NCBI GenBank assembly: GCA_013299045.1 | Contig: JAAFJX010000023.1 | Coordinates: forward strand, 1 to 64,000 | Reading direction: 5' to 3' | Source: Cytophagales bacterium | GTDB lineage: Bacteria; Bacteroidota; Bacteroidia; Cytophagales; Bernardetiaceae | Length of the DNA stretch: 64,000 nucleotides | Part shown: in pieces, positions 1 to 64,000 of the stretch | Layout: each line of letters starts with the position of its first letter | Numbering within the stretch: the first letter of the stretch is position 1 | The notes under the pieces: generated by a model | Database searches by the model: none | Told to the model about the DNA's origin: nothing | What the model saw: only the letters and a program-made list of their open reading frames with translations | Position numbers and translations under genes: made by a program

Positions 1-1
1 C

Positions 2-319
2 GAAGAAGTGATGAATTTGACGTTGGACAACACGGAACTCGTCGTGATGTCTGCTTGCGAAACAGGCTTAGGCGACATACAGGCGGGCGAGGGCGTTTTT
101 GGTTTGCAACGCGCTTTTCAGCAAGCTGGCGCAAAGTCCGTGCTGATGAGCCTCTGGAAGGTAGATGATGAGGCTACCCAGACCCTGATGACCGAATTTT
201 ACACAGCCCTACTCAAAGGCCAAAGCAAGCGCCAAGCCTTCAAAACAGCCCAAATGAACCTCAGAAAGCGTTTCCCAGAGCCTTACTACTGGGGCGCTTT
301 TGTGATGGTGGGAGAATGA
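2..319 (+). CDS. TPR-CHAT family protein, C-terminal end only (5' part outside window)
   Basis: The reading frame is open from the first bases of the window to the stop at 317-319, so this is the 3' end of a longer gene and no start is visible. It encodes the last ~105 residues of a CHAT (caspase-like, clan CD) domain, including the catalytic-cysteine motif SACETGLG and the end motif YYWGAFVMVGE. The DNA is almost identical to 2942-3259 of the next gene, which shows it is a tandem paralogue. The next gene starts 36 bases downstream on the same strand. The GTG/ATG codons at 8-13 are internal, not true starts. Confidence 0.9.
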   Translation, partial: EEVMNLTLDNTELVVMSACETGLGDIQAGEGVFGLQRAFQQAGAKSVLMSLWKVDDEATQTLMTEFYTALLKGQSKRQAFKTAQMNLRKRFPEPYYWGAFVMVGE

Positions 320-355
320 AAGTTTATCTTTAATCTTTTAAGCACACTTAAAATC

Positions 356-3259
356 ATGAAAAACCTATTTTACCTTTTGTTTTTATTGCTACACACAACA
401 CCTCTTTTTGCCCAAACCTGGCAGCAGTTAGATAGTTTGGGGCAAGCCCTAACTAAACAACAAAAGCTGAAAGAGGCGGATTCTGTTCTGCAAATTGCAC
501 TTAAAAAAGTGGAGGCGCAGCACGGAAAGGATACGAGTTATGCGAAGGTGGCTTCTAGTCTAGCCGTTGTGTATTCTATTACTCAGCAATACAGTGAAGC
601 AGAGCAGCTTTGCTTAGAAGCTAAAGAGATACGAGAAAGAATGCTGGGTAAAAATAGCCAAGCCTATGCAGCCTCTTGCAACAATTTGGCTATTTTATAT
701 TTTGAACGTAATTTTTATGATAAGGCAGAATCTTTGTATTTGGAAGCAAAAAGCGTCAGAGAAAGAGTTTTAGGTAAAAAACACGTGGAATATGCTCAAT
801 CATGTAATAATTTGGCGGCGTTGTATCGTGAGCAGGCTTTTTATGATAAAGCAGAAGTACTTTATTTAGAGGCTAAAAACGCATTTGAAAATATTTTTGG
901 CAAAAAGCATCCGGCGTATGCCGGAACTTGTACCAATTTGGCGTTTTTGTACAGCGAACAAGGCTTTTATGATAGGGCAGAGTCGCTTTACTTGGAAGCT
1001 AAAAGCATTCAAAAAGAGTTATTAGGTAACAAGCATCTTCAATACGCTGCTTCGTGTCATAATTTAGGAATATTGTATTATGAGCAAGGGCTTTACTATA
1101 AGGCAGACGCACTGTATTTGGAAGCAAAAGACATCAGAGAGGAGGTGCTAGGCCAGAAAAGTCAAAGTTATGCAATGTCATGTATTGCTTTAGCCAACTC
1201 CTATAACATACAAGGTAATTATACAAAAGCCGAATTGCTTTGTATCCAAGCCAGAGACATAATGGCGGAGACTATGGGTAAAACTAGCATTGATTACGCC
1301 AATTCGTGTAATAATCTAGGTGCTCTATATGTAGATTATGGACACTCTGCTAAAGCTGAGCCGCTCTATTCCGAGGCCAAAGACATCTATCAAGCCGTTT
1401 TGGGGGATCAACATCCGTATTATGCACTTTCTTGTGGTAATTTATCCATTTTGTACAGCAATTATGGTATATACGATAAGGCTGAGATACTTGCTTTGAC
1501 AGCCAAAAGCATAGAAGAAAAGATTTTCGGCGTAAACCACCGCACCTATGCAAACAATTATTTTTTTTTAGCGAATTTATACAGAAAGCAAGGTGTTTAT
1601 GAAAAAGCTTATTCATGTTATCTGGCAATGATTCAAAGTAAATGCGACCAGATAAAAAACTTATTCCCCATACTTTCAGAACAAGAAAAAACAGCTTACT
1701 GGCAGTCAATTCGCTATTTATTTGACCGCTACTCTGATTTTTCACAAGATGCTGCCCACCAAAATCCCGTCATCATGGCCGACCTCTATGACCAAACCCT
1801 CTTCACCAAAGGCATTATTTTCTCTTCCACCCAAAAAATAAAAAATACCATTCTAAACAGCGGAGATACCGTTCTTGTCAATCAGTACAACGACTGGAAA
1901 AAGCAGCGCGAAACCTACACCAAGCTCTATCAACTGCCCTTAGAAGAACAAAAGATGCAAAATTTGGACTTGGACGACATGAAAAACCAAATCAATGATT
2001 TGGAAAAAGACCTGTCCAAAAAATCCGCTCTCTTTGGCCAGAACGTGCAAACAAAATCCTACAAGTGGCAGGAAGTGAAAGCAAAATTAGCTAAAAATGA
2101 AGCGGTTATAGAAATCATCAAGTCAGATTCGGCCTACATTGCCCTCTTTCTAACTGCCCAGACGGAGGATTATCCAGCTTTTCATCTCTTCAAAAATGTC
2201 TTAGATTTGGAAACGAACTATTTAAGCTTCTACAAAAACTGCATTGAGTTCAAAATAGAAGATACGGTTTCTTACAACGCCTTCTGGAAGCCTATAGCCG
2301 ATAAGTTATCGACTTTGAACAAAAAAGGCTTCAAAAAAATCTATTTTTCGCCAGATGGTGTTTTTCATCAACTCAGCCTGAATACTCTCAAAAATCCTAA
2401 AACCAATCAATTTCTTTTGGAAGAAGCCAACATTCAGCTCATTGGCAGTAGCCGCGACTTGATTGAATTGAACAAAAAAAGCCGCGATTTGAGCCAAAAC
2501 TACGAGAATTATCAGGCGCATTTGCTCGGCTACCCCATTTATGGGACTGAAAATGGAGAACCCATCAAAAACCGCGACCGTGCAGCAGGTTTTTCAGGTG
2601 TGCAGTCCGCTGTGGGTGTGGCGGGGGCTGTTTCCTTGCTGCCTGGCACGAAGAAAGAAGTGGAAAATGTATTTGGTTTGTTCAATCAAAAAAAGCTGAA
2701 GGTAAACCTACTTTTGGCTGAAAATGCCACCGAAGAAGCCCTTAAAAATCTCAAAAGCCCCACCATTTTGCACGTGGCCACGCATGGTTTTTTTATTCCC
2801 GAAATCAAGGATTCTGAAGTGCAAGATATGCAAACAGCCATGAACCGCAATCTTTTGAAAAACCCTTTCCTCCGCTCAGGTTTGTTGCTTGCTGGCTGTC
2901 AAAAACCCAACCCAGAAGGCGAAGACGGCATTTTGACGGCCGAAGAAGTGATGAATTTGACGTTGGACAACACGGAACTCGTCGTGATGTCTGCTTGCGA
3001 AACAGGCTTAGGCGATATACAGGCGGGCGAGGGCGTTTTTGGTTTGCAACGCGCTTTTCAGCAAGCGGGTGCAAAGTCCGTGCTGATGAGCCTCTGGAAA
3101 GTGGACGACGATGCCACGCAAACCCTGATGACCGAATTTTACACAGCCCTACTCAAAGGCCAAAGCAAGCGCCAAGCCTTCAAAACAGCCCAAATGAACC
3201 TCAAAAAACGCTTCCCAGAGCCATATTACTGGGGCGCTTTTGTGATGGTGGGGGAATGA
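356..3259 (+). CDS. Secreted TPR-CHAT protein (caspase-like protease domain), paralogue 1
   Basis: 967 residues. An N-terminal signal peptide (hydrophobic core, likely cleaved after LFAQ near residue 20) points to export. Residues ~60-430 are kinesin-light-chain-like TPR repeats with a 42-residue period, built on YAxSCNNLAxLY and YDKAExLYLEAK. A helical linker (~430-620) leads to a C-terminal CHAT domain. The His-Cys dyad expected of CHAT proteases is intact: His ~810 in HVATHGFF and Cys ~881 in SACETGLG. CHAT domains are caspase/separase-like peptidases; TPRs normally bind a partner that controls them. The substrate cannot be read from sequence. The gene lies in a same-strand array with 19-base gaps, so co-transcription is likely. 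A cytosolic death-effector role fits poorly with the signal peptide. Confidence 0.9.
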   Translation: MKNLFYLLFLLLHTTPLFAQTWQQLDSLGQALTKQQKLKEADSVLQIALKKVEAQHGKDTSYAKVASSLAVVYSITQQYSEAEQLCLEAKEIRERMLGKNSQAYAASCNNLAILYFERNFYDKAESLYLEAKSVRERVLGKKHVEYAQSCNNLAALYREQAFYDKAEVLYLEAKNAFENIFGKKHPAYAGTCTNLAFLYSEQGFYDRAESLYLEAKSIQKELLGNKHLQYAASCHNLGILYYEQGLYYKADALYLEAKDIREEVLGQKSQSYAMSCIALANSYNIQGNYTKAELLCIQARDIMAETMGKTSIDYANSCNNLGALYVDYGHSAKAEPLYSEAKDIYQAVLGDQHPYYALSCGNLSILYSNYGIYDKAEILALTAKSIEEKIFGVNHRTYANNYFFLANLYRKQGVYEKAYSCYLAMIQSKCDQIKNLFPILSEQEKTAYWQSIRYLFDRYSDFSQDAAHQNPVIMADLYDQTLFTKGIIFSSTQKIKNTILNSGDTVLVNQYNDWKKQRETYTKLYQLPLEEQKMQNLDLDDMKNQINDLEKDLSKKSALFGQNVQTKSYKWQEVKAKLAKNEAVIEIIKSDSAYIALFLTAQTEDYPAFHLFKNVLDLETNYLSFYKNCIEFKIEDTVSYNAFWKPIADKLSTLNKKGFKKIYFSPDGVFHQLSLNTLKNPKTNQFLLEEANIQLIGSSRDLIELNKKSRDLSQNYENYQAHLLGYPIYGTENGEPIKNRDRAAGFSGVQSAVGVAGAVSLLPGTKKEVENVFGLFNQKKLKVNLLLAENATEEALKNLKSPTILHVATHGFFIPEIKDSEVQDMQTAMNRNLLKNPFLRSGLLLAGCQKPNPEGEDGILTAEEVMNLTLDNTELVVMSACETGLGDIQAGEGVFGLQRAFQQAGAKSVLMSLWKVDDDATQTLMTEFYTALLKGQSKRQAFKTAQMNLKKRFPEPYYWGAFVMVGE

Positions 3260-3278
3260 AAATTAACTCATAAAAAAA

Positions 3279-5930
3279 ATGAAAAATATACTTTTGACAA
3301 TCACCTTACTCTTTGTAAGTACTTTAGCTCAAGCCCAAACCTGGCAAATTCTGGATAGTTTGGGGCAGGTGTTTACAAAGCAGCAAAAATTTCAAGCTGC
3401 AGACTCTGCACTCTTCCAGGCACTCCAAAAAGTAGAAGGCCAACACGGGAAAGATACGAGTTATGCGAAAGTGGCGAGAAATTTGGCCTTAGTGCGTTGT
3501 TATGTAGGCCGTTACGATAAAGCAGAACCACTTTTTTCGGAAGTAAAAAATATTCGTGAAAAGTTATTAGGCAAAAAGCATCCTGAATATGCGCGTTCAT
3601 GCGACAATCTCGCTATTCTGTATCGCTATCAAGGTTTTTTTGCTAAAGCAGAGCCACTCCACCAAGAAGCTCAAGCGATTAGAGAGACGGTATTGGGCAA
3701 AAAAAATATGGATTACATGGCCTCTTGTACCAATTTAGGGATTCTTTATTCAGACCAAGGGCTTTATGAAAAAGCAGAACCGTTTTATTTGGAAGCAAAA
3801 AATATAGTAGGAGAGCTTCTAGGAAAAGAAGACTTTGAATATGCAACAGCTTGCAATAATTTGGCTATTTTGTATGGCGACTTGAGGCGTTATGATGAAG
3901 AAGAAAAACTTTATTTGGAGGCCAAACTGATTTGCGAAGCTAAAAAAGCGACCCAAGATGTTTTTTATGCCACTTTATGCACCAATTTAGCAACATTATA
4001 TACCCGAAAAAAGCGTTACAATGAAGCAGAGCTGCTCTACTCGGACGCAAAAAAAATACGTGAAGACTTATTAGGCAAAAACAGCCCTGATTATGCCTTG
4101 TCTTGCTTAAATCTCGGTGTGTTCTACAAAACGCAAGGATTTTATACAAAAGCAGAACGTTTGCTACTAGAGGCTAAAGACGTTCAGGAAAACTCCTTAG
4201 GAAAGAAGCACTCTAGCTTTGCTAATTGTTGTTATAATTTAGCAAAACTTTACGAAAGCGAAAAAAAATATGAAAAAGCATACGCTCTTTACCACGACGT
4301 AGCGCAAATTAAGCGAGAACAAACTGAAACCCTCTTTCCGTCTTTTTCGGAGCGCGAAAAACAAGCCTATTGGAAGAATACTCGTTTTTATTTTACTGCC
4401 CTGTCCAACTTCTCTCAAAGATATGCCATCGAAAAATCCGAAGTAGTGGCTAGCCTCTATGACCAGATACTTTTCACTAAAGGCATCATTTTCTCCTCTA
4501 CCCAAAAAATGAAAAATGCCATTCTGAATAGCGGCGATACCCTCCTCATCAAGCAGTTTAATCAGTGGAAAAAACAACGCGAAACCTATACCAAACTCTA
4601 CCAACTGCCTTTAGAACAGCAGAAAGCACGAAATTTGGACTTAGAAGCGATGAAGGGCAAAATCAATGACTTAGAAAAAGAACTCTCTAAAAAGTCGGCG
4701 CTTTTTGGACAAAACGTGCAGACCAAAAATTATAAATGGCAAGAAGTAAAGGCCAAGTTGGCTAAAAATGAAGTAGTCATTGAAATCATCGCCTCTGATT
4801 CTGCATACATCGCTCTTTTTCTGACCGCACAAACAAACAACTGCCCTGATTTTTATATCTTCAAAAACGTCAGGAGCTTAGAAGAAGACCATCTCACGTA
4901 CTATAACAACTGCATACAGTTCAAAATTACGGACACTATTTCTTACAATGCTTTTTGGAAACCCATTGCAGATAAATTGCACTATCTGAATAAAAAAGGC
5001 TTCAAGAAAATCTATTTTTCGCCAGATGGTGTTTTTCATCAACTGAGTTTGAACACTTTAAAAAATCCTCAATCGGGCAAATTTCTTTTAGACGAAGCCA
5101 ATATTCAGCTCATTGGCAGCAGCCGCGACTTGATTGAAATGAATAAAGAAAGCAAGGATTTAAGCCAGAGCGCAGCCAATTATCAGGCTTGTTTGCTGGG
5201 CTATCCCATTTATGGCTACCCAGTGGATAAAAGCAGCCCCGATTTTGCTCGTGCAGCGGTTTTTTCAGGTGTACAAGCAGCAGTAGGTATGTCTGGTTCG
5301 GTTTCCTTGCTGCCCGGAACAAAAAAGGAAGTGGAAAATGTGTTTGGTTTGTTCAATCAAAAAAAGCTGAAAGTAAACTTGCTTTTGGCTGAAAATGCCA
5401 CCGAAGAAGCCCTTAAAAACCTCAAAAGCCCCACCATTTTACACGTGGCCACGCATGGTTTTTTTATCCCTGAAATATCTGATAAAGAAGTTAAAAGCAT
5501 ACAAGATGCCATGAATAGAAATTTACTCAAAAACCCTTTTATGCGCTCTGGTTTGCTGCTGGCTGGCTGCCAAAAACCGAATCCTGAAGGCGAAGACGGC
5601 ATTTTAACAGCCGAAGAAGTGATGAACCTGACGTTGGACAATACGGAACTCGTCGTCATGTCCGCTTGCGAAACGGGCTTAGGCGATATACAGGCGGGCG
5701 AGGGCGTTTTTGGCCTGCAACGCGCCTTTCAGCAAGCGGGCGCAAAGTCCGTGCTGATGAGCCTCTGGAAGGTGGACGACGAGGCCACGCAAACCCTGAT
5801 GACCGAATTTTACATGGCTCTGCTCAAAGGCCAAAGCAAGCGCCAAGCCTTCAAAACAGCCCAAATGAACCTCAAAAAACGCTTCCCAGAGCCTTACTAC
5901 TGGGGCGCTTTTGTGATGGTGGGCGAATGA
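3279..5930 (+). CDS. Secreted TPR-CHAT protein, paralogue 2
   Basis: 883 residues, exactly 84 residues (two 42-residue TPR units) shorter than its neighbours. The order is signal peptide ending near LAQAQ, fewer TPR units to ~residue 350, helical linker, CHAT domain with His ~726 and Cys ~797. The start ATG follows the previous stop by 19 bases. The same spacer, with almost the same bases (CTCATAAAAAAAATGAAAAAT), precedes the next gene, so the duplicated unit included the spacer. The TPR part is clearly diverged from its neighbours, while the last ~250 codons are nearly the same DNA. Confidence 0.9.
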   Translation: MKNILLTITLLFVSTLAQAQTWQILDSLGQVFTKQQKFQAADSALFQALQKVEGQHGKDTSYAKVARNLALVRCYVGRYDKAEPLFSEVKNIREKLLGKKHPEYARSCDNLAILYRYQGFFAKAEPLHQEAQAIRETVLGKKNMDYMASCTNLGILYSDQGLYEKAEPFYLEAKNIVGELLGKEDFEYATACNNLAILYGDLRRYDEEEKLYLEAKLICEAKKATQDVFYATLCTNLATLYTRKKRYNEAELLYSDAKKIREDLLGKNSPDYALSCLNLGVFYKTQGFYTKAERLLLEAKDVQENSLGKKHSSFANCCYNLAKLYESEKKYEKAYALYHDVAQIKREQTETLFPSFSEREKQAYWKNTRFYFTALSNFSQRYAIEKSEVVASLYDQILFTKGIIFSSTQKMKNAILNSGDTLLIKQFNQWKKQRETYTKLYQLPLEQQKARNLDLEAMKGKINDLEKELSKKSALFGQNVQTKNYKWQEVKAKLAKNEVVIEIIASDSAYIALFLTAQTNNCPDFYIFKNVRSLEEDHLTYYNNCIQFKITDTISYNAFWKPIADKLHYLNKKGFKKIYFSPDGVFHQLSLNTLKNPQSGKFLLDEANIQLIGSSRDLIEMNKESKDLSQSAANYQACLLGYPIYGYPVDKSSPDFARAAVFSGVQAAVGMSGSVSLLPGTKKEVENVFGLFNQKKLKVNLLLAENATEEALKNLKSPTILHVATHGFFIPEISDKEVKSIQDAMNRNLLKNPFMRSGLLLAGCQKPNPEGEDGILTAEEVMNLTLDNTELVVMSACETGLGDIQAGEGVFGLQRAFQQAGAKSVLMSLWKVDDEATQTLMTEFYMALLKGQSKRQAFKTAQMNLKKRFPEPYYWGAFVMVGE

Positions 5931-5949
5931 ATATTAGCTCATAAAAAAA

Positions 5950-8853
5950 ATGAAAAATACACTTTTGTCAATTACCTTTCTCTTTATGAGTGTCTTAGCC
6001 CAAGCCCAAACTTGGCAGACTCTGGATAGTTTGGGACAATTGCTTGCCAAGCAGCAAAGATTCAACGAGGCCGACTCTGTTTTACAGCTAGCCCTCCAAA
6101 AAGTGGAGCAGCAGCACGGTAAGGATACGAGTTATGCCAAAGTGGCTTATAATCTAGGAAGCGCTCTGTTCTTTGCTGGCCTTTACCATGAGGCAGAGCC
6201 TCTTTGGCTAGAGGCCAACAATATCAGAAAAAAATATTTTGGAAAAAAACATGCTCTTTATGTACAATCTTGTAGTGCGCTTGGTATGTTGTACAAAGCC
6301 CAAGGGTTATACAGCAGAGCCGAACCTCTTTATTTAGAAGTAAAAAAAATCTTGGAAGAAACAGTGGGCACAAAACATCAAGGCTATGCCCAATCATGTA
6401 ACAATCTCGCAAATTTATACATCGAGCAGGGGCTTTATGACAAAGCAGAGCCTCTTTATTTAGAAGCCCAAAATATTAAAGAAGATATTTTTGGCAAAAA
6501 GACTCCTGAATATGCACGTTCCTGCAATAATCTTGCAAATCTGTATCATCAGCAAGGTTTTTATGACAAGGCAGAACCTCTTTATCTAGAAGCCAAAAGT
6601 ATTAGAGAAGAAACACTAGGCCCAACGCACCCCGATTATGCCAGCTCCTGTAACAATTTAGCGAACTTATACATTGACCAGGGCCTCTATGCAAAAGCTG
6701 AGCTACTGTATTTGGAAGCAAAAAACAATAGAGAGCTTGTTTTGGGAAAAAAACACCCAGACTATGCCGCTTCTTGTAATAATTTGGCGCTTTTATACAA
6801 CAAACAAGGCATTTATGACAAGGCAGAGTTACTCTATTTAGAGGCTAAAACTATCAAGCAAAATATTTTAGGAAAAAATCATCCCAGTTATGCCAGTTCA
6901 TGCCATAATTTGGCTATGTTGTATCTTAATCAAGGTTTTTACAGCAAGGCCGAACCAATGCTCATGGAAGCTAAAACTGTTCAGGAAACAGTTTTGGGAA
7001 AAAAACACCCAGACTATGCACAATCCTGTAATAATTTAGCGCTATTGTACAAAAGCCTCGAGGACTATGAAAAATCAGAGTATCTTTTTTTAGAGGCCAA
7101 AGATATAAGAAAGGAGATTTTAGGAAAAAGGCATCCCAGTTATGCTACATCATGTAATAATTTGGCAGACTTGTACTATAAGCTAGGGTTTTATGATAAA
7201 GCCGAAGTACTTTATGATGAGGCTATTCAAAATAAGTACGAACAAATAAAAGTTTTGTTTCCTATACTCTCCGAACAAGAGAAGCAAGCCTATTGGCAGT
7301 CTATAAAAGTTTTTTTTAATAGTTTTTCTAACTTTTCGCGCCACTACGCTGTTCAAAAGCCAGCCATTATGAGTAAGCTCTGCGACCAGATACTTTTCAC
7401 TAAAGGCATCATTTTCTCCTCTACCCAAAAAATGAAAAATGCCATTCTGAATAGTGGCGATACGCTCCTTATCAAGCAGTTTAATCAGTGGAAAAAACAA
7501 CGCGAAACCTATACTAAATTCTACCAACTACCTATAGATGAGCAAAAAAAGAAAAATTTAGATTTGAAAAACATGAAGAGCCAAATCAATGATTTGGAGC
7601 GTGAGCTGTCTAAAAAGTCCAGTCTTTTTGGTCAGAACGTTCAGGTCAAACATCATAAATGGCAAGACGTTAAAGAAAAACTAGACAAAGATGCGGTAGT
7701 TATCGAAGTTATTAAAACAGATTCGGCCTACATTGCGCTTTTTATTACTGCTAGTACGGAGAACTATCCAGAATTTTATGAATTGACAAAGGCTAGCGAA
7801 ATGGAAAAACCATATCTTACTTTTTATACTAATTGTATTCAATTTGAAATTGAGGACACCATATCCTACAGAGTTTTCTGGAAGCCTATTGCCGACAAGC
7901 TATTTGCTATAAACAAAAAAGGGTTTCAAAAAATCTATTTTTCACCAGATGGTGTTTATCACCAGATTAGCCTCAATACATTAAAAAACACTCAAACGGG
8001 CAAATTTCTTTTGGAAGAAACCAATATTCAACTCATTGGCAGCAGTCGCGACTTACTTGAAATGAATAAAGAAAGCAAGGATTTAAGCCAGAACGCTGCC
8101 AATTATCAGGCGTATCTGCTTGGCTATCCAATCTATGGCCGACCAGGTAACCTGTCGAGCAACTACCAAGACAGAGATGCAGCCTTCTCTAGTATGCAGT
8201 CCGTAATAGGTATGTCTGGTTCGGTTTCCTTGCTGCCCGGAACAAAAAAAGAAGTGGAAAATGTGTTTGGTTTGTTCAATCAGAAAAAGCTGAAAGTAAA
8301 CCTGCTTTTGGCAGAAAATGCCACCGAAGAAGCCCTTAAAAACCTCAAAAGCCCCACCATTTTGCACGTGGCCACGCATGGTTTTTTTATCCCTGAAATA
8401 TCTGATAAAGAAGTTAAAAGCATACAAGATGCCATGAATAGAAATTTACTCAAAAACCCTTTTATGCGCTCTGGTTTACTGCTGGCTGGCTGCCAAAAAC
8501 CGAATCCTGAAGGCGAAGACGGCATTTTAACAGCCGAAGAAGTCATGAATTTGACGTTGGACAATACGGAACTCGTCGTGCTATCTGCTTGCGAAACGGG
8601 CTTAGGCGACATACAGGCGGGCGAGGGCGTTTTTGGCCTGCAACGCGCTTTTCAGCAAGCGGGCGCAAAGTCCGTGCTGATGAGCCTCTGGAAGGTGGAC
8701 GACGAGGCCACACAAACCCTGATGACTGAGTTTTATACCGCCCTGCTCAAAGGCCAAAGCAAGCGCCAAGCCTTCAAAACAGCCCAAATGAACCTCAAAA
8801 AACGCTTCCCAGAGCCTTACTACTGGGGTGCTTTTGTGATGGTGGGAGAATAG
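5950..8853 (+). CDS. Secreted TPR-CHAT protein, paralogue 3 (last of the array)
   Basis: 967 residues with a signal peptide (…SVLAQAQ), about nine or ten well-conserved 42-residue TPR units, a linker and a CHAT domain with His ~810 and Cys ~881. The TPR units are the most regular of the set; several carry the consensus GKKHPDYAxSCNNLA, which suggests recent unit duplication. The motif before the catalytic cysteine reads VVLSACETG rather than VVMSACETG. The gene ends the array; a new -7-like box (TATTTTTG, 8957-8964) lies before the next gene. The role is inferred only from the domains: a TPR-gated peptidase of the periplasm or cell surface. Confidence 0.9.
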   Translation: MKNTLLSITFLFMSVLAQAQTWQTLDSLGQLLAKQQRFNEADSVLQLALQKVEQQHGKDTSYAKVAYNLGSALFFAGLYHEAEPLWLEANNIRKKYFGKKHALYVQSCSALGMLYKAQGLYSRAEPLYLEVKKILEETVGTKHQGYAQSCNNLANLYIEQGLYDKAEPLYLEAQNIKEDIFGKKTPEYARSCNNLANLYHQQGFYDKAEPLYLEAKSIREETLGPTHPDYASSCNNLANLYIDQGLYAKAELLYLEAKNNRELVLGKKHPDYAASCNNLALLYNKQGIYDKAELLYLEAKTIKQNILGKNHPSYASSCHNLAMLYLNQGFYSKAEPMLMEAKTVQETVLGKKHPDYAQSCNNLALLYKSLEDYEKSEYLFLEAKDIRKEILGKRHPSYATSCNNLADLYYKLGFYDKAEVLYDEAIQNKYEQIKVLFPILSEQEKQAYWQSIKVFFNSFSNFSRHYAVQKPAIMSKLCDQILFTKGIIFSSTQKMKNAILNSGDTLLIKQFNQWKKQRETYTKFYQLPIDEQKKKNLDLKNMKSQINDLERELSKKSSLFGQNVQVKHHKWQDVKEKLDKDAVVIEVIKTDSAYIALFITASTENYPEFYELTKASEMEKPYLTFYTNCIQFEIEDTISYRVFWKPIADKLFAINKKGFQKIYFSPDGVYHQISLNTLKNTQTGKFLLEETNIQLIGSSRDLLEMNKESKDLSQNAANYQAYLLGYPIYGRPGNLSSNYQDRDAAFSSMQSVIGMSGSVSLLPGTKKEVENVFGLFNQKKLKVNLLLAENATEEALKNLKSPTILHVATHGFFIPEISDKEVKSIQDAMNRNLLKNPFMRSGLLLAGCQKPNPEGEDGILTAEEVMNLTLDNTELVVLSACETGLGDIQAGEGVFGLQRAFQQAGAKSVLMSLWKVDDEATQTLMTEFYTALLKGQSKRQAFKTAQMNLKKRFPEPYYWGAFVMVGE

Positions 8854-9003
8854 AATTTTGTGCATTTGCAGCTAGATAGTGTACTTTTATTGTTCGCATA
8901 CACAAAGATTTTACATGGATTCCATAACAAGGTTTCTATATTTCAGTTTTTGATAGTATTTTTGCCGACTCACAAGCCTTATTTCATTTATCCTAATTAG
9001 TTT

Positions 9004-10038
9004 ATGCAGCTTCTACATGACACAAAATCTTTTGCTAAACAGTATCTATCTGTTTGGCTTTTAGCCTTTAGCATTTTGGCGAGTTGCAGTGATGATAAAA
9101 CTAACTCTAACCCTGAGCCTGTACGTAGCCTAGATATTCGTACTACGGAAGGTGGTTTGCGGTATATGCACTGCGAGAGTATGCCTGGCCCAAAACCAGA
9201 GCCTTATCAGTGCGTGCTCATGGATATTCAGTTTTTGGCACCAAACGGTGAGATTATCTTTACAACCTATTCTATAGGCGGCGCGCTTTCAGAGCCTATT
9301 GGACAGAGACTAATACCGGGCGGTGCGCCTGGCGATGTTATTGAGGCGCTTCGTCTGTTATCTGCGGGGGACAGCATGGTTATCTATCAGCCTGCCGCCA
9401 TAGCGCTACCAGACAAAGAGGTGCGCCCCAAAACGATAAAAGATACAGACGAAATTCGTATGTGCCTCCGTGTTCATAAAATCATGAGCTTTGAAGCCTT
9501 TGTGGCTTTTGACAAACAAAGAAAAGAAGTCAAAACGGCCTCACACCATGAACGCGAACCTGAAATTATACGCAAAAACGTTGTTATCAACGAACTCCAA
9601 GATTCTGTTTTTGAGCTACCCAACAATCTCTTCTTTATGATACAACGAGAAGGCAAAGGCCCCTTTGCACAAGATGGTGATAGCATTATTATGCACTACA
9701 ACACTCGCTTACTGAATGGTCTGACGATAGACGACTCTCAAAAAATGCAAGGAAAGCCCTTTGGGTTTGTTTTTGATAGGACTAACCCCAAGCGTGGTTT
9801 GATTCCAGCATGGGAAACCATCTTTAGTTCTATCTTGAACAAAGGTGCTGTAGGGGTTTTTTGGGCACCCTCACATCTCTGTTTTGGCAGTAGCCGCAAG
9901 CAAAATTTGGGCGAGTACCAATCCTTGCAATTTCAGTTTTTTATATTGGACATCGTACCAAAAGATAAAATTAAATCTTACAAAAAGAACTATGCCAATA
10001 TGGACGGCTTACTAGAGCCAGAAAAAGCTGCAAAATAA
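9004..10038 (+). CDS. Lipoprotein with two FKBP-type peptidyl-prolyl isomerase-like domains
   Basis: 344 residues. The N-terminus has a hydrophobic segment followed by a lipobox (LASC, Cys ~28), so it should be a lipoprotein anchored at an envelope membrane. Two FKBP-like halves are visible: one around residues 45-165 and one around 205-330, the latter with the pattern DGDSIIMHYNTRLLNG, GLIPAWETIF and QFFILDIVP near its end. FKBP proteins speed proline cis-trans isomerisation and help periplasmic folding. Both halves look divergent, so activity is uncertain. It is a single gene facing the convergent M50-like gene, with only 31 bases between the stops. Confidence 0.75.
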   Translation: MQLLHDTKSFAKQYLSVWLLAFSILASCSDDKTNSNPEPVRSLDIRTTEGGLRYMHCESMPGPKPEPYQCVLMDIQFLAPNGEIIFTTYSIGGALSEPIGQRLIPGGAPGDVIEALRLLSAGDSMVIYQPAAIALPDKEVRPKTIKDTDEIRMCLRVHKIMSFEAFVAFDKQRKEVKTASHHEREPEIIRKNVVINELQDSVFELPNNLFFMIQREGKGPFAQDGDSIIMHYNTRLLNGLTIDDSQKMQGKPFGFVFDRTNPKRGLIPAWETIFSSILNKGAVGVFWAPSHLCFGSSRKQNLGEYQSLQFQFFILDIVPKDKIKSYKKNYANMDGLLEPEKAAK

Positions 10039-10069
10039 ATAGCAAGACAAGCCTCCAAACCACACACTC

Positions 10070-10951
10070 TTACGCTTTGCGTGGTTTATGTGCCACATAA
10101 AGAGAGTAGGCCAGCATAAGTACAGAGATAGTAGCAATTAGAGATCCCCAAAACCAATAAGGCAGCAGCAGACTGTTTGCGATAGCGCCCGTGTCGGAGT
10201 GGTGTGTTTGCCCCTCTATGGTGGCAGAGTCCACAAACAGATAATCAAACTGCATAAAAACAGCAATAGAAGCCTGTACACCCAAAACACGCACAAAAAA
10301 CTGCTTAATACTTGGGCTCGCTTTCCAAGAAGACAGAACAATGACTACTGCCCAAAGACTCATAGCGCCCAAACCAAAAATGCTGCGAAGCCAAACAACA
10401 CAACTCAAGGCTATAAACAAGCCCAAAACCCATAAAGAAGCAGTGCTGGCTTTTTGAGAGCGGCTCAGCATGAGTAAAGCACTGCCTGCAACTGCTGGCC
10501 CTAAAAGCCCACCCGCTGCTACAATGGCAGACCCAAGAGGGCCTAAAAAGAGGTCTGAGCTATGTGTTGCCAAACCCGAACCGTCCGAAAAAATTTCTAA
10601 TTTTTTGAAGCTCCCACCCATCAAAATTGCCGTTAGGCCATGCCCCATTTCATGAAACCATGTACTCAGAATGGTAAAGGGATAAAGTACATAATAGCCG
10701 TAAGGCACATACCAAAGCACTACGGTACAGATAGCAATGCCTACTAGCCATAGTAAAGAGCCTTGACTATCACTCAAAAAGTTGACCTTTTGGCCAGCGT
10801 GTTCAGAAAAACCTTCGTTCATAGACTTGATGATGTTTATGTATAGGTCTTGAACGTAATCGCGCCTTAAATGTTTTGTATAGATATTTCTGATGTTGGC
10901 CTGCCAAGCTAGCTGCCTAAATAAACTATCATAGTTAGGCCATCTCTCCAT
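10070..10951 (-). CDS. M50-family (site-2-protease-like) membrane metallopeptidase
   Basis: 293 residues with about six hydrophobic segments. A zinc-binding HEMGH motif (around bases 10641-10655) sits at the end of an early membrane segment, as in the M50B group of intramembrane metallopeptidases, which cut membrane-bound substrates or act as peptidase-like membrane proteins. The start used is the most upstream ATG. A second ATG at 10822 (residue 44, MNEGFSE) is an equally plausible start, because the first 43 residues are polar and no clear promoter box is seen before 10951. No LDG-type second motif was firmly identified. Confidence 0.75.
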   Translation of the reverse strand: MERWPNYDSLFRQLAWQANIRNIYTKHLRRDYVQDLYINIIKSMNEGFSEHAGQKVNFLSDSQGSLLWLVGIAICTVVLWYVPYGYYVLYPFTILSTWFHEMGHGLTAILMGGSFKKLEIFSDGSGLATHSSDLFLGPLGSAIVAAGGLLGPAVAGSALLMLSRSQKASTASLWVLGLFIALSCVVWLRSIFGLGAMSLWAVVIVLSSWKASPSIKQFFVRVLGVQASIAVFMQFDYLFVDSATIEGQTHHSDTGAIANSLLLPYWFWGSLIATISVLMLAYSLYVAHKPRKA

Positions 10952-11098
10952 AGACTCTCAAAACATACCGATTATTGAATTTGTCAATAGATAATTTAAC
11001 AAAATTTAAGCATAAAAATCTGAAAGAAGCGCTATCTTTGCGCCCGATTTGAACAGCCATAAAGGCCCAAAAACTCAAAAAAAACATATCTTACTGTG

Positions 11099-11722
11099 AT
11101 GTTAAGGCTCATTTATTGTATCCTCATTGCGCTTGCCGCTACTTTCATGGGCTGCAACGGCGGCTCTAGCACCGAAAACGGCTCTGATTCTACTCAAAAT
11201 AAACGTGTAGAAGGTGAAAAAGACACCACCCAAAGCTATATCAACGTATCGCTGGCTGGAGTAAGCAAAAACTTTTCTTATAACCCTATTATGGGTGGCA
11301 TAAAAGCCAACGACTACGATTTTAAAGAAGACAAAACATACAGCATGATTCGTATGGAAAGGCACTTAGACCAGTACCTGACAGAGAAGTTTATGATTTC
11401 TATTCACTATCTATACCCCGAAGAAATCAAGGAGTTTCCATTAACCATCAATGAAATGGGCAAGTTCAATGAGCGGACGGTTCGTATTCAAATGACTTAT
11501 GCCAAAATGGGACAAAAGCAGTATGCAGATGTTTTTAAGCCCAAGTTTGACGAGTTCAAAATAACACTTACTAAGTATGAAAACAATATTTTGGCTGGTA
11601 CTTTTGAAGGGCCAATGACGAGTTCGTCTGGCAATTTGATAATGGCCACCAAAGGTGTTTTTAGGTTTAAGCTGAATCAAAACAAAATGCCTGGTTCTAT
11701 CAACAATGCCAATTTGCAATAA
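11099..11722 (+). CDS. Putative lipoprotein of unknown function
   Basis: 207 residues from the ATG at 11099; a GTG lies directly before it, but ATG is preferred. The N-terminus is a lipoprotein signal with lipobox-like MGC (Cys ~19), followed by a low-complexity Gly/Ser/Asp linker. The remaining ~160 residues are predicted mostly beta and resemble the small lipoproteins with a DUF6252-like beta fold that are common in Bacteroidota, but I cannot assign the family firmly. A -7-type box TATCTTTG at 11033-11040 suggests its own promoter. No function is assigned. Confidence 0.7.
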   Translation: MLRLIYCILIALAATFMGCNGGSSTENGSDSTQNKRVEGEKDTTQSYINVSLAGVSKNFSYNPIMGGIKANDYDFKEDKTYSMIRMERHLDQYLTEKFMISIHYLYPEEIKEFPLTINEMGKFNERTVRIQMTYAKMGQKQYADVFKPKFDEFKITLTKYENNILAGTFEGPMTSSSGNLIMATKGVFRFKLNQNKMPGSINNANLQ

Positions 11723-11816
11723 TTCATTTTCATAGATTCCGACAGGAAACAGGGCTTATTTTTTTTATTCTAGGCTCTGTTTCTTCGTTTTAAGAGTTAG
11801 CAGACAAAACTTTAGC

Positions 11817-12512
11817 ATGAACAAACATAATATTTGGCTTTGGTGCATTGGCGTTATGCTTTTGTTGGTAGCGGCCAGTATGCACAGTTGCGCTTCCAAG
11901 CTCAAGGAGCAAGAAAGGCGAGATGTTCGCAAGTATGAAAGTACCATAGGCAGCGTGATTGACATAGCCAAAGACGAACAACAGCACTACTACCCGGTTA
12001 TTTTGTTTTTTAAGCCTGATAGCCAAAAGGTTTACTATAAAGCCAAACGTGAGGCGCATATAAAACCAAGATATAAGATTGGGGACGTGATACAACTACA
12101 ATACGACCTTATTAATACCGAAGATGTTTATTTGATTCAGGATAAGAGTTTTGAAATATCTTTTTTGCGCATAGCTGGCAGTGTTTTTTTGGTTTTGGGG
12201 CTTGTTACTATTGGTGCAGAATGGTGGCGTGTCAGGCGTATTCGGCAGCTCATCAAAAATGGGTTAAAAGTAATGAGTGTTTTTCATTCCGTCGGTATGG
12301 AGCCAGCCAGCAAATGGCTCGGTGGTGTTCGTTACGTGGTTTACACGAAGTCTGAACACGAAACGGCAGGTATCAAGAACACCTCATATCGCAGCCATGC
12401 CTTGAACTTTGACCCTAGCCCACGCTTAGCTGCTGGCCGCCCCGTGTACGTGTTTATAGATGCAAAAAATCCAGAGCACTACTTCGTGGACTTGGCTTTT
12501 TTAGGAATATAG
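11817..12512 (+). CDS. DUF3592-like membrane protein
   Basis: 231 residues with two membrane segments: one at the N-terminus (~7-24) and one at ~118-138. Between them lies a beta-rich extracytoplasmic domain with the pattern PVILFFKPD, YKIGDVIQLQYD, typical of DUF3592 proteins. The C-terminal part repeats a similar beta fold (RYVVYTKSE, PVYVFIDAKNPEHYFVD). The molecular function of DUF3592 is not established. It follows the lipoprotein gene on the same strand with a 94-base gap; no terminator is obvious between them. Confidence 0.7.
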   Translation: MNKHNIWLWCIGVMLLLVAASMHSCASKLKEQERRDVRKYESTIGSVIDIAKDEQQHYYPVILFFKPDSQKVYYKAKREAHIKPRYKIGDVIQLQYDLINTEDVYLIQDKSFEISFLRIAGSVFLVLGLVTIGAEWWRVRRIRQLIKNGLKVMSVFHSVGMEPASKWLGGVRYVVYTKSEHETAGIKNTSYRSHALNFDPSPRLAAGRPVYVFIDAKNPEHYFVDLAFLGI

Positions 12513-12700
12513 CACTATCGGATAACGCTTAGCCTCTGCCCAACTTTCCATGAGAACTTTGGGTTAAATATCAGAGAGGCTTTATATGTTATCTAATATT
12601 CCAAAAAAACGACGTATATTTGGGCTGCAAATACAAAACATAAAAGTTAAGTGTCTGCAAATCAACTTAATAAGTAACTTAAATCCTTTTAAAAAGCAAC

Positions 12701-13129
12701 ATGAAAGAGCAACTTTCAGAGCAGCTGATTGAAGTGGGCGATGTCTTTGAGCATAGCTTTAGCTTTGACCAGGAACAAATTAATCTTTTTGCGGATGTGA
12801 GCGGCGACAACAATCCCATTCACTTAGATGCCAACTATGCAGCTAATACCGTATTTAAGAAGCCAATTATTCACGGTTTTTTGGGGGGGAGTATATTTTC
12901 AAAAGTACTAGGCACAATGTTTCCGGGCGAAGGCACTATCTACCTAAAGCAGGATATGCGTTTTACGCGACCTATGTATGTAGGTAGCAACTACAACGCC
13001 GTGTTGGAGGTTACGGAAGTAAACCGCGAAAAAAATACAGCGCTTTTGAGAACAAGAATTTACGACGTTGAATCTGGAAAATCTACAATAGAAGGTGAAG
13101 CGTTGGTTATGAATAAAAAAAGACTTTAA
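12701..13129 (+). CDS. MaoC-like (R)-specific enoyl-CoA hydratase
   Basis: 142 residues, the normal length for a single hot-dog-fold MaoC hydratase. The hydratase 2 motif is clear: FADVSGDNNPIHLD, with the catalytic Asp and His of the PhaJ/MaoC group, followed by the KPIIHGFLGGS helix. These enzymes hydrate trans-2-enoyl-CoA to (R)-3-hydroxyacyl-CoA in fatty-acid or PHA metabolism. It is a single gene preceded by a -7-like box (TATATTTG, 12615-12622) and followed by a strong terminator at 13155-13204. Confidence 0.88.
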   Translation: MKEQLSEQLIEVGDVFEHSFSFDQEQINLFADVSGDNNPIHLDANYAANTVFKKPIIHGFLGGSIFSKVLGTMFPGEGTIYLKQDMRFTRPMYVGSNYNAVLEVTEVNREKNTALLRTRIYDVESGKSTIEGEALVMNKKRL

Positions 13130-13154
13130 TTTGTAAAATTAAAATCTTTGAATG

Positions 13155-13204
13155 AAAAAGCACTTCAAGGTCATAAAGACTCCATCGCTTTGAAGTGCTT
13201 TTTT
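13155..13204 (+). terminator. Rho-independent terminator after the MaoC-like gene
   Basis: Perfect 14-base arms AAAAAGCACTTCAA (13155-13168) and TTGAAGTGCTTTTT (13190-13203), with a loop of about 21 bases and a T run inside the right arm. Confidence 0.85.
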
Positions 13205-13235
13205 ATAAACCAAATTTGACTATCCTACAGAACTC

Positions 13236-14219
13236 ATGCCCGCTACATTTGAAGAGTTCGTCAGCGAACTGGCTTATTTTGCGATAGTATTTATTGTCAT
13301 AGAGGTTTATTTAACGGTCAATAAACTCTGGAAACGCAAGCATGAACGCGTGGTAGCGGATAGTATCTCTCTCACAGCGCGTTTCGTGAGTCTTTTTCCT
13401 ATGCTCGTTTTTACCATACACGCCTACATGGAAGAAAACTGGCAGGGCTTTTCCTACAATACCCTCATTATTTTTTTAATCCTTGTACACGTGGCGGTGG
13501 GTAGTGGTTTTTGGGTGGCAGGCCAAGAAACAAAAAAGTTTTGGGATTTGGTTAAGCTCTCCTTAAGGATGGAGCAAAAGGAAGTAGGTGACCTCGCCAA
13601 ATCGTTTTTTAGACCCTCACATGCCGACAAACTCATTCATATTCTAGAGCAAGTGGCTTGGATTGACGGCGAACTAGACGACAAAGAAATAGAATTTGTT
13701 AATTCTTTCGCACTGCATTGGAACATCAATTTGAATTGGGATATTTTAAAGGGTTCTTCAGACTCTTTAAGAAAAGGGAGTCTCAACTTTGATGTCCTGC
13801 GTAAATCCATGACAGACTATCTTTCAACCTCTCCGCCCGAAGCCCAAGTGCTTCAATTCATCGATGTACTAACCATGTTGGTTAATATTGATGGAAACGT
13901 GGCAGATGCCGAGGCACTTATGTTAGAAGAACTAACAGGTCTTTGCTCAGCCTATTGTCATAAAGAGCAGAGCACCTCTGTTTACTATGTCGCTATCATT
14001 CCTCAAAACCAAGCGCAGGAAGATGCAGTCTTGGTGCTAACGCCGCCACTGCGTAAAAGCGAGGCACCAGGTGGATATGCCTATTTAGCAGGGCCGTTTT
14101 ATTCGCAGCGTTACGCCGATATAGTATCGGACGAGTACCGAACATTCAATCTGTTTAGTGCTACCCTACGCGAAGAGCAACTCAAAGCAAACGGAGCCTA
14201 TTTTACAATAAGCAAATGA
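13236..14219 (+). CDS. Membrane protein with a TerB-like helical domain
   Basis: 327 residues. Two or three N-terminal hydrophobic segments (~12-30, ~50-65, ~75-95) are followed by a cytosolic helical region. At ~131-230 there are two acidic loops of the TerB type: WIDGELDDKEIEFV and NIDGNVADAEALML. TerB domains occur in tellurite-resistance and stress gene sets, where they bind metal ions at such acidic loops, but this gene has no other ter genes nearby. The last ~85 residues are an extra domain I do not recognise. The 3' end overlaps the convergent gene by 22 bases. Confidence 0.6.
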   Translation: MPATFEEFVSELAYFAIVFIVIEVYLTVNKLWKRKHERVVADSISLTARFVSLFPMLVFTIHAYMEENWQGFSYNTLIIFLILVHVAVGSGFWVAGQETKKFWDLVKLSLRMEQKEVGDLAKSFFRPSHADKLIHILEQVAWIDGELDDKEIEFVNSFALHWNINLNWDILKGSSDSLRKGSLNFDVLRKSMTDYLSTSPPEAQVLQFIDVLTMLVNIDGNVADAEALMLEELTGLCSAYCHKEQSTSVYYVAIIPQNQAQEDAVLVLTPPLRKSEAPGGYAYLAGPFYSQRYADIVSDEYRTFNLFSATLREEQLKANGAYFTISK

Positions 14220-14911
14220 TGCTTGCGTACATAAGCCAATTCACCCTCCCACAACACTTTATACCAAATATCATGCTCTTCCAAAACGGTTAGGCGATGC
14301 CCCTTGGAGAGTACCCCAAAAACGTTTGCTGCAGCCGAGGGCGCATTCATAGCATAAACATTATTACTACGCACCACGCCTTTGGCTTCCAGAACAGCCA
14401 AGTTGTGTACCAAAGCCAAAACCGCCAAAAGCGCTACCTGCCCCAAAAGCCAACTTTGTGCTGTCCTTTTGCTAGCACTACGCCAGGCGCTGTTCAAAAA
14501 ATAAATACTCAAAAGAAGCACTACCGTACAAACAATCCATTTGTATTGGTTATAAAGGGCTGCAAAGTACTCTGTGTCCGAATAGTCATAGCCTTTGAGT
14601 TCATACTTATCGGCTATTTCTACTATTTTTTGTAGAACCGTACTCTCTGAATTGTGCCTATAATAAAGACAAAGAAAATACAATGCGGAAGGATAATCGG
14701 CCAAGCCCTCTTTGATAAAGGCCATTTTCAAAAGCATTTGGGGGCTATATTGCTCTTGCCCCAAAATACTTTCATACAACTTAAAGGCCTCTGTAAACTT
14801 CTTTTGCGCAAAGAGTTTGTCTGCCTTTGCCAACTGATTTTCGGAAGTTTCAGCAAATAAACTGGTAAAAGAACCCAATATGAAGAAAAAAAATATAAAA
14901 TATTTTAACAT
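14198..14911 (-). CDS. BatE-like TPR and SH3-type envelope protein
   Basis: 237 residues. A signal peptide (…SLFAE) is followed by a short TPR segment (KADKLFAQKKFTEAFKLYE, ~residues 28-100), a pair of membrane helices (~130-175) and a C-terminal bacterial SH3-like domain (VLEEHDIWYKVLWEGELAYV). This order is that of BatE proteins of Bacteroidetes aerotolerance operons, but no other bat gene is adjacent, so the assignment is by architecture only. The gene ends inside the convergent TerB-like gene. Confidence 0.65.
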   Translation of the reverse strand: MLKYFIFFFFILGSFTSLFAETSENQLAKADKLFAQKKFTEAFKLYESILGQEQYSPQMLLKMAFIKEGLADYPSALYFLCLYYRHNSESTVLQKIVEIADKYELKGYDYSDTEYFAALYNQYKWIVCTVVLLLSIYFLNSAWRSASKRTAQSWLLGQVALLAVLALVHNLAVLEAKGVVRSNNVYAMNAPSAAANVFGVLSKGHRLTVLEEHDIWYKVLWEGELAYVRKHHLLIVK

Positions 14912-14915
14912 AGTG

Positions 14916-14947
14916 TTTGGTGGTTAAAATTTAACTTCCTACCTTTG
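14916..14947 (+). promoter_or_regulatory. Predicted Bacteroidota promoter for the tRNA-Lys/tRNA-Leu pair
   Basis: TTTG at 14916-14919, a 20-base spacer and TACCTTTG at 14940-14947 fit the phylum consensus. The tRNA-Lys gene begins about 40 bases downstream. Confidence 0.7.
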
Positions 14948-14987
14948 CACCGCAAAATAAGAAAAGTTCTTTCAATTATCCAAATAC

Positions 14988-15060
14988 GATTTCGTAGCTC
15001 AGCTGGTAGAGCAATACACTTTTAATGTATGGGTCCCGGGTTCGAATCCCGGCGAAATCA
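14988..15060 (+). tRNA. tRNA-Lys (anticodon TTT)
   Basis: The cloverleaf can be folded by eye: acceptor GATTTCG/CGAAATC, D-stem GCTC/GAGC, anticodon stem ATACA/TGTAT around loop CTTTTAA, and T-stem CCGGG/CCCGG around TTCGAAT. The discriminator base is A and no CCA is encoded. Confidence 0.97.
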
Positions 15061-15078
15061 CACCCTCCCTCACTACTT

Positions 15079-15162
15079 GCTCACATGGTGGAATTGGTAG
15101 ACACGCTACTTTGAGGGGGTAGTGGGCGTTAGCCTGTGGGCGTTCGAGTCGCCCTGTGAGCA
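15079..15162 (+). tRNA. tRNA-Leu (anticodon GAG)
   Basis: Acceptor GCTCACA/TGTGAGC; the anticodon stem CTACT/GGTAG closes loop TTGAGGG (anticodon GAG). There is a long variable arm as in class II tRNAs, and T-stem GGGCG/CGCCC around TTCGAGT. It lies 18 bases after tRNA-Lys and is probably co-transcribed. Confidence 0.96.
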
Positions 15163-15208
15163 CTAATATTTTTTGGTTTTTGAGTTGTAGTGAAACAACT
15201 TTCTGATT

Positions 15209-15238
15209 AAAGGGCATACTTGAGTGTGCCCTTTTCTT
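15209..15238 (+). terminator. Terminator after the tRNA pair
   Basis: An 11-base stem AAAGGGCATAC (15209-15219) / GTGTGCCCTTT (15224-15234) with a TTGA loop and a T-rich tail. Confidence 0.75.
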
Positions 15239-15366
15239 ATGGTTGGCTCGCGCAATAAATGGCATTGGGCTGCACTCTTTTTAGATAAAAACTTCTACTC
15301 TCAAAATGCAACAGCATAGGGTGGCAATGCGCCTAAACGGAATAGAATAAAAACTAGAACTTGGCT

Positions 15367-15397
15367 TTTGTAAACAAAACCTTTTGGCTTATATTTG
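15367..15397 (+). promoter_or_regulatory. Predicted promoter of the IscA-type gene
   Basis: TTTG (15367-15370), a 19-base spacer and TATATTTG (15390-15397) match the phylum consensus exactly. The start codon follows 38 bases later. Confidence 0.75.
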
Positions 15398-15434
15398 CGT
15401 TCCTAAGTTGCACACGAAATAAAACACGACTCAA

Positions 15435-15761
15435 ATGATTACGATTTCAGAAAAAGCACAGCACAGAATCAAAGAACTTCGCCAGACAGACGGCCTCAGC
15501 GACCAGCATCATATACGCGTATCGGTCAAAGGCGGCGGCTGTTCCGGATTAATGTACGATTTGGCTTTTGATGCCTCTTCTGAGCCTCAAGACCAAGTAT
15601 TTGAGCACAATGGCATACGTATTTTGGTAGATAAAAAAAGCCTGCTCTATCTTTTAGGTACTACCCTTGACTTCTCTGACGGCCTCAATGGGAAGGGGTT
15701 TCAGTTCGTAAACCCCAATGCTTCACGCACTTGTGGGTGTGGCGAAAGTTTTTCTGTATAA
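15435..15761 (+). CDS. HesB/IscA-type iron-sulfur cluster assembly protein
   Basis: 108 residues, the usual size of A-type Fe-S carriers. The three conserved cysteines are present: one in GGGCSGLMY (Cys ~36) and two in the C-terminal CGCGESF. These proteins bind and hand over Fe-S clusters or iron during cluster assembly in the cytosol. No suf or isc genes adjoin it, so whether it acts like IscA, SufA or ErpA is open; the symbol is left empty for that reason. It has its own promoter. Confidence 0.92.
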   Translation: MITISEKAQHRIKELRQTDGLSDQHHIRVSVKGGGCSGLMYDLAFDASSEPQDQVFEHNGIRILVDKKSLLYLLGTTLDFSDGLNGKGFQFVNPNASRTCGCGESFSV

Positions 15762-15817
15762 ACTTTACAACAAGGCTGTTTTAAAAAAAGAAGCAGTTTT
15801 GGTTTTTATATGCCGTT

Positions 15818-16660
15818 ATGCTGCCAGCAACACCGTTCTATCATGCAATAACGGACGAAAAACTGCAAAAGGCTTATTTTGAAGCCGTACAAAAAGACTA
15901 TCTTATAAACTGCCAAGAAGTTTTTATACTCCAAAACCTACTTTTTGTTTGGCCAGAAACTTTTGAGAGTCTGCATTATCAGCGGCCTGTTTTCAGAATA
16001 AAACACCTCAAAAGCAGTATAACAGACGCACCAACCACATTGGCCAGTTTTTTTCCAACCAACACTTACCTTTATGGAGAATTTTCTTTTGAGGCCGCTT
16101 CATTGCCCTATTCTTATGGATTGGTTCAAAAAAAAAGCCTGCAAAATCTAGGGTTTAGGTTAGTAGAAACACGTTTGCATTATGTGCATACAAAAATCAG
16201 TCATTTAACATACAATGCTTTCAAAACGCGCCAAGCTACCTCTTCCGATGAGAGTTGGTTGCGTGAAATAGCCGCTAATCAAAGAAATGACTTTGACAGA
16301 CATCATGCAGAACCTACCTTTAGCCAGAAAACAGCTGATGCCTATTTGGCTCAATACGCCTCTTCCGCATTACGTGGTTTTTGCACAGGCATTTTAGTAC
16401 CTTCCGAACCTCTTAAAAGGGCTTTTGTGGCTTACACAATACATAAAAAATGGGCTGTGGTAGTCCCTCAAGTAGGCGCAAGCCAAAGCAAAGGCGCTTT
16501 TTATGAACTTCTATACAATATTTTGTTACTTGGACAACAAAATGATTGCAAAAGCGCTTATGCCAACACACAGCTAGAAAACACCGCTTGTCAGAAAGCA
16601 TTAATGCGCTTAGGTTTTAATTATACGCATCAAACTGAGATTTGGGCATGGAGTAGCTGA
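15818..16660 (+). CDS. Putative GNAT-fold acetyltransferase (WecD-like)
   Basis: 280 residues, no signal peptide. The C-terminal half (~140-280) has a GNAT-like course: an acidic/aromatic beta-alpha start (FKTRQATSSDESWLREIA), a central strand region, and the closing segment NTQLENTACQKALMRLGF, which resembles the end of WecD-type N-acetyltransferases. The N-terminal half is a second, more diverged module. The acetyl-CoA loop is not clear, so substrate and activity are unassigned. It follows the IscA-type gene by 56 bases and could share its transcript. Confidence 0.5.
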   Translation: MLPATPFYHAITDEKLQKAYFEAVQKDYLINCQEVFILQNLLFVWPETFESLHYQRPVFRIKHLKSSITDAPTTLASFFPTNTYLYGEFSFEAASLPYSYGLVQKKSLQNLGFRLVETRLHYVHTKISHLTYNAFKTRQATSSDESWLREIAANQRNDFDRHHAEPTFSQKTADAYLAQYASSALRGFCTGILVPSEPLKRAFVAYTIHKKWAVVVPQVGASQSKGAFYELLYNILLLGQQNDCKSAYANTQLENTACQKALMRLGFNYTHQTEIWAWSS

Positions 16661-16767
16661 ACAAAATGTGTTGATGTGTTAATCTTGGTTCAGACCAAAT
16701 TAATAAAAAGTAAGCAAGAATAAATTGCAATATTTTAATATTTTTTTTTACTTTTTTTATCTAATCC

Positions 16768-16800
16768 TTTGGTTTATATGGGAATCCAATCGTATTTTTG
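16768..16800 (+). promoter_or_regulatory. Predicted promoter of the T9SS beta-propeller gene
   Basis: TTTG (16768-16771), a 21-base spacer and TATTTTTG (16793-16800). It lies inside the longest possible open frame, which supports the downstream ATG at 16836 as the true start. Confidence 0.65.
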
Positions 16801-16835
16801 CAATCCAATCTTGCACTCCTCAACACAATAAAAAA

Positions 16836-19502
16836 ATGAGAACGTTTCAAATCAAAAATATGTATTGGCTTTGCTTTGTACTGAGTCTGTCGGGGGCACT
16901 CTATGCCGCCTTACAGCGCACAGATACCGTGCAAAAAACACAATTTTTACCCTATAATGGCAAGACGATTGTCATGCAAAAAAAAGAACACGAGGGTATG
17001 CACGATGAGCGCGAAGAGCTAAGAGAGCGCTTGGAGTGGTTTGAAAAAATGCACCGTGCAGCACCAGGCGTAGATTGGCGCTCCATAGATACCGAAACAA
17101 GGCGTGTAAGACAAGAAATGCTCCTTAAAGCTCTGAAAAATGGCCGTTTGAGCGGAGATGAGTTTGCAGGCGGCAAGGTAGAAGGAGACTGGCGCGAAAA
17201 AGGCAGCCAGAATTGCTCTGGCCGTGTTCTTTTGGCCGAATTAGACGTTAAGAACAATGTACTTTATTGTGCTTCGGACGGCGGTAATTTCTGGAAGGGC
17301 ACCCCTAAAGGCAAAAACTGGAAGGTGCTTAACGATAAGCAGCGTTTTTATGGCATTTGCTTGTTGAAGCGCGTAGAAGAAGGCGGAAAGCCCGTTTTTA
17401 TTATGGCTGAAAATCGCAATGTGTATCGCTCTACGGACGATTGCGCCACCTGGCAGCCTGCAAAAGGAATAGACGGCATGAAAGACGGTGGTAGCATTCA
17501 AAAAGCGGTTATACATAGCAATGGCAAAAATATAGCTGTGGTTGCTTTTGAATGGAATGCTGTTTCGGGAAGTGGCAGAACGGCACTTTATTACTCCACT
17601 GATGCTGGCATAAACTTTAAAAAAGTAAGTACTTCTTTCAATAATCCCTACGCTTATGGTCAGAACCACGATTTATGGACGGACTATTACAGCAATACAC
17701 CCATCTATTACATCAATGACGGAAAGGTAATGACGCTTGATGAAACCACCGGTACGCCCGCCGACCTCAGCACAATAACAGGCGCACCCAAAGGAACAAA
17801 TATGCTTACTGGAGCTAAAAAAGGCGATAAAACCACCATATACGCTTATGCTAATGCCACAATTTACCGGAGCGAAGACGCTGGCCTAACTTGGGAGTTG
17901 CGCTCAAAAACAGGACGCTATCCTTTTTTCAAAACAAGTTTTTCTTGCTCTTATGAAGACCCCAACTTCCTGTTCTTTGGCGATATAGAATGCTGGAAGA
18001 GCAAGGACGCTGCCAAAACATGGAACAAGCAAAACGAATGGTATGATTATTATGACAACATAAAAGGAACACTACACGCAGACATTCCTGGCGTTTTTCC
18101 TTTCAAACGAGCAGATGGCAAAGAAATTCATTATGTATGCACAGATGGTGGCATTTATTACTCTGAAAATGGCTTACAAACCGTAGAGAACATTGCCTTG
18201 GACGGCCTCAATATCAGCCAATATTACAGCGTTTATACCAATCAGAATGACTCAAACTATGTGTATTTGGGTGCGCAAGACCAAGGTTTTCAGCGCTGCC
18301 AAAATGATTCGGGCAACGTCCTTAGCTTTGACCAAATTTTTAGTGGAGACTATGGCCATCTGAGCTCTAGCGATGGAGGCAAATCGCTATGGGCTGTTTA
18401 TCCAGGCTCCGCAGTCTATTTGGGTAATGCTCAAACAGGCCCACCAACCGGTTCTTGGGATTTTAAGGGCACTATGTCCGCCTGGATTCCCTTCCTCATG
18501 CCCAATCCTACCAACAACAAACAAGCCTTTCTGGCTGGCGGCTCTCTAACAAACGGCGGTAAGGATTCTAAAATTATAAAACTAACAGCGAGTGGTGGTT
18601 CTATCAACGCTACTGCCATGTCTTTTGATTTCAAAAAAGCATCGGAAGGCGATGTAAGCGCTATTGCCTACGACCCTAACAATCTCAACACTTGGTATGC
18701 TATAACTTCAAACGGACGGTTCTTTGTTTCGAAAGACAAAGGTTCTAACTGGCAGGAGAGCAGTTCTGGCTTCTCGGGACCTTCGCCACACTACCTCTAT
18801 GGTTCGGACATCTATGTCTCTAAGTTAGATAGCGGTACTGTTTACGTTTGTGGCAGCGGCTATTCCAATGCCCCTGTTTTTGTATCCAAAGACTATGGTC
18901 AAACTTTTACAGACATCAGCGCGGGGTTGCCTTCCACACACGTTTATGCCATAACAGCCAATACGGACGAAACACTGCTTTTTGCTGCCACAGAAGTAGG
19001 TCCTTTTATGTATGTGGTGGAAGATGATATGTGGTATGACTTAGTGGGCAGTGGTGCTCCAGACCAAGTTTATTGGGCAGTGGAGTTTTTGCATACGAGC
19101 CAAACTGTGCGTTTTGCTACTTACGGACGCGGTGCGTGGGACTTCAAAATAAAACGCCAACCTAAACGCAAAGTGAAAGACGACGGCGATACTGACCCGC
19201 CGACAGCAATCAACGAGCAGAATCGCTTACAAGCGCAGGTGAGCGTGTTCCCGAACCCCGCTACACAGGGTGCAACACTTGCCATACGCCTACCAGCAGC
19301 AGCCCTCAATGGCACACCGAACCTCAAAAAAGCCTATTTGAAAGATGCCTCTGGCCGACTACTAGCAGAACTCAACGTTAAGCCTATTTATGGTACAAAT
19401 GAGGCACAAACCACACTCCCCCTGAACCTGCCAAAAGGATTGTTTATTTTGGAGATTCTAATAGGCAATAACCGCGTAGGTAAAAGGATTCAGATTGAAT
19501 AA
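16836..19502 (+). CDS. Secreted BNR/sialidase-like beta-propeller protein with T9SS sorting domain
   Basis: 888 residues from the ATG at 16836; the frame is open further upstream, but the promoter lies there. A signal peptide (YWLCFVLSLSGALYA) is followed by a charged helical stretch, then many repeats of the BNR/Asp-box type (STDDCATW, STDAGINF, SEDAGLTW, SKDKGSNW, SKDYGQTF) typical of sortilin/sialidase propellers (~95-790). The end (~810-888) is a type A T9SS domain, starting at VSVFPNPATQ and finishing GNNRVGKRIQIE, which directs export through PorU-dependent attachment or release. The role is probably surface binding or glycan contact; no catalytic site is evident. An inverted-repeat element begins 3 bases after the stop. 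Confidence 0.88.
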   Translation: MRTFQIKNMYWLCFVLSLSGALYAALQRTDTVQKTQFLPYNGKTIVMQKKEHEGMHDEREELRERLEWFEKMHRAAPGVDWRSIDTETRRVRQEMLLKALKNGRLSGDEFAGGKVEGDWREKGSQNCSGRVLLAELDVKNNVLYCASDGGNFWKGTPKGKNWKVLNDKQRFYGICLLKRVEEGGKPVFIMAENRNVYRSTDDCATWQPAKGIDGMKDGGSIQKAVIHSNGKNIAVVAFEWNAVSGSGRTALYYSTDAGINFKKVSTSFNNPYAYGQNHDLWTDYYSNTPIYYINDGKVMTLDETTGTPADLSTITGAPKGTNMLTGAKKGDKTTIYAYANATIYRSEDAGLTWELRSKTGRYPFFKTSFSCSYEDPNFLFFGDIECWKSKDAAKTWNKQNEWYDYYDNIKGTLHADIPGVFPFKRADGKEIHYVCTDGGIYYSENGLQTVENIALDGLNISQYYSVYTNQNDSNYVYLGAQDQGFQRCQNDSGNVLSFDQIFSGDYGHLSSSDGGKSLWAVYPGSAVYLGNAQTGPPTGSWDFKGTMSAWIPFLMPNPTNNKQAFLAGGSLTNGGKDSKIIKLTASGGSINATAMSFDFKKASEGDVSAIAYDPNNLNTWYAITSNGRFFVSKDKGSNWQESSSGFSGPSPHYLYGSDIYVSKLDSGTVYVCGSGYSNAPVFVSKDYGQTFTDISAGLPSTHVYAITANTDETLLFAATEVGPFMYVVEDDMWYDLVGSGAPDQVYWAVEFLHTSQTVRFATYGRGAWDFKIKRQPKRKVKDDGDTDPPTAINEQNRLQAQVSVFPNPATQGATLAIRLPAAALNGTPNLKKAYLKDASGRLLAELNVKPIYGTNEAQTTLPLNLPKGLFILEILIGNNRVGKRIQIE

Positions 19503-19504
19503 GA

Positions 19505-19756
19505 CTGGCTAGTCTTCCCTTAAAAAGTCTGCATAAGAACAAGTACATCAATTGATTTATCTGCTTTAGGAACACTCTCATAATTTTTGGGGGCTTTTTC
19601 TCTCTACTTTTTGCCTTGATACAAAAATTAGAGAAGAGAAGTTTATCAAAGGCCGTCAAGGTGTTCCCAAAATAGGTAAACTGTCCTCCTTAAATTTAGC
19701 TTGCATCTGTTGAATGTACTATTTCAGAGGCGACTATTTAAGGGAAAACTAGCCAG
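19505..19756 (+). repeat. Inverted-repeat element, copy A
   Basis: The ends CTGGCTAGTCTTCCCTTAAA and TTTAAGGGAAAACTAGCCAG are inverted copies with one mismatch. The inside (for example TCTGCATAAGAACAAG and TTTATCTGCTTTAGGAACAC) is shared with copies B and D. It contains no open frame of useful length, as expected for a non-autonomous element. It starts just after the stop of the T9SS propeller gene. Confidence 0.8.
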
Positions 19757-19879
19757 CCAAGCGGTTACGCACAAAATTGGCATATAGCCAATACGCTGTC
19801 TGCCAATTTTTTTTATTGGCCGAAAGCCCTCACTCTTGTCGTTATTGTAACAAGCACTCAGCATTTTCTTTGAGTATAA

Positions 19880-19900
19880 AAAAAACGGGACGCTATCCCC
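19880..19900 (-). terminator. Possible terminator of the aldehyde dehydrogenase gene
   Basis: Read on the minus strand, GGGA-TAGCG-TCCC followed by G and eight T lies 3 bases after the stop codon. The stem is short (4-5 pairs), so this is tentative. Confidence 0.45.
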
Positions 19901-19902
19901 AA

Positions 19903-21375
19903 TCATATTTTGAGCTTAAAGAGCCAGTCCAAGCGCTTTTTGACTTCTTCGGTATAAGGCGGAAAAAATAGACTAAAAGGTGCCAAACCGCTTTTTTGTT
20001 TGATAACCGCTTTGCGGTTAGAGAACTCCCAAAAGCCATACTCGCCCTTGGATTTGCCAATACCGCTCTGATTGACCCCACCAAAGGGTAATCTTTTATG
20101 CACCAAATGAATCAAACAATCGTTGATGCACACACCACCCGCCGAAACCTCTGCCAAAAGTCGCTCTTGATGCACTTCGCTTTCCGAAAAAATGTACATG
20201 GCCAAAGGCTTTCCTGAGGGCATGGTGCTCAGATAATGCACCAAATCAGACATATTCGTATAAGTTTTAATAGGCAAAACGGGACCAAAAATTTCCTCCC
20301 GCATCAGCAAGGCTTCTTGGCTTACGTTCAGCAACAATGTAGGCGAAATGGCGCGTTGCTCGTCGTGTGCCTGAACAGGCAGCAAGGCTTCTGCACCCAT
20401 GCCTATCGCTTCTTCAACAGCTTTTTTAAGCCTTGTGTAATGTCTTTCCGACACAATTTTTGCCAGGTCGTGGTGTGGCGCTTTATCGGAGTAAGCACGC
20501 ATGACTTCAGCAATAAGCGCCTCGCAGAATCGTTTTTGTACGGCATGATGCACCATAACAAAGTCTGGCGCTATGCAAGTTTGGCCTGCATTAACAAACT
20601 TAGCCCAAACAACTTTTTTTGCTGCATCTTTCAAATTGGCGGTTTCGTCCACAATAACCGGCGATTTCCCACCCAGTTCTAGCGTAACAGAACTTAGATG
20701 CTGAGCCGCTCTTTGCATAATGATACTGCCTACCTGCGTACTCCCTGTAAAAAAAATGTGGTCAAAGGGCAAGTCCAATAGTGCCTGTGAACTTTGTGCA
20801 TCACCCAGCACGACAGCAGCCTCTTCGGGCAAAAAAGCATCGCGCACGAGTTCTTGCAACACCACCGATACCTTCGGAGTCAGCTCTGATGTTTTCAAAA
20901 TAGCCGTGCAGCCCGCCGCAATCGCGGAAATAAGCGGCCCGAGTGTCAGAAAAATTGGATAGTTCCAAGGCGAAATAATAAGACTAACGCCTTTGGGTTC
21001 GGCTTTTGTCCAGGCTTTTGCTGTCAGGGTCATAATAGTTCGGCCAGCGCTATGTTGTTTTGTCCACTTCTCTATATTTTTGAGGTTAAACTGAATTTCG
21101 GTCAGCAGAGGATAAATTTCTACTATGCGCGTTTCGGTTTCTACGCGCCCAAAATCCTGAAAAACCGCATCTGTTAAGCGAATTTCAAAAAGTTCTATGG
21201 CCGCATAGAGTTTTTTGAGTAAGGTTTTTCGCCACTCTGTGCCTGCGGTTCTATTGCTAGCCGCTCTTGCTTTTTGAAGCTCCCAAAGTTGATGCAAGGC
21301 CACGTGTGTAGGGTTTGCAAGGCTTTGCAAATGCTTGGTTTCAGCGCTATTGTTATTCAGGGCAGATACAGCCAT
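19903..21375 (-). CDS. NAD(P)-dependent aldehyde dehydrogenase (ALDH3-like)
   Basis: 490 residues. Class features are present: the Glu motif LELGGKSPVIVD, the catalytic cysteine in NAGQTCIAPD (~Cys 266), the SPWNYPI motif of the substrate tunnel, and the FGPVLPI motif. Length and the SPWNYP/GQTCIAPDF wording fit the class 3 group, which oxidises medium- and long-chain or aromatic aldehydes to acids in the cytosol. The C-terminal hydrophobic extension seen in membrane-bound ALDH3 is not marked. It is a single gene with flanking non-coding DNA; the true substrate is unknown. Confidence 0.92.
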   Translation of the reverse strand: MAVSALNNNSAETKHLQSLANPTHVALHQLWELQKARAASNRTAGTEWRKTLLKKLYAAIELFEIRLTDAVFQDFGRVETETRIVEIYPLLTEIQFNLKNIEKWTKQHSAGRTIMTLTAKAWTKAEPKGVSLIISPWNYPIFLTLGPLISAIAAGCTAILKTSELTPKVSVVLQELVRDAFLPEEAAVVLGDAQSSQALLDLPFDHIFFTGSTQVGSIIMQRAAQHLSSVTLELGGKSPVIVDETANLKDAAKKVVWAKFVNAGQTCIAPDFVMVHHAVQKRFCEALIAEVMRAYSDKAPHHDLAKIVSERHYTRLKKAVEEAIGMGAEALLPVQAHDEQRAISPTLLLNVSQEALLMREEIFGPVLPIKTYTNMSDLVHYLSTMPSGKPLAMYIFSESEVHQERLLAEVSAGGVCINDCLIHLVHKRLPFGGVNQSGIGKSKGEYGFWEFSNRKAVIKQKSGLAPFSLFFPPYTEEVKKRLDWLFKLKI

Positions 21376-21766
21376 TTTCTACTAAGGTTTACAAAAAAAA
21401 TGCGAATGAAAGACGATTAGCTTAGATTGATAACGAAAGATACAGGTATTTCATTACTAAAGTTACATTATTTTGATATTTTTCTATAACCTAAATAAAA
21501 ATCCTCATACCCATGTTTGTAAAGTTTTGATAAAAAAATGCTTTCCATAATGCTACATTCTGTATTTTGGCGCTACCCCCCAAAAAATAAATGTTCAAAA
21601 ATAAACCTTAGCAACATTTTTGCGTATGTACTATTGGGAGGCTTTGTAGCATCTCAGCACTATTTTATTCCACTATTCTAAAACCATCTTTGAACCACTA
21701 AAAGCCCCCAAATGAATTTACTTAAATTTTAATATTTTAAAAATCAGCAACTTAAATTTTCTTCTA
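21376..21766. other. Non-coding interval between two divergent genes
   Basis: About 390 AT-rich bases with no credible open frame, tRNA or strong hairpin. It must hold the promoters of the aldehyde dehydrogenase (-) and START-like (+) genes, but I see no full consensus pair. Confidence 0.5.
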
Positions 21767-22183
21767 ATGGAAAAGTTTGCTTTTACCGACGAGTACGAAA
21801 TAAGAGCTACACCCAAAATGCTCTTACCGTATCTGGCTACACCGAGTGGCTTACTGGCCTGGTTTGCCGAAGATGTAACACCTGCTTCAAGCGACAAAAA
21901 CGAACTAGACATCGTTTGGGACAGTACACATCATCAAGCACGCCTAACAGTCAATAAATCAATAGGTTTAGTAAGATACCAGTTCGGCGGTTTACAACAA
22001 GTAGGACAAGAGCCGTCTTATTTAGAATTTAAAATTGGTTACAGTGAACTGACAGGCACTTCCTTTTTGCGGATTACAGATTTTTCAGAGATGAATCATC
22101 TGGCCGAATTACAAAGCCTTTGGGAAGGGCTTATTAGCAAACTAAAAACAGCAGTAGGCGACCGCGCTCTTGCTCGCGCCTAA
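21767..22183 (+). CDS. START-like domain protein (Bacteroidota type)
   Basis: 138 residues. It begins MEKFAFTDEYEIRATPKML and continues with GLLAWFAEDVT and a closing LQSLWEGLISKLK helix, the pattern of small START/SRPBCC-fold proteins found throughout Bacteroidota. The fold makes a helix-grip cavity that binds a hydrophobic ligand; neither ligand nor pathway is known. No signal peptide; cytosolic. Confidence 0.8.
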   Translation: MEKFAFTDEYEIRATPKMLLPYLATPSGLLAWFAEDVTPASSDKNELDIVWDSTHHQARLTVNKSIGLVRYQFGGLQQVGQEPSYLEFKIGYSELTGTSFLRITDFSEMNHLAELQSLWEGLISKLKTAVGDRALARA

Positions 22184-22412
22184 ACCCTGCACAACTTGAT
22201 TTGTCATCTATGAGCCAAAAATTGCGCTTAGAAAAGCATTTTTTCCGACTATGTCCCTTTGGGCTGTCTTGAATAATCATTTAGCCTGAGTAAAATGCCC
22301 GTCATTCTTGGCATCTTTCAGACCCTTAGTTTACCTTTTCTAAAAGCGTAAATGCTGTTTTGTCGCCCCTTTTAGGGGTATTTTTATTTTAGTTGGATTC
22401 ACTGTTATACTT

Positions 22413-22690
22413 TTAGGCCAAAGCCACCAGCATGACGTTGATGTCATCGCCCATTATTCCCTTATAAAAACTAGCACCAAATCTTTTGGATACTCCGAGT
22501 TGTCCGCCTACGCTTTAACTCTGATGCTCTCTTTGAAAATTAACGCAATCCCGGCCTCGCCAATTCTTTTCCTAAAGCGCACCAGTTCAGAGGCTTCGCA
22601 AGGAAAGAAGGTGTTTGAGCATCAGCAAGTCCACCATCATTGGAATCATCATGATTATTTGCAAGGTTCACAAGGCAAATATCCTAAAAC
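22413..22690 (-). pseudogene. Remnant of an IS5-type transposase, internally deleted
   Basis: On the minus strand, bases ~22618-22516 encode FPCEASELVRFRKRIGEAG, the helix-turn-helix-like N-terminal signature of IS5-group transposases, ending in a stop. Shortly after, ~22503-22413 encode a C-terminal tail (FGASFYKGIMGDDINVML…) ending in a stop, resembling the IS5-group end KGxxGDxINVxLAA. The DDE catalytic core between them is missing, so it cannot be active. Further N-terminal sequence to ~22690 is broken by frameshifts. The assignment rests on motif recognition only. Confidence 0.55.
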
Positions 22691-22753
22691 TGGCAGTCTT
22701 TCGCAGATAAATTCAATAATAATTTATTCATAAAGAATAACTTAGCGCCTTTT

Positions 22754-22785
22754 TAAGGGACGACTAGTTAAGAGCCTGTTTTTTT
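22754..22785 (-). repeat. Solo end of the inverted-repeat element (copy E)
   Basis: TTTTTAAGGGACGACTAGTT is one terminal repeat of the family, followed by AAGAGCCTGTTTTTTTGG, which also flanks copy D. No partner end was found nearby; it adjoins the transposase remnant. Confidence 0.6.
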
Positions 22786-22868
22786 GGATAAAAAATAGCG
22801 ACAAAAACTCTATCAGTTAAGCCTCAAAGAGGAATGCAGCTTTGGCTTTTCAAAAAAACAAAACCACA

Positions 22869-25307
22869 TTACCCCTTCAAAAAACCGTATTCATAAACCT
22901 TTACTTCTATTTTTTTGGCTAAAACCTTCAACGTTTCGCGCAAATCTGCAACAAGTTTTGTATAAATTTCATCTTCGCTTTTTGTATTCATTCTACCTTT
23001 TTCGCCTCTGCCCTGAAAATACTCTCGTATATCATACAAACTTGCATTGGCATTGGGTTTTTTATTGAGAGAAGTATTGATATGGTTGATAGATTTATGG
23101 TAATATTTCCAAAGTTCTCGCCCTGCATCAAATACGATTTTTGCCTCTGCTGAAAATTCAAGTGGCGTAGTGCGTGCTTTGGTTACATTCCCAAAAACAT
23201 CACTTGTAGTGTTTTGTTTGAGTTTTCCTTTGATAAAATCTGTCATAAAACTACTTTCAAAACGCTCCTGTGCATTTATTTCTTGTTCGGTAAATGGAAT
23301 AAAATGATTTGTGCCATCTTTTGCTGTAATTCTATTTTTATCTTGAAAAAGTGCAAAAGATAAACAATCATTCTGAAATTCAAAGTCTGTTTTCCAATTA
23401 TCATTTGGAAATAAAAATTGGTCGTTATGATTAATCCAAGTATGTTCAAAAATTTTTCTTGCGGTAATATAAATAGAGGCTATTATTAAATTTTGTTGGT
23501 TTATTGCAAAAAAAATACCATGTCTATTACCTTTTTCATTTAGAATAGCAATAAGGTTATTATTCTGAAAATCAGGGGCATCAGCCATTAAAAAGCCAAT
23601 TTGGGTATCATTTTTATCTTTTTTAAATAAATTTAACCAATCATTTATTTTACCTTTTTCATTATCGTATGAATAGAATGATTTTTTTTCTAAAAATATT
23701 GCATTTGAATTATATACATCTACTTTATTTTCTTCGATTTTTTCTTTTATTTTGGTATCCCAAATAAAAAAACCAATTGGAAAACTACCATTCACATTGT
23801 CAAAAGTATCAGCAGGAACAATAAAGCATTTTTTTAATTTTGCTAAAAAATTATTTCTAAAAACTTTTGAATTTGTGCCATTTAACAATTTTAATGTAGA
23901 AAATTGTCCAATTATACAATCAGGAATTTCAAAATAAATTCTTACTAAAAATTGGGCAAATAATTCAGCACTAACTTTTTCTAATTTTGGGGAATATTTG
24001 GTATGAATTTTTGAAACTTGTACATTACTTCGTGTTATACTTGTTTTTCCATTGCTTTCTGCATAAGGCGGATTGATATAAATAACTAATTTTTTTCTTT
24101 TTTCAGGGTCATCAATAATATTTTTTAAATTTTTGGGTAATTTATCAAAACTATCATTTAAGAAATCAAACTGAAAAACTTGATTTTCCCAAAGATTAGC
24201 CCCATTTCTGATGCGGTCGTGCATCACATCTACATCTTGTTTATCCAATGTAGAAGCAAAAATATTATTTTTATTCGTCAATCCTGCTAATAAATTTCCT
24301 GTTCCTGCGGCACAATCCCAAATATAATATTCGTCCTGCCAATCTTCGCCTAAGGTATCAGCGAGGTATTTTTGAGAAAGTTCTACCCAAATTTGAGGTG
24401 TAAAAAAACTCCCTTTTCGCTCACGCACATCTTGCGGAACGAGCAAGTCCCTACGCCCGATGATATAATCCCAATATTCTTCTTTGGGTGGTCTTTCGTA
24501 TATATTCCAAAATTGATTGTGTGCTTTTTGTTTGTCAGTAAAACCTGTAGAGGTCGTAACAAACATACCCGATTCGTTCAATTTTCTATCTAAATGATAA
24601 GTATCGGTTTTAAGCAATACAAAAAGTTTATCTTTGAGGGTTGTATTTTCTTCAGAAAGCAAATCAGCGAGATAAAAATCGCCATCAATAATTCCTGCTT
24701 TCTTGGCAAGTTCCCAATCTGCTTGTATAGTTGGTTTTACGGCAGTAAGCCATTTGTTATAAATGACCATAAAATTATTTTTATCAATTCGAGTTTTATT
24801 GATGCCATATTTGCCAGCAATAAAATTATGTTTGATAAAATAATGTAGTTCTTTATCATCTTTTCCAAAATAAAAAATCAAGGCTTGTTCATCAAGCGTA
24901 TGTTGCACTTTGGTATGAATAAGTTTAAATTCTCGTGTGTCGTGGTTAGAAGGCGTAACTTTCCAATTAAAATCATTTTGATAAAAAACATCACTGATTT
25001 CACTATAAGGCACAAAAGCAATTTTTTCAGCATCAAAAGCACCCAAAAACGCAGGCGGTAGGCTTTTGTCAAAAGTACGAGCCTTGCCAATGGTAAGGAT
25101 AAGTTGGCTAATAGATTTTTGAATATCTGCCATACCTTTTTTTGCTTCTGCCCACAAAAGAGGCGGAATATCAAGTTCAGGTTTTGAATTGTGCAAAGAC
25201 ACACAAAAATCCACATTTCCTATTATTTGGGTACAATCCAATAACCAAAAATAATCTTGTGCGACTTTATTTTTAAGTTCTTCTTCTCTGATGTTGGCGT
25301 AGTGCAT
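22869..25307 (-). CDS. Single-chain (type IIG-like) restriction-modification enzyme, downstream copy
   Basis: 812 residues. Motif I of N6-adenine methylases (DCAAGTGNLL, ~residue 331) and the catalytic NPPY (~413) are present. The N-terminus (1-80) contains D33, the ExK pair E54/K56 in WAEAKKG and Q68, which fits a PD-(D/E)xK nuclease and suggests cleavage and methylation in one chain. The segment ~418-640 is unlike the upstream copy; the C-terminal ~170 residues again match it, apart from a few changes. In gamma-type methylases the target recognition domain follows NPPY, so the two copies probably recognise different sites. The gene is AT-rich compared with its neighbours, which suggests transfer. 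Methylase-only activity is the alternative. Confidence 0.78.
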   Translation of the reverse strand: MHYANIREEELKNKVAQDYFWLLDCTQIIGNVDFCVSLHNSKPELDIPPLLWAEAKKGMADIQKSISQLILTIGKARTFDKSLPPAFLGAFDAEKIAFVPYSEISDVFYQNDFNWKVTPSNHDTREFKLIHTKVQHTLDEQALIFYFGKDDKELHYFIKHNFIAGKYGINKTRIDKNNFMVIYNKWLTAVKPTIQADWELAKKAGIIDGDFYLADLLSEENTTLKDKLFVLLKTDTYHLDRKLNESGMFVTTSTGFTDKQKAHNQFWNIYERPPKEEYWDYIIGRRDLLVPQDVRERKGSFFTPQIWVELSQKYLADTLGEDWQDEYYIWDCAAGTGNLLAGLTNKNNIFASTLDKQDVDVMHDRIRNGANLWENQVFQFDFLNDSFDKLPKNLKNIIDDPEKRKKLVIYINPPYAESNGKTSITRSNVQVSKIHTKYSPKLEKVSAELFAQFLVRIYFEIPDCIIGQFSTLKLLNGTNSKVFRNNFLAKLKKCFIVPADTFDNVNGSFPIGFFIWDTKIKEKIEENKVDVYNSNAIFLEKKSFYSYDNEKGKINDWLNLFKKDKNDTQIGFLMADAPDFQNNNLIAILNEKGNRHGIFFAINQQNLIIASIYITARKIFEHTWINHNDQFLFPNDNWKTDFEFQNDCLSFALFQDKNRITAKDGTNHFIPFTEQEINAQERFESSFMTDFIKGKLKQNTTSDVFGNVTKARTTPLEFSAEAKIVFDAGRELWKYYHKSINHINTSLNKKPNANASLYDIREYFQGRGEKGRMNTKSEDEIYTKLVADLRETLKVLAKKIEVKVYEYGFLKG

Positions 25308-25397
25308 AACGTGCGTCTTGAATATTCGGCAAATTTATAATAATATACAAGAATAGTATTTTTATAGCGGATTATTTTTCAAAAAAACAAAACCACA
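25308..25397 (-). promoter_or_regulatory. Duplicated upstream region of the restriction-modification gene
   Basis: The ~65 bases before the ATG are the same as those before the upstream copy (27873-27945). On the minus strand a -7-like TAAATTTG lies at 25337-25330; no good -33 box is visible. The stretch TTTTTCAAAAAAACAAAACC also occurs at the end of each unit and probably marks the duplication joint. Confidence 0.55.
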
Positions 25398-27872
25398 TTA
25401 CCCCTTCAAAAAACCGTATTCATAAACCTTTACTTCTATTTTTTTGGCTAAAACCTTCAATGTTTCGCGCAAATCTGCAACAAGTTTTGTATAAATTTCA
25501 TCTTCGCTTTTTGTATTCATTCTACCTTTTTCGCCTCTGCCCTGAAAATACTCTCGTATATCATACAAACTTGCATTGGCATTGGGTTTTTTATTGAGAG
25601 AAGTATTGATATGGTTGATAGATTTATGGTAATATTTCCAAAGTTCTCGCCCTGCATCAAATACGGCGGTTGCCTCTGCTGAAAATTCAAGTGGCGTAGT
25701 ACCTGCTTTGGTTACATTCCCAAAAACATCACTTGTAGTATTTTGTTTGAGTTTTCCTTTGATAAAATCTGTCATAAAACTACTTTCAAAACGCTCTTGT
25801 GCATTTATTTCTTGTTCGGTAAATGGTATAAAATGATTTGTACCACCTTTTGTAGTGATTTTGTTTTGTCCGTGAAATAACGCAAAAGCCAAACAATCAT
25901 TCTGAAATTCAAAATCTTTTTCCCAACCATTATTTGGGAATAAAAATTGGTCTTGATTATTTATCCAAGTGTGTTCAATACATTGTCTTACCGTTAAATA
26001 TATTGACATTATAAAAAGATTGTTTTTTGTTATATTTGTCAATTTATGTTGTTTTACATCACTTTCTGTTGGGCTTGAAGTTATATAAACACCACTTTGT
26101 TGTTGCATATCAACGCCTGGTAATATTAAATAAGCAATAATATTATTTCCTTTATCATAAAACTTTCGTAACCAACCACTTATGAAATCATCTTTACCAA
26201 AAGAATGAATAGGTTTTATTGATTCTTTCCAAAAAATATTATTATTGATGTTATGCAAAATTATATCAGCATCTATTTTAATAATATCTTTTTTATTTGA
26301 TAAGTCCCAAATTGAAAAACAAATTGGAAATTTACCATTAACATTATCAAAAGAATCTGCTTTGCAAATAAAACCTCTTTTATATTCAGCCTTAAAATAT
26401 TGGCGAAATTTAAAAAAATTTTGAGAATTTATTAATTTTAATGTGGAAAATGTGGCTAATATTGAATCTGAAATATCTTTATAAACACGTAAAAAAAATT
26501 GTGCAAATAATTCACGAGTTGCTGTACCAACAATATTATTAAAATTGTCATAAACTTTGCTTGTTGTTGAAACACTTGTTTTGTGTTCTCCTTTTGCTAT
26601 AATAGTAGTTCTATTACCATGTTCTGCATAAGGCGGATTGATATAAATGACTAATTTTTTTCTTTTTTCGGGGTCATCAATAATTTTTTTTAAACTTTTG
26701 GGTAATTTATCAAAACTATCATTTAAGAAATCAAACTGAAAAACTTGATTTTCCCAAAGATTAGCCCCATTTCTGATGCGGTCGTGCATCACATCTACAT
26801 CTTGTTTATCCAATGTAGAAGCAAAAATATTATTTTTATTCGTCAATCCTGCTAATAAATTTCCTGTTCCTGCGGCACAATCCCAAATATAATATTCGTC
26901 CTGCCAATCTTCGCCTAAGGTATCAGCGAGGTATTTTTGAGAAAGTTCTACCCAAATTTGAGGTGTAAAAAAACTCCCTTTTCGCTCACGCACATCTTGC
27001 GGAACGAGCAAGTCCCTACGCCCGATGATATAATCCCAATATTCTTCTTTGGGTGGTCTTTCGTATATATTCCAAAATTGATTGTGTGCTTTTTGTTTGT
27101 CAGTAAAACCTGTAGAGGTCGTAACAAACATACCCGATTCGTTCAATTTTCTATCTAAATGATAAGTATCGGTTTTAAGCAATACAAAAAGTTTATCTTT
27201 GAGGGTTGTATTTTCTTCAGAAAGCAAATCAGCGAGATAAAAATCGCCATCAATAATTCCTGCTTTCTTGGCAAGTTCCCAATCTGCTTGTATAGTTGGT
27301 TTTACGGCAGTAAGCCATTTGTTATAAATGACCATAAAATTATTTTTATCAATTCGAGTTTTATTGATGCCATATTTGCCAGCAATAAAATTATGTTTGA
27401 TAAAATAATGTAGTTCTTTATCATCTTTTCCAAAATAAAAAATCAAGGCTTGTTCATCAAGCGTATGTTGCACTTTGGTATGAATAAGTTTAAATTCTCG
27501 TGTGTCGTGGTTAGAAGGCGTAACTTTCCAATTAAAATCATTTTGATAAAAAACATCACTGATTTCACTATAAGGCACAAAAGCAATTTTTTCAGCATCA
27601 AAAGCACCCAAAAACGCAGGCGGTAGGCTTTTGTCAAAAGTACGAGCCTTGCCAATGGTAAGGATAAGTTGGCTAATAGATTTTTGAATATCTGCCATAC
27701 CTTTTTTTGCTTCTGCCCACAAAAGAGGCGGAATATCAAGTTCAGGTTTTGAATTGTGCAAAGACACACAAAAATCCACATTTCCTATTATTTGGGTACA
27801 ATCCAATAACCAAAAATAATCTTGTGCGACTTTATTTTTAAGTTCTTCTTCTCTGATGTTGGCGTAGTGCAT
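25398..27872 (-). CDS. Single-chain (type IIG-like) restriction-modification enzyme, upstream copy
   Basis: 824 residues. The first ~385 residues are the same as in the downstream copy, including D33, E54/K56, Q68 and the DCAAGTGNLL motif, and the last ~170 are nearly the same. After NPPYAE the two proteins separate: this one reads HGNRTTIIAKGEHKT and keeps only scattered matches (FSTLKL, FDNVNG, EHTWIN, QFLFPN) until ~residue 640. The pattern is that of a recent tandem duplication with the specificity segment replaced or conserved from another allele. It is transcribed first on the minus strand, with a 90-base gap to its copy. Confidence 0.78.
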   Translation of the reverse strand: MHYANIREEELKNKVAQDYFWLLDCTQIIGNVDFCVSLHNSKPELDIPPLLWAEAKKGMADIQKSISQLILTIGKARTFDKSLPPAFLGAFDAEKIAFVPYSEISDVFYQNDFNWKVTPSNHDTREFKLIHTKVQHTLDEQALIFYFGKDDKELHYFIKHNFIAGKYGINKTRIDKNNFMVIYNKWLTAVKPTIQADWELAKKAGIIDGDFYLADLLSEENTTLKDKLFVLLKTDTYHLDRKLNESGMFVTTSTGFTDKQKAHNQFWNIYERPPKEEYWDYIIGRRDLLVPQDVRERKGSFFTPQIWVELSQKYLADTLGEDWQDEYYIWDCAAGTGNLLAGLTNKNNIFASTLDKQDVDVMHDRIRNGANLWENQVFQFDFLNDSFDKLPKSLKKIIDDPEKRKKLVIYINPPYAEHGNRTTIIAKGEHKTSVSTTSKVYDNFNNIVGTATRELFAQFFLRVYKDISDSILATFSTLKLINSQNFFKFRQYFKAEYKRGFICKADSFDNVNGKFPICFSIWDLSNKKDIIKIDADIILHNINNNIFWKESIKPIHSFGKDDFISGWLRKFYDKGNNIIAYLILPGVDMQQQSGVYITSSPTESDVKQHKLTNITKNNLFIMSIYLTVRQCIEHTWINNQDQFLFPNNGWEKDFEFQNDCLAFALFHGQNKITTKGGTNHFIPFTEQEINAQERFESSFMTDFIKGKLKQNTTSDVFGNVTKAGTTPLEFSAEATAVFDAGRELWKYYHKSINHINTSLNKKPNANASLYDIREYFQGRGEKGRMNTKSEDEIYTKLVADLRETLKVLAKKIEVKVYEYGFLKG

Positions 27873-27944
27873 AACGTGCGTCTTGAATATTCGGCAAATT
27901 TATAATAATATACAAGAATAGTATTTTTATAGCGGATTATTTTT

Positions 27945-27981
27945 CAAAAAACAAAACCCCTAAGACCAGAAATGTCTTAGG
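27945..27981 (-). terminator. Terminator of the T9SS PKD protein gene
   Basis: On the minus strand, CCTAAGAC-ATTTCTG-GTCTTAGG is a perfect 8-base stem, followed by GGTTTTGTTTTTTG. It lies between the T9SS gene stop and the duplicated restriction-modification unit. Confidence 0.8.
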
Positions 27982-28014
27982 AGTTTTGGCCTTTTTATAA
28001 TAATCTACTTGTTA

Positions 28015-31000
28015 CTAATTAACCACAATCCGCTTAACGGCAATGCGTTTGCCATCAGTAATGCGTAGTATGTAAACTCCTTTGCTGATATTGCCCAGAG
28101 TCATTGTGTTTTCGCCGCTCACTAATTTAGCCTTGTGCAAATCGCGGCCCAGTAGGTCTTGTACTACTGCTTCGCCTTGGGCTTCCTGCCAAAGGACGTT
28201 CAAAGTACCGTTGGTTGGGTTTGGATAAACCGTAATGTCTTTGCTGAAAACGGGGTCATTGATGCCCGTAACAGTAGCGCTTACAAGCTTTTCGAGCGTA
28301 TCTGCTCCGCAAAAATCGCTTTGCGCGATGAGCACCACTTTGTAAGTACCACTGGTTTTGAAGGTGTGTGTAGGCGTTTCGTCTGTGCTGGTGCTGCCGT
28401 CGCCAAAGTCCCAGCTATATTTGATAGCATTTTTAGAGCTGTTCATAAAAACAAAACTAGCTGCATTGTCTGGGGCTACGTTGGCTTCAAAAGAGGCTTT
28501 GGCGGACTTGCCAAATTGAACAAAAACGGTATCAAAGAGAGCTTCCTGACAGAATTTTGTTATAACGCGCAGGGTATAGAGACCACTCTTAGAAATTTTG
28601 ATAGAGCGCGTATTGGCCCCTGTAGACCACAAAAAGTTGCGTGAGTCGGCTAAGGTAGAACCTGCGTCTAATGTCGCTGAACTCTGGTCGCAAACAAAGA
28701 GTGTGTCGCGGTCGTTCAGGTTCAGGGTTGGCTTAGGCACTACCGTAACGGTTACAGTCGCTGTTTTGGCGGGGCAGCCAGCACCACCAGAACCTTCTAC
28801 GGTATAAGTCGTGGTTTTGGAAGGGCTAACGAGCGGATTGTGGCGATTACGCTGCTCTTCGGGCATACCCTCGGCGGCTTGCCAGCTATAAAACGTTGCG
28901 CCAGAAGCGTGTAAACCCACGTTTTCGCCTTCACAAATTGTTACGTTTGCGCCAGCAGATACAGGCAGCTCATCTTTTACCAAAACCAGAATATTTTTGC
29001 GCGCTACGCACTCGTCCATAGTAACCGTAACAGAAATAAGCCCTGTGTTATTCACGTTGATTTTGGGTGTTGAAGAACCCGTAGACCACTTGTAGGTAGC
29101 GCCTGGGTTGGTGGCATCAAGGGTTACTGTTGAGCCTGTGCAGAGCGTGATGGTATCAGGAATGTTGATAACTGGTGAGGGTTTAACGCGCACCACGACG
29201 CTATCACGAGATACTGGGCAGCCACCACCATTACTAACGGTCAGGTAGTAAGTAGTTGTTTTGGTAGGTGAAGCCAAAGGATTGGCTATTTTAGGGTCGG
29301 AAAGGCCAGTAGTAGGTAGCCAGCTAAAGTCAGAGCCACCACTACCAAAAAGCTCTACAGGAATGCCTGCGCAAGTTTCACGGTCTTTGCCGGCATCTGC
29401 TTTGGGTTTGGGTTCAATAGTTATCATCACCGCGTCGCGAGCTTTACAACCACCAACATTTACCTCTACTGAATATTCGCCTGATGTCGTTACGGCTATA
29501 CTGCGCGTGGTAGCACCAGTAGACCACAAATATTTAGCGCCGTCGGGGCCGCCAGCGTCTAGGCTAGGAATAACATCACCTTCACAGTAGCGCTTATCTG
29601 GGCCAAGGTTTACCGTAACAGCAGTAGGCGAGCCTACCGTGATGTAACCAGTACGCGTGAGTATATCTTCACCTGCTGCATTTTTTGCAGTCAGTTTGAC
29701 GCTGTAGGTGCCTGGTGTATTGTAATTAACTACTACTGTAGGTGCAGTAGAAGTGGCGGGCGAACCTCCATCAAAAGCCCATTCTACACTGGCAGCATTG
29801 CGGCTAAGATTGGTAAACTTGATATTGCCTTTGCCACAAAGTTCAGTGAGGTCAGAAGAAAACTGTGCCTTTGGCAAATTGAGTGTTTTGTTACAATCTG
29901 CAGCAGTAACCAGCACCATAGGGAGCGGGCCGCAATCTTTTTCAATGGTGCTACGGCTCAAAATAAAATCCATAGCATTGCTGTTGATGTCGCTGATGGT
30001 TCGTTTGTCTTTGCCCTTGCCGAGTTTGAAATACATTACGTCTGCGGGGTCGTTCACGGGCGCAAGTTGTGCGGTACGCGCAAAAGCAAAGAGGGCTTTG
30101 GATTCCATATCAACTTTGGTGCTAGGGACGGGTAGGTCTCCAGCGTGCCAGTTGATGTCTTTATTGAAAATGATATCAAACTCGCGAACGCGCCAGTACC
30201 AGTTTGAACCAGCATTGCAGAAATCGTAAAAAGTGCCTACATTCACTTCCATATCGCTGCCGCCAAAATCAGCCATGACGATATTGTTTGTACCGTCGTA
30301 GCCCCAGCCTTCGAGTTCTTCTGGCGCACGTGAAATGCTGTAATTGTGCCCCTTTTTACAGCGCAAATAAGTGAGCGCATTCACGATAGCCGTACGGCGT
30401 GGGGCGTTGTCGTAGAGGCTGGGGTTCATAGAAAGGACGTAACCGCCCGAGCCTGTAATGTTTACCAAGTCAGCATTATCAGCTGGGAGGATGGTGGTAG
30501 CCGAAAAATTAAATTCATTGGTATTAAGCGCATAAGGTACGTTAATGTTCATGGTAGATGTAAAACTTTCGCCGGCATCGTTCATAACCATCAGGGGGCC
30601 AGAGCCAGCAAAAGTAGGCACATAGACCTTGATACGTGTGTCTGTCCACTCAAGCAGTTCTACGTCTGCCCACCAGCCAAAAGGAAAGAACAGTTGGCGC
30701 ATGGTAGTACCACCATCATCTGCATTGCTGAACCAAACATTGCCATTAAGCCCCCTTTCAGGACCAAAACCGCTGCCGTTGATGGTAAGAACAGAGCGCG
30801 TACCGGCTGTAATGGAAGTTGGGCTTATAGAAGTGATGTTGAGTGCGTCTAATCGGCCTGTGGCGCTTGTTTTAGGTTCATTAAAAAGCGGCTTGCTTTC
30901 AATCATCACCCCGGTGCTTCCCAAGGCAAGCTCTATGGGCGCAAAGAGGTCTTGAGGTAAGTTTTTGTATTTTTGTTGGCCGTCATAGGCTATGCGTTGC

Positions 31001-31386
31001 GCTTGGTCAAACTTAACGAAGCCAGCTTTGCCGTACATGGGCATCAGAGAACCGTCTGCCTTCTTTTTCAGAAAGAAAACACCCCGCTCACCAGCATTAA
31101 GCATCAACCCTTCATGTTTGAGCATAACGTTTTCTACACGTCCGCCAAGCGTAGTTACATGAATGGTAGGACTAATAGTAGGGCCTTTGTAAAGCGTTTC
31201 GAGCTGAATAGTACTCGTCGTGTAAATTAGTTTTTGGGCAGCGTCCCAGTTGCTCTGCTGGGCTACGATAGTGCCTTGAAGCACGTAGTCGGCGTTCAAA
31301 CTTCGGTCAGCGAGGCTTTGTGCCTGCACCTGCCAGCAGCAAAGAAGCAGAAGAGCAGGGAGTAGAATTTTACGAAAGAGAGTCAT
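28015..31386 (-). CDS. Secreted multi-domain protein: IPT/TIG, degenerate matrixin, PKD-like repeats, T9SS sorting domain
   Basis: 1123 residues. A signal peptide (…CCWQVQAQ) is followed by an N-terminal beta region and an IPT/TIG domain (~185-275, ITSISPTSITAG). Next, ~290-480, comes a region that follows the course of Bacteroidota matrixin-type metalloproteases (DIIFNKDINWHAGD, VDMESKAL…, DPADVMYF, DKRTISDIN). The zinc site is lost: where HExxHxxGxxH is expected, the sequence reads FAFARTAQLAP (~430-440). Several PKD/Ig-like domains follow (for example ~530-590, and WDFGDGSTS near 985), then a type A T9SS domain starting ITVYPNPTNG. It is most likely a surface or released adhesin-like protein without protease activity. 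Confidence 0.85.
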   Translation of the reverse strand: MTLFRKILLPALLLLCCWQVQAQSLADRSLNADYVLQGTIVAQQSNWDAAQKLIYTTSTIQLETLYKGPTISPTIHVTTLGGRVENVMLKHEGLMLNAGERGVFFLKKKADGSLMPMYGKAGFVKFDQAQRIAYDGQQKYKNLPQDLFAPIELALGSTGVMIESKPLFNEPKTSATGRLDALNITSISPTSITAGTRSVLTINGSGFGPERGLNGNVWFSNADDGGTTMRQLFFPFGWWADVELLEWTDTRIKVYVPTFAGSGPLMVMNDAGESFTSTMNINVPYALNTNEFNFSATTILPADNADLVNITGSGGYVLSMNPSLYDNAPRRTAIVNALTYLRCKKGHNYSISRAPEELEGWGYDGTNNIVMADFGGSDMEVNVGTFYDFCNAGSNWYWRVREFDIIFNKDINWHAGDLPVPSTKVDMESKALFAFARTAQLAPVNDPADVMYFKLGKGKDKRTISDINSNAMDFILSRSTIEKDCGPLPMVLVTAADCNKTLNLPKAQFSSDLTELCGKGNIKFTNLSRNAASVEWAFDGGSPATSTAPTVVVNYNTPGTYSVKLTAKNAAGEDILTRTGYITVGSPTAVTVNLGPDKRYCEGDVIPSLDAGGPDGAKYLWSTGATTRSIAVTTSGEYSVEVNVGGCKARDAVMITIEPKPKADAGKDRETCAGIPVELFGSGGSDFSWLPTTGLSDPKIANPLASPTKTTTYYLTVSNGGGCPVSRDSVVVRVKPSPVINIPDTITLCTGSTVTLDATNPGATYKWSTGSSTPKINVNNTGLISVTVTMDECVARKNILVLVKDELPVSAGANVTICEGENVGLHASGATFYSWQAAEGMPEEQRNRHNPLVSPSKTTTYTVEGSGGAGCPAKTATVTVTVVPKPTLNLNDRDTLFVCDQSSATLDAGSTLADSRNFLWSTGANTRSIKISKSGLYTLRVITKFCQEALFDTVFVQFGKSAKASFEANVAPDNAASFVFMNSSKNAIKYSWDFGDGSTSTDETPTHTFKTSGTYKVVLIAQSDFCGADTLEKLVSATVTGINDPVFSKDITVYPNPTNGTLNVLWQEAQGEAVVQDLLGRDLHKAKLVSGENTMTLGNISKGVYILRITDGKRIAVKRIVVN

Positions 31387-31595
31387 GTTTAAAGTTACTT
31401 ATTATGTTCAGTGATTAAATTATGTAAGCATTTTCAGCTTGGGGCTTGAAATTTGATGTGTTTACGTGTTTATAGGTCTTACCCAAAGACACGAAAAAAG
31501 GCTTTATAGTTGCATTATTAAAGCTATAATACCTAAAAATCAGTAGATTTTGGCTTTGGTATTTGAAATGAGCTAGCAATGTGGTTTTGGTCTAA

Positions 31596-32156
31596 CTATT
31601 TATTAAACAAACCCATGGTACGTTCGGCACCCTGCATACAAAAGGACAGAACAGCCTGCGAAGCCTTGTCTAAAAGCTCTGGCATGGTGCTTTGTTCATC
31701 TGAACTGAATTTATCCAGCACATATTCTACTTGCTTACCTTTGGGGTAGTTACTGCCTATACCAATGCGCAAACGAGGATAGCTGTTGTTGCCAAGTACT
31801 TCTTGAATATTCTTCAAACCATTGTGGCCAGCATCAGAACCGCTCTGGCGCAAACGCAGGGTCGCAAAAGGCAGGGCGAGGTCATCTACTAAGACCAAGC
31901 ATTGCGCCACAGGAATACCCAACTCTTGAAGCCAGTAACGCATGGCTTTTCCGCTCAGGTTCATGTATGTAGAGGGCTTTATGAGGCTTATCTGTTTGCC
32001 TTTATGCTTGAGTAGAGTTATGGAGGCGAGGCGGCCTGCTTCAAAACCAAGACCTTCTTTTTGAGCCAGATAGTCTAAAACCATAAAGCCTACGTTATGG
32101 CGCGTTTCATGGTACTCTGCACCAATATTACCCAGCCCAACAATTAAATACTTCAT
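31596..32156 (-). CDS. pth: Peptidyl-tRNA hydrolase
   Basis: 186 residues, the family length. It starts MKYLIVGLGNIGAEYHETRHNVGF; this contains the conserved Asn and the catalytic His of Pth (His ~20). LIKPSTYMNLSG and the DDLALPFATLRLRQSG / GHNGLKNI block with the second His and Asn are also present. The enzyme frees tRNA from peptidyl-tRNA that drops off ribosomes. It is a single gene here, without the usual ribosomal protein L25 or ribose-phosphate kinase neighbours. Confidence 0.96.
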   Translation of the reverse strand: MKYLIVGLGNIGAEYHETRHNVGFMVLDYLAQKEGLGFEAGRLASITLLKHKGKQISLIKPSTYMNLSGKAMRYWLQELGIPVAQCLVLVDDLALPFATLRLRQSGSDAGHNGLKNIQEVLGNNSYPRLRIGIGSNYPKGKQVEYVLDKFSSDEQSTMPELLDKASQAVLSFCMQGAERTMGLFNK

Positions 32157-32441
32157 ATAAGTTTTTGGCTATTTTAACTAAGTATCTATGAACAAATAAT
32201 TTACAATATTTTTACTACTAAATATTTCTGTAAACCAATTTTACAATGACTCATTGTTTATTATTGACAAGTGCCTCATTATAATTTTATCGTTTTCATA
32301 TCAAATACTTTAGCTTATAGGTTTGTTGTACTTTTTTAGGCTACAAATTTAAACAAAAGAAATTAAAAAAAGACAGCATGATTCAAGACAAACAAATAAA
32401 GCACTCAACGGTTATTGAGATAGCATCTATACACAAAGACC

Positions 32442-33971
32442 ATGTCAATTCTGCGCCTTATTCTCGGAGACCAACTTAACAGAGAACATACTTGGTATCA
32501 AGATGATAAGAACTGTCTTTATGTTTTGATGGAGATAAGGCAGGAGACTGACTATGTGCGACATCATATACAAAAAATTGTTTGCTTTTTTGCCGCTATG
32601 CGTTCCTTCGCTGATGAGTTGCTAAAGGCGCACAAGAGCGTGCTTTATATCAAAATTGATGACCCCAACAATACGCAGAGCCTTTATGAGAATTTGCTCA
32701 AAGTCATTGAAGCAAGAAAGATACAAAAGTTTGAGTATCTGCGCCCAGACGAGTATCGTTTAGACAACCAGCTTAACGATTTTTGTACGCACTTAAAGAT
32801 TGCTAGTCAAGTTTTTGATACAGAACATTTTTATACCAGTCGTGAAGAACTTGGCGAAATTTTTAAAGGTAAAAAACAGTTTCTGATGGAAACATTTTAC
32901 CGTAAAATGCGTCAAAAGCATCAGATTATGATGCCCAATAACCAGCCAGAGGGAGGTGCATGGAACTTTGATAAATTAAATAGGCAGAAGTATGACAACA
33001 AAGTGCCTGTACCAATGCCCATTGACTTCAAAAATGATTTAAGTTATCTCAAAGAACCCATAGAGGCCTGTGGTGCAGACTATTTTGGAGACATTAACTG
33101 GCAACAGGTTATATGGCCAATAAACCGCACTCAGGCCCTACAAGCCTTGGATTTCTTTATTAAAAAATGTTTGCCGCATTTTGGTACTTACGAGGACGCA
33201 CTCTCTACTCAACATTGGTCTTTGTTTCACTCAAGACTATCTTTTGCCCTTAATATCAAGCTAATAAGCCCCAAAGAAGTTGTAGATAAAAGCGTGGCTT
33301 ATTTTTATAGGCACCCCGAACTCGTTTCAGTGCAGCAAATTGAGGGATTTGTTAGGCAAATTTTGGGCTGGCGCGAATATATGCGAGGAATTTATTGGCT
33401 TAAAATGCCTAGTTATCAAACACTCAATTTTTTTAATAATCAAAAAGCCCTTCCTTCTTGGTTCTGGACAGGGCAAACCAAAATGAATTGCCTTAAACAG
33501 AGTATTAGCGCTTCTCTTAAAAATGCTTACGCGCATCACATACAAAGGCTGATGATTATGGGCAACTTTGCTGCCCTTGCTGGCATAGACCCTGACGAAG
33601 TAGATACTTGGTACTTAGGGATTTATATTGATGCACTAGACTGGGTAGAAATTACAAATACACGTGGCATGAGCCAATATGCAGATGGAGGTATTGTGGG
33701 TAGCAAGCCTTATGTGAGTAGTGCCAACTACATTGATAAAATGAGCGATTATTGCGGGAAGTGCTACTACAAAAAAAGCGAAAAACTAGGTGAAAAAGCC
33801 TGCCCTTTTAACAGCCTATATTGGCATTTTCATCACAGGAATAGAGCTAAGCTAAATAAAAATCCGCGAATAGGTATGGTATATGTTACCTGGAACAAAA
33901 CCTCGGAGGCGGATAAAGCATTGATTTTAGCGCAAGCAGACAGCCATCTGGCTAATTTAGAAAATCTCTAG
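32442..33971 (+). CDS. Cryptochrome/photolyase family protein of the FeS (PhrB/CryB) type
   Basis: 509 residues. It starts MSILRLILGDQLNREHTWYQ, the N-terminal motif of the FeS-BCP group of prokaryotic (6-4) photolyases and cryptochromes. The C-terminal part holds cysteines of the 4Fe-4S site in SDYCGKCYYKK and GEKACPFNSLYWHF, and the FAD-pocket region has NTRGMSQYADGG. These flavoproteins repair (6-4) photoproducts with light or act as blue-light sensors; sequence alone does not decide which. The TAG stop overlaps the first bases of an inverted-repeat element. Confidence 0.9.
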   Translation: MSILRLILGDQLNREHTWYQDDKNCLYVLMEIRQETDYVRHHIQKIVCFFAAMRSFADELLKAHKSVLYIKIDDPNNTQSLYENLLKVIEARKIQKFEYLRPDEYRLDNQLNDFCTHLKIASQVFDTEHFYTSREELGEIFKGKKQFLMETFYRKMRQKHQIMMPNNQPEGGAWNFDKLNRQKYDNKVPVPMPIDFKNDLSYLKEPIEACGADYFGDINWQQVIWPINRTQALQALDFFIKKCLPHFGTYEDALSTQHWSLFHSRLSFALNIKLISPKEVVDKSVAYFYRHPELVSVQQIEGFVRQILGWREYMRGIYWLKMPSYQTLNFFNNQKALPSWFWTGQTKMNCLKQSISASLKNAYAHHIQRLMIMGNFAALAGIDPDEVDTWYLGIYIDALDWVEITNTRGMSQYADGGIVGSKPYVSSANYIDKMSDYCGKCYYKKSEKLGEKACPFNSLYWHFHHRNRAKLNKNPRIGMVYVTWNKTSEADKALILAQADSHLANLENL

Positions 33972-34234
33972 CTAGTCGTCCCTTAAAAAGTCTGCATAAG
34001 AACAAGCACACCAATTAATTGATATGATTTATCTGCTTTAGGAACACCCTCATGATTTTGGGTAGCTTTTTCTCTCTACTTTTTGCCTTGATGCAGAACT
34101 GAAGCATGAGTTGTAAGTTCCGACCGTAGGGCATAGCAAAAAAATCAAGCCTCGCAAAAGGCCAATTTAGGTGAAAAATAACTTTTTCATCTAAACCAGC
34201 GAATGGCTTTTTCTCTGATTCAATCTCTTACAAA

Positions 34235-34732
34235 ACAAGCTCTTAATTAACCTCTCTAAGAGATGTACGTTTTAGGAAGCGAATAATTGTACTTTTCTAA
34301 GATAGAGGCTTTACTTTTAAAGTACGGCCAACTACGGCTATCATACGGCTATCATACGGCTATGATACGGCTATCCTATGGCTGAGGCAAAATAGGACAA
34401 AAGCAATTTTTAGGCATCAAGCGGGTTTGCCGCTTTATCTCTTTTTTTTGTTATTGAGCACGTCTATTGGCCAGTATTTGCGTTAGAGAGGCGGCGGGTT
34501 TAGTGCGTAACACCGAAGCGAAGCCCAAAGACGAACGACCGCGAAGCGGGAACGCCCAATAAATTGTAGAAAAACAACAATACGTCAAAAAGTTAGATAT
34601 AAGGAATTTGACAAAAAGTTATTTGAAAACGCGAGAAAATGGCCTCTACAAAAGTGAAAAGAGGGCAATTAGAACTTAAAAAACTCAAAAAGGGCTTTTT
34701 GACGACTCAAGAGAGGTTAATTTAAGAGCTTG
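34235..34732 (+). repeat. Second inverted-repeat element nested in copy B
   Basis: ACAAGCTCTTAATTAACCTC (from 34235) and GAGGTTAATTTAAGAGCTTG (ending 34732) are imperfect inverted repeats. They split a stretch that is continuous in copies C and D after TCTCTTRCAAAAC. The inside has GC-richer palindromic DNA near 34490-34560 (for example CCGCGAAGCGG) and the tandem repeat at 34322-34384. Confidence 0.6.
34322..34384 (+). repeat. 11-base tandem repeat, about four clear units
   Basis: The unit TACGGCTATCA occurs at 34333, 34344, 34355 (one change) and 34366 (one change), with degenerate units on either side. The period equals about one helical turn. Confidence 0.85.
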
Positions 34733-34867
34733 CTTTCGTCCAAAAACCCCCGCAACTCTGCGGAAAGGACGGTTTTAATAAATAACTAAGATATTTTAAA
34801 GCTGAAGTACTTGTTTAATTTACTGATAACAAATATTTTAGATATATTTTAAGGGAAGACTAGCTAT

Positions 34868-34899
34868 AAAAAAAGCGAAAACAAGGCGTTTTCGCTTTT
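34868..34899 (-). terminator. Terminator of the CAT-anticodon tRNA gene
   Basis: The 12-base arms AAAAGCGAAAAC and GTTTTCGCTTTT are separated by 5 bases and followed on the minus strand by a T run. It ends directly next to the nested repeat element. Confidence 0.85.
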
Positions 34900-34902
34900 A
34901 AG

Positions 34903-34976
34903 TGGGCTCACTTGGGATCGAACCAAGCACCCTCTGATTATGAGTCAGATGCTCTAACCGACTGAGCTATGAGCCC
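34903..34976 (-). tRNA. tRNA with CAT anticodon (elongator Met, or Ile2)
   Basis: Read on the minus strand: acceptor GGGCTCA/TGAGCCC, D-stem GCTC/GAGC, anticodon stem TCTGA/TCAGA closing CTCATAA (anticodon CAT), T-stem CTTGG/CCAAG, discriminator A, no encoded CCA. The closed G1-C72 acceptor end excludes initiator tRNA. Met versus lysidine-modified Ile cannot be settled by eye. Confidence 0.92.
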
Positions 34977-35018
34977 CTACTCCATACAGCATTGTCCGTA
35001 TCTGTAAGAATATGGGCG

Positions 35019-35050
35019 CAAAGATACAGCTTTGTTTGATAAATAGCAAA
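35019..35050 (-). promoter_or_regulatory. Predicted promoter of the CAT-anticodon tRNA
   Basis: On the minus strand TTTG (35050-35047), a 20-base spacer and TATCTTTG (35026-35019), about 43 bases before the tRNA. Confidence 0.7.
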
Positions 35051-35088
35051 CTTTTTAGGTACAAATAATTTGTATAGGCTCTCAAACG

Positions 35089-35118
35089 TTGCTTTTTGTT
35101 AAAAAGCAGCTAATTTTG
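35089..35118 (+). promoter_or_regulatory. Predicted promoter of the GNAT-like gene
   Basis: TTG (35089-35091), a 19-base spacer and TAATTTTG (35111-35118); the ATG at 35145 follows 26 bases later. Confidence 0.7.
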
Positions 35119-35144
35119 CAACTTTATTGCTAAAAAATGCCGCT

Positions 35145-36311
35145 ATGCAAATTATTTTGGTAAGTACGCCTATCCATGACCATGCGTTTCTGGACTTGTC
35201 CGTTAGACTCTATAAAGATGACCCTAACTGGATTCAACCACTTAACAAAGACATCGTGGGAATTTTTGACCCCAAAATCAACAAGGAGTTTAGAAATGGT
35301 GAAGCTCAGCGTTGGTTGCTTATGTCGAACAATGGCGTGGTAATAGGCCGTATTGCAGCTTTTTATAGCAAAAAAGAGCTAGAAAAAGACAATCCACAAC
35401 CAACTGGCGGCATGGGCTTTTTTGAGTGTATCAACTCGCAGGAGGCTGCTAATTTGTTGTTTGACACCGCTAAAGACTGGCTGCAGAGCAAAGGTATGCA
35501 GGCCATGGACGGCCCCATCAACTTTGGGCAACGCGACCAGTGGTGGGGGCTTTTGGTTGAGGGTTTTTATGAGCCAAATTATTGTTCTAACTATCATTTG
35601 CCGTACTATAAAGCCCTTTTTGAAACATATGGTTTTCAGGACTACTTTCAGCAGTTTACTTATCATGTGGCCGTAAAAGATAAACTCAAACCCAAGGTAA
35701 AGGAAAAAGGCGCACGTGTACTTGCCGACCCTGACTACACTTTCAGGCATTTAGAACCTCAAAATATAGCACAGCACGCCGAAGAATTTAGGACTATTTA
35801 CAACAAGGCATGGGTAAAACACAAAGGAGTGGGTGAAATGCGCAAGGAACAGGCCATGCTGATTATGAAAAAGATAAAGCCAATCATGGATCCTGAAATT
35901 ATATGGTTCGGCTACTACAAAGGTGAACCCATTGCTTTTTTCATTATGCTGCCCGAAGTCAATCAAATTTTTAAGCACATGAAGGGCAAATTTGGTATGG
36001 TAGAAAAGCTCAAATTTATGTGGCATAAGTGGCGCAAAACCTGCAAAAAAATGTTTGGTGTTGTCTTTGGCGTTGTTCCTGACTTTCAGGGCAGAGGAGT
36101 AGAATGCGCCATCGTGTTAGCTTTTGCGCCTCATGCTTTGCGTAAGGGCTTTCAATACACCGAATTAGAACTGAATTGGATAGGCGATTTTAATCCTAAA
36201 ATGTTGAGGGTGTCCGAAGACGTGGGTGGCGAAATCAAAAAGATACATATCACGTACCGCTACCTTTTTGACCGCGAAAAGCCCTTTGTCAGAATGGCCG
36301 CTATTAAGTAG
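35145..36311 (+). CDS. GNAT-like acyltransferase-fold protein of unknown substrate
   Basis: 388 residues from the ATG at 35145; a TTG 18 bases earlier is in frame but less likely. Features are an N-terminal GNAT-type module (DDPNWIQPLNKDIVGIFD, RIAAFYSKK), a conserved DGPINFGQRDQWWGLLVEGF block and a C-terminal GNAT-like core (VVPDFQGRGVECAIVLAFA), the last resembling the acetyl-CoA pyrophosphate loop Q/RxxGxG/A. Proteins of this shape are common and uncharacterised in Bacteroidota. No signal peptide. The gene is followed after 28 bases by inverted-repeat copy C. Confidence 0.65.
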   Translation: MQIILVSTPIHDHAFLDLSVRLYKDDPNWIQPLNKDIVGIFDPKINKEFRNGEAQRWLLMSNNGVVIGRIAAFYSKKELEKDNPQPTGGMGFFECINSQEAANLLFDTAKDWLQSKGMQAMDGPINFGQRDQWWGLLVEGFYEPNYCSNYHLPYYKALFETYGFQDYFQQFTYHVAVKDKLKPKVKEKGARVLADPDYTFRHLEPQNIAQHAEEFRTIYNKAWVKHKGVGEMRKEQAMLIMKKIKPIMDPEIIWFGYYKGEPIAFFIMLPEVNQIFKHMKGKFGMVEKLKFMWHKWRKTCKKMFGVVFGVVPDFQGRGVECAIVLAFAPHALRKGFQYTELELNWIGDFNPKMLRVSEDVGGEIKKIHITYRYLFDREKPFVRMAAIK

Positions 36312-36339
36312 CTGTTTCTTGAAAATACACCTAAAGTAT

Positions 36340-36609
36340 CTAGTAGTCCCTTAAAAATACAACAGCCTTTTTTCATCTAAACCGGCGAATGACTTTTTCT
36401 TTGATTCACTCTCTTGCAAAACAGAGTGGCACAGAAAATCTCACTCTCTGACCTTTGAGCCATTCGCTTTTGTCTGATGCGAGGCAGCGCAGACCGCGAG
36501 TAGTCCTTACAATTTTGCCAGTTAATTGACAAAATAGGCTAAAAACTAAGTGCTTTTTTAATTTACTGATAGTAAATATCTTAGATGTTTTTAAGGGACG
36601 ACTATTTAG
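36340..36609 (+). repeat. Inverted-repeat element, copy C
   Basis: It runs from CTAGTAGTCCCTTAAAAA to TTTTTAAGGGACGACTATTTAG. The inside shares long stretches with copy D, such as GAGCCATTCGCTTTTGTCTG and CGCGAGTAGTCCTTACAATT. It is about 270 bases with no reading frame. Confidence 0.8.
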
Positions 36610-36884
36610 CTTGTACTTAAGTGAGCGTATCGGTGAGGCTTGCTTTGTTTAATTGAGGGGTTTGTTTTATCTGCATACTGGGCTTCTGAGCAAACTCTAG
36701 CAAAGGACTAGTTTCATATTTTTCTCTTCGGCACACAGTTCTTTTACGAGAAAAGAAGCTCCTACAAAAAACCGAAGTCAATGCGGTTATAAGTATCGCA
36801 CTTACTACTAAATTTTTTTTGGCGCATAAAAACAAAAAACTGGCTTAGTCTATAAAAAAGACTATATATCCCTCTAAAAATTGC
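36610..36884. other. Non-coding interval after copy C
   Basis: A 72-codon minus-strand frame (36617-36835) exists but begins at TTG and has no recognisable domain. Otherwise nothing is seen; no clear terminator for the ElbB gene. Confidence 0.4.
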
Positions 36885-37583
36885 CTAACTTTCTTCATAG
36901 AGTACGGCCATTTCTACTAATTTTTGCATGGCGCGTTCTATGGCATCATAAATTTCATGTATGGAAGCCTCCATCATATAACAGGGTGTACTTAAAACGT
37001 TGTTTACGTCGTCCACCACCATACCGTCCTTGTCGCAATAAACGGCACGCGAACCTAAACTTACAATAGCCTCAGAAATATTGCCGATAGGATAGGGCGA
37101 GGCTTGCTCCAGGTTACCTACGGTTAGCTTCACGTTTTTTTGCTGGTCTTTGAGCGCCAACGCCACCGTAGTAGGGGCCATGCAAAGTGCAGCAATGGGC
37201 TTACCTTGACCCATAAACTTGATAATCAGATTTTTAACTTCTTCAAGGATAGTGGTATTTGCCCCTTCAAAAGCCCATTTAGAAAAATTCTTGGCCACAC
37301 CAAACCCGCCTGGCAGCACCAAAGCAGACAGTTCATCAATATTAACCTCTTCGGGCTTTATCAGTTTGCCGCGTGCTATACGCGCTGCCTCAACATAAAC
37401 GTTACGCTTTTCGGGCATTTCTTGGCCGTTGGTATGATTGATGACGTGATGTTGCAGTATATCTGGGGCTATACAGACAGCCTCTACACCAGCTTTGGCC
37501 AAAGCCAACATAACAAAGACGGACTCCTGAATCTCAGCGCCATCATAGACCCCGCAGCCAGATAGTAAAACTCCTATTTTCAT
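36885..37583 (-). CDS. elbB: ElbB-type DJ-1/PfpI-fold glyoxalase
   Basis: 232 residues. It begins MKIGVLLSGCGVYDGAEIQE; the DJ-1/PfpI fold is shown by LVLPGGFGVAKN and the nucleophile elbow AALCMAPTTVAL (Cys ~136). In E. coli ElbB has weak glyoxalase activity and was linked to isoprenoid production; its physiological role is unsettled. It lies 100 bases after murD on the same strand. Start and length agree with the family. Confidence 0.9.
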   Translation of the reverse strand: MKIGVLLSGCGVYDGAEIQESVFVMLALAKAGVEAVCIAPDILQHHVINHTNGQEMPEKRNVYVEAARIARGKLIKPEEVNIDELSALVLPGGFGVAKNFSKWAFEGANTTILEEVKNLIIKFMGQGKPIAALCMAPTTVALALKDQQKNVKLTVGNLEQASPYPIGNISEAIVSLGSRAVYCDKDGMVVDDVNNVLSTPCYMMEASIHEIYDAIERAMQKLVEMAVLYEES

Positions 37584-37683
37584 AACGCTAACAGACTAAT
37601 TTTAACTAATTTTAACCATAATACACACAATAGGGTTGGCAAAGTTGTTGTTTTTTTATATAAAACACAATCATTTTCACCAA

Positions 37684-39036
37684 CTAATCCTTATTTTTTG
37701 CAAAGATTTTATCTTGGCAATAAGCTCTGAACTGATTGCCTCTGTCTTCATAATTTTTGAACAAATCAAAGCTGGCACAAGCTGGTGATAGCAAAATGAC
37801 ATCGCCTGCCTGTGCAAAGCCAATAGCAGCATTCACAGCAGCATCTAAACTCTGTGTGCTGGCTATTTCTAAGCCCTTGCCCTCAAAGTATTTCAATAGT
37901 TTGCTGTTATCCTTTCCCATACAGACAAGAGCCTTGACGTGTTTGTTTACCAAATCGGCTATTTGGTCGTAATCATTGCCCTTATCCACGCCGCCCGCAA
38001 TCCAGACAATAGGCTCAGTAAAACTCTGCAAAGCATAAAAAACAGCATCTACATTGGTGGCTTTAGAATCGTTCACAAATTTTATCCCTTGGTGTTCTGC
38101 CACAGGTTCAAGCCTATGAGGGGCATTGACAAAACTCTTTAAGGCTTTTTGAATGGCCTCGTTGCTGATACCGGCCTCTTGCGCAGCCAAAATAGCAGCA
38201 CTAATATTCAGTTGATTATGAGGGCCTTTAAGAGGAAGTTCGTTTAGGGGGAGTGCTAAATCTTTTATTTGCAGTGTTTCTTCATGAAGAGTAGCGGCGC
38301 TCTCCGAATTGTGTAGGTCTATGCCTAGGCGTTTGATGTTTGGACGATGGTTTACAAGCGAAGGGTTTTGCTTAATATTCTCATCTGAAGCATTGTAAAT
38401 GAAGCAATTACCGTCTTTTTGTTTGTCAAATATTTTGAACTTGGCTGCTATATAGGCACGCATATCGTAGTTGTAGCGGTCTAGGTGGTCTGGGGTAATG
38501 TTTAGCAGAACAGCCGTATGACAGTGGAATTGATACACGTCGTCTAGCTGAAAGCTACTAATTTCCAGAACATAGTCCTCGTAGTTATTGCTCATAACAG
38601 CCTTTGCGAAGCTAATGCCTATGTTCCCTGCCAAACAAACTCGACGGCCAGCTTCTTTGAACAAATGATAGGTCAGTAAAGTAGTGGTGGTTTTTCCATT
38701 TGTACCCGTAATGCCCGTGATACGTGCATTTTTGACATACGGAAAAGCAAACTCCATTTCAGATACTACAGGAATGCCCTCGTGTCGGATAGCCTTCATC
38801 ACAGATGCGCTCTCAGAAATACCAGGGCTTTTAACAACAAGACTTGCTGTTAGGATTTTGGCTAAGCTGTGCGCACCAGTTTCATGGGCAATCTCAGCAG
38901 CTTCTAGTTCCTTTTTATACTTGTCTGCAATAAGCCCAGCGTCAGACAGAAAGACTTTTTTGCCCTTATCCTGCGCCAGTAATGCACATCCCACACCGCT
39001 CTCACCACCGCCAAGTACCACTACGTCAAACACCAT
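37684..39036 (-). CDS. murD: UDP-N-acetylmuramoylalanine--D-glutamate ligase
   Basis: 450 residues. The Mur ligase ATP loop GITGTNGKTTTTLL (~113) and the central LNITPDHLDRY are present, as is the C-terminal domain with NDSKATNVDAVFYAL and IAGGVDKGNDY. The N-terminal Rossmann-like domain starts VVLGGGESGVGCA, as in MurD. The enzyme adds D-glutamate to UDP-MurNAc-L-Ala in peptidoglycan synthesis in the cytosol. It stands apart from the usual mra/mur cluster in this window. Confidence 0.96.
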   Translation of the reverse strand: MVFDVVVLGGGESGVGCALLAQDKGKKVFLSDAGLIADKYKKELEAAEIAHETGAHSLAKILTASLVVKSPGISESASVMKAIRHEGIPVVSEMEFAFPYVKNARITGITGTNGKTTTTLLTYHLFKEAGRRVCLAGNIGISFAKAVMSNNYEDYVLEISSFQLDDVYQFHCHTAVLLNITPDHLDRYNYDMRAYIAAKFKIFDKQKDGNCFIYNASDENIKQNPSLVNHRPNIKRLGIDLHNSESAATLHEETLQIKDLALPLNELPLKGPHNQLNISAAILAAQEAGISNEAIQKALKSFVNAPHRLEPVAEHQGIKFVNDSKATNVDAVFYALQSFTEPIVWIAGGVDKGNDYDQIADLVNKHVKALVCMGKDNSKLLKYFEGKGLEIASTQSLDAAVNAAIGFAQAGDVILLSPACASFDLFKNYEDRGNQFRAYCQDKIFAKNKD

Positions 39037-39121
39037 TTGTTTTTTTTGATTAGATTTTGCACAAAAATACAGCCTAGTGTCCTATTTTAAAGCAAAAGCC
39101 TCTAAAATTTTACAGCAAACC

Positions 39122-40303
39122 TTATTTTGTTATCTTACAGCTAGGATTTTTGCTTTTGAGTGCGTCGAGTTCAGCATTTTTTAAGTTGATGCCCTTTAAG
39201 GTAAGTTCTTGCAAAGCAGACCAGGTCAGAATACTTGAAAGATTGTCTATTTCGCTGTAAGAGAGCATTAAAACGTTTATATCGCTCAATCCTTTAATAG
39301 GTTCTAAGCTACTTACCCTTGTACCGCTGATGTCTAAATGCCGCAAACTTTTGGCGTAGGCCAAGGGTAATAAATTAGACACTTTCGTTTCGGCCAACAC
39401 TACCTTTTGTAATCTTGGTGCCGAGTTGGCCAGAGGGCTAATATCCGAAACTGCCGTATTGGAGCAGTCTATAAATTTAATATTTTCCAAACCTTTGAGA
39501 GCCTGCAAATTATTGACTTTTGTTCCTCGGCAATCAATGGATTCTAATAGTTTCATCTCTGCCAATGCGGATAGGTCGCTCACCTCTGTATTACTAAAGT
39601 CTATGGATTTAAGTTTAGTAAGTTGTTTGAGGGGCGCAAGCGACTTTAGAACCGTTTTCGAACCGCGAATTTTGCTGCAATCCAGACTTTGCATATTCAA
39701 GATTTCGTTTAAGTCTGAAGGCATTAGCTCGGTTTTTTTATTCAAATTTTTCTTAAAAATCTGTTTCCACTCTAACTCTAAGCCCTGCCACCAAACTAAA
39801 GTTGCATTAGTGGGTGCGCTGTTCGTGGGGTCTGCTACCACAATGGGTGGAGTTGTTTCTCCTTTTGCTTTTTGAATTTGGGCAGAAATTTTCTCGATAG
39901 TAGCGGGGTCTGGTGTTGCAGACTCATTCATTTGCAAAGTACTAACAATTTTTTTGAGAGGGCTTTTAGCATCTAAGCCAGCGCTCAAGTCTGTATGAAT
40001 ATGAATGGGATTCACCGAAAAATGTACTTTGGCGTGCGACCAGCGGGAGTAGAGGCGAGTTCCCAAAAAAATGAGAGTAGCAGCCACCAAGCCCATGACA
40101 AGCCAGTCGCTGAAGCCAAAAGACGCTAATCCTTTTGAGTCCGAGCTTATTGGTGGCTTGTTGCTGTTCTCTAACACGGGTCTTTTATACTGGGTCTGTG
40201 GTGATGTAGGCAAGGTAGTAGGCATGACTGAATCGATTTGGGCATTAATCAGCACTTTACTTTTGCCTAAAAGGCGTTCAAAGTTTATACCAAGCCTTCT
40301 CAT
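39122..40303 (-). CDS. Membrane-anchored leucine-rich repeat protein
   Basis: 393 residues. A cytosolic N-terminus (~1-68, polar, Pro/Ser-rich) is followed by one membrane helix (~70-88) and a linker. Then, ~205-385, come about eight internalin-like LRR units of ~22 residues with the core L..IDxSxTxVSDLSAL (TEVSDLSALAEM, TKVNNLQALKGL, TAVSDISPLANS, TRVSSLEPIKGL). LRRs make curved binding surfaces, so a role in protein binding at the envelope is likely. The partner is unknown. Confidence 0.8.
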   Translation of the reverse strand: MRRLGINFERLLGKSKVLINAQIDSVMPTTLPTSPQTQYKRPVLENSNKPPISSDSKGLASFGFSDWLVMGLVAATLIFLGTRLYSRWSHAKVHFSVNPIHIHTDLSAGLDAKSPLKKIVSTLQMNESATPDPATIEKISAQIQKAKGETTPPIVVADPTNSAPTNATLVWWQGLELEWKQIFKKNLNKKTELMPSDLNEILNMQSLDCSKIRGSKTVLKSLAPLKQLTKLKSIDFSNTEVSDLSALAEMKLLESIDCRGTKVNNLQALKGLENIKFIDCSNTAVSDISPLANSAPRLQKVVLAETKVSNLLPLAYAKSLRHLDISGTRVSSLEPIKGLSDINVLMLSYSEIDNLSSILTWSALQELTLKGINLKNAELDALKSKNPSCKITK

Positions 40304-40430
40304 TTTTCGCCGAGTATGGCTTTACACTCGACCAAGTATAGGCTCTTGATAAGTTTTAAAAAAATAGCATCATTCACCATACTTCCCCTTGTTTTGACAA
40401 ACAACCATCAATTTTCAAAAAACAAGCTCT

Positions 40431-40764
40431 TAATTAGTTGCCTCTTAAAATATATCTAAAGTATTTATTTTCAGCAAATTAAATAAGAATTTCATCTTTA
40501 AAATCTCTTAGTTTTTAGCCTATTTTGTCGAATAGCCGGCAAAATTGTAAGGACTACTCGCGGTCTGCCATGCCTCGCATCAGACAAAAGCGAATGGCTC
40601 AAATGTCAGAGGATGAGATTTTCTGTGCAATTATGTTTTGCAAGAGAGTGAATCAGAGAAAAAGCCAAAAAAAATCATGAGAGTGTTCCTAAAGCAGATA
40701 AATCATATCAATCAATTGACGTGCCTGTTCTTATCCAGACTTTTTAAGGGACAACTATTTAGCC
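40431..40764 (-). repeat. Inverted-repeat element, copy D (minus orientation)
   Basis: On the minus strand it runs from GGCTAAATAGTTGTCCCTT to TTAAGAGGCAACTAATTAAG and is continued by AGCTTGTTTTTTG outside. It carries the TTTATCTGCTTTAGGAACAC stretch of copies A and B and the GAGCCATTCGCTTTTGTCTG stretch of copy C, so it is the most complete single copy. Its first bases supply the TAA stop of the heme O synthase gene. The remaining bases 40304-40430 upstream of the LRR gene show nothing else. Confidence 0.8.
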
Positions 40765-41661
40765 AATTTTAGTAAGCAGAATAGTGATTTGTGTTAGAGG
40801 TAAATACACAAACGATGAGAACATCAAGGCGAGGGCGGCTTGGCGCGAGCCATCACGAACGAGCCAAAGAGCCGGAACAAGAAACAGCACCCCGCTCGCA
40901 ACCAAAATCCAAACCGACGTAAAGTTGCAAAGACCATAACGCCAAGGCAAAATACCAACAGGAACAAGCAAAATCGTATAAATGGCTATTTGAATAGCTG
41001 CCATTGTGTTTTTTTCGCCACCCGGCAACAAGCGGAAGCCTGCCTTGCGATAGTCTTCGTCGCCCACCCAAGCAATAGCCCAAAAGTGAGGAAACTGCCA
41101 AATAAACTGCATTCCAAAAATTATCCAAATACTAATATCCAAACTATTGGTGGCCGCTAACCAACCTATAAGAGGCGGAAAAGCACCAGGAAAAGCCCCT
41201 ACAAAAACAGCGACTGCATTTTTTCGTTTGAGCGGCGTATAAACAAAGCCGTATAAAAGCAAAGAAAAAAGCCCCATCAAAGTAGCCCCTAGGTTAGATG
41301 CCCAATACACTAAACCAGAGCCTATTATAGCCATCAATACAATAAAATAAACGGCTTCTTGAACGGATAAAAAGTTCATGGGGAGAGGGCGACCCTGCGT
41401 TCGAATCATGAGCTTATCCAACTCTTTTTCAATGATTTGGTTGATAGAGTTAGCGGCTGCTGTTACCAAAAAACTGCCCAATGAAAACAGACCCAATCTC
41501 AACCAGTCTATGTTATTGCTAGAGCCTAGAGCATAACCAAAAGCAGCGGAGAATATCACCAAACCAGACAAACGCGGCTTTGACATAATCCAGAACTGTT
41601 TGAGTTTGAAAAACCATTCGCGTACTGTCAAGTTAGATTGAGAGGAAGGCTGAGTGTGCAT
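40759..41661 (-). CDS. ctaB: Heme O synthase (protoheme IX farnesyltransferase)
   Basis: 300 residues with about eight or nine membrane helices. UbiA-family Asp-rich sites are present: NSINQIIEKELDKLMIRTQGRPLP (positions ~85-108), with the N..xxD-type first site and the TxxRPLP motif diagnostic of CyoE/CtaB, and a second site around WVGDEDYRKAGFRLLP. It attaches farnesyl to heme B for heme-copper oxidases. No oxidase subunit genes adjoin it. The last two codons plus stop (GGC TAA) lie within inverted-repeat copy D. Confidence 0.94.
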   Translation of the reverse strand: MHTQPSSQSNLTVREWFFKLKQFWIMSKPRLSGLVIFSAAFGYALGSSNNIDWLRLGLFSLGSFLVTAAANSINQIIEKELDKLMIRTQGRPLPMNFLSVQEAVYFIVLMAIIGSGLVYWASNLGATLMGLFSLLLYGFVYTPLKRKNAVAVFVGAFPGAFPPLIGWLAATNSLDISIWIIFGMQFIWQFPHFWAIAWVGDEDYRKAGFRLLPGGEKNTMAAIQIAIYTILLVPVGILPWRYGLCNFTSVWILVASGVLFLVPALWLVRDGSRQAALALMFSSFVYLPLTQITILLTKIG

Positions 41662-41894
41662 GGAAGCTTAGAAGGTAATTTAGTGCGTGCGCACACGCTA
41701 CATGAGGCTGCAAAAATACATAATACTTTGTTCTAATAAATTGTTATGCAAACAAATATTCTTAAACTCTTGTTTTCTACACCAATGGTTTTATTTTTTT
41801 GCAGTGGCTTTTTTGCAAGATTGATACCATTTTTTCGGTTCTACCAATTCAAGATATGACAAATTAAAGAAGATTAGTCTTTCTCTAATAATGT

Positions 41895-41906
41895 AGCTAG
41901 TCGTCC
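41895..41906 (-). repeat. Short terminal-repeat fragment (copy F)
   Basis: AGCTAGTCGTCC is the outer part of the family's terminal repeat. It lies 6 bases beyond the stop of the EamA gene. Only 12 bases match, so this could be chance. Confidence 0.4.
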
Positions 41907-41912
41907 AATTTT

Positions 41913-42824
41913 TCATTTTTTATCTTCGTTGGCTACGCTTGGCTGCCCCAGTGTAGGAGTGCTTATTTTTACGCAATAAACGCCTGCGGCAATCAGCAAA
42001 ACGCTTATAAAATGCTGCCAGCCAAAAGATTCACCATCATATAAACCAATAGCAATAGCCACCAAAGGCATGATGTAGGTAACTAAGCTCGCAAAAACCG
42101 GATTGGTTATTTTGAGTAATACATTGAACAAGATGAGAGCAAGACCACTACCTAAAATCCCCAATATACTCACTGCACCTAGAGCCTGCCAAAAAAGTGG
42201 AGCAGTGGCCGCCTTTTGCCAAAACCCACTAAAACCCAGATAAACCCATGCAATAGGGCTAACTAAGAGCAGGCTGGCTACGGAAGTCAAAACAGGGTCT
42301 TCGTTTTGAATCTTAAATTTAATGAAATTAATATTTGTCCCATACAAAAAAGTGGCTAAAACTATCAACAACGCATACACATTGAAGCTACCAAGCCCAC
42401 CTGATGCCGCAATACTAAGGCAGGTAGCGCCCCCAAAAGACAATAAAATGCCCGATACCTGCATACGCAAAAGCATTTGTTTAAAGAAAATACGCCCTAC
42501 CAAAAGCGAAAACAAGGGCGAAAGCGCATTCAGAATACCTGCAACAGAGCTATCTAGGCGAGTTTGGGCAAATGAAAACAAAAAAGCAGGCACTAAGTTG
42601 CCGCAAAGACCCGCAAAAATATAAAAATGTGCTTGTGATAGTTTTATCTTCTTGAGCTTATGAAAGCCCACCAAAAACAAAAAAATAGAGGAGGCTGCTA
42701 TGCGCAAAGTAGCGGCCTCTTCGGGCGTAAAAACCACCAAGGCGCGTTTTATCAAAATGAAAGAACAGCCCCAAATGCCCGACAGGACGAGCAGAAGTAT
42801 CCATGCTAATCTATTATTATTCAT
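41913..42824 (-). CDS. EamA-family (drug/metabolite) transporter
   Basis: 303 residues with ten hydrophobic segments arranged as two EamA repeats (~5-138 and ~150-290). The first begins WILLLVLSGIWGCSFILIKRAL and the second shows the typical TYIMPLVAIAIGLYDGESF end. Such proteins are inner-membrane exporters of amino acids or other metabolites; the substrate cannot be inferred. It is divergent from the PP2C gene. Confidence 0.88.
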   Translation of the reverse strand: MNNNRLAWILLLVLSGIWGCSFILIKRALVVFTPEEAATLRIAASSIFLFLVGFHKLKKIKLSQAHFYIFAGLCGNLVPAFLFSFAQTRLDSSVAGILNALSPLFSLLVGRIFFKQMLLRMQVSGILLSFGGATCLSIAASGGLGSFNVYALLIVLATFLYGTNINFIKFKIQNEDPVLTSVASLLLVSPIAWVYLGFSGFWQKAATAPLFWQALGAVSILGILGSGLALILFNVLLKITNPVFASLVTYIMPLVAIAIGLYDGESFGWQHFISVLLIAAGVYCVKISTPTLGQPSVANEDKK

Positions 42825-43111
42825 GCTTAAAACGAATGCGGAGCGCTAAAACCAAGAGCGCAAAAAGAAACAAAGATAGAAACAAAAGCGAGGGGGCGCT
42901 CGCAAAGTGAGGCACAAAGTTAGATGCTTTTTTCAGAAATCAGACTTTTTTGCCTATTATTGCGCCGTATTTTAAGATACAAAGATTCTGAGCCAGCATT
43001 AGGGTTTGGCGCAAAGTTTGTATTACGTCCACAAAGATTCAAAAATGGCGCAGGAATTTGTGAACTACCCACCCATTTTTGTTTTTTTTGATATAACAAA
43101 AAAAAGCACAT

Positions 43112-44440
43112 TTGAGTACCATACAGACATATCAAGTATCTGGTTTTACAGACAAGGGCTTAGTAAGGCCAATCAATGAGGACAATATTCTGGTTTCTAA
43201 ACATTTAGACTCTGGTTTTTGGTCTTTGGAGCGCGATGAGTCTGTTGAGCTGGCAGCACACGAGGGCTTGGTTTTAATAGTGGCAGACGGTATGGGTGGG
43301 GCCAATGCAGGCGAAATTGCCTCTGCTACAGCTATCGAAGTCATTAAAAATACCTTTGCACGAATTGCACCCGTTCCTCTAAGCCTTGAGGAGAGGCACT
43401 TTATCATGCTCAAAATGCTTCAGGAGGCTCATGGGCAAATACTTAGGCTTGCACAACAGCGCGTGAGCTATACAGGCATGGGCACTACAGTTGTGCTAGC
43501 ATGGGTTTCAGACGGAACAGCCTATTTGGCATGGAGCGGAGACAGCAGAGCTTGTTTGCTACAGAAAAATAATCAGCTCAAATGCCTTACCAATGACCAT
43601 TCGGTGGTTTGGGAAATGGTGATGCGTGGCGAAATTACCCCAGAACAGTCCCGAACTCACCCCGACAGCAACATCATCACGCAGAGCCTAGGCGACGTAC
43701 ACCAAAGCCCTGTACCGAACGTCAGCCATGTTAAGCTAGAAATAGGCGACCGTCTCTTGCTCTGTTCGGACGGCCTCAACAGCATGCTACCAGACGAAGC
43801 CATACAGCGCTTTTGCAGCAATAATCCGCCTCAGCCACCTTCCAAAATTTGCGAAAAACTCATCAGAGCGGCCAATATGGCTGGCGGAGCAGACAACATA
43901 TCCGTTATTGTTCTTGATTATTGCCCCGCCCAAACCCTTGCCGAAAGCAAACAACCCATAGAAAATAAAAAATGGTGGCTGGCACTGCTCTTGGCCGTTG
44001 TTCTGCTGGCTGCTTTGTTGTACTGGATTTTTTACCATAACCCCAACGCACAGGTACATGAAAGCACAGCGCCCGATGCGCCCCTTGTGCAAAACGAGTT
44101 GCCCATCATAGACAGCAGTTTACAGAACACCAATACCAAAGAGCCTGAAATACCTAAAATAAAAATTCCGCAACAAGCCCAAATTTTCAGAGAGGTCAAA
44201 GCCCTCCGCCAGCAAATTCAAGAGCGCTTAACCAATCTACAAGATGATATGAGCCTTAGTGTTGCCAAAAAAAGAAAAGTAGCGGACGTTCAAGAGGCTT
44301 ACATGGCTAATACGAACAATTACGAGCAATTCTTGGCCACGCTCCAAAGCGATTCCCTTTCAGGGATTGAACGCATAAAAATAGAAAATTATAAAACCTT
44401 ATTGAGCAAGTACCAAGAAGAACTGGCTTTTGTAAAGTAA
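43112..44440 (+). CDS. PP2C-type Ser/Thr protein phosphatase with membrane anchor
   Basis: 442 residues starting at TTG; a stop lies in frame 16 bases upstream and no ATG is available, so the start is unusual but forced. PP2C motifs appear in order: GLVRPINEDN, VADGMGGANAGEIA, YTGMGTTVVLAW, WSGDSRACLL, TNDHSVV, LLLCSDGLNSM, GGADNISVIVLD, with all metal-binding Asp residues. A single membrane helix (~291-311) is followed by a ~130-residue extracytoplasmic coiled-coil-like tail, so the phosphatase faces the cytosol. In other bacteria such proteins oppose PASTA or Hanks-type kinases; no kinase is in the window. Confidence 0.92.
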   Translation: MSTIQTYQVSGFTDKGLVRPINEDNILVSKHLDSGFWSLERDESVELAAHEGLVLIVADGMGGANAGEIASATAIEVIKNTFARIAPVPLSLEERHFIMLKMLQEAHGQILRLAQQRVSYTGMGTTVVLAWVSDGTAYLAWSGDSRACLLQKNNQLKCLTNDHSVVWEMVMRGEITPEQSRTHPDSNIITQSLGDVHQSPVPNVSHVKLEIGDRLLLCSDGLNSMLPDEAIQRFCSNNPPQPPSKICEKLIRAANMAGGADNISVIVLDYCPAQTLAESKQPIENKKWWLALLLAVVLLAALLYWIFYHNPNAQVHESTAPDAPLVQNELPIIDSSLQNTNTKEPEIPKIKIPQQAQIFREVKALRQQIQERLTNLQDDMSLSVAKKRKVADVQEAYMANTNNYEQFLATLQSDSLSGIERIKIENYKTLLSKYQEELAFVK

Positions 44441-44504
44441 GGCCAACCTCCTTACTAAAGAGCATCAATCAAAACAGCATTCAAAAAAATTAGGGCATAA
44501 CATC

Positions 44505-44535
44505 TTTAAGACTATCAATTTCTTAGCTATCTTTG
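44505..44535 (+). promoter_or_regulatory. Predicted promoter of the aldolase gene
   Basis: TTTA (44505-44508), a 19-base spacer and TATCTTTG (44528-44535); the start codon follows 38 bases later. Confidence 0.6.
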
Positions 44536-44573
44536 TGGCCAAATCGTATAAATCTACAAGCCTCTGAACTTTT

Positions 44574-45656
44574 ATGGCAAAAACATACAAGCCGCTTGGT
44601 ATCGCTCAAATCAGTGATTTGCTCGGCAAAGATGCCGAATCCTTGCTCACACACAAAGCGAAGGGCATTCCTAAGGAAAGATTGCATAAGCCTGGCCCCC
44701 TTTTTCTTGATAACAGTTTTGGCCTCTCCAATAGAAGCGCACAAACCATGCGCAACTTGGCGAGCATACACAATACTGGCCGTTTGGCCAATACAGGCTA
44801 CTTATCCATACTGCCCGTTGACCAAGGTATAGAACACAGCGCAGGAGCTTCTTTTGCACCCAATATAGACTATTTTGACCCCGAAAACATTATTAAATTG
44901 GCCATAGAAGGCGGCTGTAATGCCGTGGCAACCACTTTCGGCAACTTGGCGCTCATGTCTAAAAAATATGCACACAAAATCCCTTTTGTGGTCAAAATCA
45001 ATCATAACGAACTGCTCACTTATCCAAACACGCACGACCAAATCATGTTCGGAACGGTGCAAGAGGCCTGGAACTTGGGAGCAGCGGCTGTGGGAGCTAC
45101 TATTTACTTCGGTTCGGACGAATCTTCGCGCCAAATACAAGAGGTCTCGGAGGCCTTTGCCTACGCACATGAATTAGGAATGGCCACCATACTCTGGTGT
45201 TATGCGCGCAACAGCAGCTTTAACGTAAAGGGAGATAAGGACTACCACGTAGCAGCCGATTTGACAGGCCAAGCCAACCACCTTGGCGTAACTATTCAGG
45301 CCGACATCATCAAGCAAAAGCTCCCCGAAAACAATGGTGGCTACAATGCCCTCAAGTTCGGTAAAACGCATAAAAAAGTATATAGCCAACTCACCACCGA
45401 CCACCCCATAGACCTCACACGCTACCAAGTGGCGAACTGCTACATGGGTAGAATTGGCCTTATCAACTCTGGTGGGGCTTCTTCTGGCGCATCAGACTTG
45501 AGCGAGGCGGTCAAAACGGCTGTTATTAACAAGCGCGCTGGCGGTATGGGGCTTATATCCGGGCGCAAAGCCTTCCAAAGACCGCTGAACGAAGGCATTG
45601 AATTGCTACACGCCATTCAGGACGTTTATCTCTGCAAAAGCATCGATTTGGCCTAA
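44574..45656 (+). CDS. fbaB: Class I fructose-bisphosphate aldolase (DhnA/FbaB type)
   Basis: 360 residues. The DhnA-type pattern is clear: [57 protein letters not shown] and the C-terminal [12 protein letters not shown]. The family cleaves fructose 1,6-bisphosphate through a lysine Schiff base in glycolysis/gluconeogenesis; the 350-360 residue length matches bacterial FbaB rather than the short archaeal forms. The gene stands alone, between its own promoter and two hairpins. Confidence 0.93.
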
Positions 45657-45702
45657 ACTACTCAGCTGAATGCCTGCACTCTAATCCTGCACTCTAATAA
45701 CA

Positions 45703-45743
45703 AACAAACCTATAAGGTATTTTTTTTACCTTATAGGTTTGTT
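45703..45743 (+). terminator. Long hairpin after the aldolase gene
   Basis: The 17-base arms AACAAACCTATAAGGTA and TACCTTATAGGTTTGTT form a perfect stem with a T-rich loop. The T run lies in the loop rather than after the stem, so it may work in either direction only weakly. Confidence 0.6.
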
Positions 45744-45783
45744 GCATAATCCGCAAAAGTGGCCATAATAACAGAACCTAACA

Positions 45784-45826
45784 ACCATAAAAAAAACCTT
45801 ACAAGGGTTTTGACCTTGCAAGGTTT
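45784..45826 (-). terminator. Terminator of the outer-membrane protein gene
   Basis: On the minus strand AAACCTTGCAAGG and CCTTGTAAGGTTT pair with one mismatch and run into TTTTTT. Confidence 0.8.
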
Positions 45827-45850
45827 GATTCAGGCTAAGCCTTTTAGCTC

Positions 45851-46594
45851 CTAGAGGCCAATCAAGAACGCAGCAGAAAGGCTTACGTTTTGAGTATGCA
45901 AGGTGCGGTTCTCCAAGGCGTTGTTGGCGTAGTTGAAGTTTTTGTTCGCCATGTTGTTGAAACCTCTGCGGTAGCGCGCATCAATTTTGAGCGTACCGAG
46001 TTTCATATCAAAGTCCAAACCAGCGCCAATGATGCCGCCAAAGTCAAAGCCTCTGTATTGGTTTGTTTCATCTACACGATAGATAACAGGCATACCAGAA
46101 ATGTTAGAAGTACCTTCAACACGTGTAGTAGCGTTTACATTCACGGTAAAAGAAGGGCCTGCGTAGAAGCGTGGCTTATAAACAGAGATAAGAGGGAGCT
46201 TGAAGTCTAAAAGAAGGTTAGACTCAATGTTGTTGAGCGTAACGTCTTTCACACCTTGGCTGCCGCCTTCGAAGTTAGAAGCATAATTCATACGGCCAGC
46301 GCCATATTGTGCGAAGCCTACCTCTACGTCCACGCCCATCCACTGGTTGAGGCGGTAGCCGAGTGCACCTGCTACTGAAAGACCTGCGCGGCCGTCAGTG
46401 TGTGCGCCATCAGCACCAGACATAATGAAAGTACTGTAATTGATACCCGTACGGATACCTACTTCAAGACCTTTGTCTTTATTGCCGCTGCCATCGCCAG
46501 AGTCGGAGTCTGGACCGTCTTGTGCTTGAACAGATCCGAGCGCGAGGAAACCGCAAATACAAAGGAGAACTGCAAATAATCTGCTTGTTTTCAT
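45851..46594 (-). CDS. Outer-membrane beta-barrel protein (PorT/OmpA-barrel-like)
   Basis: 247 residues from the ATG at 46594; an in-frame ATG 36 bases upstream would add a polar tail before the signal peptide and is less likely. A signal peptide ends LGSVQAQ. A short Asp/Gly/Ser-rich linker leads to alternating beta strands (GLEVGIRTGINYSTF, GVDVEVGFAQYG, RFYAGPSFTVNVN) and an aromatic/leucine C-terminus (LSAAFLIGL), all features of Bacteroidota porin-family barrels. Its function is unknown. The promoter is at 46717-46746. Confidence 0.8.
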   Translation of the reverse strand: MKTSRLFAVLLCICGFLALGSVQAQDGPDSDSGDGSGNKDKGLEVGIRTGINYSTFIMSGADGAHTDGRAGLSVAGALGYRLNQWMGVDVEVGFAQYGAGRMNYASNFEGGSQGVKDVTLNNIESNLLLDFKLPLISVYKPRFYAGPSFTVNVNATTRVEGTSNISGMPVIYRVDETNQYRGFDFGGIIGAGLDFDMKLGTLKIDARYRRGFNNMANKNFNYANNALENRTLHTQNVSLSAAFLIGL

Positions 46595-46716
46595 GGCAGA
46601 GGGGTTAAGTTTGGGCAATGCTTTAAACATATAAATTTAACGGTGTTTGTCCTTTTGTAAACTTGCTTTGGGCTTGTTTTAAAGGATTGGATTGAAAAGT
46701 TGTAATCACTTGAGCG

Positions 46717-46746
46717 CAAAAATACGCATATTTTGATATTTCCAAA
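46717..46746 (-). promoter_or_regulatory. Predicted promoter of the outer-membrane barrel gene
   Basis: On the minus strand TTTG (46746-46743), an 18-base spacer and TATTTTTG (46724-46717). This implies a leader of about 110 bases. Confidence 0.65.
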
Positions 46747-46784
46747 AACTGTGCAAAAAAAATTATAAAAATAATTTATTTTTT

Positions 46785-46815
46785 TTTGTCCATATTTTTT
46801 TTTCTACTACCTTTG
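46785..46815 (+). promoter_or_regulatory. Strong predicted promoter of the large lipoprotein gene
   Basis: TTTG (46785-46788), a 19-base spacer and TACCTTTG (46808-46815), an exact consensus match. It excludes the longest upstream frame as the coding start. Confidence 0.8.
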
Positions 46816-46869
46816 CGGGTAGTGTGTGTGAAAGCTACTAATTCCAAATTACACAAACTCTATTTCATT

Positions 46870-49800
46870 ATGAACAACAAACCGTTGAAGTTTTCAATTC
46901 AACTCTCCGCAGCGCTCGTAACGCTTGGTATGTTCGCTTCTTGCGAGAAGGCTGAATTTACAGAGGCTGATGCGCTTGCGCTCGAAAACACACGTCTTCG
47001 TGTGATGGACTCCATTGAGGCAGTCAAAGACAAGCGTGCACTTGACAACTTGAAAGACTTGGCAAATTTCCAACGTACTCAAGATTCACTCGTGAAGATG
47101 AACGCTGGTGGCAAAGTAGTGTACAGCGTAATCGTTGTACCTGGTGGTGGCTCTGCTTTCTCTGGCGGCCGTGCAGACCAAGTACAAGGTTTGAAAGGCG
47201 CTAAGGTTACTGTTATGCAGTACGGCAAGTCTATCACTGCTACTACTGATGACGCGGGCTATGCTAGCTTCGCAGAACTCAGAAGCGGTGAGGCTACTGT
47301 ACACGTAGGTTCACCTACTGGCGACGACCTCGAAGGCTACACTGACATGAGCTACGTGGTAAACCTTACTCCTGACGGCGGCGTTGAAAACGACGGCGTA
47401 CAGATGGTAGGTAACGTAGTACCTGTATTCGAAAACGGCGCTACTTCTGACCAAGTAGATAAAATGGCGATGATTTCTGGTATCGCTTTCGCTGAACTCG
47501 ACCTCACCAACAACGTTGAAGAATTAGCGCCAGAAGGCACTTCTTTCACGGCTTCTATTGACGTGAACTCAGATGCTTTCTTGAACCGCTATATCCGCGA
47601 GCCTAACAGCATCGACGAAAGCGAACAAAGTTCAGGCGGCGCTACAACCAAGTCTGGCTACATCCAACGCGTGGCATACCAAGACGCATCTACTACTGCT
47701 CGCGCTGACGGCGACGGCAAATATACCATGATGGTGTCTGCTACTGCTTCTGGTCTTCCAATGAAAATCAACTACTCGGACTTCGCTGCTGACCGTAGCT
47801 ACTTCCAGTTTGACTTCAACGACGGCGAAAACTACGTAGATGACGGCGATGCAGGTCCTGTTACTAAGCGCTTCCTCTACGGCCCTAACGTAGCTTGGAA
47901 CACTGGCGGTGTGGACGGCAAAGGCGACTTCATCAAAGGCGCTTTCCGTACATTCGGCTTTGACAACTGGAGCTTCGTAGAAGAAGAGGCAGTTATTGAA
48001 GCTAACTTGTCTAGCAGCGGTAACGTTTTGACTGCACCTGTTTCAGAAGGTACTATCGGTACTGAGCAGTGCTTGGTATTACACCCTGCCGTGTTTGCTC
48101 TGAACCCAGTTGGTGTAAACATACCACAACGTAACATGGCTGCTTGCGACCCTATTACGACTGTAACTGGCTTCACGGCTGGTCAGCGTGCGGGTGAGTA
48201 CGTAGCAGACCACTCACGTGCTACTGGCTTGACTGCTGCCGACTTGGCTGCTAACGCCGTAACACCTCCTACTGTTACTTTCTCAGCTTCGCCAACTGGT
48301 GTGGCTGCTGACAACGCCGCTGGTTTTGCAGTATTGACCAACTCTGGTACTTCTGTAAACACTGACCTCGGCATTGGCCCAGTAACGAGCTACGGTGCAT
48401 CTCCTACCTTTACCCCAGCTCCTTCTGCTGCCCCTGCAGCAGCTCCAATTTTGGCTGGTACTGCTCTCCGCCGTATCCACAAAATTGTTGTTACAAACGC
48501 TGGTAAAGGCTATACAGCTGCTCCTATGGTTACCATCACACGTCCTGCAGTAGGTTTGAGCGGCCGCGGCACTATCCAAGCGCCTTCTAACCGCCTTACT
48601 GCTGTTCGCGTTATTGACGGTGGCTTTGCTTTCTTGCCACAAGGCAATAACCCTGCTGCTGTTGGTCCTAACGACTACAGCTTCTTGGGCGCTCAGTGGG
48701 TAGCTGCTTACAACACTCTTTTCCCTACAGCATCTGGCAACCAACGTGCTGGTATTGCTGAGCCTACTGGTGGTGCCTTCGGCTTTGACGCTGCTGGTCG
48801 CGGTACACGCATTGACCCATTCTTGAACGTGCCTGCTGGCCCTACGGGTTCTGTGGACGTGGACTTTGAGTACGACTGGGAAAACACAGCTACTGGCGAA
48901 GCCGCTGCTGCTATCGGCGTAGTACAGTCTATCCGTATCATCACTGGTGGTGACGCTTGGACAACCGCTACCCTCGCACTCTTGAATACTAACCCATTCA
49001 AATACTTCTCTACTGAAGCGGCTATTCCTTCTGCGGATACGTCTAACGATAACCTCTTCTTCGTATCTTCTGGCGGTCTCTTCTTCAACACCAACACTGC
49101 TGCTGCTGGTGGTTACGGTGGTGTGGTAGCTGGTACGCCTGCTTTGGCTGCTGTACCGGGCGCTAGCTCTACTTTGATGGTGATAACAACTGGCGCTACT
49201 GGCCTCGCTACTGGCGTAGGTGGTACTCCTGCTTTCTCTATCGGTAACGGCTACGTTTTTGCACCACTCGTACGCGTAAGCGCAGGTAATGCTTCTTTGA
49301 GCACACGTTGTAACGCAAACGGTCAACTGACTGAACTCCGCATTGAAGACTCTGGTAACAACTATGCGTCTATCGCGCCTGCTTCTGTTCGTGTTGAAAT
49401 CGTTCCGCCTACAAACACTCTCTCGGCTGTATTCTACACTGGCGGTGCAAGCATCGACAACTACAGCATTGATAAGGCTACTGACCCTGCAAAACAAGGC
49501 GAAGCGAAGTTTGTAGCGCGTAAACACGCAACTCCTATTGTAGCCAGCGTTCGTGCAGACCAGAACACTTACTGGGTGGACTTTGATGATCCTACTGCTG
49601 GTGGCACTGGCGCTGTTGGTGTACCTGTATTTGCTGACCAAGTGCCGGTTAGCCCTGGTCCTCCAAGCACATTGAGTACTGCTGCATCTTCTACGCGCCG
49701 TATGGTTGGTATGGAAATCGTTGATGCTGGTATCGGTTATGAGCCTTCTCAAACTATCCGCTTCACTATCCAAACACAAGCAAACAACGTAGGTGCTTCG

Positions 49801-50769
49801 GTAGCTGCTGATGCTTCTGTGATGGCTAATCTCGGCTTCGCAACTGTAAGCTTCACAATCGTAAGCGGTGGCTTAGGCTATGCTTGTCGTCCTGAAGTAT
49901 TCTTGACTGGTGGCGGTATCCTTTTGGACGACCCTAACCACCCAGAAGTAGATGACTTCACGTTTGACTTCAACACAGCTGGTACTATCGTGGGTATGAC
50001 TTTCGTACCTACTAACCCAGTACCTTATACAACTGCTGGCGTTGCGGCTGACCCGCTCGTGATGACTGTTAGCGTTGCGCGTTTGGAAGATGCTTTTAGT
50101 AGAGTGAACCTCTTTGATGGCCAAACCCAGATTATACAAGCAAACGGCAATGGTGATGAAATTACTGGTGCTACAGGTCTATCTTTGATTGGTACAAGTG
50201 CAGCTTGGGTAAACCCTGACTTTGCTGGTTACATCAACTATGGTACACCAGGTGCTACAGCAGTGGCACTTACTGATGACGGTAGCATTACTTGGGGACG
50301 CTTTTTCCGCTTGAGCGCTGGCTTTGCCAATGGTCAATATGGTGCCCTCATTGATGGCGAGCAAACGGGTGACCCTATCGGTCAATACATTTTGTCTCCA
50401 CGCCTCACAGTAGGTGGCGGCACAGGCGCTGAGTTTGTAGGTGTATTGAACAACTCTGGTTTGTTCTACAACCAATCTCAGCCAGGTGGTATCATGGATA
50501 TGGCTCTCGTAAACGGTGGTTCAGGCTACGGCTTCATCTTCACGAACGACCCATCTATGTCTCCAGAGCCATTCCGCGTATTGGGTGGTCCTGACGGAAC
50601 TTCACGCACTCGTTTCTTAACAGGTACAGCTAACTTGGATACTGATACAGACGACGACGGCGTGAATGACATCAACCGCTTCCCAGATGCAGTTGAAGCA
50701 TTTGAAACAGTTTCTGGTTTGCAGTATGTTCGCGATATCCACTACGGTACTGGCCAAGAGCTTGAGTAA
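46870..50769 (+). CDS. Very large surface lipoprotein with G-x-G-Y repeats
   Basis: 1299 residues from the ATG at 46870. Lipoprotein signal with lipobox FASC (Cys ~25), a charged coiled-coil-like stretch (~28-75), and a carboxypeptidase-regulatory-like beta domain (~80-190: LKGAKVTVMQYGKS, TDDAGYASFAEL). From ~500 on, a recurring beta motif of the form IxVxxxGxGYxxxPxVxI appears: TNAGKGYTAAPMVTI, VDAGIGYEPSQTIRF, VSGGLGYACRPEVFL, VNGGSGYGFIFT. The C-terminus has an Asp-rich calcium-type loop (DTDTDDDGVNDINR). The DNA is richer in GC and uses a narrow set of codons (GGC, GCT, ACT, CTC), suggesting very high expression. No function is known; a structural or surface-layer role is my inference. 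Confidence 0.75.
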   Translation: MNNKPLKFSIQLSAALVTLGMFASCEKAEFTEADALALENTRLRVMDSIEAVKDKRALDNLKDLANFQRTQDSLVKMNAGGKVVYSVIVVPGGGSAFSGGRADQVQGLKGAKVTVMQYGKSITATTDDAGYASFAELRSGEATVHVGSPTGDDLEGYTDMSYVVNLTPDGGVENDGVQMVGNVVPVFENGATSDQVDKMAMISGIAFAELDLTNNVEELAPEGTSFTASIDVNSDAFLNRYIREPNSIDESEQSSGGATTKSGYIQRVAYQDASTTARADGDGKYTMMVSATASGLPMKINYSDFAADRSYFQFDFNDGENYVDDGDAGPVTKRFLYGPNVAWNTGGVDGKGDFIKGAFRTFGFDNWSFVEEEAVIEANLSSSGNVLTAPVSEGTIGTEQCLVLHPAVFALNPVGVNIPQRNMAACDPITTVTGFTAGQRAGEYVADHSRATGLTAADLAANAVTPPTVTFSASPTGVAADNAAGFAVLTNSGTSVNTDLGIGPVTSYGASPTFTPAPSAAPAAAPILAGTALRRIHKIVVTNAGKGYTAAPMVTITRPAVGLSGRGTIQAPSNRLTAVRVIDGGFAFLPQGNNPAAVGPNDYSFLGAQWVAAYNTLFPTASGNQRAGIAEPTGGAFGFDAAGRGTRIDPFLNVPAGPTGSVDVDFEYDWENTATGEAAAAIGVVQSIRIITGGDAWTTATLALLNTNPFKYFSTEAAIPSADTSNDNLFFVSSGGLFFNTNTAAAGGYGGVVAGTPALAAVPGASSTLMVITTGATGLATGVGGTPAFSIGNGYVFAPLVRVSAGNASLSTRCNANGQLTELRIEDSGNNYASIAPASVRVEIVPPTNTLSAVFYTGGASIDNYSIDKATDPAKQGEAKFVARKHATPIVASVRADQNTYWVDFDDPTAGGTGAVGVPVFADQVPVSPGPPSTLSTAASSTRRMVGMEIVDAGIGYEPSQTIRFTIQTQANNVGASVAADASVMANLGFATVSFTIVSGGLGYACRPEVFLTGGGILLDDPNHPEVDDFTFDFNTAGTIVGMTFVPTNPVPYTTAGVAADPLVMTVSVARLEDAFSRVNLFDGQTQIIQANGNGDEITGATGLSLIGTSAAWVNPDFAGYINYGTPGATAVALTDDGSITWGRFFRLSAGFANGQYGALIDGEQTGDPIGQYILSPRLTVGGGTGAEFVGVLNNSGLFYNQSQPGGIMDMALVNGGSGYGFIFTNDPSMSPEPFRVLGGPDGTSRTRFLTGTANLDTDTDDDGVNDINRFPDAVEAFETVSGLQYVRDIHYGTGQELE

Positions 50770-50830
50770 CCCTCAACCCCTTGTTCAGTCGGTCGTGTTG
50801 TGTCCGCACACACGATAAGAGTGAATATAA

Positions 50831-50864
50831 AAAAACGGAGGCGAAAGTCTCCGTTTTTTTTTTT
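50831..50864 (+). terminator. Terminator of the large lipoprotein gene
   Basis: AAAAACGGAG and CTCCGTTTTT pair around GCGAAAGT and run on in a long T tract (about 12 T in all). Confidence 0.9.
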
Positions 50865-51013
50865 GTGGCGGGGTAGTGCGTGAAGCACGAACCATGCGGT
50901 AAATATTTGTAAATCATGTTTACAAGTATTTGTATTCGCACCGCACCTTGTTTGTGTCGCACAAACGACCTAAAGCAAAATATCACGCCAATCTATTTTT
51001 AGTGCGTCTAAGA

Positions 51014-51044
51014 CTTGCACTTTTGTCTTTCTTTGATAAATTTG
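51014..51044 (+). promoter_or_regulatory. Predicted promoter of comEC
   Basis: CTTG (51014-51017), a 19-base spacer and TAAATTTG (51037-51044), 23 bases before the start codon. Confidence 0.7.
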
Positions 51045-51067
51045 CAAAATCATCTTGTTCTTAGTCC

Positions 51068-53194
51068 ATGTCCGAACCAGAATTTTCATGGCGACCCTTT
51101 CCCATGGCGCGCTTGCTTGTTACGCTTGTGAGTGGGATTGCCCTTGCCTTGGTTTTTGGCACAGAATTATCCGCAGAGCAGGTTCAAATCGCGCAGTGGA
51201 TATGTGTGGGCATGGTTTTAATTTTTGTATTGCTGCACTTTTACTTCCAATCTACCGTGTTACGTCCCTACCATGCTTTGTTAGGTGTTTGGGGACTTTT
51301 TTGCCTAATGCTGATAGGTTTTTCGCATACGTGCAATCATAACCAGCGTCTTGATAAACAACACTTTACAAATCAAAAAGATAGCATTCTGTATTCCCGC
51401 ATTCGTTTGGTTACAGAGGCTACCATCAAGCCCAAACATACCAGTTTTTTGGCAGAGATAACAGCCTATAAAAGCCCAAAAGGCTGGCAGTCTGCCAAGG
51501 GGCGCATCAAAGTCTATCTACGACAAGACAGCTCCGCAGGCTGTTTAGAATATGGCGACGCGTTACTCCTCAAAGGAACACCCTCTGAGCTAGAGCCGCC
51601 CAAAAACCCATTTCAGTTTGATTATAAAGCATTTTTAGGCCGTCAAAACGTCTATCATCAGCTATTTGTGGAGGAGGGGGCTTGGTTACTTTTGGAAAAG
51701 CGCCAAAATTTCAGCCTCATGGCCTGCGCACTCAAAGCGCGCCACTATGCCGACAGCGTACTGAAAGCCCACCTAGACCCCCGCACCGAAGAGTACGGCG
51801 TAGCAGCAGCCCTCCTGCTTGGTTTGCGCACCGAATTAGACGAGGACTTACTTGGTGCATATTCTGTAAGTGGCACTATGCACATTCTAGCGGTTTCGGG
51901 TATGCACGTCATGTTGCTTTTTTTGGTGCTAGACTGGCTGCTGACGCGCTTCAAGGTTAAAAAGAGAGGCAATTGGTCATACATGGTTTTCGCGCTACTC
52001 TTGCTTTGGTCTTATGCTATGCTCACTGGCCTTTCGGCATCGGTGCTTAGGGCGGCTGCCATGCTCAGCGTAGTGGTAGTGGCTGATACCTTCGGCAAAC
52101 GCAAAAATGTTTATAATTCGCTCTCTGTTTCGGCCTTTGGCTTGTTGCTATATTGCCCTTATCTCCTACTTGATGTCGGTTTTCAGTTGTCTTATCTGGC
52201 CGTCTTAGGCATTGTTTTTATTCATAGACAGCTGTACAGCCTCTACGATTTCGAGGGCTACCTCAGCGACTTGCTCTGGCAGGTTTTTTGTGTAAGCTTG
52301 GCCGCACAGATTATGACCATGCCCATTTCGTTGTACTATTTTGACCAGTTTCCTACCTATTTTTTACTTGCCAATATGCTCATTGTGCCTTGGAATGCCT
52401 TTATGATGTATAGCGGGCTTTTATTGCTACTTTTTCATTGGGTGCCCTATCTTTCGTGGCTACTGGCTATGGCCACAAAATGGCAGATATGGCTCATGAA
52501 CCGCATTGTGCTGTGGATTGACTCTCTTTATTTGAGCAGTTTTGAACACATTCACCTAGACCTCTGGGAAGTACTCACTTTTTATTTGCTGCTCTTTTGC
52601 CTATTCCATTTCTTTGTTTACGCACGGTTTAAATATCTGATTTTAAGTGTTTTAATTGCTATACTTTGGCTAGGGGGTAGCTTTCTGCATTACCAAAAAA
52701 CCAGCAAACAAAAAATTATCATGGTTTTGCATACTCAGCAGCAAGCAAATTTACTATTGCTGAACGGACAAGAGGCGCGTTTATGGGTAAGCCCAAGCCT
52801 TCTCTTGGATTACAAAACCTTCAAAAACAACATATTACCTCTGTGCAATGCCAAAGGTATTATCAAAATCCGTACACAAGCCTTTGATAAGCCCTTCCCC
52901 AAAATAAGTAGCCAAAAAACAGAGTATGGCCACAGGATTTATTGGGAAGGGCTTTGCATAGACCACCTCGAAAAACCGCTCAAGAAGCCACTGATGGGTC
53001 AGACAGACATTGTTTTAGTCAGTCAAAATGCCTTGTTTAAGCTCGATAGACTCGCCGAAGTTGCGTTCCAAACCATTGTTCTGGACGCTTCCAACAAGCC
53101 TAGCCTAGCCAAACGTTTAGAAAAAGAGGCCCTGAAACATGGCTTAGAACTACACAACGTAGGCAGTAAAGGTGCTTGGATACTTGAGCGCTAA
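51068..53194 (+). CDS. comEC: ComEC/Rec2-family DNA-uptake channel protein
   Basis: 708 residues. N-terminal membrane helices and a DUF4131-like OB segment (~95-200: ITAYKSPKGWQSAKGRIKVYL) precede the competence domain (~235-520), with GLRTELDEDLLGAYSVSGTMHILAVSGMH as its landmark (positions ~250-278) and ~8 membrane helices. The final ~170 residues are a soluble beta-rich domain, not the full metallo-beta-lactamase domain with HxHxDH seen in Bacillus ComEC. ComEC forms the inner-membrane channel for single-stranded DNA in natural transformation. Its last 4 bases overlap the convergent ATPase gene. Confidence 0.88.
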   Translation: MSEPEFSWRPFPMARLLVTLVSGIALALVFGTELSAEQVQIAQWICVGMVLIFVLLHFYFQSTVLRPYHALLGVWGLFCLMLIGFSHTCNHNQRLDKQHFTNQKDSILYSRIRLVTEATIKPKHTSFLAEITAYKSPKGWQSAKGRIKVYLRQDSSAGCLEYGDALLLKGTPSELEPPKNPFQFDYKAFLGRQNVYHQLFVEEGAWLLLEKRQNFSLMACALKARHYADSVLKAHLDPRTEEYGVAAALLLGLRTELDEDLLGAYSVSGTMHILAVSGMHVMLLFLVLDWLLTRFKVKKRGNWSYMVFALLLLWSYAMLTGLSASVLRAAAMLSVVVVADTFGKRKNVYNSLSVSAFGLLLYCPYLLLDVGFQLSYLAVLGIVFIHRQLYSLYDFEGYLSDLLWQVFCVSLAAQIMTMPISLYYFDQFPTYFLLANMLIVPWNAFMMYSGLLLLLFHWVPYLSWLLAMATKWQIWLMNRIVLWIDSLYLSSFEHIHLDLWEVLTFYLLLFCLFHFFVYARFKYLILSVLIAILWLGGSFLHYQKTSKQKIIMVLHTQQQANLLLLNGQEARLWVSPSLLLDYKTFKNNILPLCNAKGIIKIRTQAFDKPFPKISSQKTEYGHRIYWEGLCIDHLEKPLKKPLMGQTDIVLVSQNALFKLDRLAEVAFQTIVLDASNKPSLAKRLEKEALKHGLELHNVGSKGAWILER

Positions 53195-56100
53195 ACCCTA
53201 ATCTTAGCGCTTTGCAACGTGTTTAATAGGTCAAAAAGTTTTTCTTTATCCTCTGAATCAAGAGCGCTAAGGTCTAGCTCTAAGTGCAGCCTGGGTCTTG
53301 CTTGCAAAAACTTTGCGAAGTCTACCTGCTGTACATTTTTACCGTCAAAGACCACTAACTCGGCCTCGCCTCTTTGCAACAGACCCAATTCCTGCTCTGT
53401 GAACTCTAAAAACTTATCGGTATTGGCCTTAAAAACCAACTGCGCCGTTTGGTTATCCTTGTTCAAGCCTTTTATAAGCGAACCCTGGCTCTCTAAAAGC
53501 TGCTCGCTGAAAGCATAATCTTGAGCAATCAGAAACTCTTTGAGAACCGCTTTAGCGCGTTTTATTTGGTTAAAAGCCGCCGCAAAAGCATTGTCTGCGT
53601 TAGTCTGATGACTGTCTTTAGCTTGTTCTCTACGGTTATTTTTTAGCCTCAAAAGCGCCAACAAATGCTGCTGTGTGAGTAAATGCGAGCTAGACAGGCC
53701 AAAAAGTTCCTCTTCTAAATTTGCCGACTTCGCATTCAAGTAAATTATTTTATTGTCTATCAAAGAGTTACCTTTCTTAAATCGTTTGATTTCAGTATCC
53801 ATAAAAATCAGCGTATGAGGAATTTCGCCATCAACAAGGCGAATCTCAAAACCGAATTGCTCTTTCCATGTCAAATAAAAATCGGTAGTCCACTCTATAC
53901 TGTTCACTGCCAAATAGTTGAGGTCTGCATATTCTTCAATTTTTGAGGCACGCGGCTGTATGTTGCGCAAATCCAGATTCGTCATGTATAAACCCGCCTT
54001 CTGCGTAGCCAGCAAAACCTCCTCCATACTGACCGCACATCTATCCAATAACTGATTCTGGCGCGCTTCATTAAAATAATAGACCTTATCTAGTTCAACA
54101 TCAATCAGTTGATAGAAAAATTCAGAATCCTCTATCTCGGAGATAATCGGTATGGGAGTGTGTGGTGCAAAGCTGCTCAACGCGGTATAGAGCCTTTTAA
54201 GCCAAGAAAGGCGCTCATCTAAATTAGAAAATATCATTTTATTTTGCTTACACCATTGTAAAGTTCGCGTTATAAATACCTGATGGTCAGCATTTAAATC
54301 ATTGATTTGTTTGATACGAATAGGCTCGCCACCATTTTTGAGATAGTTGCGCAAATGCCATAAATCAGATTGTTGCGTATGCAAACCCAAAGCAGCCAGC
54401 ATAGAAAGTTTATAGTCTGTATCTGAAGCATTTAGCCACTTGATGCAGAAGTCTGAAAGACGCTCTTCTTTCAAAGCAAACTCATGCGGATAGAGGCAAT
54501 CATGTAAGACACAGCCCAGCAAATTTTCTAGAAACACAGTACCCTCTTCGTCTAATTGCACAGACCCTAGCCCAGTCTCAAAAGTACTGGTCAGTTGGTT
54601 AAGTATGTGTAAACGCCCTTTTTCTTCCGTCAGAATGGAAGATAAAATGCACTCATAACCACGCAAATAGCCACGAGAAACGGATAGTTCATCAACAATT
54701 TTTAAGCCAGCGAGTTGCCAATAAGGCTTGTGTTGATTGAGTTTGAATATTCTTTCAAAATCTTGATAATCAGAATGAAGTACACAGTTAGAGGGCATAA
54801 AAGCATGGCCTCGCAGTAACCAAACACCGTTGTCGCTGAGCTTTTGCGCCTGATGCTGCACGTCATATACACACCAGCCCTCTAACGCCTTGCTAGTCAC
54901 CTGGTTATCTTGCGCATAAGACAATACAAAAGCCAAGGCTTGTGCGTTCGGTAAAATGGTTTGACTTTCCTTGAGCAAGTTCCATAAATCTTTGCCTTGT
55001 ATAGGTTCGGGGTGCTGAAAGACCTTTTTACGCAGTAGCGCCTGCTCGCTTTCAGGAAAATTCGTTACTAGCTTGTCTGCCAGCTCTTTAAATTGGTTAA
55101 AAGATGGCCATATTTCGCGCAAATCCAGTACAATTTTACCGTAAAAATCCGAGTAAATGACCATTTCATGATGGAAGGCATAATCAGACAATCGGAATAG
55201 CTCGCCGTTGTCGTTTTCTAAAACAAACTTGCTCTTTAAAGTAAGCACATCTATTTCTTTGCTTCTAAAAGCCTGTAGAGCTTGAACAACAAAACTGTTG
55301 GCATCGTAAACTTCTGTAGAGCGAACCAATACATCAGTCATTTTTTGGTAAAAATGCTGCTGAACACTTTTATCAGATGATTGTAAAGCTGCTTCTGCTG
55401 CCTCATTTGTGTCTAAAAACTTCATTAAATATTCAAAAACCTCTTGTTCTTGAAGACTTCCCTTTTTAGAAATTATATGCTTTGATAAAAATTCAGGCAT
55501 TAAAGCAAATTTTTCGGGAGCTTTCTCTAAAACAAGTTCATAGAGTCTTGATTTAGATTTACCAACATAAGCAGGTATTTTATCTTTTCTTAGATTTATT
55601 TTAAGTACTTTATTTTTATCTGTTGTTTCTACTATTAAAAATAAAAAAGGTTCAATATTTATTAAAGCAAACCAATCAAATAAAATTAACAAATTTTGTT
55701 CTGAAATAATAACTTCATTTTTAAATAAAGTTTGAATTTGAGAATCATTTAATTTAAAGAAATTTTCTTTAATCAAATTTAGAGTAATTGAATGAGGTAA
55801 ATATAAAGAAAATGAATCATCAAAAGATTTTTTTAAGCCTTCATAGTTTTCAAAAATTAATACCTTTTGATGATAAAATAAATCTTTAAAAGAAACAAAG
55901 CCTACCTTTTCAGAGATAAAAAAGATATTTTTTTCATTAAGTTGTATCTTTTTTGTACTAATTTTATAAAAATCTTTTAAAAAAGAATAAAAGTAAGTAA
56001 CTTTTTCTAAAATAGACGATAATTCAATTGTTTTTTCTTCTGGACTTTCTAAATTTGTATTATCAAGATACTTTTTATAAATAACAAAGCCATGATTTAA

Positions 56101-59013
56101 AATTTTAGAGGTTATTTTATCTAAATGTGGTACAATAATATTTTCAAGAGTTTCTTCTTTTTTAGCAAAGTGGCTGATAAGTTTTATATCAAACTCCTCT
56201 TTATGAATACAAAAATCTACGAGCAGCTTGTCGGAATCTTCGGGATTTAGCAGGGTTTTCAGGCTTAAATTTTCGCCTAAGTTATTCTTAAAAAGAGGAA
56301 TACGCTCTAACCGTGTTGCGTCTAAAATCGGCTTCAAGGCTTCAAAAACCGCTATTTTCTGATTGGCTTCAAGGGTATTCTGGGCAGCATTTTGTAGTAA
56401 GTCCTGATACATTTTGTTGAAGGCCGTACCCGACTGCACGGTTTGTAACTTGTAGGGTTCTTCGTTGAGGAGTGGCAGTAGTTCAAAGGCGGGTACATGA
56501 AGCCCAGTTAGCTCAAAAATTCCTTTCTCGAGCAAGTCATAATTTGACACTTCGCCCATCTTGTTATGCCAGAACACTTGCTGTGGCGACACGAAGCCAA
56601 CGGCATCATTTACATACACAAAAGGTTGATTCTGAAGCGTAGGCAGCCCTTTTTTGAGTTTTTGTAGGGCTTTTAACTCCACCAAAAACTGCACCACGCG
56701 CTGGGCTTTTGTTGGGGCATCAGTTTCTGGCTCTTCGCTTTGTGCGGGTGCTCGGAGTGCGTCTTGCATAAGGCTAGAAAACTGATTAACAACAATTTGC
56801 GTATAAAGTTCGCTCGCGTCATTAAGAATCAAGTAAGGCTCAAGTTCTTCGCTATAATCTGTTTCATGGATTCGGAAAGGCTCAAAATAAGGATTTATGA
56901 GCATTTTAGGCGATAGTAATCCTGAAAGTGGCTGGCATTCTCCTTTTTTATTTCTGAAAAGACGCACCTCACGGATTTGCATCAAGCTAACCCCTTTTAA
57001 TTCTTTTAAAAAGTTTATTAACAGGACTTTATGTGCATTCAAAATAGGGTTTGCGCGGGTACTGTCTGCACTAATAGTTTCTATTTGTGTGGCTATTTTC
57101 TTAAAAAGCGCCAGAGGCTTGTCCAAATAAGCGAGTTGCTCTTGTTTGAAAGCCGCAAAATCTTTGAGGCCATCAAGTTTAAACTCAAGTACCTTGAAGT
57201 CAATGCCTTGAAGTGCATTTTTGATTTTTTTGGTGTCTTCCGAAATCAAAAAAACGTTGGGTTCATTCAGCAAATTGGCCAAAGTCAAGAATTCTGTTTT
57301 ACCTTGATTGTCAATAATTTGGAAGCACTTTATCTCCACTAATTTGCTCATAAAAGCGGCATCTATGGTAGCGGTTTTGAGTTCGGCCAAAAAAACGTCA
57401 TACTCTTGGCTATCAAAAGTGCTAATCCATTCGTTGAGCAACTCAGTTTTTGCATTGATAATCAACTCTTTAAGTCCCCATTTTTTGAGTCCTAATTTAT
57501 TATCTTGGGCTGCCTCACGTTGTTCGGGCTTGTTTTCTATCAGATTATCCCAAAAAAACCATTCTTTGCCAATGCCTAATTGCATGGGTTCTATGGCTAA
57601 CTGCGTTTTTTTGATGATAACAAGGTCTTTGTTGAGCGTGTTGCCCTTGTTTGTAGGTATGCCAGTACGCGCAAATTCAAGCAAGGGTTTATAGAGAAGC
57701 GCCCCAACGAGTTGATGGTTGTGTTTATCTGGTGCGTCTGAGAGTAAAATAGCTTTGTAAATGCTGGCAAAACGTTTAAAATCTTTGCGTTTGTAGGCAG
57801 CTAAATTGCTTTTGATGGCTTCAGCCAAATAACTGAAAGTGTGGGTATTAGCATCACCTTGTTCGTCCAGACGTGTGCGGTCTGTAATCTTCATAAAGCT
57901 CGTTCCATGCACAAAAAAAGCCAAGTTGTGGCGCTCATTGCGCATAGGGAAGAACTGATAAATGGAAGGAGCAGTTTTGAGTGCTAATGCAGCCTCGGTG
58001 CTCGGCGGTAAGCCCAACCAGAGGTCAATAGGGCATTCGGGAAACTCAGGCTCAATGCGTTTGAAGGCTTCGCTTCGTGGTTCTATGGTAAATTTTTCTA
58101 ATATAACTTCTTCACGTTCAATCTGCTCGTCTTGTAAAACAACTGTTTTGAGCGTTTTGAGTGTATTGAGTGCATAAGCAATACCGGAACGCAAATTGAT
58201 GAGAGATTCTTTGAGTTTTTCGTGCTTTCTAGCGCCAAATTTGATAAAAAAGAGGCTGCCTTGTTTCAAATTCAAATTATTGAGCAGATGGTTGTGCTTT
58301 TGTAAGAAGGCAGAAAGGCTCAAAAGTTCATTGGCATCAAACAATACTTGATTTTTTCTTTCTAAGTTTAGTACCTCCTCGGTAGGTGCGGTAGGAAAGC
58401 AAGTCAGGATAATTTTGAGCAGCCAAGGGGCATCATGCAATGGTGCGGCATAATGGGAGGTGTTAATCTTTTCGTTTTCAGAGAATTGGCACAAGCTCTG
58501 AAACTGCTCGCCGCTGCCCCAAGAAAAAAGCAAAGGGCCTGCATAATCATTGAGGAGCTCGTCTGCTCCGTCATTTTTGCCCAAAAGACGGTAAGCGAGC
58601 TTAAAGCCTATACCATAACGCCCAATTTTGCCGCAATTTTCAGCCTTTGATTTATCCGCTTTAGTGCCTTGAAAAGAGTTCAGAATCGCCTTGAGGTCTT
58701 GTTCTGTGAATGGTTTTCCATTATTGAGGACGAGAAAATAGTTTTCATCATAGATAACAGCACAATGAGTGGCTTCGGCATCGGCAGCATTTTGCAAAAA
58801 CTCGTATATAGCCTGTTCGTCTTGGGCATTTTGGAGCTTGGGCGTAAGGTCTGCTTTGATGTTATTGACTATGCCATTAATCATTTTGTAAAAACCAGAT
58901 TGATTGTCTTTTTCGCTGCCCACAAAATGCTCGTCCCAGCCACTCATGTTGTAGTTTTGCTCGTTTTTCCAAGCGGAGCGAAATTGCCTAATATCCTTGA
59001 TGCGCATAGCCAA
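53191..59013 (-). CDS. Giant sacsin/HSP90-like GHKL ATPase protein
   Basis: 1940 residues, one of the largest single genes here. The N-terminal ~250 residues are a GHKL (HSP90/sacsin) nucleotide-binding domain: the N-box EFLQNAADAEAT (71-82, with Glu71, Asn75 and Asp78), a G1-type VLNNGKPF (95-102) and a lid/G2 motif KIGRYGIGFKLAY (129-141). The remaining ~1690 residues are mostly helical, Leu/Lys/Glu-rich, with sacsin-like repeated WLGLPP/…FFPM segments near 345-370 and no recognised effector domain. Large sacsin-type ATPases occur in bacterial accessory and defence regions, but the gene stands alone and no function is proven. Residues ~940-1190 are encoded by much more AT-rich DNA than the rest. 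Confidence 0.8.
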   Translation of the reverse strand: MAMRIKDIRQFRSAWKNEQNYNMSGWDEHFVGSEKDNQSGFYKMINGIVNNIKADLTPKLQNAQDEQAIYEFLQNAADAEATHCAVIYDENYFLVLNNGKPFTEQDLKAILNSFQGTKADKSKAENCGKIGRYGIGFKLAYRLLGKNDGADELLNDYAGPLLFSWGSGEQFQSLCQFSENEKINTSHYAAPLHDAPWLLKIILTCFPTAPTEEVLNLERKNQVLFDANELLSLSAFLQKHNHLLNNLNLKQGSLFFIKFGARKHEKLKESLINLRSGIAYALNTLKTLKTVVLQDEQIEREEVILEKFTIEPRSEAFKRIEPEFPECPIDLWLGLPPSTEAALALKTAPSIYQFFPMRNERHNLAFFVHGTSFMKITDRTRLDEQGDANTHTFSYLAEAIKSNLAAYKRKDFKRFASIYKAILLSDAPDKHNHQLVGALLYKPLLEFARTGIPTNKGNTLNKDLVIIKKTQLAIEPMQLGIGKEWFFWDNLIENKPEQREAAQDNKLGLKKWGLKELIINAKTELLNEWISTFDSQEYDVFLAELKTATIDAAFMSKLVEIKCFQIIDNQGKTEFLTLANLLNEPNVFLISEDTKKIKNALQGIDFKVLEFKLDGLKDFAAFKQEQLAYLDKPLALFKKIATQIETISADSTRANPILNAHKVLLINFLKELKGVSLMQIREVRLFRNKKGECQPLSGLLSPKMLINPYFEPFRIHETDYSEELEPYLILNDASELYTQIVVNQFSSLMQDALRAPAQSEEPETDAPTKAQRVVQFLVELKALQKLKKGLPTLQNQPFVYVNDAVGFVSPQQVFWHNKMGEVSNYDLLEKGIFELTGLHVPAFELLPLLNEEPYKLQTVQSGTAFNKMYQDLLQNAAQNTLEANQKIAVFEALKPILDATRLERIPLFKNNLGENLSLKTLLNPEDSDKLLVDFCIHKEEFDIKLISHFAKKEETLENIIVPHLDKITSKILNHGFVIYKKYLDNTNLESPEEKTIELSSILEKVTYFYSFLKDFYKISTKKIQLNEKNIFFISEKVGFVSFKDLFYHQKVLIFENYEGLKKSFDDSFSLYLPHSITLNLIKENFFKLNDSQIQTLFKNEVIISEQNLLILFDWFALINIEPFLFLIVETTDKNKVLKINLRKDKIPAYVGKSKSRLYELVLEKAPEKFALMPEFLSKHIISKKGSLQEQEVFEYLMKFLDTNEAAEAALQSSDKSVQQHFYQKMTDVLVRSTEVYDANSFVVQALQAFRSKEIDVLTLKSKFVLENDNGELFRLSDYAFHHEMVIYSDFYGKIVLDLREIWPSFNQFKELADKLVTNFPESEQALLRKKVFQHPEPIQGKDLWNLLKESQTILPNAQALAFVLSYAQDNQVTSKALEGWCVYDVQHQAQKLSDNGVWLLRGHAFMPSNCVLHSDYQDFERIFKLNQHKPYWQLAGLKIVDELSVSRGYLRGYECILSSILTEEKGRLHILNQLTSTFETGLGSVQLDEEGTVFLENLLGCVLHDCLYPHEFALKEERLSDFCIKWLNASDTDYKLSMLAALGLHTQQSDLWHLRNYLKNGGEPIRIKQINDLNADHQVFITRTLQWCKQNKMIFSNLDERLSWLKRLYTALSSFAPHTPIPIISEIEDSEFFYQLIDVELDKVYYFNEARQNQLLDRCAVSMEEVLLATQKAGLYMTNLDLRNIQPRASKIEEYADLNYLAVNSIEWTTDFYLTWKEQFGFEIRLVDGEIPHTLIFMDTEIKRFKKGNSLIDNKIIYLNAKSANLEEELFGLSSSHLLTQQHLLALLRLKNNRREQAKDSHQTNADNAFAAAFNQIKRAKAVLKEFLIAQDYAFSEQLLESQGSLIKGLNKDNQTAQLVFKANTDKFLEFTEQELGLLQRGEAELVVFDGKNVQQVDFAKFLQARPRLHLELDLSALDSEDKEKLFDLLNTLQSAKIRV

Positions 59014-59312
59014 AATGTATTAAATAAGCCTTAAAAGGGTTTTTCTGTTTGAAAGTGCAATATACAAATAATGCCAAATCCTAAAGCTTAAACAACGTAT
59101 TTTTAGTTTGGTGAGTTTAAGAAGTTATTGATAACTCTACTTGTAGCATTTATAGATTTTTGCAAAGCATACCCACCCAAAACGGTTAGCTCATGTTTTG
59201 GACTTGGCCGAAAAGCCAGACTTAAAAATTACTCAAAACGAGGCATAATTTGATTAAAAAATTGTCTTTTTGTTATTTTTTATACATTTTTGAGGCATAG
59301 AAACTCCTTGCT
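59014..59312. other. Non-coding interval between divergent ATPase and RimK-type genes
   Basis: About 300 AT-rich bases with no frame or hairpin of note. A -7-like stretch (TACATTTTTG) lies ~40 bases before the RimK-type start, but its spacing is one base off. Confidence 0.4.
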
Positions 59313-60212
59313 ATGAAGTTATTGGTTTTATCCACAGGGGCGCATTTGTATTCCACCCAAAGGCTTGTGGAGGCGGGACACGCACGCGGCCATACTATTG
59401 AGGTTATTGACCATACCAAATGTGAGGTGCTCATGCAGCAAAGCAAGCCCATTATTATTTACGAAAATCAGGTATTACCCTCTTATGATGCTGTTATACC
59501 CCGTATTGGCGCATCAGTTACGTTTTATGGGGCTGCGGTAGTGCGTCAATTTGAGATGATGAAGATTTTGACCATCAATGAGTCGCAGGCTATTGTTCGT
59601 TCGCGGGACAAATTGCGTTCATTACAAATCTTATCGCGGGCGGGTGTTGGCATTCCTAAAACAGCGTTTTCTAAGCACCCTAAGGACAAAGACGTTGACC
59701 AGCTCATAGAATTGGTTGATGGGCCTCCAGTTATCATTAAACTTTTGGAAGGTACGCAAGGCATGGGGGTCATGTTGGCGGATAGTGCGCAAGCTGCCAA
59801 ATCAACCATAGAGGCATTTTCTAACCTCAAAGCGCATATTCTGGTGCAAGAATTTATCAAAGAAGCCCAAGGTGTAGATGTCCGTGCTTTTGTGGTGGGT
59901 AGCAAGGTTGTAGCTGCCATGAAGCGGCAAGGTAAAAAGGGAGAGTTTAGGTCTAATTTACATCGTGGCGGCATGGCTGTTTCCGTTCAGTTGACTGAAC
60001 AAGAGACGGAGCAGGCTGTTTTGGCTGCTCAAGCGATGGGCTTAGCCATTGCGGGTGTGGACTTGCTGCAATCGCAGAGAGGGCCGTTGATTTTGGAAGT
60101 AAACTCTTCACCTGGCTTAGAAGGTATAGAAAAAACGACACAGGTCAATGTTGCGGAATCTATCATAGCACACATTGAAGCGTGTTTTGAAAACACAGGG
60201 TTAAAGAATTGA
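59313..60212 (+). CDS. rimK: RimK-family ATP-grasp ligase
   Basis: 299 residues, the length of E. coli RimK. The N-terminal preATP-grasp domain begins [21 protein letters not shown]-grasp landmarks are [58 protein letters not shown] and the metal site [14 protein letters not shown]. RimK adds glutamates to the C-terminus of ribosomal protein S6; relatives ligate other amino acids to other acceptors. No substrate gene is adjacent, so the exact acceptor is inferred from similarity only. Confidence 0.92.
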
Positions 60213-60264
60213 GTGAATGACGCTCCTCCTAAAATGACACAATACGGCAGCACGCCCATAGATT

Positions 60265-63200
60265 TTATTCGCCTACCAGCACAAAAGCCCCCCAATAATA
60301 GGGTTCGGGAAAACGCTTTTTGAGATTCTTTTGGGCTGTTTTGAAGGCTTGCCGTTTGTTTTGGCCTTTCAAGAGCGCCGTATAAAACTCGGTCATTAAG
60401 GTTTGAGTGGCCTCGTCGTCTATCTTCCAGAGGCTCATCAGCACGGACTTTGCGCCCGCTTGCTGAAAGGCGCGTTGCAAACCAAAAACTCCCTCGCCCG
60501 TCTGTATGTCGCCTAGGCCTGTTTCGCAAGCAGACATGACGACTAGCTCTGTGTTGTCCAAAGTTAAATTCATGACTTCTTCTGCCGTCAAAATACCGTC
60601 CTCTCCGTCCTGATTCGGTTTTTGGCAACCAGCCAACAACAAACCAGAGCGCATGAAAGCATTTTTTAGAAGGTTTCTGTTCATTGCGGTTTGAACATTT
60701 TGTACTTCAGAACCCTCGATTTCAGGAATAAAAAAACCGTGTGTGGCTACGTGCAGTATGGTGGGGCTTTTTAGGTTTTTAAGAGCTTCTTCGGTGGCAT
60801 TTTCAGCCAAAAGTAAGTTTACTTTTAGCTTTTTTTGATTGAACAAACCAAAAACATTTTCTACTTCTTTTTTAGTGCCTGGCAATAAAGAAACTGAACC
60901 AGCCACACCAACAGCAGACTGCATACTGGAAAAACCTGCTGCTCGGTCGCGTTTTTTTTCTAGGTCTTCATTTTCAGCACCATAAATGGGGTAACCGAGC
61001 AGATAAGCCTGATAATCCTCGTAGTTCTGGCTCAAATCGCGGCTTTTTTTGCGGAGTTCAATCAAGTCGCGGCTGCTGCCAATGAGCTGAATATTGGCTT
61101 CTTCCAAAAGAAATTGGTTTGTTTTAGTATTTTTTAAGGTGTTCAGGCTGAGTTGATGGAAAACACCGTCAGGCGAAAAATAGATTTTTTTGAAACCTTT
61201 TAGGTTCATAGAGAGCAACTTATCGGCTATTGGTTTCCAGAAAGCGTTATAAGAAACCGTATCATCAATTTTGAACTCAATGCAATTTTTGTAATATTTC
61301 AAAAATTTATCTTCAAGTTCTTGTGCATTTTTGAAGATATGAAAAGCAGGATAATCCTCTGTTTGAGCTGTTAGAAACAAGGCCATGTAGGCTGAATCTG
61401 CTTTTATGATTTCTATAACCACCTCGTTTTTAGCCAGTTTATTCTTCACTTCTTGCCATTTATAGGCTTTGGTTTGCGTATTCTGGCTAAAAAGAGCAGA
61501 CTTTTTAGAAAGCTCTCTTTCCAAATCATTGATTTTATTTTTCATGCTTTCCAAATCTAAATTCTGTTCTTTTTGTGCGTCTAGCGGTAATTGATAGAGC
61601 TTGGTATAGATTTCACGTTGCTTCTTCCAGTTATCGTACCGATTGACTAAAACGGTATCGCCGCTATTCAGAATGGCATTTTTCATCTTTTGGGTAGAAG
61701 AAAAAATGATGCCTTTTGTAAAAAGGGTTTGGTCATAGACTGTAGCCATGATTTCAGGCTTTTCGGTTACATAGAACTGTGAAAAAGATATGGTATTATC
61801 AAAAAAATAATGGACAGACTGCCAATAGGCTTGTTTTTCTTGTTCTGAAAAAGAAGGAAAAAGGTTCTCTATCTGCTCACATTTATTTTGGATAGATTCC
61901 ATATAAAGTGGCTCTGCCTTCGCGTAGAGTCCTTTCCTTATATAAAGATGCGCCAAATCATTACACGATTCTGCATAGAGCGGGTGCTTTTTGCCAAAAA
62001 TACCCGCCCTTGTGTTTTTGGATTCTATGTAGTGCTCCTCGGACTTATCATAAAAACCCTGTTTCAAGTATATAGTTGCCAAACTATTGAGAAAGTTGGT
62101 ATAATCTGGGTGTTTTTTACCTAAGACCTTCTCTATGATACTCCCAGCCTCCATATAAAATTCTTCTGCTTTATCGTACATGGCTTTCCCAGAATATAAA
62201 TTTGCCAAGTTACTACAAGCAGCGGCATAGGTTGGATGTTGTTTGCCCAAAAGCTCTAAAAAAACGCCTTTAGCTTCCATGTAAAGCAACTCCGCTCTAT
62301 CATGTTGTTCATTTTTTTTATATAGATTGGCTAGATTATTACATGAACTTGCATAATAGACGCTCTTTTTGCCGAAAGTCTCTTGGAAAATGCTTTTAGC
62401 CTCCCAATAAAGCGGCTCTGCTCTGTCATAAAGCCCTTCGTGAAAGTATAAGGCTGCCAGGTTATTGCATGAATTGGCGTAACTATGGTGTTTTTTTCCT
62501 AATACATCTGCCTTGTTACTTTTAACTTCTATAAAAAGCTCCTCGCTTTTATCATAGTAGCCTTGCGCCAAATAAAGATTAGCCAAGTTGTTGCATACAT
62601 TTTCATACTCTGTATTTTTCTTGTTCAGAACATTTTTCAATAAGTCTCTTGCTTCTAAAAAAAGAGGCTCCGCCTCCTTGTATAATCCTTGTAAATAGTA
62701 CAAAGCGGCAATAGAATAACACGAACGGGCATAGTCGGGGTTGGCTTTGCCCAATACTTCGCCATAAATACCTTTAGCCTCTAAGCAAAGCGATTCTGCC
62801 TTTTCGTAAAGCGCTTGGTCTATGTAAAAAAGGGCGAGACTGTTACATGAGTAAGCGTATTCGGTGTGCTTTTTGCCAAATATACTTTCTCTGATTGCTT
62901 TTGCTTCCAAATAAAGTGGCTCTGCTTTAATATAACTGGCATTTTTTCTGTACAAATCCGCCATTCTGTTGCAGCAGCGTGCATAAAGAAAATGATTTTT
63001 ACCAAAAGCAAGTTGTATAATTTGTTTGGCTTCAGACCAAAGCTGCTCTGCTTCAGGATAAGAGCCTTTATAAAACAACACTGTACCGAGATTAAGGGCT
63101 ACCTTCGCATAGCTGGTATCTTTGTTCTGTTGCAACTCCACCTTTTTAAGGGCTAGCCGCAAAATAGAATCTGCATCTTTATATTTCTGTTGCGTTATCA

Positions 63201-63300
63201 AAGTTTGTCCAAGACTATCCAAACTCTGCCAACTCTGCGCATAAGCAATACTGCTTGCCTGAATAAGAGATAGCATCAAAGAAAATAAGAAAATGCGCAT
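60265..63300 (-). CDS. Secreted TPR-CHAT protein, distant inverted paralogue
   Basis: 1011 residues, 44 more than the array members, which is about one extra 42-residue TPR unit. Signal peptide (…SIAYAQ), about ten TPR units, linker, then CHAT domain with His ~854 (HVATHGFF) and Cys ~925 (SACETGLG); both are intact. It lies 51 kb from the array in the opposite orientation, yet the protease end is nearly the same protein as in the array, for example AENATEEALKNLKSPTILHV. The upstream 250 bases show no clear promoter. Confidence 0.9.
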   Translation of the reverse strand: MRIFLFSLMLSLIQASSIAYAQSWQSLDSLGQTLITQQKYKDADSILRLALKKVELQQNKDTSYAKVALNLGTVLFYKGSYPEAEQLWSEAKQIIQLAFGKNHFLYARCCNRMADLYRKNASYIKAEPLYLEAKAIRESIFGKKHTEYAYSCNSLALFYIDQALYEKAESLCLEAKGIYGEVLGKANPDYARSCYSIAALYYLQGLYKEAEPLFLEARDLLKNVLNKKNTEYENVCNNLANLYLAQGYYDKSEELFIEVKSNKADVLGKKHHSYANSCNNLAALYFHEGLYDRAEPLYWEAKSIFQETFGKKSVYYASSCNNLANLYKKNEQHDRAELLYMEAKGVFLELLGKQHPTYAAACSNLANLYSGKAMYDKAEEFYMEAGSIIEKVLGKKHPDYTNFLNSLATIYLKQGFYDKSEEHYIESKNTRAGIFGKKHPLYAESCNDLAHLYIRKGLYAKAEPLYMESIQNKCEQIENLFPSFSEQEKQAYWQSVHYFFDNTISFSQFYVTEKPEIMATVYDQTLFTKGIIFSSTQKMKNAILNSGDTVLVNRYDNWKKQREIYTKLYQLPLDAQKEQNLDLESMKNKINDLERELSKKSALFSQNTQTKAYKWQEVKNKLAKNEVVIEIIKADSAYMALFLTAQTEDYPAFHIFKNAQELEDKFLKYYKNCIEFKIDDTVSYNAFWKPIADKLLSMNLKGFKKIYFSPDGVFHQLSLNTLKNTKTNQFLLEEANIQLIGSSRDLIELRKKSRDLSQNYEDYQAYLLGYPIYGAENEDLEKKRDRAAGFSSMQSAVGVAGSVSLLPGTKKEVENVFGLFNQKKLKVNLLLAENATEEALKNLKSPTILHVATHGFFIPEIEGSEVQNVQTAMNRNLLKNAFMRSGLLLAGCQKPNQDGEDGILTAEEVMNLTLDNTELVVMSACETGLGDIQTGEGVFGLQRAFQQAGAKSVLMSLWKIDDEATQTLMTEFYTALLKGQNKRQAFKTAQKNLKKRFPEPYYWGAFVLVGE

Positions 63301-63550
63301 AAGCGGTTGCTTTGGGGTGCTTGTTTTAATGTTTAATGGATAGGCCTAGAAATGATTACTTAGATAAAAAAAAACAAAACCAGCTATTCACTTCACTCAC
63401 TAGCAAACAGCTATGTATAATTTTACACTACATTGATAAGCATAAACCAAAAATAATAATTTTTTTTAATTAAAAATACAAAACTGGCTTATTTTTTTAT
63501 GCCAGACGACAGAAGAGTATTTCTTGCTTTTGTGTTTTAAAGTACCACAC

Positions 63551-64000
63551 CTAAAACTTATACATGAGTTGCACACGCAAATCGGTTTTGAGGTCTCCGC
63601 GAATGGCCTCTAAGCCCGAACTGATAATGTCTTGGTTGCGGTACTTGGTGTAGGCATACTTCACCCACAAGTCGCACTTTTTGCCAATGTTAAACTGCAC
63701 AAGATAGTAATTGCGGAAGCCTCTCCCATAGTAAGCTGGTACATAGAATAAATACAAAACGTCTTTTTCATACACATACTGTCGGTTTTCGTAGTCTTCA
63801 GTATCAAAAAGCGCAAAACGAGTACTGAGCTTGAAATAGCGTAAGTCAAAAGTAGCATCTTGTATAATGGCGAAACCCGTTGTGGTTGGGCTTTGGTGAT
63901 GCTGAAAAGAACTAAACTGCACACGGCTCCGCAAGGTGATGATTTTTTCGGCTTTGTAATCGCAGTTAATTTGTACGTTTTGACGCTTGTAGGGCTCAGA
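63551..64000 (-). CDS. C-terminal part of a probable outer-membrane protein (truncated by window)
   Basis: 150 codons are visible, open to the window end, so the start is missing. The visible part has alternating beta strands rich in Tyr/Arg/Phe (FDLRYFKLSTRFALFD, RNYYLVQFNIGKKCDLWVKYAYTKY) and ends in LRVQLMYKF, a terminal Phe typical of outer-membrane barrels. It resembles the end of Bacteroidota helix-hairpin-helix (ComEA-like) barrel proteins, but the N-terminal part needed to prove this is outside the window. Bases 63301-63550 between it and the CHAT gene show nothing. Confidence 0.6.
   Translation of the reverse strand, partial: SEPYKRQNVQINCDYKAEKIITLRSRVQFSSFQHHQSPTTTGFAIIQDATFDLRYFKLSTRFALFDTEDYENRQYVYEKDVLYLFYVPAYYGRGFRNYYLVQFNIGKKCDLWVKYAYTKYRNQDIISSGLEAIRGDLKTDLRVQLMYKF

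What the first reader, a model, noticed from the sequence alone, without database searches (positions are those of the whole stretch)
22855..27945. Tandem restriction-modification genes that are identical at both ends but exchanged in the specificity region
The two genes share ~385 identical N-terminal residues and ~170 near-identical C-terminal residues, while the part just after NPPY (~418-640) is largely unrelated. The upstream regions are also the same. This is what a duplicated single-chain enzyme with two different recognition segments would look like, giving one cell two specificities, or a recombination-driven specificity switch through the long identical arms.
Basis: partly seen in the sequence, partly recalled or inferred. 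Interest (0 to 1): 0.75.

Follow-up and report, generated by a model that had tools for sequence, protein, structure and literature searches.

The report
Twin restriction enzymes with swapped targeting parts
Two neighbouring genes encode the same single-protein restriction-and-modification enzyme but with different DNA-targeting segments, so the cell most likely cuts foreign DNA and marks its own at two sites instead of one; similar duplicated-and-exchanged pairs recur in related bacteria, which makes this family a natural experiment in how defence enzymes change target.

Summary
Gene A (25398-27872, minus strand, 824 aa) and gene B (22869-25307, minus strand, 812 aa) are tandem copies. They are identical over 1,256 nt (79 nt of leader plus 392 codons), then diverge abruptly right after NPPYAE (95% to 36% DNA identity). 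From about codon 626 they converge again (98% protein identity over residues 701-824). Both are single-chain PD-(D/E)XK nuclease plus gamma-class N6-adenine methyltransferase proteins, Type IIG/IIL-like. The family is in neither Pfam nor NCBIfam.

Across 95 full-length homologs the same segment (417-625) is hypervariable, and its similarity is uncoupled from that of the arms (r about 0): an exchangeable specificity cassette. About 13 other loci in relatives hold tandem copies; four repeat the sharp border at residue 416/417, and several carry a second copy lacking the nuclease.

Best reading: recent tandem duplication at a 17-19-nt flanking repeat, combined with cassette exchange, giving two co-resident, self-protecting specificities. 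A programmed switch is not supported: the arms are direct repeats, no recombinase is nearby, no strain comparison was available. TaqII/TaqIII is an experimental precedent. New variant of a known kind; recognition motifs and activity remain untested.

The parts
25398..27872 (-). Gene A: 824-aa predicted single-chain restriction-modification enzyme (N-terminal PD-(D/E)XK nuclease, linker, gamma-class N6-adenine MTase, C-terminal domain)
22869..25307 (-). Gene B: 812-aa tandem paralog of gene A, downstream on the same strand
26696..27951 (-). 5' identical arm, copy A (79-nt leader + codons 1-392): nuclease, linker, MTase motifs X and I
   Evidence: zero mismatches to copy B
24131..25386 (-). 5' identical arm, copy B
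   Evidence: zero mismatches to copy A
25998..26624 (-). Exchanged segment of A (residues 417-625): second half of the MTase fold plus a small segment inferred to carry target recognition; nearest relatives are cassettes of L027, L040, L022, not the arm relatives
23469..24059 (-). Exchanged segment of B (equivalent residues); nearest relatives are cassettes of L062 and L086
25376..25997 (-). 3' arm, copy A (residues 626-824 plus stop and 3' flank); near-identical to B from about 25840 on
22847..23468 (-). 3' arm, copy B
27941..27958 (-). Short direct repeat GGTTTTGTTTTTTGAAAA upstream of A, inferred crossover site of the tandem duplication
25376..25394 (-). Same repeat at the A/B junction (GGTTTTGTTTTTTTGAAAA): 3' flank of A fused to the leader of B
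22847..22865 (-). Same repeat after the stop of B
27952..27988 (-). Terminator-like 15-pair hairpin + T tract upstream of A, separating it from the 28015-31386 gene; not present between A and B
27895..27902 (-). Candidate Bacteroidota -7 box TAAATTTG, 22 nt before the ATG of A; the same box precedes B at 25330-25337
   Evidence: weak, since this motif occurs about 0.86 times per kb per strand in the window

Best explanation
A and B are two active or recently active single-chain restriction-modification enzymes (Type IIG/IIL-like) that share nuclease, linker, cofactor-binding half and C-terminal scaffold but carry different recognition cassettes (residues 417-625). Because one chain uses one recognition region for cutting and for methylating, replacing the cassette changes both activities at once, so each copy protects its own site and the cell holds two specificities (inferred from the family's architecture, not measured). 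The pair arose by tandem duplication of a gene flanked by a 17-19-nt repeat, combined with recombinational import of a different cassette through the conserved arms (or by unequal crossover between two alleles already differing in the cassette). Shown: gene anatomy, border positions, family-wide independence of the cassette, recurrent tandem pairs. Inferred: that the cassette sets specificity, that both copies are active, the order of events.
For: 1,256-nt exact 5' arm and 98-99% 3' arm around a segment at family-background identity. The junction has exactly the structure expected of a tandem duplication between short flanking repeats. Nuclease residues D33, E54, K56 and Q68 and MTase NPPY are invariant and kept in both copies; PADLOC PD_DExK hit E=4e-4. 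The model (pLDDT 82) matches DrdV Z 18.4, LlaGI 17.4, BpuSI 15.5, MmeI 15.4, CamA and M.TaqI about 15. In 95 homologs, pairwise identities of the segments 417-445, 446-525 and 526-625 correlate with each other (r 0.37-0.57) and not with the N-terminal or MTase arms (r 0.00-0.06). The arm tree explains only 13-17% of the cassette's tree signal, versus 60-76% between arms; the AU test rejects arm trees for the cassette (with a caveat on replicate number). Independent tandem pairs repeat the border: L106 96 to 40% at residue 416/417 and 50 to 99% at 625/626; L061, L065 and L142 alike. Cassettes of nuclease-less copies are found in full-length enzymes elsewhere, for example L110 versus L093 at 89%. 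Precedent: TaqII/TaqIII, 93.4% identical, differing mainly in the TRD, with two m6A motifs by SMRT (PMC5587805).
Against: No methylome, enzymatic or expression data. The C-terminal part (560-824) folds confidently (pLDDT 90) but has no recognisable relative among solved structures, so recognition by this region is assigned by position and variability, not by fold. One copy could be silent. The genome is in 79 contigs, so a 1.25-kb exact repeat is a place where assembly can go wrong; the order of the two cassettes in particular could be exchanged without notice.
Confidence: 0.8

Rival explanations
1. A recombination-driven specificity switch: the long identical arms let the locus convert between alternative single or double arrangements often enough to act as phase variation of restriction and methylation.
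For: Long exact arms are an efficient substrate for RecA-dependent exchange. Arms are more alike than background within most arrays while cassettes are not, so conversion or re-duplication does go on over evolutionary time. Duplicated distinct specificity genes switch Type I systems (PMC7394358 and PMC6265443, seen as titles and abstracts).
Against: The arms are direct repeats, so a crossover deletes one unit instead of toggling. No recombinase, inverted copy or silent cassette store is adjacent or found in the genome. There are no within-species data.
Confidence: 0.12
2. The two proteins serve one asymmetric site: each methylates one strand of the same recognition sequence, so together they make one complete protection system.
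For: Some Type IIG families need a second MTase for the other strand (stated in PMC3936762). Nuclease-less second copies, overlapping or abutting the end of the full gene and starting at residue about 295, occur in L061, L065, L106, L110, L142 and, incomplete, L094.
Against: Here both copies keep the nuclease. Cassette types of the nuclease-less partners do not resemble each other (31-43%) and are also used by full-length enzymes elsewhere, so there is no fixed pairing. Lone copies are common in the family.
Confidence: 0.08
3. Assembly artefact: two cassette alleles of a mixed culture or population were joined in tandem by the assembler.
For: Contigs of related genomes break or carry N gaps inside this gene, which shows that it confounds assembly. 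The genome is fragmented (79 contigs).
Against: The junction is a specific fusion of A's 3' flank with B's leader. The 3' arms and both outer flanks differ between copies. Intact tandem copies with non-identical arms, which assemble without trouble, occur at about a dozen other loci.
Confidence: 0.05
4. Redundant duplication in decay: one copy is already inactive and the divergent middle is relaxed drift.
For: A decayed third N-terminal remnant exists in the genome (C32:58102-58521, three stops).
Against: Both frames are open and all invariant residues are kept. The middle of each copy resembles cassettes of intact genes in other genomes at 63-71%, and drift cannot give 40% DNA identity beside a zero-mismatch arm.
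Confidence: 0.03

Closest known systems
TaqII / TaqIII of Thermus aquaticus (Type IIC/IIL; PMC5587805)
   Same: Two paralogous single-chain nuclease-methyltransferase enzymes in one strain; differences concentrated in the recognition region; two single-strand m6A motifs shown by SMRT.
   Different: Those genes lie on two plasmids, are about 1,100 aa and 93.4% identical overall. Here the genes are tandem on one contig, 812-824 aa, the 5' arms are identical and the cassette is only about 20-50% identical, including the second half of the MTase fold.
MmeI / DrdV (Type IIL) and BpuSI (Type IIG)
   Same: Order nuclease, helical linker, gamma-class MTase, recognition part in one chain; DrdV is the best structural match (Z 18.4), MmeI and BpuSI about 15.
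   Different: No detectable sequence similarity to any solved structure; the C-terminal part alone finds no structural relative.
TRD domain movement in Helicobacter pylori (PMC3077401, PMC3983042)
   Same: Recognition domains move between alleles and loci by recombination in conserved flanks.
   Different: There, mainly Type I and Type IIG S subunits with two TRDs per protein and short flanking repeats, plus Type III mod genes. Here the exchange lies within a one-chain enzyme, so nuclease and methylase change together.
Type I systems with duplicated hsdS / pneumococcal tvr locus (PMC7394358, PMC6265443)
   Same: Several specificity variants side by side at one locus, with shared arms.
   Different: Separate S subunits, and switching reported there; here whole enzymes are duplicated in direct orientation without a recombinase.
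H. pylori CjeFV-family Type IIG enzymes (HP1517, JHP1409; PMC3936762)
   Same: Single-chain Type IIG enzymes whose close homologs recognise related but different 5-bp sites.
   Different: No sequence of these was compared here; a homolog of the present family (48% identity) is on H. pylori plasmid pUM157 but broken into three frames.

Membership tests
Type IIG/IIL single-chain restriction-modification enzyme | PD-(D/E)XK nuclease and adenine MTase in one polypeptide | tested here: met
   PADLOC PD_DExK E=4e-4; invariant D33, E54, K56, Q68 and NPPY 412-415; DSSP places D33 and E54-K56 on or beside consecutive strands with Q68 on the next helix. By sequence and model only.
Type IIG/IIL single-chain restriction-modification enzyme | Gamma-class order: motif X, motif I, NPPY, recognition part C-terminal | tested here: met
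   FTP 302-304, DCAAGTGN 331-338, NPPY 412-415; whole-model matches to DrdV, MmeI, BpuSI, M.TaqI
Type IIG/IIL single-chain restriction-modification enzyme | C-terminal TRD of known fold | tested here: inconclusive
   Residues 560-824 modelled alone (pLDDT 90) have no convincing match (best Z 3.3)
Type IIG/IIL single-chain restriction-modification enzyme | Cleavage outside an asymmetric site; m6A on one strand | not testable with these tools
   Needs a methylome and a cleavage assay
Type ISP / Type I / Type III (ATP-dependent) | Helicase/translocase domain in the same chain or in an adjacent gene | tested here: not met
   Nuclease, MTase and C-terminal parts fill the chain, with no Pfam helicase; the neighbouring genes (Aldedh, START_2, PKD, peptidyl-tRNA hydrolase, DPRP) include none
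BREX (PglX/BrxX) | BREX gene cluster around the methyltransferase | tested here: not met
   Neighbouring genes are unrelated; the structural resemblance to BrxX (Z 14.8) is that of gamma MTases in general
Recombination-switched specificity locus | Inverted or silent alternative cassettes, or a dedicated recombinase at the locus | tested here: not met
   No inverted repeats, no recombinase, only one decayed remnant elsewhere in the genome
Recombination-switched specificity locus | Alternative arrangements within one species or culture | not testable with these tools
   One genome per species is held
TRD exchange between alleles (domain movement) | Recognition segment phylogeny independent of flanking-arm phylogeny | tested here: met

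The most novel reading that the evidence does not exclude
A Bacteroidota-centred restriction family in which tandem arrays work as a specificity-generating device: conserved arms ending exactly at NPPYAE and restarting near residue 626 act as standing recombination joints, a shared pool of cassettes circulates across genera and between full enzymes and nuclease-less methylases, and arrays are kept because copies differ in target.
Probability: 0.3. Interest if true: 0.7.

Novelty: new variant of a known kind. Interest (0 to 1): 0.5.

Why it matters
Single-chain restriction-modification enzymes are the simplest case in which cutting and protecting change together, so natural cassette exchanges with mapped borders show directly which segment sets the target. 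The window pair is a natural near-isogenic swap: same nuclease, same cofactor half, near-identical end, different middle. Two methylation motifs from A and B would map specificity to residues 417-625 in one experiment, in a large family that has no curated model. The recurrent arrays also suggest that counts of restriction genes in fragmented genomes are too low.

Tried and rejected
Pfam, NCBIfam and PHROGs gave no family. The profile search of solved structures gave only Rab GTPases and one unrelated protein at E of 0.01 or worse; rejected as chance, since that region overlaps the MTase fold. Apparent 815-1,025-aa frames in G003 turned out to be runs of N, i.e. assembly gaps; not a new architecture. 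AU tests reject every exchange of trees, even between arms, and used fewer replicates than advised, so I rely on the tip-permutation comparison. The first version of the AU run failed for a technical reason. Synteny with the one same-genus genome: the two flanking genes lie on different contigs there, so no empty site could be read. A foreign-DNA reading of the low GC of the cassettes (24% versus 35% in the arms) was dropped, because the cassette is AT-richer than its own arm in 91 of 92 homologs. Phage records: no match; IMG/VR: six contigs only. Rfam: nothing at the locus. Foldseek on the C-terminal part alone found nothing; absence there does not show a new fold.

Full report
What is there. 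Two open frames lie head to tail on the minus strand: A (25398-27872, 824 aa, transcribed first) and B (22869-25307, 812 aa). Base-by-base alignment gives a 1,256-nt exact arm (79 nt upstream plus 392 codons), four isolated differences over the next 74 nt, a break directly after the NPPYAE motif, and a return to near identity towards the 3' end: one mismatch in the last 268 nt of the coding sequence, and 98% protein identity over residues 701-824. In DNA blocks the identity runs 100, 100, 100, 100, 100, 95, then 36, 65, 63, 40, 43, then 81, 85, 96, 99%.

How the duplication looks. The sequence GGTTTTGTTTTTT(T)GAAAA occurs three times: before A (27941-27958, the tail of a strong terminator-like hairpin at 27952-27988), at the A/B junction (25376-25394) and after B (22847-22865). 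The junction joins A's 3' flank (with seven T, like that of B) to the leader of B. That is what an unequal crossover between a short repeat before the gene and one after it would leave. The hairpin itself is not duplicated, so B may be read through from A as well as from its own identical leader. The box TAAATTTG in both leaders is only a candidate promoter element.

What the proteins are. No Pfam or NCBIfam model matches, although 413 stretches encoding relatives turned up in one scan of 84,980 species genomes. In 55 aligned homologs D33, E54, K56 and Q68 (a PD-(D/E)XK nuclease with its Q helix) and NPPY 412-415 are invariant, and FTP 302-304 and DCAAGTGN 331-338 are invariant or nearly so. 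PADLOC recognises the nuclease weakly (E=4e-4). The AlphaFold model of A (mean pLDDT 82) matches DrdV (Z 18.4), LlaGI (17.4), BpuSI (15.5), MmeI (15.4), CamA and M.TaqI (about 15), which are nuclease-MTase single chains or gamma-class adenine MTases. This supports Type IIG/IIL-like architecture. The C-terminal 265 residues alone, modelled with pLDDT 90, find no relative in the PDB, so the recognition part is assigned by position and variability only.

The exchanged segment is the family's variable cassette. Over the distinct full-length homologs, columns 417-445 and 526-625 are the least conserved stretches, while 1-416 is strongly conserved. In 95 sequences, pairwise identities of 417-445, 446-525 and 526-625 correlate with each other (r 0.37, 0.41, 0.57) but not with the N-terminal or MTase arms (r 0.00-0.06), whereas the N arm correlates with the MTase arm (0.48) and the C-terminal arm (0.34). 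For pairs whose 526-625 segment is at least 60% identical, the median N-arm identity is 64%, the same as background (63%). On the cassette data the arm tree recovers only 13-17% of the likelihood gap between random and own tree; arm-to-arm values are 60-76%. So the segment travels as one unit and largely independently of the rest. A's cassette is nearest to those of L027, L040 and L022 and B's to L062 and L086, while the arms of both are nearest to L023.

It recurs. Tandem copies occur at about 13 other loci among the contigs fetched (repeats of the same contig and gap artefacts removed by hand). In L106, L061, L065 and L142 the 5' border falls at the same residue: DNA identity drops from 92-100% to 40-48% at 416/417. 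In L106 the 3' border is sharp as well (50 to 99% at 625/626). L096 shows the reverse, near-identical cassettes with more diverged N arms. In six loci a copy lacks the nuclease and starts at residue about 295; in L110 its cassette is 89% identical to that of a full-length enzyme elsewhere (L093), so the same cassette pool serves restriction enzymes and nuclease-less methylases. Several related contigs end or carry N gaps inside the gene, so multi-copy arrays are probably under-counted (inference).

How it most likely works. Each copy recognises its own site with its own cassette, methylates it, and cuts DNA in which it is unmethylated. Since one chain uses one recognition region for both activities, a cassette exchange changes both together and is not self-destructive; this follows from knowledge of single-chain Type IIG/IIL enzymes, not from data here. 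The closest experimental parallel is TaqII/TaqIII, where two paralogs differing mainly in the TRD give two single-strand m6A motifs in one strain (PMC5587805). The order of events is undecided between duplication followed by cassette import and unequal crossover of two alleles that already differed. The zero-mismatch arm says that duplication, or the last arm conversion, was recent.

What is not supported. A switch would need alternative arrangements in one population, or machinery. The copies are direct repeats, no inverted repeat or recombinase is present, and only a decayed N-terminal remnant lies elsewhere in the genome. Deletion or conversion through the arms is possible and could be looked for in deep long-read data.

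Limits. One genome per species, no reads, no methylome. The assembly is in 79 contigs, and the order of the two cassettes could be exchanged without trace in a short-read assembly. Numbers of tandem loci depend on which contigs were long enough to show neighbours: 9 of 55 loci with at least 2.5 kb on both sides had more than one family ORF, and some of these nine (for example L027, a gene split by a stop) are not true tandems.

Verdict. Real and well explained: a recent, clean example of cassette exchange between tandem single-chain restriction-modification genes, in a family without a curated model. The kind is known; the tandem arrangement with borders at NPPY, its recurrence and the sharing of cassettes with nuclease-less copies make it a new variant.

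Noticed in passing
window 19510, 22750, 33973, 34846, 36341, 36588, 40741: Dispersed short repeat TAGTCGTCCCTTAAAAA(G), part of a unit of about 33 nt: 7 copies in the window (0.01 expected) and 164 copies in the genome with at most one mismatch (82 per strand, control 0). Some copies lie just after gene ends. One copy lies about 100 nt after gene B and two lie near the decayed third copy on C32.
   Followed up: partly
L061 7038-8603, L065 8424-10031, L106 4316-5884, L110 5591-7177, L142 4053-5606, L094 4754-5797: Nuclease-less second copies starting at residue about 295, most overlapping the end of an upstream full-length gene; a recurrent restriction-modification plus methylase-only arrangement of unknown role.
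   Followed up: partly
L102 3953-6903 (Helicobacter pylori plasmid pUM157): A 48% identical homolog, broken into three frames and unannotated, far from Bacteroidota; it points to transfer by plasmid.
   Followed up: no
L108 and L109 (genome G003), L137, L139: Scaffold gaps of N or contig ends falling inside this gene, suggesting collapsed multi-copy arrays in draft genomes.
   Followed up: partly
L151-L156 (IMG/VR contigs): Six contigs labelled viral carry full-length homologs (49-60% identity); not checked whether they are true viruses or host flanks.
   Followed up: no
G000:C32:58102-58521 (L003/L103): Decayed N-terminal remnant of a third family member in the same genome, 59% identical over residues 1-133, with three stops.
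   Followed up: partly

Follow-up and report, generated by a model that had tools for sequence, protein, structure and literature searches.

A giant repeat-bearing lipoprotein of the Cytophagales, paired with an outer-membrane barrel, as a candidate surface coat or fibre protein

Abundant surface lipoproteins are a known kind of protein in the Bacteroidota. The export signal (LES) published for such proteins is given, in the excerpt of PMC5080379, as C-X-K-(D/E)2-X in Capnocytophaga and as SDDDD or SDDFE in other genera. Another described group is the BAM surface lipoproteins of the Bacteroidota (BamH and BamM), and an excerpt of PMC12611786 describes BamH as a core subunit that is conserved across the phylum. 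The Bernardetiaceae, the family of the genome that we study here, are thread-forming and gliding according to the excerpted text of PMC5167729. We analysed 64,000 nucleotides of a Cytophagales bacterium from this family (contig JAAFJX010000023.1; we call this whole stretch the window). The GC content of the window is 41.4%, which is near the 42.2% that the same excerpt gives for Hugenholtzia roseola.

The original prediction, made from the sequence alone, was that the window encodes an unusually active giant lipoprotein with G-x-G-Y repeats. The gene is indeed a single intact frame, from an ATG at 46870 to a stop codon that ends at 50769, without internal stops, so its proposed extent was exact. 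The mature protein would be about 132 kDa with a pI of 4.3 (both computed). It has the signal peptide and the lipobox (FAS-C25) of a signal peptidase II substrate, and the cysteine is invariant in a 15-row alignment. The gene and its two ends are as follows.

46870..50769, plus strand: giant lipoprotein gene, 1299 amino acids (intact frame, single copy in the genome, orthologs)
46870..46944, plus strand: lipoprotein signal peptide with lipobox FAS and Cys25; mature start CEKAEF, export-signal-like (from the sequence and the LES definition as excerpted from PMC5080379)
50734..50754, plus strand: conserved C-terminal tail DIHYGTG, residues 1289-1295 (D[IVA][HND]YG[TV]G in 19/19 complete homologs)

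The tail begins 11-16 residues before the C-terminus in every one of these 19 sequences (a twentieth, from genome G031, is truncated where its contig stops and is left out of the count). The complete tail-bearing members range from 754 to 1817 amino acids and vary widely in repeat content. We considered whether the tail is a general sorting signal and rejected this: across 11 genomes of the family, the pattern matches the lipoprotein in 9 and one unrelated protein, in G002. Pfam and NCBIfam find no C-terminal sorting domain of the type IX secretion system (T9SS; Por_Secre_tail or similar) in the lipoprotein. A different protein in the window, at 28015-31386, does carry a T9SS sorting domain.

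Orthologs of the lipoprotein were found in 9 of the 11 genomes of the window's family (the window included), and both genomes without a match are 84% complete. Across the order, 28 of the 390 genomes have a match at 1e-5, the weakest being short fragments of the N-terminal module only. In a phylum-wide search, 8 of 395 genomes have a match, and apart from the window's own genome these are fragments of 50-60 amino acids. The matches that carry names come from Bernardetiaceae, Flexibacter sp., and Cytophagales MAGs. By these searches, the family looks confined to the Cytophagales. On this distribution (28/390 in the order, short fragments elsewhere in the phylum) we rejected BamH and BamM as identities for this protein. 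We found no description of the family in the open-licence literature, an absence that is weak evidence.

The promoter of the gene had been called perfect and its terminator strong.

46785..46815, plus strand: Bacteroidota-type promoter TTTG-N19-TAccTTTG of the lipoprotein gene (from the sequence; same place in 16/16 orthologs of f1 and f3, the two nearest families)
50829..50860, plus strand: intrinsic terminator hairpin and then a T run (14 pairs; -18.5 kcal/mol, fold z -4.55)

The terminator is as strong as claimed. The promoter (TTTG at 46785-46788, N19, TAccTTTG at 46808-46815) fits the Bacteroidota consensus, and the pattern alone is not rare (9 matches in the window versus 4.86 expected). 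The promoter is convincing because its position is kept across orthologs, and not because the pattern is rare: a strict match lies 73-110 bp 5' of the ATG in all 16 orthologs from f1 and f3 (the window included). None of 4 distant homologs has a strict match at the lipoprotein gene.

The narrow codon choice also stood up when it was compared with ribosomal genes. We computed CAI with a small reference set from the same genome (L2, S19, L22, and EF-Tu) for 61 genes, 31 of them in the window and 30 in two further stretches, the four reference genes included. Each reference gene was scored with itself left out (S19 was then low, at 0.577). The lipoprotein gene has the highest CAI (0.785) and the lowest ENC (38.7); by CAI, the neighbouring barrel gene at 45851-46630 is second (0.766) and EF-Tu is third (0.750). 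As a second measure we used the share of C-ending Asn/Phe/His/Tyr codons. By this measure the lipoprotein gene leads its locus in 8 of the 9 loci from the window's family and comes second in the ninth. It leads in 3 of the 7 loci from f3 and in only 1 of the 5 loci from the more distant f4, f18, and f19, so the signal, strong in the window's own family, weakens in more distant ones. By the same measure, the barrel gene takes second place in the window, G003, and G004 and does not stand out in the six g2 genomes. The extreme bias suggests that the protein is made in bulk amounts. We infer that the gene is highly expressed, and the bias together with the conserved promoter fits the original view of an unusually active gene.

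The GxGY repeats turn out to be degenerate copies of a repeat of about 40 amino acids, "VTNGGSGYTSAPTVTF".

48472..48546, plus strand: GxGY repeat GKGYTAAPMVTI, the best copy, residues 535-559 (GKGY; repeat HMM i-E 2.3e-10)
49243..49305, plus strand: GxGY-type repeat, residues 792-812 (repeat HMM i-E 0.0028)
49690..49764, plus strand: degenerate repeat with GIGYEPSQTIRF, residues 941-965 (GIGY; HMM i-E 1.9 only; in register across orthologs)
49846..49905, plus strand: repeat with GLGYACRPEVFL, residues 993-1012 (GLGY; HMM i-E 0.025, matched at residues 993-1005; in register across orthologs)
50506..50529, plus strand: degenerate last repeat, residues 1213-1220 (GSGY; HMM i-E 0.16)

Regular tandem repeats such as VTNAGTGYTAPPTVNF are seen in distant homologs from f18 and f19, and we built the repeat HMM from these distant relatives only. 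It matches the window's lipoprotein with E = 2.3e-10, while the best of 400 shuffled sequences reached 0.0069. The GxGY motif itself occurs 5 times in the protein, against a shuffle mean of 0.54 and a maximum, among 500 shuffles, that was likewise 5. Of the copies that were first noticed, GKGY is strongly supported, and GLGY and GIGY are weak individually (GIGY is not significant), with their register kept in an 11-row alignment of orthologs.

These repeats had been thought to belong to no family that could be named, but they can now be placed with the repeats of virion proteins from T4-like cyanophages. The lipoprotein matches phrog_460 (head closure Hc2) with E = 8e-7. Furthermore, of 50,697 phage records, 309 match the repeat region of an f19 relative, and all but two of these (307/309) are named as Synechococcus phage, cyanophage, or Prochlorococcus phage. 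Among the matches listed (15 of the 309), the annotations include neck protein, head closure Hc2, baseplate wedge initiator, and structural protein. By sequence comparison, the repeats of the lipoprotein and of the cyanophage virion proteins are homologous, beyond chance.

On balance, and with moderate confidence, we interpret the protein as a major coat or fibre lipoprotein of the cell surface, held at the outer membrane and served by a dedicated barrel partner. An abundant structural surface lipoprotein is suggested by the codon adaptation, the lipid anchor with its export-signal-like start, the acidic repeats, the lack of an enzyme match, and the dedicated barrel. A scaffold, coat, or fibre role seems likelier than an enzymatic one because neck and baseplate proteins of cyanophages carry repeats of this kind. 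As had been expected, neither Pfam nor NCBIfam assigns the protein to an enzyme family above cut-off.

Two features are predicted in the N-terminal part of the protein.

46963..47106, plus strand: predicted helix, residues 32-79, a possible stalk (AlphaFold2 of the N-part, block pLDDT about 46-79)
47167..47325, plus strand: carboxypeptidase-regulatory / CNA-B-like beta domain, residues about 100-152 (sub-threshold Pfam; Foldseek with a low-confidence model)

No Pfam family above cut-off covers the protein; sub-threshold matches to carboxypeptidase-regulatory, SdrD_B, SpaA, and Ig domains fall at residues ~103-151. NCBIfam has zero matches to the lipoprotein or to six relatives, and PDB sequences yielded no relative for either the family profile or the canonical repeats. 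AlphaFold2 modelled residues 26-639 as a long helix and a beta module with low confidence (pLDDT 44). Foldseek searches with this model gave weak similarity to TIE, SpaA, SdrD, UafA, and DUF3823 domains, which are hints only. For the type V fimbrial lipoproteins FimA/Mfa there is no Pfam match, and FimA is at rank 38 in Foldseek (E = 0.06, with the poor model). Structure prediction of the repeats had been proposed as a check, but the model of the C-terminal part (residues 430-1299, 7 sequences) had a mean pLDDT of 37 and was set aside as unusable.

These likenesses bear on a different interpretation, in which the protein is abundant at the surface without forming a structural coat: it would be a lipoprotein that acts as an adhesin or binds ligands (polymers, particles, or surfaces), with the repeats as spacers or binding domains and the barrel as an accessory pore. 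SpaA, SdrD, UafA, and TIE are all in the Foldseek list (from the low-confidence model), as are DUF3823 proteins of Bacteroides, and adhesins and pilins commonly contain CNA-B-like and carboxypeptidase-regulatory-like domains. However, no carbohydrate-binding or adhesin domain reaches the Pfam cut-off, no SusC/SusD pair was found among the ten proteins of the window, or the flanks, that we tested, and the codon bias suggests production in bulk. We consider an adhesin plausible but less likely than a coat or fibre protein.

The gene next to the lipoprotein gene encodes a predicted outer-membrane beta-barrel.

45851..46630, minus strand: divergent partner gene, outer-membrane beta-barrel, PF13568 (Pfam E = 2e-19; related barrel adjacent in 14 loci; codon-bias rank 2/61)
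46717..46746, minus strand: promoter-like match TTTG-N18-TAttTTTG of the barrel gene (pattern match)

A related barrel adjoins the lipoprotein gene in 13 of 26 loci examined and in the window, for a total of 14: 9 of 9 loci in the window's family and 5 in f4, f18, and f19 (four families). The two genes diverge in the window's family and in G107, and in G234, G082, G209, and G086 the barrel gene lies upstream with the same orientation. In f3, it is adjacent in none of the 7 genomes with usable flanks. Chance adjacency would be rare because the window's own genome has just 8 PF13568 matches in all. Furthermore, the best match of each of the 14 adjacent barrels is another adjacent barrel, and in none is it one of the 6 paralogs that we compared from the window's own genome. 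A tree of the barrels groups all of the adjacent ones on one side, weakly (57/32); the pattern of best matches is the firmer evidence. Some f3 loci also have an FKBP-type neighbour, and six g2 genomes as well as G111 encode a conserved small protein downstream.

A lipoprotein that faces the periplasm and acts with the barrel in outer-membrane stability is improbable, in our view. Proteins of envelope stability can pair with a small barrel gene, and the mature N-terminus in the window, CEKAEF, has one acidic residue fewer than the Capnocytophaga LES. But in most relatives position +3 is K or R and acidic residues follow, as in surface lipoproteins. Two of them have the exact C-X-K-(D/E)2-X (CAKDEF and CEKEEF), and the others begin with CERDEF (six genomes), CNREEF, CNRTEF, CAKDKF (two), CTKETF, CSKDQF, or CSKTTF. 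(Distant members have CNDDDG, CKDEFS, and CNKEYS.) The wide variation in length (754 to 1817 amino acids) and in repeat content also argues against a role of this kind.

That the codon bias reflects amino-acid composition (which is skewed, rich in Ala, Gly, and Thr) or recent transfer instead of high expression, with a small reference set misleading us, is very improbable, as the bias sits in synonymous choice (His CAC 1.00, Asn AAC 0.89) and follows EF-Tu and the ribosomal genes, recurs in orthologs of AT-richer genomes, and concerns a gene that is found across the family.

If the protein is a coat or fibre lipoprotein, then it would be lipidated at Cys25 and sent to the cell surface by its export-signal-like N-terminus. 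The helix and the CNA-B-like beta module would hold the long acidic beta-repeat region off the membrane, and the small barrel from the adjoining gene probably anchors or assembles the lipoprotein. The invariant C-terminal tail is probably a conserved contact, either to the next subunit or to the barrel partner. A main surface component, as was first suggested, fits the evidence from the sequence. The evidence contains nothing that points to a sheath in particular. A more elaborate model, which we regard as unlikely, is a two-part coat in the Cytophagales: a barrel-anchored lipoprotein whose phage-neck-type beta repeats and invariant tail let it assemble, donor-strand-like, into fibres or an array over the gliding filament. 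Some members might even be the units of the 'goblet' particles that were reportedly seen on Flexibacter polymorphus in old electron microscopy.

If our preferred reading is correct, then the coat or fibre lipoprotein would be the chief surface protein of a bacterial family that glides and forms threads, with a candidate anchor at hand. It would tie a family of bacterial surface lipoproteins to a repeat of cyanophage virion proteins, and because the repeat is shared, a single solved structure would account for both. For tests of assembly, the conserved tail offers a clear target. To the original prediction we add the conserved barrel partner, the tail that is kept throughout the family, and the apparent confinement to a single order.

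No curated model in the libraries searched represents the lipoprotein family, its pairing with a barrel, or its phage-type repeats. Like the LES-bearing surface lipoproteins of Bacteroidota, the protein has a lipobox and a charged start just past the cysteine; unlike them, it lacks a SusD, SusE, or enzyme domain, has a giant repeat region, and is present in a single copy. Its N-terminal module weakly resembles, by Pfam and Foldseek, the CNA-B / SpaA / SdrD-B / carboxypeptidase-regulatory-like domains and the DUF3823 lipoproteins, but none of the Pfam matches reaches cut-off and the model has low confidence. The partner belongs with the PF13568 (OMP_b-brl_2) barrels, at E = 2e-19, and the adjacent barrels of four families are closer to one another than to the own-genome paralogs compared. 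Finally, the repeats are of the same kind as the GSGYTSAPTV-type repeats of cyanophage virions (phrog_460 Hc2, baseplate wedge initiator, and structural proteins), whereas in the lipoprotein they are degenerate and widely spaced, and they lie in a lipidated bacterial protein with its own N-terminal module and tail.

A short form of the giant lipoprotein comes from f4, one of the more distant families that have relatives of it:

L080 (a stretch other than the window) 2642-3661, - strand: giant lipoprotein, short form, 340 amino acids

This form consists of the N-module and about two repeats, without the C-terminal tail, and the barrel gene adjoins its gene. It is a small and handy target for structure work.

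The giant gene has other neighbours in its relatives. A conserved lipoprotein-like protein of 160-195 amino acids is encoded 3' of it in six g2 genomes and in G111, and neither of the two members tested matched any Pfam family. In two genomes of the nearer family, f3, a large protein adjoins it:

L026 11418-12002, + strand: small lipoprotein-like protein, conserved
L070 8838-9383, + strand: small lipoprotein-like protein, conserved
L072 10812-12809, + strand: large adjoining protein, f3
L074 4431-6428, + strand: large adjoining protein, f3

TPR, OmpA and PD40 propeller domains are present in the L072 protein, with which the L074 protein groups.

Several other genes of the window stood out:

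356-8853, + strand: three secreted-type proteins of similar look, in tandem (967, 883 and 967 amino acids)
22869-27872, - strand: two genes in tandem (812 and 824 amino acids)
28015-31386, - strand: PKD- and Ig-domain protein of 1123 amino acids that has a type IX secretion tail
53191-59013, - strand: sacsin/HSP90-type ATPase protein, 1940 amino acids
60265-63300, - strand: fourth protein, similar in look to those of the 356-8853 tandem, 50 kb away

The first protein of the 356-8853 tandem and the distant fourth protein combine TPR with a CHAT domain; the N-terminus of another protein (L087 12578-15505) resembles those of this set. The gene for the PKD/Ig protein exceeds the window mean in GC content; G005 and G006 have homologs of it at a distance of 2-3 kb from the giant lipoprotein gene.

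The 22869-27872 pair looks like imported DNA that was duplicated recently. Its GC content is 0.31-0.32, as compared to 0.41 for the window, and neither protein has a Pfam or PADLOC match. (The N-terminal 30 residues are identical between the two.)

Finally, the sacsin/HSP90-type protein is matched across its N-terminal 861 residues by the PADLOC model TmtA (E = 3e-293), and it is a candidate anti-phage defence protein.
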